A stretch of 32,579 nucleotides of DNA from NCBI GenBank assembly GCA_900315885.1, contig ONAT01000004.1, positions 1 through 32,579 of the forward strand. The letters are read 5' to 3'. The translations under genes and the position numbers were made by a program. Shown here one piece after another: positions 1 through 32,579 of this stretch. The stretch's first letter is position 1. Each line of letters begins with the position of its first letter. The notes beneath the pieces are model-generated. The model searched no databases. It was not told the DNA's origin and was given only the letters and a program-made list of their open reading frames with translations. The DNA is from an uncultured Erysipelotrichaceae bacterium. Its GTDB lineage: Bacteria; Bacillota_I; Bacilli_A; RFN20; CAG-826.

Positions 1-12
1 TTTTGTTCGCAT
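1..12 (-). CDS. Start of an unidentified minus-strand gene (partial)
   Basis: Only the first four codons (Met-Arg-Thr-Lys) lie inside the window. The start is supported by a perfect AGGAGG at 20-25 on the minus strand, seven bases before the ATG. It lies downstream of the ABC importer operon, beyond a terminator, and there is little room for its own promoter between that terminator and the start. It may therefore depend on read-through or on a promoter inside the ATPase gene. No function can be given. Confidence 0.45.
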
Positions 13-45
13 TATAAAACCTCCTTTTACTAGAATAACAAAGAA

Positions 46-83
46 AAAAGTGGATGGGTGTTTTTTTACCCTTGTCCACTTTT
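46..83 (-). terminator. Intrinsic terminator of the ABC importer operon
   Basis: On the minus strand AAAGTGGA pairs with TCCACTTT, and GGGT pairs with ACCC inside it, leaving an 8-base loop. The stem runs into CTTTTTTCTTTG. It lies about 25 bases after the ATPase stop codon. Confidence 0.75.
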
Positions 84-106
84 ATCCTAGCACTCCAAGT
101 GAGTTC

Positions 107-898
107 TTAGTTTAAAAATAAATTATCGTCAATTGCGTCATCTTTTTGGAATTTGGTTAACAAATCTTCCACTTTAAGATGACTTTTTTCTTCATCGCGA
201 ACATCAAGAATGATTTTGCCGTTATGCAACATGACTAAACGATTTCCATATTTAATTGCGTCTTTCAAATTATGGGTAATCATAAGTGTAGTTAAGTTAT
301 TTTCTTGAATAATCTTATCGGTGATAGTTAAAACATTTTTTGCTGTTTTTGGATCTAAAGCAGCAGTGTGTTCATCAAGTAATAATATTTGAGGATTTGC
401 CATTACTGCCATCAAAAGAGTTAAAGCTTGACGTTGACCACCTGATAATAATTTCACTTTTTGATATAAACGAGTTTCTAGACCTAAATCGAACTTTTTT
501 AATTCTTCTTTAAATAGTTCAATGTGAGATTTTTTAAATCCCCAGCGAAGTCCATTTGTTTTTCCACGTCGACATGCAATTTCTAGGTTTTCAATCACGG
601 ACATATCTCCAGCAGTACCAAGCATTGGATCTTGGAATACTCTTCCAAAATATGGTGCGCGCTTATACTCGGTGATATTAGTGATATCTTTATCGTTGAG
701 AAGTACTTTGCCATCTTCTGGTGTTAATACACCAGTGATGATATTCATTAATGTTGATTTTCCACTACCATTACCGCCAATAATTGTGACAAAATCGCCA
801 TCTTTAATAGTTAATGATACATTGTCTAAAGCAACTCTTGTATCTTCTTTGTTACCGGTTAAATTAAATACTTTGGTGACATTTTTAATTTCTAGCAT
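107..898 (-). CDS. ABC importer ATPase subunit (TrpZ-like)
   Basis: ATP-binding subunit that powers the importer formed with the next two genes upstream on this strand. Visible motifs are Walker A (GGNGSGKST, residues 41-49), the ABC signature LSGGQRQ near residue 150, and Walker B ILLLDEHTAALD with the catalytic Glu. The downstream switch His lies in MITHN. At about 263 aa it is the usual length for the ATPase of the TrpXYZ-type family. I start it at the ATG at 898, which has an AAAGGTGG ribosome binding site, rather than at upstream GTG codons; it then overlaps the permease end by 14 bases, implying translational coupling. The substrate is inferred from the tyrosine-rich leader upstream, not from this protein. 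Confidence 0.9.
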   Translation of the reverse strand: MLEIKNVTKVFNLTGNKEDTRVALDNVSLTIKDGDFVTIIGGNGSGKSTLMNIITGVLTPEDGKVLLNDKDITNITEYKRAPYFGRVFQDPMLGTAGDMSVIENLEIACRRGKTNGLRWGFKKSHIELFKEELKKFDLGLETRLYQKVKLLSGGQRQALTLLMAVMANPQILLLDEHTAALDPKTAKNVLTITDKIIQENNLTTLMITHNLKDAIKYGNRLVMLHNGKIILDVRDEEKSHLKVEDLLTKFQKDDAIDDNLFLN

Positions 899-1811
899 GG
901 ATAACACCACCTTTTTTCTTAAATAAACTCTTAATTAGAGGAATACAAAGTGCAATGGTAATTAATACTGCATATAATAAGTTCTTTAATTGAGTTGGGA
1001 ATCCTAGAGCAATTGCTACGTTAATAATTACAAAATAAACAACTGCACCAAGAACTACAGAAATAATCCAGTTTTTGAAACTCTTTTTACCAAATATTGC
1101 TTCACCGATAAGAATAGAAGCTAAACCAACGACGAGAAATCCAGATGATGATTTAATATCTATGCTTCGCGCATCTTGAGCAAATAAAGCACCAGCCATA
1201 CCAATCAAAGCATTAGAAATAGCAACACATACGATAGTGGCTCTTTCAGAATTAATACCTTGAGCACGTGCCATTTGAGCATTCATGCCCGTAGCACGTA
1301 TAGCCATTCCGTATTCAGTGCCAAAGAAATAATAGACCAATAATGTTACTAAAATTACAGTAATTGCCATTACGATTACTTCAACTATTCTATTATTAAT
1401 TCCGTTAATAAAGAAATAAGAGAAAATTGTGTGATCTGTTGCGTGTAAAGTAACAAGGTTTGCAAAGACAGAATTATCTTTTGTAGCACCAATAATAAGT
1501 AATGTTATGGATGTCGCTGCGGTCATCGTGATAATTCCACTCAATAATTTAGGAATGCGAAGTTTAGTATTAAGTAAACCAGTAACTAAACCACAGAGAG
1601 CACCGCCGAGTGCACCGATAATCGTGGCTAAGAAGGCGTTTCCACCTTTAAATATGATAGTTGCGCATATTGCTCCGCCTACTAGGAAACTTCCTTCAGC
1701 AGTTAAATCTGCAAAATCCAATAAGCGATATGTTAAGAAAATACCTAAAGCTAATAAACAACAAGGTAAAGCGGAAGTAAATATATTAATTATTAGTTCT
1801 CCAAGTGGCAT
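885..1811 (-). CDS. ABC importer permease subunit (TrpY-like, BPD_transp_2 type)
   Basis: Membrane subunit of the importer, 308 aa, with about eight to nine hydrophobic segments across its whole length. It resembles the permeases that pair with the ABC_sub_bind lipoproteins (related to branched-chain amino acid and sugar permeases). The stretch GTEYGMAIRATGMNAQMARAQGI is the likely cytoplasmic coupling loop, rich in the Gly/Ala/Arg residues seen there in relatives. Its ATG overlaps the lipoprotein stop codon by one base (TAATG), and its end overlaps the ATPase gene, so the three genes form a tight translationally coupled operon. The family is clear; the substrate is inferred. Confidence 0.88.
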   Translation of the reverse strand: MPLGELIINIFTSALPCCLLALGIFLTYRLLDFADLTAEGSFLVGGAICATIIFKGGNAFLATIIGALGGALCGLVTGLLNTKLRIPKLLSGIITMTAATSITLLIIGATKDNSVFANLVTLHATDHTIFSYFFINGINNRIVEVIVMAITVILVTLLVYYFFGTEYGMAIRATGMNAQMARAQGINSERATIVCVAISNALIGMAGALFAQDARSIDIKSSSGFLVVGLASILIGEAIFGKKSFKNWIISVVLGAVVYFVIINVAIALGFPTQLKNLLYAVLITIALCIPLIKSLFKKKGGVIHARN

Positions 1812-2851
1812 TAATTTTCACCTGCACTTATATCTGTGAATTTAGTTTTAACAGAATCAGGCAATGTAATATCGGTATCAGCAAGATTTTTGCTTGACAT
1901 AACATATACACATTCTTCTTTTGTCATTGTGGCGACAGGAATTTCGTTAGGCTTCTTTTCACCTTTAATAATTGATACTGCAATATTGCCACATTTACGA
2001 CCTAATTCAAAGTAATCAACGGATAAAGTAACATGACCACCATTTTTCAACATACCTTCTTCGCCACATATAACTAATATCTTGTTTGTATCAGCAGCGG
2101 CTTTAATTGTATTCATATTAGCGGCAATATTGTTGTCGGTTGGAATATATAATGCATCCACTTTGCTACATAAATCTCTTGCTGTCGCTGATAAGTCAGT
2201 TGAATCGGTACAAGTAGAAATTTTTACTTCAAGTCCCATTCCTTCAGCAGCGGCTTTAGCTTGATTTGCTTGTACTTCAGAGTTTGTTTCTGATTGTGTA
2301 TAAATGATTCCAAGTTTTGTAGCACTTGGTAAACATTCTTTGATTAAATTAATTTGTTCTTCCACAGGGTTTGCATCACTAGTGCCAGTAATATAACCGC
2401 CTGGATTTGTATTAGAACTTACTAATTCAGCATCAACAGCATCAGTAACAGCAGTGAACAAGATTGGGTTAGTAGAACCACTATTGATTTGTGCAGAATG
2501 TAAGGCTTGGCTTGCACCAGTTCCGATACCTAGAGTTAAGTCACAAGAACTTGTGAGATTTTTTGCTAAAGTATTTTGATCAGAACTTACTCCATTCGCG
2601 TTACTATATGTAATTGTAATGTTTTGTCCATCTTTATATCCTGCAGTATCTAATGCGTTGATAAATCCTTCTCGTGCTTTAGATAAAGCATCATGCTCGA
2701 TTGGCTGCAAAATACCAATTTTGATGTTGTTTTCATCCTTTGGTGTAAATTTCCAGTTTGTCATGTCAACGTTGTTTATAGGGTTACAGCTTGCTAGAGC
2801 TAATAAGGCTATAAATAGATTAATAGGTTTTTTAATTACATTTGTTTTCAT
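1811..2851 (-). CDS. ABC importer substrate-binding lipoprotein (TrpX-like)
   Basis: Extracellular binding protein of 346 aa. The N-terminus has Lys residues, a hydrophobic stretch and the lipobox LASC with the lipidated Cys at residue 22. The rest matches the ABC substrate-binding family associated with TrpXYZ-type systems: an early KIGILQPIEHDAL strand, GTGASQAL in the N-lobe, and DALYIPTDNN and GGHVTLSVDYFELG in the C-lobe. A GGGAGG site at 2859-2864 sets the start. It is the first structural gene after the leader and attenuator, so read-through there should control all three genes. The tyrosine-codon-rich leader suggests tyrosine or another aromatic compound as substrate (inference). Confidence 0.9.
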   Translation of the reverse strand: MKTNVIKKPINLFIALLALASCNPINNVDMTNWKFTPKDENNIKIGILQPIEHDALSKAREGFINALDTAGYKDGQNITITYSNANGVSSDQNTLAKNLTSSCDLTLGIGTGASQALHSAQINSGSTNPILFTAVTDAVDAELVSSNTNPGGYITGTSDANPVEEQINLIKECLPSATKLGIIYTQSETNSEVQANQAKAAAEGMGLEVKISTCTDSTDLSATARDLCSKVDALYIPTDNNIAANMNTIKAAADTNKILVICGEEGMLKNGGHVTLSVDYFELGRKCGNIAVSIIKGEKKPNEIPVATMTKEECVYVMSSKNLADTDITLPDSVKTKFTDISAGEN

Positions 2852-2865
2852 ATTGATTCCTCCCT

Positions 2866-2907
2866 AAAATAAAAAAAACTTAAGCGATAAAATTGATAAC
2901 ACTTAAG
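2866..2907 (-). terminator. Attenuator terminator of the importer operon
   Basis: On the minus strand CTTAAGTG (2907-2900) pairs with CGCTTAAG (2886-2879), one U-G pair included, with a 13-base loop and then TTTTTTTTATTTT (2878-2866). It sits 15 bases before the lipoprotein start and after a complete leader peptide gene. Its loop and inner stem are also the partner of a longer competing helix, which makes it a conditional terminator. Confidence 0.8.
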
Positions 2908-2983
2908 CAAAAATATTATTTGTTTGGCGGCGTTATCAATTTCATCAATAACACCTACATATCAAAATCTAGATATTATTGAT
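2879..2983 (-). promoter_or_regulatory. Attenuator with alternating RNA helices
   Basis: Five segments on the minus-strand RNA give four alternating helices. 1:2 is 2983-2970 with 2957-2944 (14 pairs, two G-U). 2:3 is 2955-2948 with 2936-2929 (8 pairs, one G-U). 3:4 is 2946-2932 with 2900-2886 (15 pairs, one G-U, extendable). 4:5 is the terminator stem. Segment 1 overlaps the last codons and stop of the leader peptide. A ribosome stalled on the Tyr codons would leave segment 1 free, favouring 1:2 and the 3:4 antiterminator. A ribosome at the stop codon would cover segment 1, favouring 2:3 and the terminator. The pairings are read directly; the mechanism is inferred. Confidence 0.75.
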
Positions 2984-3044
2984 TACAGCGGTAATAATAA
3001 TATCCATAAAAGAAAACTGAATTAGTGATAAATGACAATACCAT
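2976..3044 (-). CDS. Tyrosine-rich leader peptide (22 aa)
   Basis: Short gene with a strong AAGGAG site at 3058-3053, eight bases before its ATG at 3044, ending in TAA at 2978-2976. Codons 11-19 read FFYGYYYYR, so five of 22 residues are Tyr (codons 13 and 15-18, four TAT and one TAC), next to two Phe. It is followed at once by mutually exclusive helices and a terminator, the arrangement of amino-acid-operon leader peptides such as those of trp, phe and his operons. Its translation, not its product, is the likely function: stalling when charged Tyr-tRNA is scarce would let transcription reach the importer genes. Confidence 0.8.
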   Translation of the reverse strand: MVLSFITNSVFFYGYYYYRCNQ

Positions 3045-3072
3045 AATAAAATCTCCTTTTTTTGATACTAAT

Positions 3073-3101
3073 AACATAGCACAAGAAAAAATCTATTACA
3101 A
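3073..3101 (-). promoter_or_regulatory. Promoter of the leader and importer operon
   Basis: On the minus strand TTGTAA (3101-3096) and TATGTT (3078-3073) are separated by 17 bases, each matching four of six consensus positions. The predicted transcript begins just before the leader peptide ribosome binding site. Confidence 0.5.
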
Positions 3102-3160
3102 GAAAAACATAAAAAGTTGTTTGCTAGTTTATGACTGTTTTTCATTAATAATAAATATGC

Positions 3161-3247
3161 ATAAGGCAAAATAAAACCTTATAAGACCATTAAAATATAA
3201 TTGTGCATAAAACTAAAACGTGCACAAAAAATTGTAAAATTTGTGCA
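3161..3247. promoter_or_regulatory. Possible operator array in the divergent intergenic region
   Basis: The heptamer TTGTGCA occurs at 3201-3207 and 3241-3247, with its reverse complement at 3221-3227, so the copies start exactly 20 bases apart in alternating orientation. The last two can also form an 8-base stem (TGCACAAA/TTTGTGCA). A 6-base inverted repeat ATAAGG/CCTTAT lies at 3161-3182. The rest of the 3102-3415 gap is AT-rich with no gene seen; a weak -35/-10 pair (TTGTTA 3371, TAAAAT 3392, 15-base spacer) may drive the phosphatase gene. No regulator can be named. Confidence 0.35.
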
Positions 3248-3415
3248 TGAATGAATCAATCATGATGATATTAATATATTAAAAGTATTGAATTCAACGG
3301 GTTTTGTTGGCGATTCTAATATAAAAAAGACAAAAAACAATATTATAATTTTCCCATTTTAATTAGTTCTTTGTTAATTCTTAAAATATGTTAAAATAAA
3401 CGAGATGGTGATTAT

Positions 3416-3871
3416 ATGAAAAAAGTACTATTTGTTTGTCATGGAAATGTTTGCCGCTCTGTAACTGCAGAGTATGTTTTTAAGTATCTTGTATCTTTGA
3501 GTCATCAAGAAAATCATTTCTACACAGAATCAAAAGCTACATCAAGAGAAGAAATAGGTAATGACATTTATCCTCCAATGAAAAGAGTGTTAGATATGAA
3601 CAATATTCCTTATCAAAGACATTATGCAAGACAAGTAGTGCCTAGTGATTATAATGATTTTGATTTAATTTTCGTAATGGATGAAGAAAATATGTATGGC
3701 ATAAAAAGAATAATTCCATTTGATAAAGATAAGAAAATATATCGCTTAAAAGATTATGTTGGTGAAAACGGCGACATTGAAGATCCGTGGTACAGTGGAA
3801 GATATCAAGGAGTTTATGAAGAAATTAAGCGTTGTGTAACTAAATTATTAGAAATGTTACAAGGAGATTAA
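3416..3871 (+). CDS. Low-molecular-weight protein tyrosine phosphatase
   Basis: Cytosolic phosphatase of 151 aa, the normal family length, that removes phosphate from tyrosine. The P-loop CHGNVCRS carries the nucleophile Cys8 and Arg14 at the very N-terminus, and the general acid is Asp123 in the DPWY motif. Such enzymes (Wzb, PtpA/YwlE type) often reverse bacterial tyrosine or arginine phosphorylation. The ribosome binding site (GATGGTG) is weak. The next gene starts two bases after its stop, with its AAGGAG inside the end of this gene, so the two are one operon. The polysaccharide cluster in this window has a BY-kinase-like protein, but it is far away and degenerate, so a link is only speculative. 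Confidence 0.9.
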   Translation: MKKVLFVCHGNVCRSVTAEYVFKYLVSLSHQENHFYTESKATSREEIGNDIYPPMKRVLDMNNIPYQRHYARQVVPSDYNDFDLIFVMDEENMYGIKRIIPFDKDKKIYRLKDYVGENGDIEDPWYSGRYQGVYEEIKRCVTKLLEMLQGD

Positions 3872-3873
3872 AC

Positions 3874-4938
3874 ATGATTTTAAGTTTAAATGACAAAGAT
3901 ATAAAAAAACTCCAAGAATTACTTGATATTAAAGAGATTAATATTGCAGTATCTAATATGTTTATTGAGTTTTGTCGTTATTATGATTTGGTGAATATTA
4001 AAAAGATAGAAGCAAATAAGACAACATATGTTAATGAATTCTTAAATTATTTTGATATTGACTTTAGTGATGAAGAAAACAAAAAAATATTTGAAAACTA
4101 CATTAAACCAGCTTTAAAAGAAAGAAAAAGAGATGTCTTAATTAATAATCCTTATTTTAAGAATATCAAATTTAATCCGATTAAAGATGAAGAATATTCT
4201 TTAGAATATGAAACTTATCATCCTTACCAAGCTTTTGCCTATGATGATGTTAAAATTATGGAAGATTTTCGTGAAATTTATCAAATAGGTTATTTTAAAG
4301 AAAAAACAAAATATCCCGCGATTGCAAAGAATGACATCATATGGATGAGCATTACTCCAAATGAAATACTTACAATGGAAAAACCAATTAACGAAAGTAA
4401 AGGTCATGTATTAACATTTGGATTAGGATTAGGTTATTACGCTTATATGGTTTCTAATAAAAAAGAAGTCGAAAGTGTCACAATTATTGAAAAAGATGCA
4501 AAGATTATTGATTTGTTTAAAAAATATATATTACCTCAATTTGAACATAAGGAAAAAATCAATATTATTTGTGCGGATGCATTTGTGTTCTTGAGAGAGA
4601 ACACAAAGGTTTATGATTATGTTTTTGTAGATATTTGGCATGGCGCAAATGACGGATTACCACTTTATTTAAAATTTAAAAAATATGAAACAAACCAAGA
4701 ATTCACTTATTGGTTAGAAGAATCAATTTTAGGATTGTTGCGAAGATTAGTGTTAACGCTTTTTGAGGAATATTTTGAAAATTATACAGAAAATGATTAT
4801 AAAAATGCAAAAAATACAGAAGATAAAATTATTAATAAATTATATTTTCTATTAAAAGATCAAGAATTTAAAAACATCGAAGAGATAAAAACTCTTTTAA
4901 CTAATGATGGATTAAAAGAATTAACAAAAAACATATGA
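3874..4938 (+). CDS. Class I methyltransferase-fold protein, spermidine-synthase-like
   Basis: Protein of 354 aa whose middle (about residues 180-265) reads like a class I SAM-binding or spermidine-synthase Rossmann domain: TFGLGLGYYAY as motif I, VTIIEKDAKII ending the second strand in an acidic residue, ICADAF as the next loop, and YDYVFVDIW as the fourth strand. The first 170 residues and the charged C-terminal 80 residues match nothing I recognise. Whether it methylates, makes a polyamine or only binds a nucleotide cannot be said. It is co-transcribed with the tyrosine phosphatase upstream, with a gap of two bases. Its stop codon lies in the stem of the terminator that follows. Confidence 0.75.
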   Translation: MILSLNDKDIKKLQELLDIKEINIAVSNMFIEFCRYYDLVNIKKIEANKTTYVNEFLNYFDIDFSDEENKKIFENYIKPALKERKRDVLINNPYFKNIKFNPIKDEEYSLEYETYHPYQAFAYDDVKIMEDFREIYQIGYFKEKTKYPAIAKNDIIWMSITPNEILTMEKPINESKGHVLTFGLGLGYYAYMVSNKKEVESVTIIEKDAKIIDLFKKYILPQFEHKEKINIICADAFVFLRENTKVYDYVFVDIWHGANDGLPLYLKFKKYETNQEFTYWLEESILGLLRRLVLTLFEEYFENYTENDYKNAKNTEDKIINKLYFLLKDQEFKNIEEIKTLLTNDGLKELTKNI

Positions 4939-4960
4939 GTTTTATCCCATATGTTTTTTT
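4925..4960. terminator. Bidirectional intrinsic terminator
   Basis: AAACATATG (4929-4937) pairs with CATATGTTT (4948-4956) across a 10-base loop, with TTTTTTT after it on the plus strand and a matching T-run on the minus strand. It ends both the phosphatase operon and the convergent lipoprotein gene. Confidence 0.8.
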
Positions 4961-4962
4961 GC

Positions 4963-6318
4963 TTATTTGTTGATGTAATACAAGTCATCCACTAATGTTA
5001 CATCACTTGAAGATGAATTTGTAACAGTTAATGAACTTGGATAAGTATTATCATAGGCCAATACATAATAACTTAAATTTGACATTGTTACGCGCATTGA
5101 AGCAATAATATTTGTGCCATCTGTAACTATAATGTATTTATTTGATGTGACAGAATAATTTGTTTGAACTTTAACTGTTACATCACCTTGCTTTGTTGGA
5201 ACTTGACGCATATCTGCTCCACCAAATCCAAAGAAGAAGCCACCCTTAAAAGTGAATATTCCATCAAAGTCTAACAATCCATTTCCTCCACGTGATGGTC
5301 CTTGAGCAAAGACAACACCACCAGACATTTCAATATTGCCGTTTGAATCAATAACATCACCTTGAGCAGAGATGTACATTAAACCACCAGTAATATTAAG
5401 CATTTCCGCATTTTCTCTTTCATCTCCACCGGCAGCATTCACACCATCATCACTAGAGTTAATAACCATTGTGCCTCCATTGATATTTATTGTGAATGCT
5501 TCAAGTCCTTCATACGAATTAGAAATATTAATAGTTCCGTTATTGATTGTTAGAGTGCTATCAGCGTGGATACCATCATCATCAGTATATAAATCAAATG
5601 TTCCTCCATTGATAGTAATGCTTCCTTCTCCATAAACATTTGTCTCTAAAAGGTTATCGTTATTAGCGTGTATAGCATCATCGTGAGCTTTGACTACTAT
5701 AGTGCCACCTTCAAAAGTGATTTGGTTATCTGCTTTGACACCTTTGCATGAGTAGTCTGCAGAATTTGGATTTCCTTCTTGCATTCCTCCACCACCTGGG
5801 CCACCAGGTTGATTTTGGTAATTAGTCCAACTACCTTTCATAGTGTTACCATTAATTGAACTTACTTTAAACATATCATTATTTGTTGGTAAACTCATTT
5901 TGGTTTCAGAAATATATGTGTAAGTTTCAGTGCTATTAATAGTTTGAGAATTTGAATATCCATAGAAAGTTACGCTTTGTGCATTACTTGGTTTCTTTAA
6001 AGAATAATAATATGTTGAACGATTAAAGTTGCCAGATGATGTCTCTTTAGATAACGTTACCCAAGATTGAGTGTTATCTACTAAAGTAAATAATGCACAG
6101 AAAACTGTGGAATCTGTATCAAAATGACCACCACGAGAGAAACTTAAAGCAAAATACATTTTTTCAGAAGAAGTTGCAGTTACTTCTTTAGAATATGGTG
6201 AATAGCTTTCGGTATACGCCTCAATTGTTGGATATGTTTTATTTGTGGCATCACCAATTATAACATCATAAGCAGCATCAATTGCATCATGCTGCATATG
6301 CTTTGATTTTTCCATCAA
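4963..6318 (-). pseudogene. C-terminal part of a frameshifted Cthe_2159-type beta-helix lipoprotein
   Basis: This frame continues the lipoprotein that starts at 7135. The family-like sequence resumes with HDAIDAAYDVIIG near 6297; the few residues before it are out-of-frame translation. Repeats such as DDAIHANN, DDGIHADS, YEGLEA, DDGVNAAG and GDVIDSNG, with INGGT between them, show the right-handed parallel beta-helix of the carbohydrate-binding Cthe_2159 family. About 110 residues (roughly 30-160 of this frame) are a different, Ser/Thr/Tyr-rich stretch inserted between helix modules, followed by a Gly-rich linker (GGPGGGGM). The AQGPSRGGNG stretch near the end is typical of the family. The upstream frame must shift by +1 (or -2) near 6290-6300 to join. 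It may be a true mutation, a sequence error or, less likely, programmed shifting. Confidence 0.8.
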
Positions 6319-7135
6319 GAATTGTAATTGTGCCTCGTTGTTTTCCTTTACTAGAAATATCAGAGTTACTTGTTTTTAAAGCATCCCCGTTTGTGGATAT
6401 AGCAGTAATGGTGCCAGAATTAATAGTTAGAGAATCACCACCTTTAATTGCATTGTTTGGTGCAGTGACTTCAATTTCCGCTTTTTGAATTTCTAAATCA
6501 TCTTTGGTAGCAATGCCGTTATTATAAGATGATGTAACACTTAAATATCCTGCACCTTTAATTTTCATATCAATAGTGCTATAAAGAGCGGCATTTGAAC
6601 CATCTTTTGTATCAATATCACTTGTTCGAGTGTCAGTAATATAATTTTTAGTGTTCTTTTTGGCGGAGATATCAATTTTGTCTCCGTTAAAAATTCCTAT
6701 TGGAGCGCCATAGTTACATGTGATATTTACTCCGTTAAGATTTAATTCGATTTTCTCATCTTCGCTAGCAGGATTAACAATTATTTTGCCGTTACTTAAT
6801 GTGCCTGATACATCGTAAGTGCCTGCACCAGTAATATAGATTTCATTTTCATTTACTACGACAAAACCATTATTATTTGTGACTGTTGATGCATTATCTT
6901 CTAAAGCAATGACCGTGGATTTTGTGGAATCGTAGTTTTCATCTGGATCTGTACTAGGAGATGAAATACTAACTGGGGTAATGCTTGTAGATGTGCTTGT
7001 GCCAGTACTTGTGGTATTAGAACCTATAGAACTAGGCGTTGTGTTAGATGTATTGTTACTTGTTACACTACCATTGTTAGAACATGAACAAATAGCAAGT
7101 AATGCTAACGGAAGTAAGATAATTTTCTTTTTCAT
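6287..7135 (-). pseudogene. N-terminal part of the same frameshifted beta-helix lipoprotein
   Basis: Starts at the ATG at 7135, behind an AAAGGAG site, and begins with a lysine-rich signal peptide and lipobox (ICSC, Cys18, or LAIC, Cys16). A Ser/Thr/Asn linker of about 40 residues follows, then the Cthe_2159-type N-module (ITGAGTYDVSGTLSNGKIIV, DLEIQKAEIEV, GGDSLTINSGTITA). It is a surface-anchored protein; family members bind acidic plant polysaccharides. The frame stops at TGA 6287-6289, inside what should be AYAAHDAIDA, so the full product of about 725 residues is split. As written, only a 282-residue lipoprotein without most of the helix would be made. The signal peptide, ribosome binding site and a promoter-like TATAAT (7172-7167) remain intact. 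Confidence 0.8.
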
Positions 7136-7197
7136 AAATTTATCACTCCTTTTTGATATATTATAAATTATAATATTTCTCGTTTTATTGGAAGTTT

Positions 7198-7206
7198 TGT
7201 TATAAT
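7198..7206 (+). promoter_or_regulatory. Extended -10 promoter for the DJ-1/PfpI gene
   Basis: TGTTATAAT is an extended -10 element (TGnTATAAT) about 24 bases before the ATG; no good -35 is seen. The 94-base gap up to the divergent lipoprotein gene holds promoters for both. Confidence 0.55.
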
Positions 7207-7229
7207 TATTTTGAAAAGAGGTAAGGAAC

Positions 7230-7781
7230 ATGAAAGGGTTAGTTATTGTCGGAGATAAATTTGAAGATGTGGAATTTGTTGCACCAATTGATGTTTTAAA
7301 AAGACATGGTGATGAAATTGTTGTAGCAAGTGTTATGCACAGATTAGAAGTTAAATCTGCAAGAGGAATTGTAATGAAAACAGATACAGTTCTTGAAGAT
7401 GTCAATTTAGATGATTTTGATTTCTTATTTATACCAGGAGGACCAGGAGCGTTTCAAATTCTTGTTAATATGAAAGAAGTCGAAAAAGTAATACTTTATT
7501 TTGCAAATAAGGATAAATTAGTGGCTTCGATATGCGCTGCTCCAATGCTAGTGGGAAGACTTGGACTATTTAAAGACTTAAATTATACAGTTTATCCTGG
7601 ATTTGAGAGCGAAATTGTCGGAGGATTTTACCAAAAAGATAAAGGTGTTGTGTGCGATAAAAACTTTATTACAGGAAAATCGATGTTTTACGCGATTGAA
7701 TTAGGATTAGAAATTGTAAAGTATTTCTATGGAGAAAAGGATAAAATAAGTTTACTTGAGCAATTAAAAGGCAATGAATAA
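7230..7781 (+). CDS. DJ-1/PfpI family protein
   Basis: Cytosolic protein of 183 aa with the DJ-1/ThiJ fold: the start is GLVIVGDKFEDVEF with the conserved Glu15, then FLFIPGGPGAF, then the nucleophile elbow ASICAAP with Cys102. The C-terminal TGKSMFYAIELGLEIV matches the helix that follows the fold's last strand. Family members act as protein or nucleotide deglycases, chaperones or redox sensors; the sequence does not decide between these. It is transcribed alone, with its own promoter and a strong terminator, and has an AGAGGTAAGGA ribosome binding site. The length is normal and the gene looks intact. Confidence 0.88.
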   Translation: MKGLVIVGDKFEDVEFVAPIDVLKRHGDEIVVASVMHRLEVKSARGIVMKTDTVLEDVNLDDFDFLFIPGGPGAFQILVNMKEVEKVILYFANKDKLVASICAAPMLVGRLGLFKDLNYTVYPGFESEIVGGFYQKDKGVVCDKNFITGKSMFYAIELGLEIVKYFYGEKDKISLLEQLKGNE

Positions 7782-7782
7782 T

Positions 7783-7807
7783 ATCTCTACATAGTAGAGA
7801 TTTTTAT
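7783..7807 (+). terminator. Terminator of the DJ-1/PfpI gene
   Basis: ATCTCTAC (7783-7790) pairs with GTAGAGAT (7794-7801) around a three-base loop and is followed by TTTTTATT. It begins two bases after the stop codon. Confidence 0.85.
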
Positions 7808-7835
7808 TGCAACTATTAGTTAATAATGATACAAT
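7807..7835 (+). promoter_or_regulatory. mntP promoter
   Basis: TTGCAA (7807-7812) and TACAAT (7830-7835) are 17 bases apart, just after the previous terminator. The leader from here to the ATG is only about 20 bases, too short for the yybP-ykoY manganese riboswitch that often controls this family. Confidence 0.6.
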
Positions 7836-7862
7836 GCGTAATGTTGCAAAGAGGATACAAAA

Positions 7863-8453
7863 ATGTTACCAAAAGAAATTATGTTTTATGTGCAAGCAGC
7901 ATTATTAGGTGTTGGTTTAGCCATGGATGCCTTCTCAGTTTCGTTAGCAAATGGATTAGATGATCCTAATATGAAAAAAGGAAAAATGTGTGGAATTGCC
8001 GGAGTATTTGCTTTCTTCCAAGCGTTAATGCCTATGCTAGGTTGGATATGCGTTCATACAATTGTCGAGTATTTCACATCGTTTGAAAAATTCATACCAT
8101 ATATTGCTTTAGTTTTATTAGGTTTTATAGGTGGTAAGATGCTTTACGAAGGTATAAAACATAAAGATGATGAAGAAAAGAAAGAAGGAAAACTTACTTT
8201 CTGGCTCTTGTTAGTTCAAGGTGTTGCAACTTCAATTGATGCCTTATCTGTTGGATTTACAATTGCGGAATACAATTGGTTAAGCGCTCTTGTGACTGCA
8301 CTTATAGTTGCAACTGTAACATTTGCAATTTGTATCGTAGGATTAATTTTAGGTAAAAAATTTGGTACTAAATTAGTAAACAAAGCGGATATCTTAGGCG
8401 GAGTTATTTTAATAGCAATTGGCATTGAAATATTCTTGACAGGTATATTATAG
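7863..8453 (+). CDS. mntP: Manganese efflux pump MntP
   Basis: Integral membrane exporter of 196 aa that lowers cytosolic Mn(II). The two internal-repeat motifs of the family are present: MDAFSVSLANG near residue 22 and SIDALSVGF near residue 125, each with the Asp in the membrane thought to bind the metal. About six hydrophobic segments are seen, with a charged loop (DDEEKKEGK) between the two halves, as expected. The length is typical. It is a single gene with its own promoter and terminator, at the head of a group of metal genes. No manganese riboswitch fits in the 80-base gap and no MntR box is obvious, so its control is unknown. Confidence 0.93.
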   Translation: MLPKEIMFYVQAALLGVGLAMDAFSVSLANGLDDPNMKKGKMCGIAGVFAFFQALMPMLGWICVHTIVEYFTSFEKFIPYIALVLLGFIGGKMLYEGIKHKDDEEKKEGKLTFWLLLVQGVATSIDALSVGFTIAEYNWLSALVTALIVATVTFAICIVGLILGKKFGTKLVNKADILGGVILIAIGIEIFLTGIL

Positions 8454-8454
8454 A

Positions 8455-8489
8455 AAAATTCACTAATAATAATTGGTGATTTTCTTTTT
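8455..8489 (+). terminator. mntP terminator
   Basis: AAAATTCACTAAT pairs with ATTGGTGATTTT (one bulge and one G-U) around AATA, followed by CTTTTT. It directly follows the mntP stop codon and precedes the csoR promoter. Confidence 0.7.
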
Positions 8490-8491
8490 GC

Positions 8492-8518
8492 TTGACATAT
8501 ACCCAGTGGGGGTATAAT
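8492..8518 (+). promoter_or_regulatory. csoR-copA promoter with CsoR operator
   Basis: The -35 is TTGACA at 8492-8497. TATAAT at 8513-8518 gives a short 15-base spacer, or TAATAT at 8515-8520 a 17-base one. Between them lies the palindrome TATACCC-AGTGG-GGGTATA (8498-8516), which fits the known CsoR box (TACCC, five bases, GGGTA). A repressor bound there would block both promoter elements, so the operon is probably autoregulated and opened by Cu(I). Confidence 0.85.
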
Positions 8519-8539
8519 ATCAAAAATGAGGTGAATGTT

Positions 8540-8833
8540 ATGGCAGAATGTTGTAAACACAAAACAAAAGTACGTGACTTAGAAGAAAAGAAAAAACTAT
8601 CAACACGTGTTAACAAAATTATAGGACAAATGAATGGCATTAAAAAAATGGTAGAGGAGGACCGTTATTGTGGTGACATTCTTATCCAACTATCCGCGAT
8701 TGATAAATCAATTAAAAGTCTTGCAAATGTTATTTTAGATAGTCATATGCATTCTTGTTTAATTGATGATATTAAAAGTGGAAATCTTGAGTCTTTAGAT
8801 GAAATAATTAACCTTTTCAAGAGGTTTCAATAA
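8540..8833 (+). CDS. csoR: Copper-sensing repressor CsoR
   Basis: All-helical DNA-binding repressor of 97 aa. Cys44, His69 and Cys73 have exactly the spacing of the Cu(I) ligands of CsoR (25 then 4 residues apart), and RVNKIIGQMNGIKKMVEEDRYC is the usual first helix region. When Cu(I) binds, the tetramer is expected to leave the operator at 8498-8516 and release csoR-copA. I start it at the ATG at 8540, behind GAGGTG; earlier in-frame triplets lie inside the promoter. Its stop overlaps the copA start by one base (TAATG). Other metals or persulfide sensors exist in the family, but the copA neighbour and box favour copper. Confidence 0.92.
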   Translation: MAECCKHKTKVRDLEEKKKLSTRVNKIIGQMNGIKKMVEEDRYCGDILIQLSAIDKSIKSLANVILDSHMHSCLIDDIKSGNLESLDEIINLFKRFQ

Positions 8834-11280
8834 TGTATAAGAAGTATAGTGTGCTCGGAATGTCTTGTGCGGCCTGTCAAGCACATGTACAAAGAGCAGT
8901 GTCAAATTTAAAAGGTGTGAATAAGGTTAATGTCAACTTGCTCTCTAATTCTATGATTGTAGATTTTGATGAGAGTGTAGTTAACGATTCAATTATATTT
9001 AAAGCGGTAAAAGATGCAGGATATAGCGCTAAACTATTTAAACAAGAAAAGGAAAAGAAAGATAATAGTCAATTGATAAAATTGATTGTGTCATTTGTTT
9101 TATTGATTCTTGTAATGCATGTTTCAATGGGACACATGATTTCTTTGCCGTTACCAGCAATCATGCATCATAATGCGCTTGTTTTTGCTTTAACGCAATT
9201 AGTGTTGATCATTCCAATTGTAATTATGTACTTCCATTATTTTGTTTCAGGATATAAGAAACTATTTAAATTATCTCCAAGTATGGATTCGTTAATTGCA
9301 ATCAGTGCAACTGCATCATTAATTTATGGTGTCGTGGCAATTGTAATGATAATTATAGGAATGAATACAAAAAACCAAGAATTAGTTAATCAATATCGTT
9401 CAAATTTGTATTTTGAATCCGCAGGTATGATTTTAACTTTCGTAAGTTTTGGTAAATATTTAGAGAGTATTTCTAAAAGAAAAACTAAAAAAGCTCTCGA
9501 AAAACTTATGGATTTAGCGCCAAAAAGCGCAAGAATTATTCGTGATGATAAAGAAATTGAAGTAGGTATTGAAGATGTAAAAATCAATGATATTGTGATA
9601 GTAAAACAAGGAGATTCAATTCCTGTTGATGGAGTTATTGTTGATGGGGCATGTTCAATTAATGAAGCAAACATCACGGGAGAAAGTGTCCCAGTTTATA
9701 AAAAGAAAGATGATAAAGTTTTCTCTTCAACAATTAATGTCGCAGGATACATCAAAATTAAAGCCTTAAAGGTTGGAGAAGATACTTCTATTGCGACCAT
9801 TATTAAAATGGTAGAGGAAGCAAGCAACTCAAAAGCTCCAATTTCTAAATTGGCTGATAAAATTGCAGGTATATTTGTCCCAATTGTTATGGGAATTGCT
9901 TTGTTAAGTTTCGTCATTACCTTACTATGTAAAGGTGGATTTGAGTTGGCGTTTAATTTTGCAATATCTGTATTAGTTATTGCTTGCCCATGCGCTCTTG
10001 GCTTAGCAACCCCAGTCGCAGTTATGGTTGGTACCGGCGTTGGAGCATCTAATGGATTATTAATTAAAGATGCGGAAATATTAGAAAAAACACATCTTAT
10101 CAAGACTGTTGTTTTAGATAAAACTGGCACGATCACATATGGTGAGCCAAAAGTAACAGATTTTATTAATTATGGTAATGAAGATGTATTATCAATTGTT
10201 TATTCAATCGAAAACAAATCTGAGCACCCTTTAGCAAAGGCAATTATTGATTACGCTAATAAGAATGATGTTCAACAAGTTGAAATTAAAGATTATAAAT
10301 CTGTTGAAGGTCAAGGACTTCAAGCTACATATAATAACGATACATTCATGATTGGTAATAAAAAGAATCTAAAGAATGTTCATGTTGAACCTGAAATTGA
10401 AGCAAAATTAGAAGAATTTGCTCGTGAAGGAAAAACACCACTTGTAGTTGTGAAAAACAATGAATTAATAAGTATTATTTGTTTGAAAGACGAAATTAAG
10501 CCAAATTCAAAATTAGCGGTTTCGGAATTACAAAAAATGGGCATTAAAGTTGTTATGTTAACAGGCGATAATGCTGCGACTGCAAATAAGATTGCAAGCG
10601 AAGTTGGAATAACTGAAGTAATATCGGAAGTTATGCCAATTGATAAAAAAGATGTTATTTCTTCACTTAAAAAAGATAATAAACACCTTGTCGCTATGGT
10701 TGGTGATGGCGTTAATGATGCTTTAGCCTTAACTTATGCAGACTTAGGAATCTCACTTAAAGGTGGAAGCGATATTGCAAAAGAAACAAGTGATATTGTC
10801 TTACTTCGTAATGATTTGTTAGACGTTGCAAATGCGATTAAACTTAGTAAAAGAGTAATAAACACTATTAAATTAAATTTATTCTGGGCGTTCTTCTATA
10901 ATAGTGTTGGCATAGTTTTAGCATCAGGACTCTTATATCCATTCTTTAAAATTCAGTTAAATCCAATGTTTGGGTCATTAGCGATGAGTTTATCTAGTGT
11001 ATTTGTTGTTACGAATGCTTTAACTATTAATTTGTTCAAAATTAAAAGAGTAGAAAATCAAGGAAAGGAAGAAAATAAAATGGAAATTGTATTAAAAGTA
11101 GAAGGTATGATGTGTGCACATTGTAAAGCACATGTCGAAGGTGCATTACTAAAGATTGAGGGAGTTAAATCCGCGATTGCCTCATTAGAAAAAAATAATG
11201 TAGTAATCACATTAGATAAAGATGTTGATAAAAACACATTAATTCACGCAATTGAAGAAGCTGGTTACAAAGCTAAATAA
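8833..11280 (+). CDS. copA: Copper-exporting P1B-type ATPase CopA with a C-terminal CopZ-like domain
   Basis: Membrane pump of 815 aa that exports Cu(I). In order: an N-terminal HMA domain with GMSCAAC (Cys12, Cys15), membrane helices, the actuator loop with TGES, the membrane CPC motif (residues 385-387), the phosphorylation site DKTGT (Asp429), SEHP in the nucleotide domain, GDGVND (624-629) and the last two helices. Unusually, a whole second HMA domain (residues 750-815, GMMCAHC) follows the final helix, about the size of a free CopZ chaperone. It begins with an ATG at 11080 preceded by AAGGAAAGGAAG, so a separate CopZ could also be made from inside the gene. Translation is coupled to csoR and control is by the CsoR box. 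Confidence 0.95.
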   Translation: MYKKYSVLGMSCAACQAHVQRAVSNLKGVNKVNVNLLSNSMIVDFDESVVNDSIIFKAVKDAGYSAKLFKQEKEKKDNSQLIKLIVSFVLLILVMHVSMGHMISLPLPAIMHHNALVFALTQLVLIIPIVIMYFHYFVSGYKKLFKLSPSMDSLIAISATASLIYGVVAIVMIIIGMNTKNQELVNQYRSNLYFESAGMILTFVSFGKYLESISKRKTKKALEKLMDLAPKSARIIRDDKEIEVGIEDVKINDIVIVKQGDSIPVDGVIVDGACSINEANITGESVPVYKKKDDKVFSSTINVAGYIKIKALKVGEDTSIATIIKMVEEASNSKAPISKLADKIAGIFVPIVMGIALLSFVITLLCKGGFELAFNFAISVLVIACPCALGLATPVAVMVGTGVGASNGLLIKDAEILEKTHLIKTVVLDKTGTITYGEPKVTDFINYGNEDVLSIVYSIENKSEHPLAKAIIDYANKNDVQQVEIKDYKSVEGQGLQATYNNDTFMIGNKKNLKNVHVEPEIEAKLEEFAREGKTPLVVVKNNELISIICLKDEIKPNSKLAVSELQKMGIKVVMLTGDNAATANKIASEVGITEVISEVMPIDKKDVISSLKKDNKHLVAMVGDGVNDALALTYADLGISLKGGSDIAKETSDIVLLRNDLLDVANAIKLSKRVINTIKLNLFWAFFYNSVGIVLASGLLYPFFKIQLNPMFGSLAMSLSSVFVVTNALTINLFKIKRVENQGKEENKMEIVLKVEGMMCAHCKAHVEGALLKIEGVKSAIASLEKNNVVITLDKDVDKNTLIHAIEEAGYKAK
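11062..11082 (+). promoter_or_regulatory. Possible internal ribosome binding site for a free CopZ
   Basis: Inside copA, GGAAAGGAAG (11062-11071) lies about nine bases before an in-frame ATG at 11080 that begins the C-terminal HMA domain exactly at its first strand. Initiation here would give a 66-residue copper chaperone. The sequence also encodes a Lys/Glu linker, so the match could be by chance. Confidence 0.4.
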
Positions 11281-11290
11281 AATAATTAAC

Positions 11291-11318
11291 TTGAAAAATT
11301 GCTCATTGCTAGTATATT
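11291..11318 (+). promoter_or_regulatory. Promoter of the DtxR-family repressor gene
   Basis: TTGAAA (11291-11296) and TATATT (11313-11318), each five of six consensus bases, with a 16-base spacer. It begins 10 bases after copA. Confidence 0.6.
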
Positions 11319-11348
11319 ATGCTTATAAAGGGCAAAAGAGGTATTAAA

Positions 11349-11714
11349 ATGAAATTATATGAATCAGCAGAAGATTATTTAGAGAGAATACTTGTTCTCA
11401 AAGAAAGAAATGGAAATGTTCGCTCAATTGATATAGCTGAAGATATGAATTTTTCTAAAGCTAGTGTCAGTGTTGCTATGAAAAAACTAAGAGAAAACGG
11501 CTATATTGTTGTCGATTCCGATGGTGGTATTACATTGACAGAATTAGGATTACAAGCCGCAAATAAGACATATGAACGTCATAAAGTAATTTCAAAATGC
11601 TTAATTTTATTAGGCGTTGACAAAGAAACAGCACTTAAAGATGCTTGTAAAATCGAGCATGATCTTAGCGATGAAACATTCCAAGCAATCAAAAATTATT
11701 TAAACAAGGAGTAG
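11349..11714 (+). CDS. DtxR/MntR-family metal-dependent repressor
   Basis: DNA-binding repressor of 121 aa: an N-terminal winged helix (about residues 1-65) and a metal-binding dimerisation domain, without the C-terminal SH3-like domain of long DtxR proteins, so of MntR architecture. Aligned by eye to MntR, the ligand positions are Asp9, Glu12, His78, Cys100, Glu103 and His104. Cys100 replaces the Glu99 of MntR and matches Cys102 of the iron sensor DtxR (ACKIEH here, ACRWEH there). The site is thus a hybrid, and iron sensing is plausible. It lies just upstream of feoA and two matching palindromes. The start at 11349 is chosen because AGAGG precedes it; an ATG at 11319 lies too near the promoter. 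Confidence 0.85.
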   Translation: MKLYESAEDYLERILVLKERNGNVRSIDIAEDMNFSKASVSVAMKKLRENGYIVVDSDGGITLTELGLQAANKTYERHKVISKCLILLGVDKETALKDACKIEHDLSDETFQAIKNYLNKE

Positions 11715-11735
11715 GTAAAAACTATTCCTTTTTTT
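11706..11735 (+). terminator. Terminator of the repressor gene
   Basis: AAGGAGTAG (11706-11714, containing the stop codon) pairs with CTATTCCTT (11722-11730) with one G-U, followed by a run of T to 11735. Confidence 0.8.
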
Positions 11736-11764
11736 ATAAAAAAGCAAAATTTCAAAAAAATGTA

Positions 11765-11792
11765 TTGACATACAGTGTAGAATGAATATAAT
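11765..11792 (+). promoter_or_regulatory. feo operon promoter
   Basis: Perfect TTGACA (11765-11770) and TATAAT (11787-11792) with a 16-base spacer, the strongest promoter match in the window. Transcription would start near 11799, at the edge of the first operator. Confidence 0.85.
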
Positions 11793-11799
11793 TTTAGTA

Positions 11800-11849
11800 G
11801 TTAGGCAAAACTAACTTATTTATTTGCCATATTGTTAGTCAAGACTAAC
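11800..11849 (+). promoter_or_regulatory. Two DtxR-type operators of the feo operon
   Basis: GTTAGGCAAAACTAAC (11800-11815) and GTTAGTCAAGACTAAC (11834-11849) share GTTAG-N6-CTAAC; the second has seven-base arms. Their starts are 34 bases apart, and both lie downstream of the -10, where a repressor would block initiation or elongation. They resemble the TTAG/CTAA palindromes of DtxR-family iron regulators, and the encoded family member is next door. Confidence 0.75.
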
Positions 11850-11870
11850 TTGTTCAAAGGAGGAAGCAAT

Positions 11871-12083
11871 ATGCCATTAGTTATAGCACCGCTTAATACT
11901 GAACTTCGAGTAATTAAAGTATTAACAAACGACAAAGTAAAAAAATATTTAGAAAGTTTGGGAATTACTATTAATTCGGTTCTCACTATTATAGCTAAAG
12001 CAAATGGAAGTGTCATTTGTATCATTAAAGATGGTCGTTTGGCATTAGATCAAAATATTGCTACCAAAATTTTAGTAGCGTAA
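11871..12083 (+). CDS. feoA: FeoA-family protein, first copy
   Basis: Small cytosolic SH3-like protein of 70 aa, the first gene of the feo operon. It shows the FeoA pattern: a hydrophobic start, a middle LESLGITINSVLTII matching the G-(I/V)-x-x-G/N-x-x-(V/L) turn of the family, and a final strand with RLALDQNIATKILV. FeoA is needed for FeoB-mediated Fe(II) uptake, probably by contacting its cytosolic domain. I start it at the ATG at 11871, behind AAAGGAGG; upstream in-frame sequence runs through the second operator. It is more divergent from typical FeoA than the next gene. Two FeoA copies before feoB are common in Bacillota. Confidence 0.82.
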   Translation: MPLVIAPLNTELRVIKVLTNDKVKKYLESLGITINSVLTIIAKANGSVICIIKDGRLALDQNIATKILVA

Positions 12084-12098
12084 GGAAGGAAGGATTGT

Positions 12099-12341
12099 AT
12101 GCTAAAAAAACTTAACGAATTTGGAATAGGTGAAACTGGCATAATCAAGACCGTTGAAGGTGAAGGTCGATTACGTCGTCGCTTATTCGACATGGGTGTT
12201 ACACCTGGTGCAGAAGTTTTATTAAGAAAACGTGCTCCACTAGGCGATCCGCTAGAAGTTACAATTAGAGGATACGAATTAACACTAAGAAAGTCAGAAG
12301 CTTCATTGGTAACTCTTGAAGTAAAAGGAGGAACAAAATAA
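12099..12341 (+). CDS. feoA: FeoA-family protein, second copy
   Basis: SH3-like protein of 80 aa and a clearer FeoA than the first copy: LRRRLFDMGVTPGAEVLLRKRAPLGDP is the family hallmark, and IRGYELTLRKSEASLV ends the domain. It lies 15 bases after the first copy with AAGGAAGGA before it, and its stop is one base from the feoB start. It probably acts with FeoB at the membrane in ferrous iron uptake. The gene looks intact and normal in length. Confidence 0.92.
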   Translation: MLKKLNEFGIGETGIIKTVEGEGRLRRRLFDMGVTPGAEVLLRKRAPLGDPLEVTIRGYELTLRKSEASLVTLEVKGGTK

Positions 12342-12342
12342 T

Positions 12343-13818
12343 ATGAAACATTTTGCTCTTGCTGGTAACCCAAACTGTGGTAAAACAACATTATTTAACT
12401 CTTTAACAGGTTCTACCGCACACGTTGGTAACTGGCCAGGTGTTACAGTTGATAAGAGACAAGGTACTTATAAGAAATTAAAAGAACCTATCGACATTGT
12501 TGACTTACCTGGTATTTATTCTTTATCACCTTATACTTCAGAAGAAGTTATTTCTCGTAATTTCATTCTTGATGAAAAACCTGATTGTATTATTAATATT
12601 ATTGATGCAACCAACCTTGAACGTAATTTATACTTAACAACTCAATTGTTAGAAATAGATGTTCCAATGGTCGTTGCTCTTAACATGATGGATGAAGTCG
12701 ATAAGAGTGGAGATAAAATTGATGTTGAGGCTCTCCAAAAGAAATTAGGAGTCCCTGTTGTTGAAATATCTGCTTTAAAAGAAAGAAATCTTGATAAGTT
12801 GATGGTTGAAGCATATAAGGCATCATTTAAGAAAAGAGAAGGAACAACAATTATCGAAAATCGTGATTTGAAACATCTTATCGGAGATGTAAGAATTGCT
12901 TTTGAAGGTAAAAAAGTTGAAAACCCATTATTCCATGCTGTAAAACTTGTTGAATTAGATGAACTTGAAACAAAACAACACGAAGATTTAGTTCCAATGG
13001 TCAATCAATTCAAAGACACATTCAGTGATGACACATTTGGTGATGACTTTGAAGCTTTAATTGCTGATGCTCGTTATAAATATATTTCTAAGAACTTTGC
13101 TCCAGTTCTTACAAGAAAAGAAGCAGGAAGCACAAAAGTAACTAAGTCAGATAAGATCGATAAGGTCTTAACAAATAAATGGGCTGGTATCCCAATCTTC
13201 TTATTAATCTTATTTGTCGTATTCCACTTAACATTCTCAGAAGATTTATTCTATTTGAATGCTCTTGGTGCATTTGGTGAAGATGGAATTGTTTCATTTG
13301 CAGGTACTGCATTTGAAGGATTGTTCGCTAATGGTGGTATTAACTCGCCGGGCGTTATCCTAGCAAACTTCCTCAATACAATTACAGGAATGATTAATGA
13401 TTTATTCCGTGACTGGTTGAGCGGAGCGACCCCATGGGTACAAGCATTTATATGTGATGGTGTCCTTGAAGGTCTATTTGCTGTTCTAGGTTTCTTGCCA
13501 CAAATTCTATGTCTATTCTTATTCTTCTCAATTCTTGAAGATTCTGGTTATATGGCTCGTGTTGCCTTCATTCTTGATAGAATCTTCCGTAAATTCGGTT
13601 TGTCTGGACGCGCGTTTATGCCTATGATTATGGGCTTTGGATGTTCAGTGCCAGCAATGATCAACACTCGTACTCTAGCAGATGATAAAGAAAAGGTTGC
13701 AACTATTAGAGTTATTCCTTTCTTCTCATGTGGAGCTAAATTACCTATTTTAACCGCTATCGCTGGGGGGCATCGTATCTTACTTTGGAGTTTCCAATGT
13801 CGATTTAATCACATTTAG
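12343..13818 (+). pseudogene. feoB: Ferrous iron transporter FeoB, N-terminal part (frameshifted)
   Basis: Encodes the cytosolic G-domain and first membrane half of the Fe(II) transporter. G1 is GNPNCGKTT (residues 8-16), G3 DLPG, G4 NMMD and G5 SALK. A helical GDI-like region follows, then membrane segments with the first gate motif (GFGCSVPAM) and FFSCGAKLPI. The frame then hits six G (13765-13770) and goes wrong: with five G it would continue as IAGGIVSYFGVSNVDLITFSMYVLGM into the next frame. As written it ends in an unrelated tail after 491 residues, without the second gate. The joined product would be about 753 aa, normal for FeoB. A sequence error, a mutation or phase variation are all possible. 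Confidence 0.9.
13765..13770 (+). repeat. G6 homopolymer at the feoB frameshift
   Basis: Run of six G in an AT-rich gene, exactly where the two feoB frames part. Removing one G restores a single continuous reading frame. Confidence 0.85.
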
Positions 13819-13819
13819 T

Positions 13820-14605
13820 ATGTATGTCTTAGGTATGGTAACAGCAATCGTAGCTGTAATTGTTATGAGAAATACTACAATGCGTGGTGAAGTTCCGCCA
13901 TTCATTATGGAATTACCTGCTTACCACTTACCAAAATTTAGAGCTTTGATGATCCACTTATGGGATAAGACAAAACACTTTGTTAAGAAGGCTTTCACAA
14001 TCATCTTAGCTTCCACAATTCTTATTTGGGCATTATCTCACTTCACATGGAGTTGGGAATTCTTACCTGAAGATACCGAAATGTCACAATCAATATTGGC
14101 TTCAATCGGTCAATTAATTCAACCTTTATTCACACCATTAGGCTTTGGTTCACAATTAACTAAAGGTGTCGGATGGGTATTCGCAGTTGCAGCAATTACT
14201 GGTTTAATTGCAAAAGAAAATGTTATCGCAACATTCGGAACATTAGCAGTCGCTATTGTTGCTGGCTTCGTTGCTCCTGAAGAAGGAACTGAAGCAATTG
14301 AAGGTTTAGCAGCAGTTGAAGCTATGATTAAAGCTACAGGAATTACAGTTCCAGGCTTACTATCATTCATCGCCTTCAATATGACAACTATTCCATGTTT
14401 CGCAGCTTGTGCAACAGCAAAAGCTGAATTACCTGAAGGTAAATTCAAATCAACAATTGCCTTCTGGTTAATCACATCATTCATCGTTTCAATGGCTATT
14501 TACATGATTGGAACATGGTGGTGGACATGCTTCATCTTCATCGCTGTAGTAGCAGCCGCTATCGTATTGATTAGACTCTACAACAACAAAAAAATGATCA
14601 AGTAG
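13820..14605 (+). pseudogene. feoB: Ferrous iron transporter FeoB, C-terminal part (frameshifted)
   Basis: Continuation of FeoB after the shift at 13765-13770. It holds the second membrane half: the cytosolic loop MRGEVPPFIMELPAYHLP, several membrane helices, and the second gate with TTIPCFAACATAKAEL. The true reading frame extends back from its first ATG to the G-run, so 13820 is not a real gene start and no good ribosome binding site precedes it. If both frames were translated independently the transporter would lack an intact core, so iron uptake through Feo depends on the frame being restored. The sequence is otherwise well conserved, with no other lesion, which suggests a recent change or a sequencing error. 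Confidence 0.9.
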
Positions 14606-14638
14606 AATTAGAAAAATAATTAGAAAGGAGAATTGCTT

Positions 14639-14836
14639 ATGGTAGAAATAATCGTCATTGTCGTAGCAAGTTTGATTGTAATATCTGTGTTTGGTAAGAA
14701 TATTTATCGTAAGATAAAACATCTTCCAACTGGTGATTGTGAAGGCTGTAACCACGGCAAAGGCTTGGCTGATGCCTACTATAAAAAATACGGCAATTCC
14801 TGCTCTAATTGTGGATGCTGTTCTAAAAAGAAATAA
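14639..14836 (+). CDS. FeoB-associated Cys-rich membrane protein
   Basis: Peptide of 65 aa with one N-terminal membrane helix (about residues 2-20) and a Cys-rich tail: CEGC and then CSNCGCC before a Lys end. This is the form of the FeoB_associated family found after feoB in Bacillota, whose role is unclear (perhaps metal binding or stabilising FeoB). It starts at the ATG at 14639, eight bases after GGAG; an upstream in-frame TTG at 14633 is a poorer choice. It is the last gene of the feo operon before a hairpin. Confidence 0.88.
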   Translation: MVEIIVIVVASLIVISVFGKNIYRKIKHLPTGDCEGCNHGKGLADAYYKKYGNSCSNCGCCSKKK

Positions 14837-14841
14837 AAAAT

Positions 14842-14877
14842 ATGCCAGTTTGTTAGTCGCAGACTGGCATTTAATTT
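14842..14877 (+). terminator. Hairpin at the end of the feo operon
   Basis: ATGCCAGTTTG (14842-14852) pairs with CAGACTGGCAT (14860-14870) with one G-U, the strongest stem in this area, but the T-tract (TTTAATTT) is weak. It may reduce rather than abolish read-through into the HMA gene 16 bases later, or only stabilise the mRNA. Confidence 0.6.
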
Positions 14878-14892
14878 AAGGGAGGATTTTAT

Positions 14893-15147
14893 ATGAAAAA
14901 AGTAACTTTAAAAATAGATGGTATGCGCTGTGGAATGTGTGAAACACATATCAATAACATTGTAAGAACAAACTTAACTAAGGTTAAAAAAGTTAAATCT
15001 AACCATCATAATGGTGAAGCAACATTTGTGGTTGATGATGATGTAAATTATCAAAGCGTAATTGATGGAATTACCAGAGATGGGTATAGAGTTCTAGAGC
15101 AAAAAGATGAACCATATGTTGAATTTTCTTTATTTCACAGCAAATAA
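14893..15147 (+). CDS. Small heavy-metal-associated (HMA) domain protein
   Basis: Protein of 84 aa with the ferredoxin-like HMA fold: KKVTLKIDGMRCGMCETHINNIV carries the metal-binding CxxC pair (Cys13, Cys16), VKSNHHNGEATFVV forms the middle strands, and ITRDGYRVL the end. A tail of about 14 residues after the fold (EPYVEFSLFHSK) is not typical of CopZ. The binding loop GMRCGMC differs from the copper-chaperone GMTCxxC. It probably binds a soft metal such as Cu(I), but the feo context leaves the metal open. It has a GGGAGG ribosome binding site and no promoter of its own was seen, so it may be read from the feo operon. Confidence 0.82.
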   Translation: MKKVTLKIDGMRCGMCETHINNIVRTNLTKVKKVKSNHHNGEATFVVDDDVNYQSVIDGITRDGYRVLEQKDEPYVEFSLFHSK

Positions 15148-15230
15148 ACTAAATTTGCACAATAAAAATTGGTTTGCATATTGTTATATCGCTCATTATT
15201 TCTAATCAAAAGTTAAAAAATATGTTTAAT

Positions 15231-15267
15231 AAGTATGGTTGTTTTCTTGAATGAACATACTTTTTTT
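15231..15267 (+). terminator. Terminator after the HMA gene
   Basis: AAGTATG (15231-15237) pairs with CATACTT (15256-15262) across an 18-base loop, followed by TTTTTTT. It separates the metal island from the polysaccharide cluster. Confidence 0.6.
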
Positions 15268-15284
15268 GGTATACTTTGGCAAAC

Positions 15285-15342
15285 TTGCAAGTGATTACAA
15301 ATTATGATAACATTATTTCATCCTAAAAAATATATTTTTTAG
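15285..15342 (+). promoter_or_regulatory. Possible promoter and AT palindrome before the polysaccharide cluster
   Basis: TTGCAA (15285-15290) and TAACAT (15308-15313) are 17 bases apart, each four of six. Just downstream is a perfect 20-base palindrome (15323-15342), CTAAAAAATA and its mirror, which could be a protein-binding site or an AT hairpin. The rest of the 257-base gap shows nothing else clear. Confidence 0.35.
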
Positions 15343-15404
15343 TTACATAAAAAGATAACTTTTGAATAGTCTATATAGGTATTTGAAGAAAAGGAGACTT
15401 ATTT

Positions 15405-16136
15405 ATGGCAAAAGATAGTAGTGGTTCAGTCGCGGTTGTTGAACAAGAAATTGAAACAACTCAAAAAATAGTAACTAAAAGTGAGCAAGAAGAAGAGATA
15501 GTAATTAAAGGTGGAAAAGCGTATGCTTTCTTTAAACGTGCATTTGATATTGTATCATCCGGGCTTGTTATTCTTGTTTTCTCTTGGTTATTAATAATAC
15601 TTGCATTATTAGTAAAATTAACATCTAAAGGACCAGTTTTATTTAAAGATGAACGTGTTGGATTGCATGGCAAGAAAATTAAAGTTTACAAATTCCGTTC
15701 AATGTATATAGATGCTGAGACAAATGTTGAAAAATATTTGACACCAGAACAAATAGAACAATGGAATACAGAAAGAAAAATTGACAAGGACCCACGAATT
15801 ACACCAATTGGCCGATTCACAAGAAAGACATCCCTTGATGAATTGCCTCAGTTATTCAATATTTTCCTTGGAAGTTTAAGTGTTGTTGGTCCACGTCCTG
15901 TAAAACAATTTGAGTTGGATGAAAACTATACTCCATACCAAAAAGAAAAATTATTACAAGTAAAACCAGGCCTTACTGGATACTGGCAAGTATATGGTAG
16001 ATCCAATGTTGATTATGCGTCTGGGCAACGTCAAAAAGAAGAATTGGCGTATTTACCAAAAAGAAGTTGCTTATTTGATTTAAAACTACTATTTTTAACT
16101 ATTCCAGCGGTTCTCAAACATAGAGGAGCTAAGTAA
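15405..16136 (+). CDS. Initiating sugar-phosphate transferase (polyprenyl-phosphate)
   Basis: Enzyme of 243 aa that moves a sugar-1-phosphate from a UDP-sugar to undecaprenyl phosphate, the first step of repeat-unit assembly at the inner face of the membrane. After a hydrophilic Glu/Thr-rich extension of about 40 residues comes one hydrophobic segment (about 48-70) and the small monotopic catalytic domain: FKDERVG, KFRSM, RKTSLDELPQLFN with the catalytic Asp-Glu, SVVGPRP and PGLTGYWQV. It is the short form, without the extra membrane helices of WbaP or WcaJ. The sugar cannot be read from the sequence. It leads the cluster behind AAGGAG, with the next gene one base away. Confidence 0.9.
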   Translation: MAKDSSGSVAVVEQEIETTQKIVTKSEQEEEIVIKGGKAYAFFKRAFDIVSSGLVILVFSWLLIILALLVKLTSKGPVLFKDERVGLHGKKIKVYKFRSMYIDAETNVEKYLTPEQIEQWNTERKIDKDPRITPIGRFTRKTSLDELPQLFNIFLGSLSVVGPRPVKQFELDENYTPYQKEKLLQVKPGLTGYWQVYGRSNVDYASGQRQKEELAYLPKRSCLFDLKLLFLTIPAVLKHRGAK

Positions 16137-16137
16137 T

Positions 16138-17253
16138 ATGGCAGTTATTCGTGTAGCACAAATACTCGGCCACGCAAACGCAGGTGGAGTAGAATCAATT
16201 ATAATGAACCTCTATAAAAACATTGACCGAGAACAAGTACAATTTGACTTTTTTGTAGAAAATACTTGCCCTATTATAGATCGTGAAGTTATTGAAAAAT
16301 TAGGTGGCAGAGTTGTATTCATTCCTAAATACACACATATTTTTAAGTACATGAGAACGCTTAAAAAATTATTTAAGGAAGGCAATTATGATATCGTTCA
16401 TTCAAATTTAAATGCATTAAGTATTTTTCCTTTATGGGCTGCTAAAAAAGCTGGCATAAAAATTAGAATTGCACATTCACATTCAACCTCAAACAAGAAA
16501 GAATGGAAGAAAACTATTATAAAAAATATGTTGAGAACTTTTTCGTGTGTCTTTCCAACACATCTTTTTGCCTGTTCGGAATTATCTGCAAAATGGCTTT
16601 TTGGAAAGAAAGCATGGAATTCAGGTAAAGTCATGATAGTTAATAATGCAGTTGATTTAGAAAAATTTAAAATAGACAATGAACTTAGAACTTCAATTCG
16701 TAAAGAATATGGTATTGAAGATAAACTTGTTATAGGAAACATTGGAAGATTTATGGCACAAAAGAACCACGAATTTTTAATAGATATTTTTAATGAAGTA
16801 GTTAAGATTCATAGTGATACAAAATTACTTTTAATTGGGGATGGACCATTAGAAGAAAAGATAGTAGAAAAAGTAAAAAAACTAAAACTAAATGATAAAG
16901 TTCTCTTCTTAGGTTTACAAAAATGCCCAGAAAAGTTTTATCAAGCAATGGATGCCTTTTTATTGCCTAGTTTATATGAAGGTTTACCTGTTGTTGGTAT
17001 TGAAGCACAAGTTAATGGGCTCAATTGTTACTTCTCTGACACTGTTACTCGTGAAGTAAAAGTGAATGAAAATGTTAAATTTTTACCTTTGAATAAAAAT
17101 CCTGAATTATGGGCTAAATCTATAGTTGATGATAGTAAAAATCCAATTAACCGTGAAATTGGATATCAAAATATGTGTCATACCCATTATAACATCGTAA
17201 ATGAAGCAGAAAAACTTCTAGCTAAATATAAAGAATTAGTGAAAGCAAAATAA
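16138..17253 (+). CDS. GT4-family glycosyltransferase
   Basis: Cytosolic or membrane-associated retaining glycosyltransferase of 371 aa with a GT-B fold. The N-terminal lobe shows the acceptor-side loop GHANAGGVESII and the IRIAHSHS stretch. The C-terminal lobe has IGNIGRFMAQKN, LLIGDGPLEEKI, and the donor-binding PSLYEGLPVVGIEAQ with its Glu pair seven residues apart. It resembles EpsF-like enzymes of capsule clusters, and is clearly paralogous to the gene at 21991 (shared IAHSHS, ACS-SA-KW-FG and N-A-DL-K stretches). Donor and acceptor are unknown. The ribosome binding site GAGGAG lies in the end of the transferase gene. Confidence 0.88.
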   Translation: MAVIRVAQILGHANAGGVESIIMNLYKNIDREQVQFDFFVENTCPIIDREVIEKLGGRVVFIPKYTHIFKYMRTLKKLFKEGNYDIVHSNLNALSIFPLWAAKKAGIKIRIAHSHSTSNKKEWKKTIIKNMLRTFSCVFPTHLFACSELSAKWLFGKKAWNSGKVMIVNNAVDLEKFKIDNELRTSIRKEYGIEDKLVIGNIGRFMAQKNHEFLIDIFNEVVKIHSDTKLLLIGDGPLEEKIVEKVKKLKLNDKVLFLGLQKCPEKFYQAMDAFLLPSLYEGLPVVGIEAQVNGLNCYFSDTVTREVKVNENVKFLPLNKNPELWAKSIVDDSKNPINREIGYQNMCHTHYNIVNEAEKLLAKYKELVKAK

Positions 17254-17296
17254 TAAAATAGTTGTTTTTATAACTAGTGCATGTGAGGTAATAAAT

Positions 17297-18385
17297 ATGG
17301 AAAAAATTAATGTTGTGATATGTGTTCCTACTTTGAGTCTTGGTGGAGCAGAAACAATGTCAACTCAATTGGCGCAATATGTCGACACAAACAAATTTAA
17401 TGTTCACTTTATTGTCAACCACTCTAAGGTTGAAAATAGAAATTATTTTGCTTTGACATCAAACGAAAACATACATCTATATTTTTTAGATGAGAATAAA
17501 GGTATTTCCGTTCGTAGTATTGTAAAAATGTATAAACTTTTAAAAAAGATTAAGCCAGATATCATTCATACACACTTGCATAGTTACCCATATGTAATGC
17601 TTTACGCTATTAACCATAAAGTTAAGATTCTTCATACCATTCACAATATGCCAGAATTTGAATCAAAAAAATCTGGTCAAAAAATTTTGCGTTTCCTTTT
17701 TAAACACAAATATGCTTACCCTGTTGGCATTTCTAATGTTATTTCAACACAAACAGATGTTTTTTATAAGCTTAAAGATACAGTGACAATTTATAATCCT
17801 GTTAATGTTGAAAAGTTCAATAAGGTTGGCACAAAAGATAGTAATGTTTTTACATTTATCTCAACTGGAAGAATGTCTAAACAAAAGAATCAAAAATTAT
17901 TAATCAGTGCATTTGCCAAAGTTTCTTCTAAATATAAAAATGTTCGTCTTCTTATTGCAGGAGATGGAGTCTTAAAAGATGAATTACTTGCACAAGTAAA
18001 AGAATTAAATCTTTCCAATGTGACTTTTTTAGGAAACATCAATAATGTTGAAGATTACTATGCAATTTCAGATGCATTTATTTTGTCCTCCATTTATGAA
18101 GGATTACCGATGACTATTTTAGAAGCTATGGCAGCACATTTGCCAATCATTTCCACAGATGTTGGTGGAGTTAAAGACATTGTCACGGATAATGGGTTAC
18201 TAACTACATCCGAAAATGAAGATGAATTAGTCGATGCTATGTGCAAACTTGTCACAGATCGAAAATTATGTGATGCACTTGGCGAAAAATCATTCAAAAA
18301 TGTTCAACAATTTGATATTTCAGTAATCACTAAAAAATATGAAGACTTGTATTGTAAGTACGCAAAGAAGAAGAAGGTGAAATGA
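17297..18385 (+). CDS. GT4-family glycosyltransferase
   Basis: GT-B glycosyltransferase of 362 aa. Diagnostic stretches are PTLSLGGAETMSTQLA near the N-terminus, DIIHTHLHSY, HTIHNMPE, then FISTGRMSKQKNQKLL, LLIAGDGVLKDEL, and the donor site SSIYEGLPMTILEAMA with the EX7E glutamates, followed by STDVGGVKDIV. It adds one sugar of the repeat unit on its lipid carrier; the donor cannot be told. It is less like the other two GT4 genes here than they are like each other. Its stop overlaps the polymerase start (ATGATGA), so the two are translationally coupled. Confidence 0.88.
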   Translation: MEKINVVICVPTLSLGGAETMSTQLAQYVDTNKFNVHFIVNHSKVENRNYFALTSNENIHLYFLDENKGISVRSIVKMYKLLKKIKPDIIHTHLHSYPYVMLYAINHKVKILHTIHNMPEFESKKSGQKILRFLFKHKYAYPVGISNVISTQTDVFYKLKDTVTIYNPVNVEKFNKVGTKDSNVFTFISTGRMSKQKNQKLLISAFAKVSSKYKNVRLLIAGDGVLKDELLAQVKELNLSNVTFLGNINNVEDYYAISDAFILSSIYEGLPMTILEAMAAHLPIISTDVGGVKDIVTDNGLLTTSENEDELVDAMCKLVTDRKLCDALGEKSFKNVQQFDISVITKKYEDLYCKYAKKKKVK

Positions 18386-19725
18386 TGAAAAAAACCATTT
18401 GGCGTTGGGCTTTTTTAACATTACTGCTTGTTCTTTATACGTTTTGCAAGTTTAAAGAAATTCTTAGTGTTAATGCATTGAATGTTCTTGCAGTAGTAAT
18501 GGCGCTTTATATTTTAACATTCCCTTTTGAAGAAAAAATATATTGCTTGTTTATGTTTATTCCTTTCTACCTGTATGTTTATATAAAAGGATTTGCGTTT
18601 TACAATGTAATCGTTATTTTTGTGTTTTTTGAATATATTTTAAGAATGAAAAAAATATCCACCACAAGCGTGATTATGGTAATTGTTATGTTGGCTTGCG
18701 AATTATTTTGGCAAGTCTATAATCACCAGTCAATATATAGTTATATCATAAAATGGTTACTTGCTGTGTTTGTTTCAATAAACTTAATGACTAATAAAGA
18801 AATTAAACTAGATAAATGTTTTGCATCATATGTATTCGTTTTGGGAGTAGCACTTATGGGAGCTTTCACAATAATGCAATATGGATCATTTAATGTCGAT
18901 GGTACTTTACGTGAAAAATATGCTGGTGGTCTAGGTAGTCTAGATCAAAATACGTTTTCGTTGTATTGTTTATTAGGATTCATTGTGGGAATGAATCTAA
19001 TTTTAAATAAAGATGAAAGAATAAAAACATTTGTTAATAAACCAGTATTTTTTGTTTCACTAGCTGTGTTTTCTGTAATTTGTGCAGTTGGCGGGGCTTT
19101 AATGGTTTCAAAAACTTACTTTTTAGTTTTAGTATTTTGGGCTATTTTACTTGTTATTACTAACTTACATAAACCACAAAAAGCAATTACTTATACTTTA
19201 GTTTTATGTGTTGGATTGGTTTTGATGTTTGCTTTACCACAGACACGTGAATTGGTAAATAGTGTATTGCGTCGTTTCTTTGAAAGTAGCAATATTTCAG
19301 AATTAACTACTGGCCGTTTTGATATTTTAAAGAAATATGGTGTAGCGTTAATAGAAAATCCATTAAATTTATTTATTGGTGCAGGATTATTTACCTATAA
19401 TTTATATTTCAATATTGATATGATTTCCGTTAATACAGGTCAACCATTAATTGCACATAATATGACTTTAGAAATGATTTGTGGATATGGCATTTTAGGA
19501 TTCTGTTTATTGTTCTTTATCTACTATCGTATTTTTAGAAAGAGGACACATGTTAAACATTTCACTAATAGAAATAGATTTATACCATTAATAATTTTCA
19601 TTATATTTTCACAATCTATAGCGATTTATCGTGAAGATGTTACCCACTTTGTATTATTACTTCTCCTTTTGGTAGCAACACCAAGAATTTTAAGAAAAGA
19701 GGATGATATTGTATGCAAGAATTAG
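18382..19725 (+). CDS. O-antigen ligase/polymerase-like membrane protein (probable Wzy)
   Basis: Hydrophobic protein of 447 aa with about eleven membrane segments and a long extracytoplasmic loop near the C-terminal third, as in Wzy polymerases and WaaL-like ligases. The loop region holds TTGRFDILKKYGVALIENPL and GAGLFTYN, in line with the Wzy_C pattern of R-x(n)-G near the large loop, then HNMTLEMICGYGILG. With a flippase and a chain-length protein in the same cluster, a polymerase joining repeat units outside the membrane is the best reading. Sequence similarity in this family is weak, so the call rests on topology, these short motifs and context. Two adjacent ATG codons at 18382 and 18385 are both possible starts. 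Confidence 0.8.
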   Translation: MMKKTIWRWAFLTLLLVLYTFCKFKEILSVNALNVLAVVMALYILTFPFEEKIYCLFMFIPFYLYVYIKGFAFYNVIVIFVFFEYILRMKKISTTSVIMVIVMLACELFWQVYNHQSIYSYIIKWLLAVFVSINLMTNKEIKLDKCFASYVFVLGVALMGAFTIMQYGSFNVDGTLREKYAGGLGSLDQNTFSLYCLLGFIVGMNLILNKDERIKTFVNKPVFFVSLAVFSVICAVGGALMVSKTYFLVLVFWAILLVITNLHKPQKAITYTLVLCVGLVLMFALPQTRELVNSVLRRFFESSNISELTTGRFDILKKYGVALIENPLNLFIGAGLFTYNLYFNIDMISVNTGQPLIAHNMTLEMICGYGILGFCLLFFIYYRIFRKRTHVKHFTNRNRFIPLIIFIIFSQSIAIYREDVTHFVLLLLLLVATPRILRKEDDIVCKN

Positions 19726-21986
19726 ATTTAAAAGGTATGCAACAAATCGAAATGACTCTTATGCGTGAGTTGGATGAAATTTGTCGTAAAAATGATATCA
19801 AATACTCTATTATGTATGGTTCACTCATTGGTGCGGTTCGTCATAAAGGTTTTATACCATGGGATGATGATATCGATGTTGTTTTATTAAGAAAAGACTA
19901 TGAAAAGTTAATTTCAATTTTAGAAAAGAATTGCCCAGAAGATCGCTTTATTCAAAATATAAGCACGGATAGTCATTTTGAATTTGGCATTTCACGATAT
20001 TGTATGAAAAATACATATTGTTTTGCTCCAGAAAGAAAAAAGTTAAAAAGTAAAAAATATATATACATTGATATTTTCCCGCTAGATAATTTGCCTGATG
20101 ATGATAAATTAGCAATGAAACAAATTGCGGAAATGAAAAAAATAAAAGAATCAATCTACTATAAAATGCATTATTGCTATCCTCATCGCACAATTTTCGG
20201 ATATATAAAAACATTTTTTCAACGTGTAATTCGTAAAATTATTCCATTGAAACGAATGACAAACAAATTAACATCAACTGCGATGAAATATAATGATGTT
20301 CCATCGAAGCGAGTAATTAACTTCTTTGGAATATATAGTCATGAAAAAGAAACATTTAATCGAGAGTGGTTTGAAAATCTTGAAGATTTTGAATATGAAA
20401 ATGAAAAATTTCAAGGCACAAAAAATTATGATGACATTTTAACGCAACTTTATGGTGATTATATGACACCACCTCCAGTAACTAAGCAAGTTAAACGTCA
20501 TAATTGTTATGTGTTATCGCCAGAAGATGACATACCTAAAAAGTATAGTATTAAAAGTAATTATTTCTTTAATTTAATAGTTTCTGTCCTTGAATCAATA
20601 ATTCCTTTAATCACAACTCCATTTATTGCACGAATTATTGGCCCAGATGGTACAGGTATCTATAGTTATACTTATTCGCTTATTACTATGTTTACTTTAG
20701 CTGGTGCCTTAGGATCTGCAACACATGCCCAACGGCAGATTGCGATGCATTCTAATGATAAAAAAGAGTATTCTAAAATATTCTACGAAATTTTTATCTT
20801 AAGACTAATCTTCCTTACCGTTTCATTTGTGGCTTTCTTGATTACTGTCTTAATTATGGATAGCTATATAGTATTTTTCTTGTTACAAATTCCTTATTTC
20901 TTAGCGGCTATATTTGATATATCGTGGCTCTATCAAGGCTTAGAAGATTTTAAGTATATAGCAGTAAAAAATTTAACTGTTAAAATATTAGGACTTGCTG
21001 CTATATTTGTTTTTGTTAAATCATTTGATGATTTGTGGCTATATGTCTTCATATTATCTTTATCAATATTCTTAGGACAAGCATCATTATGGATCCGTCT
21101 TAAGAGGTATATTGTTAAAGTTGACCGCAAAGAGATTAAATGGAAACGCCATTTAAATGAAGTTATTGTTTATTTTGTTCCTACAATTGCGTATCAGCTT
21201 TACTCATTAATTAATAAAGTAATTCTAGGTGCTTTATCAACTGAAGCAGAAACAGGTTATTATGAACACGCTCAAAAAATCATAAACTTGTGTGTAAGTT
21301 TCTTGTCAGCATATAACATCGTTATACGTTCTAGAATGTCTATGCTTTTTGCAAAACAAGATAAAAAAGAAATTGACACTAAAATCCATCAATCTTTAGG
21401 CTTTGTAATTATGCTTGGCTTGCCGATGACTTTAGGAATCATGGGTGTTGCTTCAGACTTAATTCCATGGTATCTAGGCGATGAATATCTAAAAGTAAGT
21501 AAAGTATTGTTTATATTTGCTCCAATTATTTTGATAATAAGCTTACGAACATGTATTGGCGCAATAATATTTACTCCATTTGGATTGCAAAAAAAATCAA
21601 ATCTAGCGCAGATTATTGCTGCTGTCATCAATTGTGCTTCTACAGCAATATTAATTCCAAAACTAGCATCAATTGGTGCGGTAATATCATCAATGATGGC
21701 GGAGACATTTATTCTTATTTATTATGTAGTTTATTGTCATAGGAAAAAGTATATTAGTTTTACAAAGACATTAAAGATAATATACAAGTACTTAATTGCG
21801 GGAGCAATTATGTTTGTGACAGTATATTTCTTCGGTGTATATGTGACATCAATTAAAGGCATTGTTAAAACTATAACTCAAGTTTTAATTGGTGCAGGCG
21901 TGTATGGTATTATATTATTGATTTTAAGAGACAAATTTGTCTTAGATAATATATCAAAAATTCTTAAGATAAGAAAGAGAGGATGA
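19713..21986 (+). CDS. LicD-family phosphotransferase fused to a Wzx-type flippase
   Basis: Single uninterrupted frame of 757 aa joining two proteins. Residues 1 to about 275 are LicD-like: GSLIGAVRHKGF and PWDDDIDV (residues 36-57) are the family's catalytic nucleotidyltransferase-fold motif, and LYGDYMTPPP ends the domain. LicD transfers phosphocholine from CDP-choline to glycans in pneumococci and Haemophilus. From about residue 285 to the end is a polysaccharide flippase (MATE-like) with about twelve to fourteen helices, starting IVSVLESIIPLITTPFIARIIG and containing GPDGTGIYSYTYS and GLED. No ribosome binding site or ATG lies at the joint. Given the phosphonate genes downstream, I infer that the LicD part adds a CMP-activated phosphonate to the repeat unit before the same protein exports it. 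Confidence 0.88.
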   Translation: MQELDLKGMQQIEMTLMRELDEICRKNDIKYSIMYGSLIGAVRHKGFIPWDDDIDVVLLRKDYEKLISILEKNCPEDRFIQNISTDSHFEFGISRYCMKNTYCFAPERKKLKSKKYIYIDIFPLDNLPDDDKLAMKQIAEMKKIKESIYYKMHYCYPHRTIFGYIKTFFQRVIRKIIPLKRMTNKLTSTAMKYNDVPSKRVINFFGIYSHEKETFNREWFENLEDFEYENEKFQGTKNYDDILTQLYGDYMTPPPVTKQVKRHNCYVLSPEDDIPKKYSIKSNYFFNLIVSVLESIIPLITTPFIARIIGPDGTGIYSYTYSLITMFTLAGALGSATHAQRQIAMHSNDKKEYSKIFYEIFILRLIFLTVSFVAFLITVLIMDSYIVFFLLQIPYFLAAIFDISWLYQGLEDFKYIAVKNLTVKILGLAAIFVFVKSFDDLWLYVFILSLSIFLGQASLWIRLKRYIVKVDRKEIKWKRHLNEVIVYFVPTIAYQLYSLINKVILGALSTEAETGYYEHAQKIINLCVSFLSAYNIVIRSRMSMLFAKQDKKEIDTKIHQSLGFVIMLGLPMTLGIMGVASDLIPWYLGDEYLKVSKVLFIFAPIILIISLRTCIGAIIFTPFGLQKKSNLAQIIAAVINCASTAILIPKLASIGAVISSMMAETFILIYYVVYCHRKKYISFTKTLKIIYKYLIAGAIMFVTVYFFGVYVTSIKGIVKTITQVLIGAGVYGIILLILRDKFVLDNISKILKIRKRG

Positions 21987-21990
21987 CAGC

Positions 21991-23118
21991 ATGAAAAAAA
22001 TTAAATTATTACTATTTGTTGATCGTTTAGGACATGGTGGCATTCAAACTCTACTATTAAATATCTTGGATAAAATTGATAAAGAAAAGTTTGAAATTTC
22101 CTTTCTAAATTTTGACTTTGGTGTCAAATACGAATTAGAGGATAAAGTTGTGAAAGCAGGAGCTAAACTTTATAAAGTTCCACATCCTCAAAAACATCCA
22201 TTCAAATGTATGAAAGAAACAAAACAATTCTTTAAGACTCATCATTTTGATATTGTACATTGCCACTCATCTAGTAAGGCTGCTGTTATACTAAAATACG
22301 CTAAAAAGTATAAAGTACCAGTTAGAATCGCTCATTCACATGCAGATTCTTTCCAAAGCAAAAACTTCTTATTAAAACTTGTAGGGAATATGTTAATGAT
22401 TCCGTTAAATCGAAATGCAACACATTATTGTGCTTGCTCTCAAAGTGCAGGAAAATGGATGTTTGGGCATTGGTATTCTAAGAAGATACCTATTACCATC
22501 ATTAAAAATGCGATTGATTTAAATAAGTATAAATATAATGAAAAAACCGATTTAGAATTACGTGCTTTATACAAAATTGATAAATCGACAAAGGTTTTTG
22601 GACATGTGGGAAGATTTATGAGAGTTAAAAACCAAACATTTTTAATTAATGCATTTTATGAGTATCTAAAAATTAATAATAATGCTAAATTAATATTGAT
22701 TGGAATTGGAACTTTGAAAGAAGAAGCAGAGAATCTTGTTAAGGAATTACATATTGAAGATAAAGTGATTTTTACAGGATACCAAAGCGATACAGCCAAA
22801 TTCTATTCACTATTTGATGTATTTGTTCTCCCAAGTTTAGTTGAAGGCTTGCCATTTGTAGGGGTGGAGGCGCAAGCATCTGGCCTAAAATGTTTATTCT
22901 CTGATCACGTTTCAAAAGAAATTGCTTTGATTGAAGAAAATTGCAAATTTATTCCTTTAGTAACTGATGAATGGGTTAAAACTTTTGACAAAGTAGAGAT
23001 TATTAAAAATCGTGAATTAACTTATCTCAAATTAAAAGAAGAAGGATTTGATTTAAGTGATGAAATTAAAAAACTCGAAGAATATTATCAAAACAATTTA
23101 AAGGAGGTTAGTTTATGA
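21991..23118 (+). CDS. GT4-family glycosyltransferase
   Basis: GT-B glycosyltransferase of 375 aa, a paralogue of the gene at 16138. It has RLGHGGIQTLLLNIL in the N-lobe, VRIAHSHADS, then GHVGRFMRVKNQTFL, LILIGIGTLKEEAENL and the donor site PSLVEGLPFVGVEAQ. It is expected to add a sugar during repeat-unit assembly on the inner membrane face; specificity is unknown. An AGAGAGGATG site precedes the start, four bases after the LicD-flippase gene. Its stop overlaps the start of the next gene by four bases (ATGA). Confidence 0.88.
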   Translation: MKKIKLLLFVDRLGHGGIQTLLLNILDKIDKEKFEISFLNFDFGVKYELEDKVVKAGAKLYKVPHPQKHPFKCMKETKQFFKTHHFDIVHCHSSSKAAVILKYAKKYKVPVRIAHSHADSFQSKNFLLKLVGNMLMIPLNRNATHYCACSQSAGKWMFGHWYSKKIPITIIKNAIDLNKYKYNEKTDLELRALYKIDKSTKVFGHVGRFMRVKNQTFLINAFYEYLKINNNAKLILIGIGTLKEEAENLVKELHIEDKVIFTGYQSDTAKFYSLFDVFVLPSLVEGLPFVGVEAQASGLKCLFSDHVSKEIALIEENCKFIPLVTDEWVKTFDKVEIIKNRELTYLKLKEEGFDLSDEIKKLEEYYQNNLKEVSL

Positions 23119-23870
23119 AATATACTGTAAAGTATTTTTATGAAAATTTTCCAGAATGGAAAAGAAAGAAAGATTCAGTGTTAGTTAGATACTTTTTTAG
23201 ACCAATTTCATTTGTGTTTGCATCACTATTTGCAAGTTTAGGATTTACCGCAAATGGAGTATCAATGTTTTCCACATTTGTGGCTTTCTTAGCATCAGCA
23301 ATGTTCGTTATTCCTAATCATATTTGTCATATTGTTGGGGCGTGTTTAGTTGCTGTTTGGATGATTCTAGATTGTGTAGATGGAAATATTGCTCGTAGCG
23401 TTAAAAAGCAAGCATTTGGAGAATTCGTTGATAGCTGTAGTAGTTATTGCTTAATCGCAAGTTTATTTATTTGCGTTGGTATTGCTGCTTATAATTCAGG
23501 CGGTGTTTTGTTTAGTGTGGGTGATGCAACAATAGTTATTATTGGAGCACTTGCTTCAATTGCAGACCCTCTATCAAGACTTTTATATCAAAAGTATTTA
23601 TCATGTGCGAAGACATATGAAAATGATACTAATACATCACAAACAGAAAAAGGAAAGCTTCGTAAACTACAAGATCGTATTGATAAAGAAATAGGACTAA
23701 ATGGTATTTTCATTCCAGGCATTATAGTTTGTGCAATATTTAATTGGCTAGATATATTTGCGATTGTCTATTGTTGCTATTATGTTGGTGAATTACTAGT
23801 GTCTTTGCTCTATTTTAATTACAAAACAATTAAATATAACAAATCACATCAAGTAGAAGAAAACAAATAA
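23115..23870 (+). CDS. CDP-alcohol phosphotransferase-like membrane protein
   Basis: Membrane protein of 251 aa with about six helices and the CDP-alcohol phosphatidyltransferase motif, DCVDGNIARSVKKQAFGEFVD (near residues 91-111). The family uses a CDP-linked alcohol and moves the phospho-group to another alcohol, with four Asp residues binding two metals. The first three are visible, but the fourth position, three residues after GEFVD, is Ser in SCSSY. There are also seven instead of eight residues between AR and G. It may be a divergent enzyme, perhaps for a CDP-phosphonate made by the genes downstream, or an inactive member. Context, not motif, supports the phosphonate link. A strong AAGGAGG precedes its start. 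Confidence 0.8.
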   Translation: MKYTVKYFYENFPEWKRKKDSVLVRYFFRPISFVFASLFASLGFTANGVSMFSTFVAFLASAMFVIPNHICHIVGACLVAVWMILDCVDGNIARSVKKQAFGEFVDSCSSYCLIASLFICVGIAAYNSGGVLFSVGDATIVIIGALASIADPLSRLLYQKYLSCAKTYENDTNTSQTEKGKLRKLQDRIDKEIGLNGIFIPGIIVCAIFNWLDIFAIVYCCYYVGELLVSLLYFNYKTIKYNKSHQVEENK

Positions 23871-23885
23871 GAAAGAGGTAATTAT

Positions 23886-24569
23886 ATGAATAAAAAGTAT
23901 GAAAACGAATTAACATTAAAAGTGTTTTTATTGGGTGTTAAGAGAAAATTTATGACAATACTATACTTCATTATCTGCTTTACAGTAATTGGTGCAGTAT
24001 ATGGATCTACGATTGGTAAACCATCCTATAAAACAACTGGTAGCCTAGGTACTAAAAATTCACTGCAAGTCACAAGCTATTCAACATTATTAGACTATGC
24101 AAAAGAATGTACCTATCTTGTATATGATGATTTGAAAGCACATGGTATCACTCATAATGATGGAACAGAAATCAGAAAATCAGAAATCGATAGTGGCTTA
24201 GGCTTACCATCAGTGCCAAGTGTTGTTAAGAGTTTAACAGTTGAATTCTCTTATACAAATAAAGACAAAACTATTGTAAAAGATGTATTGAGTTCAATCT
24301 TAAATAATACTGTTACATATGCGAATGAACACACATCAACTTATATTTTATTAGAATTAAAAGTTGCAATTGAGCCTTCTGAACCTGTTGCAACCTCAAG
24401 TTTAACTAAAAAGATAATTGTATTCACCGTATGTGGTGCAATATTAGGAACTTTGATTGCGGTGTTTAAAGAATGGAAAAATTACACAATTAATGATGCA
24501 AGTGATCTTGCAGAGATTAATACAAATGTCTTTGAAATTGAATATAAAGGAGGCAAACGTCATGAATAA
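23886..24569 (+). CDS. Chain-length determinant protein (Wzz/CpsC-like)
   Basis: Membrane protein of 227 aa with two helices, near residues 20-40 and 178-198, flanking an extracytoplasmic domain of about 135 residues. This is the layout of polysaccharide co-polymerases of Gram-positive bacteria (CpsC, YveK). SEPVATSSLTKK just before the second helix resembles the usual Pro-rich P-x-x-P-x-x-P motif, with few prolines. It likely sets polymer length together with the polymerase, and its short C-terminal cytosolic end would normally activate the BY-kinase encoded next. Its end overlaps that gene by eight bases, but the partner lacks the kinase motifs. Confidence 0.78.
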   Translation: MNKKYENELTLKVFLLGVKRKFMTILYFIICFTVIGAVYGSTIGKPSYKTTGSLGTKNSLQVTSYSTLLDYAKECTYLVYDDLKAHGITHNDGTEIRKSEIDSGLGLPSVPSVVKSLTVEFSYTNKDKTIVKDVLSSILNNTVTYANEHTSTYILLELKVAIEPSEPVATSSLTKKIIVFTVCGAILGTLIAVFKEWKNYTINDASDLAEINTNVFEIEYKGGKRHE

Positions 24570-25161
24570 GAGTGATAAAAAATTAATACAAGCTTTTGAA
24601 AATTTGACTGAAAACAAAAAACTATATGACGGAATTGCTAAATTACAAAACGATATTGCTATGTATAGTGATGGCAAAAATAAAATGATTGCGATTACGG
24701 CACCTAATAATCATCTTCATAGTGTATTGCTTGCAAAAAGTCTAGCAACTTTCTTCCAAAATCAAGATGAAAAGGTATTGCTACTTAATATGAATATGGA
24801 TGAAAATCTAACGGAATATGATGATTTGCTTGATGCAAAAGTAGTGGACTTAAAAAATGTCTCATTTGAAGAAAACAGTTTAACAATTCATACCCTAGAA
24901 AAATCTAATAAAAGTGCAGAGGTTGTGTTTTCTCCTTTATTTAAAGAGTACATTGAAAAAGCAAATAAAACATTTGACCATATTATCATAATTGTTCCAC
25001 CAGTAAATAGTCATTGCGATATCTTAGCAATAAGAGATTATATTGACTCTAGTACAGTTGTGGCTGTAAAAGATGAAACTTTATTAGTGGACATTCTCAA
25101 AGCAAATGACTTTATAAAAGAAAATAACATTCCTTTCAAAGGTATTACTCTACTTAAGTAG
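24562..25161 (+). CDS. Degenerate BY-kinase-like (CpsD-like) protein
   Basis: Cytosolic protein of 199 aa with the outline of a CpsD/Wzc-type tyrosine kinase, but without its catalytic signs. Where a BY-kinase has Walker A (GEGKS/T) this has ITAPNNHLHSVLLAKSLA, with no P-loop Gly-Lys-Ser/Thr. Where Walker A' has DxDxR this has LLLNMNMDEN, and where Walker B has DTPP this has FDHIIIIVPPV. No Tyr-rich C-terminal tail is seen; it ends FKGITLLK. It is probably a pseudokinase that still binds the chain-length protein. The start at 24562 is chosen for its AAAGGAGG (24546-24553); upstream in-frame codons belong to the preceding gene. Neighbours are the chain-length gene and rfbC. Confidence 0.75.
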   Translation: MNKSDKKLIQAFENLTENKKLYDGIAKLQNDIAMYSDGKNKMIAITAPNNHLHSVLLAKSLATFFQNQDEKVLLLNMNMDENLTEYDDLLDAKVVDLKNVSFEENSLTIHTLEKSNKSAEVVFSPLFKEYIEKANKTFDHIIIIVPPVNSHCDILAIRDYIDSSTVVAVKDETLLVDILKANDFIKENNIPFKGITLLK

Positions 25162-25176
25162 GAGGAGAAATATCAT

Positions 25177-25722
25177 ATGTTTACTTTTACAAAAACAGAG
25201 ATTGATGGAGTAGTGATTATTGAGCCAAAAGTTTTCGGTGATAACCGCGGTTATTTTATGGAAACATACAATGAAGCTGATTTTAAAAACGCTGGATTAA
25301 ATTATAAATTTGTTCAAGATAATCAATCAAAATCTCGAAAAGGCGTTTTGCGAGGACTCCATTTTCAAAAAACACATCAACAAGCAAAACTTGTTAGAGT
25401 TATTCAAGGTGAAGTGTTTGATGTAGCAGTAGATCTTAGAAAAGATTCTCCAACTTATGGAAAATGGGTAGGAGTTTTGTTAAGTGACAAAAATCAAAAA
25501 ATGTTTATGATACCACGAGGCTTCGCTCATGGGTTTGTTGTCTTAAGCGATACTGCAGAATTTGTCTACAAATGTGATGAATTCTATCATCCAGAAGATG
25601 AAGACGGAATTTTATGGAGCGACAAAGATATAGGAATTGATTGGCAATTTGATGGCGAAGTAATACTATCTGAAAAAGATATGAAACATAAAACATTAAA
25701 AGATAGTAAAGTGAGATTATAA
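25177..25722 (+). CDS. rfbC: dTDP-4-dehydrorhamnose 3,5-epimerase RfbC
   Basis: Cytosolic cupin-fold enzyme of 181 aa, the usual length, that epimerises dTDP-4-dehydro-6-deoxyglucose at C3 and C5 in dTDP-L-rhamnose synthesis. Markers are EPKVFGDNRGYFMETYN at the start, SRKGVLRGLHFQ with the catalytic His, QGEVFDVAVDLR, and the IPRGFAHGF stretch, then FVYKCDEFYHPEDE and GIDW. Its partner rfbD starts one base downstream. The first two pathway genes, rfbA and rfbB, are not in the window and may lie past its end or elsewhere. Start behind AGGAGG. Confidence 0.93.
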   Translation: MFTFTKTEIDGVVIIEPKVFGDNRGYFMETYNEADFKNAGLNYKFVQDNQSKSRKGVLRGLHFQKTHQQAKLVRVIQGEVFDVAVDLRKDSPTYGKWVGVLLSDKNQKMFMIPRGFAHGFVVLSDTAEFVYKCDEFYHPEDEDGILWSDKDIGIDWQFDGEVILSEKDMKHKTLKDSKVRL

Positions 25723-25723
25723 A

Positions 25724-26611
25724 ATGAATAAGAACTTAGTTATTTTTGTAACAGGAGTTAGAGGTCAATTAGGATTTGATGTTCTACGTGAATTAAATGA
25801 ACGAGGCTATAAAAACGTTATTGGAATTGATCGTGAAGAGCTAGATATAACTGATGAAGATAAAGTAAAGCAGTATATTGAAAAACTCAAGCCCGACATA
25901 GTAATTCATAATGCTGCATGGACTGCAGTAGACAAAGCAGAAGAAATGTATGATGAGGTATATAAAGTTAATGCTTTAGGCCCTAAGTATATTGCGGAAG
26001 CTTGTAGGAAAATAGATGCTAAAATGATTTATATTTCTACAGATTACGTATTTGATGGACGAGGTGATAGATTCTTTGAGGTAACAGATTGCAAAAATGG
26101 TTTATCCGTTTATGGCAAGACTAAATCAATAGGAGAAGATTTCGTAACTAGTGTATTGAAGAAATATTTTATAGTTCGTATTTCGTGGGTATTTGGTCAA
26201 AACGGTCATAATTTCATTAAAACTATGCTAAAACTTGCAGAAACGAAGACGGAGTTAAGTGTGGTTGATGATCAAATTGGTTCTCCGACATACACATATG
26301 ATTTATCAAAATTACTATGTGATATGATGGAAACAGATAAATATGGCATATATCACGCTACAAACGAAGGTATTTGTTCTTGGTATGAATTTGCAAAGTT
26401 TATATTTGAAACTGCAAATGTAAAGAATATAAAAGTGAATCCGATTCATACAAGCGAATATCTCAAAATGGTAACGCAGCAAGCTAAACGGCCGTTGAAT
26501 TCACGGCTATCTAAAGAATCCTTAACGAAAGCAGGATTTAAGAAATTGCCAACATGGCAAGATGCAACAACGAGATTTATTAAAAATTATTTAAAACAAA
26601 AGGAGAAATAA
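25724..26611 (+). CDS. rfbD: dTDP-4-dehydrorhamnose reductase RfbD
   Basis: NAD(P)H-dependent short-chain reductase of 295 aa, the last step to dTDP-L-rhamnose. [16 protein letters not shown] holds the nucleotide-binding Gly motif. [27 protein letters not shown] and STDYVFDG are family hallmarks, and YGKTK gives the catalytic Tyr and Lys. [14 protein letters not shown] and RPLNSRLS mark the substrate-binding end. The length is normal and no damage is seen. Together with rfbC it suggests that rhamnose is one sugar of the polymer. The ribosome binding site is weak (GTGAG), with the start coupled to the rfbC stop one base away. Confidence 0.93.
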
Positions 26612-26612
26612 T

Positions 26613-27926
26613 ATGAAAAAAGTTTACATTGCGATGAGCGCTGATATCATTCATTCAGGACATATCAGTATAATTAATGAAGGAGCAAAACTCGGCGAAG
26701 TTTATATTGGTTTATTAACCGATGAAGCGATTGCTTCGTATAAGAGACTCCCTATTTTAGATTACGAATCACGTAAAAAGATTTTTGAAAACATTAAAGG
26801 TGTTAAAGAAGTTATTCCACAAAAAACTTTAGATTACACTGATAATTTAATGGCTTTAAAACCAGATTATGTTGTACATGGCGATGATTGGCGCAGTGGT
26901 GTACAAAGGAATGTACGTCAAAAAGTTATCGACACTTTAAAAATATGGGGTGGAGAATTAATTGAAATTCCATATACTAAAGATGTTTCTTGCACGGGTT
27001 TAGAAAAAACAGTTCGTGAATTACAAAATACACCAGACAATCGTCGCGCTAAATTAAAAAGAATGTTAACAGTCAAACCATATGTAACTGTTATGGAAGC
27101 AAGTAATGGTTTAACTGGACTTTTAGTGGAAAATACTAAAGTTGTTGATGAAGAAAAAGGTACCGCTAACGAATTTGATTGTATGTGGGTGTCTTCCTTA
27201 TGCGACTCATCATTTAAAGGAAAACCTGATATTGAATTAGTAGACTTAACATCAAGATTAAATACAATTGAACAAATTATGGAAGTTACTACTAAACCAA
27301 TTATTTTAGATGGTGATACAGGCGGTAAAGTCGAACACTTCACTTACAACGTTAAAACTCTCGAAAGATTAGGAGTTTCTGCTATTATCATTGAAGATAA
27401 AACAGGCTTAAAACAAAATAGTCTTTTTGGTACAGATGCAAAACAAGTGTTAGATGATCCACACGAATTTGCTCACAAAATTAAAGCAGGAAAATCAGCA
27501 CAAGTGACAAAAGATTTCTTAATCTTTGCTCGTATTGAGGCTTTAATTGCAGGGCGTGGGGTAGAAGAAGCAATGAAACGCGCAAAAATATATATTGAAG
27601 AAGGTGGCGCGGATGGTATTGTTATTCACTCTAAAGAAAAAGATGGTTCAGAAATTAAAGAATTCTTACGTCAATTCAGAGAATATTCTAAAGATATTCC
27701 AGTCGTTTTAATTCCAACATCTTATAATCAATTCACTGAAGAAGAATTACATGCTTGGGGTGGAACAATTATTATTTACGCAAATCACTTCTTAAGAAGT
27801 GCTTATCCAGCTATGAAAAAATGTGCTGAAAGTATTCTTACACATCATAGATCACTAGAAGCTTCTAATGATTACTGCATTTCTATTAAAGAAGTTTTAG
27901 CACTTATTCCAGGGGCAAAGCAATAG
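26613..27926 (+). CDS. pepM: Nucleotidyltransferase-phosphoenolpyruvate mutase fusion
   Basis: Two-domain enzyme of 437 aa. Residues 1 to about 140 are a HxGH-type cytidylyltransferase domain (SADIIHSGH, His14 and His17). Residues from about 155 are a PEP mutase of the isocitrate-lyase superfamily with the diagnostic [10 protein letters not shown] (residues 261-270, matching EDK-x5-NS) and [12 protein letters not shown] before it. The mutase converts phosphoenolpyruvate to phosphonopyruvate, forming the C-P bond and so opening nearly every natural phosphonate pathway. The fused domain suggests activation of a phosphonate with CTP. It is followed by the decarboxylase and the dehydrogenase fusion, one transcription unit with a strong AAAGGAG at its start. 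Confidence 0.95.
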
Positions 27927-27937
27927 GAGGTCTTAGT

Positions 27938-29050
27938 ATGATTAATACTGAAAATTTTTACAATTATTTAATTGAAAATCATATTGATTTCTTCGCTGGC
28001 GTACCAGATTCATTATTAGCTAATTTTTGTGCTTGTGTAAAAGATAAAACAAGTGATGAAAAAAACATTATTACCGCTAACGAAGGTAATGCTGTAGCAA
28101 TGTGTGCAGGTTATCATATGTCAACAGGCAAAATTGGTTTAGTTTATATGCAAAATTCTGGTGAAGGTAATGCAGTTAATCCATTAGTTTCTTTGGCAGA
28201 TGAAGATGTTTACTCAATTCCAATGTTATTAGTTATTGGATGGCGTGGAGAACCAGGACAACATGATGAACCTCAACACGTAAAACAAGGTAAAATTACT
28301 CTCGGTTTATTAGAAACCATGGGAATTGCTTATGAAATTTTAGAAGATGACTATGAAAAGCAAGTTAAAAAAGCAATAGATTATATGAGAAAAGAAAGTA
28401 AGCCTTATGCTTTAGTAATTAGAAAAGGTTTATTTAGTGAATATAAACTCAGTAAAGAAATATCAAAATATGAGCTTACTCGTGAAGATGCTTTAAAAAC
28501 AATTATTGATAATCTTAGTAGTGATGACATTATTGTTTCCACAACAGGTAAAACATCGCGTGAGATATTTGAAATTAGAGAAGCAAATAAACAAGGACAT
28601 AGTAATGATTTCTTGACTGTTGGATCAATGGGTCATACAGCTTCGATTGCTTATGGCGTAGCTATTGGCACTGATAAAAATGTTTGGTGCATTGATGGTG
28701 ATGGCTCATTCATTATGCATATGGGTAGTTTAGGCGTTATTGGTTCTAAAATTCCGCATAATTTTAAATATATTCTTAATGATAATGGTGCACATGAATC
28801 AGTTGGAGGACAACCAACATGTTCACGTTCACTTGATATTCCAGCAATATTAAAGGCTTGCGGATTTAAGAAAGTCGTAGTAGCGGAAACTAAAGAAGAA
28901 ATTGAATCCGCGATTAAAATTATGAGAAATGAAGACAAAATTGCCCTTGTTTTACATACAAAACAAGGATCTAGAGATAATTTGGGCCGTCCAACAACGA
29001 CACCACAAGAGAACAAAAAAGCTCTAATGCACAAATTAGGAGTGTTATAA
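27938..29050 (+). CDS. ppd: Phosphonopyruvate decarboxylase
   Basis: Thiamine diphosphate enzyme of 370 aa, the family's usual short form, that decarboxylates phosphonopyruvate to phosphonoacetaldehyde and so pulls the unfavourable mutase reaction forward. N-terminal markers are GVPDSLL and TANEGNAVAMCAGYH with the cofactor-activating Glu, then MQNSGEGNAVNPL. The cofactor-binding GDGSFIMHMGSLG ends about 25 residues later in NDNGAHES, the expected spacing. WRGEPGQHDEPQH is typical of this enzyme rather than of sulfopyruvate decarboxylase. It lies 11 bases after the mutase and one base before the next gene. All key residues are present. Confidence 0.95.
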   Translation: MINTENFYNYLIENHIDFFAGVPDSLLANFCACVKDKTSDEKNIITANEGNAVAMCAGYHMSTGKIGLVYMQNSGEGNAVNPLVSLADEDVYSIPMLLVIGWRGEPGQHDEPQHVKQGKITLGLLETMGIAYEILEDDYEKQVKKAIDYMRKESKPYALVIRKGLFSEYKLSKEISKYELTREDALKTIIDNLSSDDIIVSTTGKTSREIFEIREANKQGHSNDFLTVGSMGHTASIAYGVAIGTDKNVWCIDGDGSFIMHMGSLGVIGSKIPHNFKYILNDNGAHESVGGQPTCSRSLDIPAILKACGFKKVVVAETKEEIESAIKIMRNEDKIALVLHTKQGSRDNLGRPTTTPQENKKALMHKLGVL

Positions 29051-29051
29051 A

Positions 29052-30875
29052 ATGAAAGCGTTGATTTTTAATTCTGGAATCGGAAAACGAATGGGAGAAA
29101 TGACAAAAAATTCTCCTAAATCGATGGTTAAATTATTAAATGGCGAGACTATCTTTGAACGTCAAATTCGCTTGTTAAGCGAATGTGGTATTAAAGATAT
29201 TGTAGTAACCACAGGACCATTTGAAGAACAATTAGTTGCAATATCTAAAAAAGAAGCTTATAAAGATATTAAATTTACGTTTGTTCATAACGATTTATAT
29301 GATAAGACAAATTACATATATTCTTGTTATCTAGCAAGAAAATACTTGAATGATGATTTTTTGACTCTCCATGGTGATTTAGTATTCAGCAAATCATTAT
29401 TACAATATGTTTTAGATTCTAAAGAAAAATCAACATGTCTAATTAATAAAGCTCTTCCTTTGCCAGATAAAGATTTTAAAGGAAGAATAACAGATGGAAG
29501 ACTAAGAGAAGTAAGCATTAGCATTTTTGGTGATGATTGCTTTACATTTCAACCTCTTTATAAACTTACAAAAAACGATATGGCTATTTGGGTGAAATCA
29601 ATTGAAGAGTTTGTTGTTCAAGGAAATACTGGTGTTTACGCTGAAAATGCTTTTAATGTAATTTCTGATAAATTAAATATTATTCCATTATCTTATGAAC
29701 ATTATTACATTAATGAAATTGATAATTTGGAAGATTACGAAAGAGTTACTAAAGACATTGAACAAATTGATTATGAAGAGCAAAATGTTGTTTTAGGTAG
29801 TGATAAATTAGAAGAAATTCTTAAAACATATAATTTGCACAATCCTTTAATTGTTGTGGCAGGCTTTTTAAAAGATTACATCTGCACATTAATGGAAAAA
29901 GCAAATGTTAAATATGCGATTTTCACAAATTTTTCAGCAAATCCACGCTATGAAAACGTTATAGACGCTATGAAAGTATTTAAAGAAAATGCTTGCGACT
30001 CCATCATTTCTTTAGGTGGAGGTAGCGCAATGGATGTTGCAAAATGCGTTAAGTTATTCTTGCCGATGAATGATAAAGAAGATTACTTGACTCAAAAACA
30101 TGTTTATATCAATTTAAAACATATTGCTATCCCAACAACTGCTGGTACAGGCAGTGAGTCTACAAGATTTATTGTATTTTATAAAGATGGTATTAAACAA
30201 TCTATTGCAGATGACATGGTTTTACCAGACGCTGCAATTTTAGAAAAAGATTTCTTAAAGTCTTTACCATTAAATCAAAAAACTGCGACAATGTTTGATG
30301 CTTTGTCACAAGCTATTGAGTCAATGTGGTCGGTTAATTCAACTCATAAAAGCACAGAATATTCTGAAAAAGCCATAAAATTAATATTAAAAAATTATCA
30401 AAAGTACTTAGCAAGTGATGAAAGTGTTATGCAAGATATGATGCTTGCTTCAAATTTAGCGGGTAAAGCTATTAATATTACTCAAACTACGGCAGCACAC
30501 GCTATGAGTTACAAAATTACCTCACATTTTGGCATTTCTCATGGACACGCGGTTGCTTTGGTTTTACCATTTGTGTGGAAATATTTGGATGATAACTACG
30601 ATAAAACATTTGATGTTCGTGGAAAAGAACATTTAAGAAAAGTGCTTAATAACATCAATGAATTATTTGGCTTTAAAAACACTAAAGAGTCAATAAATAA
30701 ATATGTTTCAATTATGCATGAGTTTAAAATGATAAATAAATTAGATTATGATGCACAATTGCTAGATGATTTTGCAAATTCTGTTAATCCGATTCGTTTA
30801 CGCAATTTCCCGGTTGCGTTAGATAAGGATACAATACAAAAAATTTATACAAAAATATTTAATGCAAAATATTAA
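29052..30875 (+). CDS. Nucleotidyltransferase fused to phosphonoacetaldehyde reductase (Fe-ADH)
   Basis: Bifunctional protein of 607 aa. Residues 1 to about 240 form a sugar-nucleotidyltransferase-like domain with the nucleotide loop SGIGKRMGEMTKNSPKSMV and LHGDLVF as the metal-binding acidic site, close to PntC and phosphocholine cytidylyltransferases. From about residue 260 it is an iron-dependent alcohol dehydrogenase: SLGGGSAMDVAKCV for NAD(P), IPTTAGTGSE, the metal ligands in FDALSQAIE, AAHAMSY and HGHAVAL. With the two preceding genes the dehydrogenase half should reduce phosphonoacetaldehyde to 2-hydroxyethylphosphonate. The transferase half should then make its CMP derivative (inference). 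No transaminase for aminoethylphosphonate is present in the window. Confidence 0.9.
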   Translation: MKALIFNSGIGKRMGEMTKNSPKSMVKLLNGETIFERQIRLLSECGIKDIVVTTGPFEEQLVAISKKEAYKDIKFTFVHNDLYDKTNYIYSCYLARKYLNDDFLTLHGDLVFSKSLLQYVLDSKEKSTCLINKALPLPDKDFKGRITDGRLREVSISIFGDDCFTFQPLYKLTKNDMAIWVKSIEEFVVQGNTGVYAENAFNVISDKLNIIPLSYEHYYINEIDNLEDYERVTKDIEQIDYEEQNVVLGSDKLEEILKTYNLHNPLIVVAGFLKDYICTLMEKANVKYAIFTNFSANPRYENVIDAMKVFKENACDSIISLGGGSAMDVAKCVKLFLPMNDKEDYLTQKHVYINLKHIAIPTTAGTGSESTRFIVFYKDGIKQSIADDMVLPDAAILEKDFLKSLPLNQKTATMFDALSQAIESMWSVNSTHKSTEYSEKAIKLILKNYQKYLASDESVMQDMMLASNLAGKAINITQTTAAHAMSYKITSHFGISHGHAVALVLPFVWKYLDDNYDKTFDVRGKEHLRKVLNNINELFGFKNTKESINKYVSIMHEFKMINKLDYDAQLLDDFANSVNPIRLRNFPVALDKDTIQKIYTKIFNAKY

Positions 30876-30903
30876 AGATTACACTTGTTAAAGGAGTGAT
30901 AAA

Positions 30904-31909
30904 ATGGGAATGTTTAAAGATAAAATATTACTTGTTACTGGAGGTACTGGTTCATTTGGTCGTGCAGTGGTGGATAAATTTTTAACTACAGACTCGTGAT
31001 GAGCAAAAGCAAGATGATATGCGCCACGTATATCAAAGAAAATATCCAGAATATTACAACAAAATCAAATTTTATATTGGCGATGTGCGTGATTATGAAT
31101 CTATCGCAGCCTCATTCCGTGGAGTTGATTATGTTTTTCACGCCGCAGCTTTAAAACAAGTCCCATCTTGTGAATTTTACCCTATGGAAGCGGTAAAGAC
31201 TAATGTCATAGGATCTAATAACGTTATTAATGCTTGTGTTGCAAATCATGTTAAAAAAGCTATATTTTTATCAACTGATAAAGCTGCTTATCCTGTTAAT
31301 GCAATGGGTATGACTAAGGCTTTAATGGAAAAGAACGTTATTGCTAGATCACGTCAAATGCTAGAAAATGATCCGATTTTATGTTTAACAAGATATGGTA
31401 ATGTTATGGCTTCAAGAGGATCAGTTATTCCTTTATTCTTGAGTCAAATAAATGAAGGAAAACCATTAACTATCACTAATCCGAAAATGACTCGCTTTAT
31501 GATGAATTTAGATGAAGCTGTAGAGTTAGTGCTTTATGCTTTTGAACATGGTAAGCAAGGCGATTTATTTGTTAAAAAATCTCCTGCTGCAACTATTGAT
31601 ACTTTAGCGGATGCAATTCTTGATTTAAAGAATAGTTCAGTTGGTAAAACTATAATTGGTACAAGACATGGAGAAAAACAATATGAAGTATTGATTACTA
31701 GTGAAGAAATGGCACATGCTGAATCATTAGATGGTTTCTATTGCATTCATGCTGATAATAGAAATTTAAATTATGATAACTATTTCTCAAAAGGCAATAA
31801 AGAATTAGATATGATTCCATCTTATACATCCAGTAACACAACAATACTTAACAAAGAAGAATTAAAAACTCTTCTAAAAACTTTAGATTTGTTTAAAAAG
31901 GAAGACTAG
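30904..31909 (+). pseudogene. CapE/CapD-like nucleotide-sugar dehydratase-epimerase, frameshifted
   Basis: Gene broken near its start. From the ATG at 30904, behind AAAGGAG, the frame gives MFKDKILLVTGGTGSFG, the Rossmann Gly motif, and stops at TGA 30997-30999 after 31 residues. The other frame resumes with TRDEQKQDDMRHVY at about 30992 and runs intact to 31909. Family members have about seven further residues (like IKEIRIF) between these parts, so roughly 20 bases appear deleted. The rest shows IGDVRDYES, VDYVFHAAALKQVPSCEF, LSTDKA and a YP-x-NAMGMTK site; it resembles UDP-GlcNAc 4,6-dehydratase/5-epimerase CapE or CapD. With capF next door, it would start UDP-FucNAc synthesis, but the copy as read should be inactive. 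Confidence 0.85.
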
Positions 31910-31913
31910 TAAG

Positions 31914-32579
31914 ATGAAGATTCTTGTTACAGGCGCGAATGGATTTATTGGAAAAAATCTTATTTGCAATTTAAATACTGATAAAGAAAACGAAATATAT
32001 CTTGTTGATAATAAAACAAGTGAAATACAATTAGAAAAATATTGTTCTGATTGTGATTTTGTGTTTTATCTTGCGGGAATAAATCGTCCTATAGATGTTA
32101 AAGAATATGACAAGAATCCTAAAGATTTAGAAAAGTTTTTAAAACATTTAATTAAAAACGATAAAAAACCGAGTGTTTTATTTGCTTCTTCAATTCAAGC
32201 AGAACTAGATAATTCCTATGGAAAGTCAAAAAAAGAAGCAGAAGAAATTTTAAGAAAATATGGAAAAGAATATGGTTTTGATGTTTTAATCTATCGCTTA
32301 CCAAATGTGTACGGCAAATGGTGCAAACCAAACTACAATAGTGTAGTAGCGACACTTTGTTATAACAAAGCAAGAAATATCAAAACTAATTTAGATGATT
32401 TAAATAAAGAATTAAATTTAGTTTATATCGATGATGTTATTATCGAATTCAAAAAAGCTTTGATTAATAAAGGAAATAAGATTGGTGATTTTTATTATGT
32501 TTCACCAATTGACACAGTTAGCTTAGGAAGATTAGATTCAATTATTGAATCATTCAAAGAAATGCCAAAGAATTTTTAT
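31914..32579 (+). CDS. capF: CapF-like nucleotide-sugar reductase (partial)
   Basis: N-terminal 222 residues of a short-chain reductase; the frame stays open to the end of the window. VTGANGFIGKNL is the NAD(P) motif, SYGKSKKEAE holds the catalytic Tyr and Lys, and FVFYLAGINRP is the hallmark of CapF, the C4 reductase of UDP-N-acetyl-L-fucosamine synthesis. SSIQAELDN and YRLPNVYGKWCKPNYNSVV also fit. CapF ends in a cupin domain that would lie beyond the window. It follows the broken CapE-like gene by four bases with GGAAG as a ribosome binding site, and capG (UDP-GlcNAc 2-epimerase type) is the expected next gene. Confidence 0.88.
   Translation, partial: MKILVTGANGFIGKNLICNLNTDKENEIYLVDNKTSEIQLEKYCSDCDFVFYLAGINRPIDVKEYDKNPKDLEKFLKHLIKNDKKPSVLFASSIQAELDNSYGKSKKEAEEILRKYGKEYGFDVLIYRLPNVYGKWCKPNYNSVVATLCYNKARNIKTNLDDLNKELNLVYIDDVIIEFKKALINKGNKIGDFYYVSPIDTVSLGRLDSIIESFKEMPKNFY

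Follow-up and report, generated by a model that had tools for sequence, protein, structure and literature searches.

The window analysed here, a stretch of 32,579 nucleotides that belongs to contig 38 in a genome of 1.32 Mb (97% complete) from an uncultured gut bacterium, carries on its minus strand a three-gene operon for an importer of the ABC type, downstream of a short leader (Table 1). Records of related genomes are labelled Erysipelotrichaceae or Bacilli, and several are ruminant-derived. A first-pass annotation of this DNA had claimed a tyrosine-rich leader gene of 22 codons with an AAGGAG site upstream, and this was found exactly as described. With its AAGGAG and ATG, and with counterparts at 73 loci of the family, the leader is predicted to be translated. 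Its tyrosine density was reached by 4 of 2000 shuffles of the window alone, and a scan of 1.33 Mb, approximately the whole genome, yielded no second mini-ORF that combined a ribosome binding site, a run of at least five in seven of one residue and a terminator preceding a gene. The promoter that had been proposed is plausible but is a weak match and is absent from the output of a generic promoter scan. Similarly, the proposed terminator has all of its pairs (8/8) and a tract of eight T, but it is AT-rich, its loop is 13 nt long, and a generic terminator scan missed it; the terminators of many relatives are stronger.

Table 1. Features of the leader and importer operon (positions in the window).
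Feature	Position	Strand	Remarks
Candidate promoter, TTGTAA-17-TATGTT, TGC before -10	3073..3101	-	8/12 matches; weak
AAGGAG, ribosome binding site of leader	3053..3058	-	read directly from sequence
Leader ORF, MVLSFITNSVFFYGYYYYRCNQ and stop, 22 codons, Tyr at codons 13 and 15-18	2976..3044	-	ATG at 3044
Segment 0, four consecutive Tyr codons, TATTATTATTAC	2991..3002	-	pairs with segment 1
Segment 1, leader end and stop codon	2970..2986	-	partner 0 or 2
Segment 2	2944..2957	-	partner 1 or 3; 2:3 by folding, 2955-2944/2940-2929
Segment 3	2929..2946	-	partner 2, or 4 as antiterminator
Segments 4 and 5, terminator hairpin	2879..2907	-	2907-2900/2886-2879
T-tract, eight T	2871..2878	-	read directly from sequence
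AGGGAGG, ribosome binding site of importer's first gene	2859..2865	-	read directly from sequence
Lipoprotein substrate-binding protein, PF04392, TrpX/CD0873-like	1811..2851	-	CD0873-type Glu and Tyr pocket residues
Permease, PF02653	885..1811	-	
ATPase, PF00005	107..910	-	

The four helices of the first-pass annotation pair in full: 2983-2970/2957-2944 (1:2) at 14 of 14 positions, including two G-U pairs, 2955-2948/2936-2929 (its version of 2:3) at 8 of 8, 2946-2932/2900-2886 (3:4, the antiterminator) at 15 of 15 and the terminator (4:5) at 8 of 8. The scheme was nevertheless incomplete, as it overlooked a helix between the tyrosine codons and segment 1 (0:1; 3002-2991/2986-2974; 12 pairs, one bulge, loop CGCT, -4.9 kcal/mol), and if this helix were absent, read-through would be expected of a leader that is not translated. 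Five helices therefore follow each other in the order 0:1, 1:2, 2:3, 3:4 and 4:5, with each segment competing for its neighbour, and the pairing in the window, together with covariation in relatives, indicates that terminator and antiterminator are mutually exclusive. In A1, the largest group of relatives, the equivalent first hairpin is paired in 90-97% of alignment cells; here Tyr-Ser-Tyr codons and CCAAGA pair downstream, and segment 1 lies inside the loop. We note that, in contrast to the AAGGAG of the window, hardly any Shine-Dalgarno sequence or none precedes many ATGs of A1 leaders (for example L033:1228-1242), and these leader mRNAs may be nearly leaderless transcripts.

We propose that the leader attenuates transcription by way of the ribosome, sensing charged tRNA-Tyr and so controlling an ABC importer for tyrosine, a reading in which the sequence evidence gives us high confidence. 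When tyrosine runs short, leader and RNA hairpins would very probably turn on the importer. With no ribosome on the leader, the tyrosine codons of segment 0 would pair with segment 1, then 2:3 and 4:5 would form and transcription would meet the terminator. Under tyrosine shortage, a ribosome stalled in the tyrosine run would cover segment 0, 1:2 would form, followed by the 3:4 antiterminator, and the importer would be transcribed. With plentiful tyrosine, a ribosome at the stop codon would cover both segments 0 and 1, 2:3 would form and the terminator with it. Such a scheme supposes translation of the leader, stalling within it, actual termination and a role for tyrosine, possibly with phenylalanine, as both ligand and signal. 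It is laid out much as the enterobacterial his attenuator is generally known to be, with six alternating segments, the regulatory codons in the first helix and the 3' arm of that helix competing for the next. In the his leader (segments A-F), stalling gives B:C and D:E and so antitermination, and the ribosome-free and stop-codon states lead to termination. The window differs from it in having tyrosine rather than histidine codons, an importer rather than biosynthetic genes, a host in the Bacillota and no match to an Rfam leader family.

This switching was modelled by barring nucleotides under the ribosome from pairing, in folding at equilibrium and not co-transcriptionally. The terminator probability in the window was 0.37 with no ribosome, 0.28 with the ribosome at the stop codon and 0.00 with it at each of the five tyrosine codons, the first two values amounting in this equilibrium model to partial termination only; the value for the stall was matched by none of 150 shuffles of the window. 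Over 50 clusters of leaders the mean probability was 0.66 without a ribosome, 0.75 at the stop and 0.52 at a tyrosine stall, and the stall fell below the stop in 26 clusters and above it in three (Wilcoxon p=1e-5). Along the leader, the mean was smallest for codons -9 to -8, which belong to the tyrosine-dense part, and largest for -1 and the stop codon. When only the stretch from stop to terminator was shuffled, the effect went from 0.25 to between -0.02 and 0.03. These calculations suggest that the position of the ribosome decides the fold, and the first-pass logic of stall and stop was borne out at equilibrium by folding with and without a ribosome block.

TrpX-like genes were present in 90 of 224 genomes of the Bacilli family, and comparison of their upstream regions revealed a tyrosine-rich leader ORF at 73 of the 90 homologous import loci (among them MKRAFYYFYSYYYPRGNQ, MMNNNCFSVLPISAYYYYYYCQKEGVIL and MKQSMIQHMRRSTGFYYYYYYYR). 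Leaders in relatives are 13-32 codons long. The 73 leaders of the family and that of S. suis were screened for a terminator hairpin, and 72 of these 74 have one; in relatives it follows the leader's stop codon by 60-81 nt (10th-90th percentile; median 67) and typically sits 20-30 nt upstream of the gene. Of 50 non-redundant relatives, 47 have an ATG mini-ORF with at least four tyrosines in 10 codons; among 1000 dinucleotide shuffles, 5 do. Within the 50 non-redundant leaders, TAT replaces TAC and vice versa at equivalent positions, which points to selection on the residue that is read. As the orthologous leaders retain both the tyrosine codons and the competing helices, the claim of attenuation came through this comparison. 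In another Bacilli family (f20; L151, L152, L154 and L158) tyrosine leaders with different sequences have, by eye, the same helix layout.

Among 29 aligned relatives, the antiterminator state was paired in 93.2% of alignment cells, compared with 20-52% when partners were slid, and the terminator state in 90.9%, compared with 28-47%. Helix 1:2 is kept in 95% of cells among relatives and helix 3:4 carries compensatory changes. Several columns change jointly in both competing helices, as expected if both are selected. Covariation scores for the 29 relatives lay above all 500 shuffles; these scores and the paired fractions are measures that related rows inflate, and counts of doubly changed pairs or pair types did not exceed those of column shuffles; with this reservation, the alignment contains both the covariation and the conserved tyrosine codons that were looked for. 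A covariance model built from these relatives, with the window left out, was used to search 220 genomes (its E-values are rough). All of the strong matches precede the importer and none lies away from it in these genomes, for a model that represents one sub-type and may miss others. Positions 2875-3012 (-) of the window gave the sole match in their own genome (30.4 bits, E=0.003); there was also one weak match (G004:C4:37366) and one antisense match (in G037). Conservation, covariation and modelled switching together thus argue for the ribosome-mediated attenuation responding to tyrosine that had been suggested from the window's letters.

The solved structure nearest to the binding protein of the window is that of CD0873 of C. 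difficile (6HNI). CD0873 binds tyrosine, with Glu-263 hydrogen-bonding the tyrosine hydroxyl and Tyr-279 blocking tryptophan; the tryptophan-binding SP1069 has Ala and Gln at these two pocket positions (PMC6816091). The window's protein has equivalents of both CD0873 residues, and the pocket residues align unambiguously in most rows. The TrpX equivalog NF041285 was also considered and rejected, the window's protein scoring 268 bits against a cut-off of 390 bits. In the family, the pockets at loci with tyrosine leaders have Glu (61) or Asp (12), and all five proteins with an Ala/Val pocket are preceded by a T-box with the specifier UGG (Trp). There are exceptions: three Glu-pocket proteins, all from a single clade, have a Trp T-box, and at seven Glu-pocket loci there is neither a tyrosine leader nor a T-box. 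In other Bacilli families, Glu-pocket relatives have T-boxes with specifiers for Tyr (UAC; L153, L156, L160 and L161) or Phe (UUC; L155, L159 and L169), read by eye from Rfam alignments. Judging by the pocket and by the T-boxes of relatives, tyrosine is the best reading of the importer's substrate, with phenylalanine a possible co-substrate, and the first-pass suggestion of tyrosine as the substrate thereby gains independent support. The tyrosine cluster of the leader would then match the amino acid that, from the pocket residues, is presumed to be imported.

Two groups of relatives deserve mention in their own right. One (L087, L088, L094, L095, L097 and L098) has Glu pockets without leader or T-box, most of these genes being divergent from another ORF, and their regulation appears to have been lost or replaced. 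In L107, L110 and L111 a small conserved ORF that ends in FRW and a stop codon (MIQNLKKEFRW, MILNLKMVFRW) sits between the Trp T-box and the gene, approximately 60-100 nt before the latter.

One alternative is that the same attenuator answers to phenylalanine, or to tyrosine and phenylalanine jointly, and serves a Tyr/Phe importer. The 1075 codons of the 50 non-redundant leaders include 266 for Tyr, 134 for Phe and one for Trp, and with Phe codons at half the number of those for Tyr phenylalanine may be a co-signal; the commonest replacement in the leaders is a Tyr-Phe exchange, and the Phe (UUC) T-boxes of Glu-pocket relatives fit the same idea. Moreover, the C. glutamicum aroR-aroF leader (Phe-Tyr-Phe), which unlike the window's comes from the Actinomycetota and precedes a DAHP synthase gene, reportedly responds to Phe and not to Tyr, according to the account of Neshat 2014 in PMC11802643. 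However, tyrosine codons outnumber those for phenylalanine in 42 of the 50 leaders, equal them in seven and are fewer in one, three leaders have no Phe at all in their dense stretch, the four consecutive codons in the window are all Tyr, and the pocket Glu of CD0873 bonds to a hydroxyl of tyrosine (PMC6816091). We therefore regard a phenylalanine or joint signal as possible but rather unlikely.

Another possibility is arrest by the nascent peptide, as in TnaC or ErmCL, with the leader peptide sensing either free tyrosine or a drug while in the exit tunnel. Leaders of that type are known to use similar RNA switching, but here leader lengths and sequences vary freely, clades share only Tyr/Phe runs, and a PRGNQ tail conserved within a clade is explained by its RNA pairing; arrest of this kind is very improbable. 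The leader might instead be a metabolite riboswitch or a protein-bound leader for which translation is not needed and the mini-ORF is incidental, as the RNA is structured, conserved and provided with a terminator. This we find scarcely credible: no aptamer sequence is common to the clades, in which helix sequences differ and the layout is the same, tyrosine codons change synonymously, and the window has no Rfam match, whether to the T-box (RF00230, found elsewhere in the genome) or, above the gathering score, to the Trp, Phe, His, Leu and Thr leader families. A leader controlled by TRAP has about 11 spaced (G/U)AG triplets; by eye, only a handful of TAG/GAG triplets were seen in the window's leader. 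Chance occurrence of an A+T-rich ORF and helices, for which the AT-rich intergenic region and the silence of generic scans at the expected promoter and terminator could be cited, is refuted by conservation at 73 loci, the shuffles and the covariance-model search.

Attenuation by tRNA-Tyr charging would not be the only tyrosine sensing in this genome. The first-pass remark that no T-box lies at the locus held, but T-boxes are common in the lineage. Eight matches occur in the genome. Six of them were examined, and each lies upstream of an apparent aminoacyl-tRNA synthetase gene; the gene names, including tyrS, we have taken from the translations by general knowledge. The presumed tyrS is under a T-box with the specifier UAC (G000 contig 32:31772-31989; L173); together with the tyrosine leader of the importer, this implies that two different tRNA-Tyr sensors coexist in the genome. 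A DAHP synthase-like gene is present, and prephenate dehydrogenase was not found in the 97% complete genome although it is present in all of the control genomes, which makes the organism probably a tyrosine auxotroph that imports the amino acid.

Known control by tyrosine in Bacillota is through the T-box (PMC2494555), and we found no description of a tyrosine-specific leader attenuator, nor of one on a tyrosine importer, in the open-access literature or from general knowledge. Leader attenuation as such is already known in the phylum for histidine and branched-chain amino acids, so the novelty would lie in specificity and target, and also in lineage. The histidine leaders of Bacillota, including Erysipelotrichales, are predicted only (PMC2965389; PMC9413887); like the window's they are amino-acid leader peptides that replace T-boxes, but they precede histidine biosynthesis or hisS/hisZ genes. 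The Rli60 ilv attenuator of Listeria provides experimental evidence for ribosome-mediated attenuation in Bacillota (PMC5864092), in a four-segment layout that serves branched-chain amino acid biosynthesis, unlike that of the window. In Acholeplasma, a wall-less relative of Bacilli, uORFC-13-1 before aroF is a predicted aromatic leader ORF with a terminator (PMC8632094), with Phe codons, a DAHP synthase gene and no tyrosine run reported. Within the importer family itself, the S. suis trpXYZ operon is controlled by a Trp T-box (PMC9382623); as proposed for the window, tRNA charging controls transcription, but by a T-box that reads uncharged tRNA-Trp with no leader peptide.

We consider it likely that the window belongs to a widespread class of attenuators specific to tyrosine, or to tyrosine and phenylalanine, with six his-like segments, present in at least two Bacilli families and dedicated to tyrosine importers beside the Tyr T-box of tyrS. 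The layout of this putative class appears to recur with different sequences in those families. If this is correct, tyrosine would join the amino acids for which leader peptides serve as sensors, and charging of one tRNA would be read in two different ways in the same cell, with a T-box on tyrS and a leader on the importer, which would allow one to ask why uncharged tRNA is sensed in one case and stalling in the other. A substrate could be assigned within a transporter family that carries the label tryptophan or unknown, on which regulators (Trp, Tyr or Phe T-box, or Tyr leader) would seem to have been exchanged in a way that largely tracks substrate. Perhaps the leaders could also provide a sequence-only route to annotating the tyrosine importers of uncultured Bacilli from the gut, a group with at least one member that apparently cannot make tyrosine.

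Two further observations were made. The Rfam family RF02863, 'Enterococcus sRNA 2410', matches TrpX-like leaders in two genomes that are related to the S. suis locus (loci concerned: L143:1294-1475 (+), L142:2690-2502 (-) and L011:3701-3980 (+)). The match takes in the final part of an aromatic leader ORF (MKNINITSSNRSYFFSYFR; MQTPIKNLKQLNNFYFSYFRCCL), and in S. suis the counterpart is MLLMCQNHSANHTYFYGYFR, with downstream sequence similar to that of the RF02863 leaders; this element may be a Phe/Tyr leader attenuator instead of a free sRNA. Elsewhere in the window, at 4963-7141 (-), two overlapping ORFs each match the Cthe_2159 carbohydrate-binding family (PF14262) and jointly cover its profile, and are probably a single gene with a frameshift near 6290-6318.

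Follow-up and report, generated by a model that had tools for sequence, protein, structure and literature searches.

Introduction

The closest described counterpart of the protein analysed here is found in Streptococcus pneumoniae, where LicD1 and LicD2 decorate an undecaprenyl-linked unit that is exported by TacF, a 14-TM flippase of the MOP superfamily. There the three are separate proteins and the donor is CDP-choline. TacF exports teichoic acid only if it bears phosphocholine: R15 and R269 hold the diphosphate of the substrate, and R230 and R333 hold the phosphocholine phosphates (PMC13385700). Another related group is formed by the Pnt pathways, in which PEP mutase and a tailoring enzyme carry fused cytidylyltransferase domains. 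CMP activation has been published for 2-hydroxyethylphosphonate (HEP) by Fom1 and for AEP by PntC, and LicD-like phosphotransferases are mentioned in CMP-phosphonate gene neighbourhoods (PMC6697681). More distant are FKRP and fukutin, which belong to the same phosphotransferase fold family (6kak) and share the motif GSLLGAxRH..IPWDxDxD, but are eukaryotic Golgi ribitol-phosphate transferases with no flippase. Several CDP donors are used within the LicD/FKRP family.

Here we describe a gene in which a LicD domain and a flippase share one frame. Its locus resembles the Pnt pathways in the fusions of its cytidylyltransferase domains and in its CMP-phosphonate logic, but HEP is predicted here in place of AEP, on account of an iron-dependent alcohol dehydrogenase (Fe-ADH), and the transfer step is fused to the flippase.

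The fusion gene and its locus

The window, i.e. the whole stretch of DNA that was analysed (32,579 nucleotides from an uncultured Erysipelotrichaceae bacterium), contains a capsule/EPS locus that also holds a three-gene HEP operon (Table 1). The fusion is encoded by a single open frame of 757 codons.

Table 1. Features of the capsule/EPS locus, with positions in the window
Feature	Position	Strand	Evidence
Priming polyprenyl-phosphate sugar transferase	15405..16136	+	PF02397 E=1.5e-57
GT4 glycosyltransferase a	16138..17253	+	
GT4 glycosyltransferase b	17297..18385	+	
Wzy-like polymerase, 13-base overlap with fusion gene	18382..19725	+	PF04932
LicD-flippase fusion gene, 757 aa	19713..21986	+	one frame; Pfam LicD + Polysacc_synt; model pLDDT 90.5
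LicD half, residues 1-266, catalytic motif GSLIGAVRHKGFIPWDDDID kept	19713..20510	+	PF04991 1-227/227; invariant residues; hydropathy
Linker, residues 267-275 (VLSPEDDIP)	20511..20537	+	alignment with G002/G003 Wzx; pLDDT <50 at 272-276
Flippase half, residues 276-757, MOP superfamily, predicted 14-TM MurJ/TacF architecture	20538..21983	+	PF01943; TacF 9xzn; MurJ
GT4 glycosyltransferase c	21991..23118	+	
CDP-alcohol phosphatidyltransferase-like membrane enzyme	23115..23870	+	PF01066 E=4.3e-9; DGxxAR motif
Wzz-like chain-length protein	23886..24569	+	weak PF02706; homologous to Wzz-position genes of G002/G003
Wzd/Eps kinase-like protein	24562..25161	+	weak TIGR01007; synteny
Cytidylyltransferase (HxGH) fused to PEP mutase (EDKxxxxxNS)	26613..27926	+	TIGR02320 above cut-off; PF01467; motifs
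Phosphonopyruvate decarboxylase	27938..29050	+	TIGR03297 E=4e-136, above cut-off
NTP transferase (PntC/LicC-like fold family) fused to Fe-ADH, probable phosphonoacetaldehyde reductase	29052..30875	+	PF12804/PF00483 + PF00465; TIGR03405 best, below cut-off

The Pfam LicD model is matched with E=4.8e-45 at residues 24-248, and the domain scores 154.8 bits against a gathering score of 22.6, which places it in the family. In the other half Polysacc_synt is matched with E=2.2e-26 at residues 282-536 and, together with Polysacc_synt_3 and MurJ, the flippase models span residues 282-596. Two full-length Pfam domains in one frame are far beyond chance. All residues that are invariant among 20 LicDs (G36, G40, R43, H44, G46, I48, P49, W50, D51, D53, D55, D120 and F122) are present, as is the conserved metal/donor motif G-x3-G-x2-RH-x-G-x-IPWDDDxD. 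The LicD half contains no hydrophobic segment (hydropathy maximum 0.77) and the N terminus of the flippase half lies at the MurJ position, so the topology fits a cytosolic enzyme tethered to the flippase.

An AlphaFold2 model of the whole protein (35 rows), a prediction that had been proposed as a check, has a mean pLDDT of 90.5, the linker positions listed in Table 1 being the sole part below 50; its pTM is 0.70, i.e. the mutual orientation of the two halves is not fixed by the model. The LicD half matches FKRP (6kak). MurJ superposes on the modelled flippase half over its full 14-TM length (residues 274-750; Z up to 33, with residues 281-750 aligned over 440 residues at 3.0 A), and TacF (9xzn, E=3e-28) is the only sequence relative of this half in the PDB. 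According to the model, the second half is a complete 14-helix MOP flippase. The open frame, the complete Pfam domains and the model with its FKRP-like and MurJ-like halves thus bear out the original prediction that a full LicD domain and a full Wzx-type exporter are joined in one frame.

Three other genes of the window are broken. In feoB (12343-14605) a frameshift in a G6 run, at about 13768, interrupts the gene, and FeoB continues in the next frame; a protein encoded on the reverse strand (4963-7405) is divided between two frames, with the break at about 6301, and its homologue in the congener G003 spans both parts; in a UDP-GlcNAc 4,6-dehydratase/FnlA-like gene (30904-31909) a short deletion at about 30985 changes the frame. 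No further frameshifts were detected in the other homology-covered stretches of this genome (353 kb tested, 119 kb covered).

The junction

Two congeners, G002 and G003, have the same locus (priming transferase, GT4b-Wzy-Wzx-...-Wzz-Wzd) with a stand-alone wzx directly after wzy. Their Wzx proteins are 54% identical to the flippase half and have no LicD half; LicD and the CDP-alcohol transferase are absent from both loci, and PEP mutase, and with it the HEP operon, from both congeners. This arrangement suggests that licD was inserted between wzy and wzx. The congeneric Wzx proteins begin with MGKSDNLKSNY and MIKKTSDLGKNY, and the fusion junction reads ..DDIPKKYSIKSNY. Codon 274 of the fusion, located approximately at the start codon of the congeneric wzx, is ATA, and a run of five A residues (20538-20542) comes just after the linker.

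None of the candidate starts for a separate Wzx at the junction has a Shine-Dalgarno sequence (duplexes of -1.5 to -2.9 kcal/mol, random median -2.5), and no in-frame ATG is available there. The other starts of the locus, 15 out of 15, have duplexes of -4.2 to -11.8 kcal/mol (for Wzd, whose motif is evident, the scored position was 3 bases away from the start); for the wzx genes of the two congeners the values are -7.5 and -6.5 kcal/mol. Because a separate Wzx would have neither a ribosome-binding site nor an in-frame ATG, the join appears to be genuine. A settled fusion would be expected to have just such a junction, devoid of Wzx initiation signals, and to judge by its sequence the fusion is probably real.

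Distribution of the fusion

The same fusion, for which a search had been proposed, was sought with the whole protein in genomes of the genus (4), the family (224) and the order (279) and in samples of the class (395) and the phylum (392); these sets overlap and comprise about 740 distinct genomes, none of which has it. The notable flippase matches in relatives all start at about residue 250-282 of the fusion. A single-protein scan of genome contigs gave nothing either. A DNA pattern for the junction (LicD end plus Wzx start) found 10 licD-then-wzx neighbours in 84,980 species, among them Parvimonas, Clostridia, Lacticaseibacillus and Prevotella, all of them separate genes; the pattern matches only where the motifs are exact, TATGG stands at the end of LicD and the junction has a similar length, so that other fusions may escape it. 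The pattern has no match in viral contigs, and no phage match reaches 80% coverage. Two apparent full-length matches on plasmids are both separate genes: an L. plantarum plasmid carries a licD/wzx pair, and in Prevotella F0039 the two genes are in the opposite order. No published LicD-Wzx fusion was found in a literature search. The fusion is so far a singleton, built of two known parts.

A comparable arrangement exists in the same family. In three genomes of genus g27 (G148, G151, G152; proteins L021, L022, L025 of 893-904 aa) a GT4 glycosyltransferase takes the place of LicD, i.e. here too a cytosolic glycan enzyme is fused in one frame to the N terminus of a flippase. These proteins suggest that the family tolerates the fusion of a cytosolic enzyme to a flippase.

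The phosphonate operon and the candidate donor

The operon at 26613-30875 lies about 5 kb downstream of the fusion. Its PEP mutase and decarboxylase exceed their NCBIfam cut-offs, and the marks of phosphonyl tailoring (PEP mutase with EDKxxxxxNS, decarboxylase, cytidylyltransferase) are all present. The S. copri version of the reductase is annotated as phosphonoacetaldehyde reductase. Since the Fe-ADH is present and there is no transaminase among the genes seen with the operon, the gene content points to HEP, not AEP, as the product, and the capsule locus probably carries HEP. Choline kinase (LicA, PF01633), by which a Lic-1 phosphocholine system would be recognised, has no match in the genome (97% complete), which argues against choline as the LicD substrate. 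The expectation of a phosphonate rather than choline is therefore upheld by the operon and by the missing kinase. We note that the operon encodes two different nucleotidyltransferase domains, either of which may be the one that makes CMP-HEP.

The HEP operon was found in 12 of the 279 genomes of the order. In G050 and G274 a licD precedes the same cytidylyltransferase-PEP mutase gene by 17 and 36 bases, and in G144, where the order is wzx-licD-x-PEP mutase and all genes are separate, it lies two genes upstream. For 8 of the 11 PEP-mutase loci of relatives no LicD is present in the stretch seen, and the neighbour of PEP mutase in S. copri and G093 is instead a CDP-glycerol-type glycerophosphotransferase. 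The LicDs associated with PEP mutase do not form one clade in the tree, and the LicD of the fusion is a deep branch outside them. As the LicDs concerned are not one clade, the association with PEP mutase would have arisen repeatedly; in other words, LicD was probably recruited beside the HEP operon more than once. A phosphonate-specific LicD clade was rejected, as the label needs 4 changes on the tree, the same number as when labels are shuffled. Relatives of the cytidylyltransferase-PEP mutase, usually with homologues of the decarboxylase and the ADH/NTP-transferase, also occur in many viral contigs (L230-L255), and LicD is near them in L244, L245, L251 and L253.

The gene neighbourhood makes it most likely that CMP-HEP is the donor from which LicD passes HEP on to the lipid-linked repeat unit at the inner leaflet. 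That the donor would be a CMP-phosphonate, as had been proposed, is the natural reading of two cytidylyltransferase domains, by analogy with PntC and Fom1 (PMC6697681); this donor logic is already known from those enzymes, and its extension to the fusion is plausible. The CDP-alcohol phosphatidyltransferase-like enzyme is a possible second user of CMP-HEP.

TacF contact sites in the flippase half

A gatekeeper of the TacF type is expected to have positive residues at the four TacF sites. In the HMMER alignment R15 corresponds to S291, R269 to R541, R230 to K502 and R333 to I605, i.e. two of the four are lost, and flippases that have no licD next to them also commonly carry the kept residues R541, K502 and K522. 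Sensing of phosphate by way of the TacF arginines was rejected, as the R15 and R333 sites are not conserved.

Among other flippases, an arginine at the TacF R15 site was seen in 5 of 9 licD-adjacent proteins (L017, L089, L100, L102, L108; three lineages) versus 0 of 49 without licD within 1.3 kb, in a sample that is small and post hoc. In Parvimonas (L100, L102, L108) two licD genes are followed by a TacF-like flippase and then by a gene with an NTP-transferase domain, an order that resembles the pneumococcal choline locus.

Discussion

The account to which, taken as a whole, we incline on balance is that of a real, lineage-specific fusion in which LicD moves HEP from CMP-HEP onto the repeat unit before flipping. 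Going by the two congeners, licD would have been inserted into the capsule locus downstream of wzy and upstream of wzx, and an in-frame join to wzx would have formed at the former start codon, today an ATA without a ribosome-binding site. The resulting protein would be a cytosolic phosphotransferase tethered by about nine residues to the cytosolic N terminus of a MOP flippase. With CMP-HEP supplied by the downstream operon, LicD would attach HEP, at the inner leaflet, to a sugar in the repeat unit carried by undecaprenyl diphosphate, and the flippase half would turn the unit over for Wzy. The benefit may be that the two activities are held together, in equal amounts.

An assembly error could imitate such a gene if adjacent, slightly overlapping licD and wzx genes had been merged by one base near the A5 run. 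If this run were longer or shorter by one base, LicD would indeed reach a stop within a few codons and Wzx would have its own open frame, beginning with an ATG at 20527; the same 32 kb contain three other frame-breaking lesions, and licD-wzx neighbours elsewhere are as a rule separate genes. Nevertheless, an alternative start/stop pair of this kind arises fairly often by chance in AT-rich DNA (a rough estimate), the remaining homology-covered stretches of the genome show no additional frameshift, and no Wzx start at the junction has the Shine-Dalgarno signal that all the starts compared with it possess, which makes the artefact quite improbable. Relatives with separate genes and a frame-joining error had been named together as what would refute the original prediction; such relatives were found, but the error was not shown and the initiation signals argue against it. 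It is also conceivable that the fusion is true but that its LicD uses another CDP-activated alcohol (e.g. CDP-glycerol or CDP-ribitol), HEP going to the enzyme at 23115-23870 or elsewhere. The range of donors in the LicD/FKRP family together with the FKRP match, the deep branching of this LicD in a tree without a phosphonate-specific clade, and the CDP-glycerol-type transferase beside PEP mutase in relatives are in accordance with this; the CDP-alcohol transferase, moreover, is missing from the congeners' loci just as LicD is, so that its gain or loss went together with that of the rest. We consider this reading unlikely, as no other CDP-alcohol route is seen in the locus and as it is LicD, and not any close relative of the 23115-23870 enzyme, that other genomes repeatedly have next to the HEP operon.

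A stronger version of the preferred account would be a coupled machine in which, owing to the tethered LicD, a unit is flipped only once it has been decorated. TacF, the one sequence relative that the flippase half has in the PDB, does check the phosphocholine content of its substrate (PMC13385700), licD-licD-flippase runs exist in Parvimonas, and enzyme-flippase fusions recur in the family through the GT4-flippases of one genus. On the other hand, I605 and S291 stand where TacF has R333 and R15, the residues that are retained are not specific to licD-linked flippases, the orthologous flippases of the congeners lie in loci without LicD, and a tether alone creates no selectivity. We therefore regard conditional flipping as distinctly unlikely, and that one polypeptide adds the phosphonate and flips decorated units only, with LicD as a built-in checkpoint of the flippase, as very improbable. 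The suggestion that only marked units are flipped is left unsupported by the loss of the two arginines and by the 54%-identical orthologues, which stand alone with neither LicD nor PEP mutase. In summary, the data support a tethering of decoration to export rather than conditional flipping.

If confirmed, the fusion would show that the last modification of a lipid-linked glycan in the cytosol can be joined covalently, in nature, to the flipping step; in TacF the two are connected by recognition only. Any coupling of decoration and translocation could then be studied within one protein. The fusion would also mark LicD as a likely CMP-HEP transferase, a step left open by the work on the Pnt pathways.
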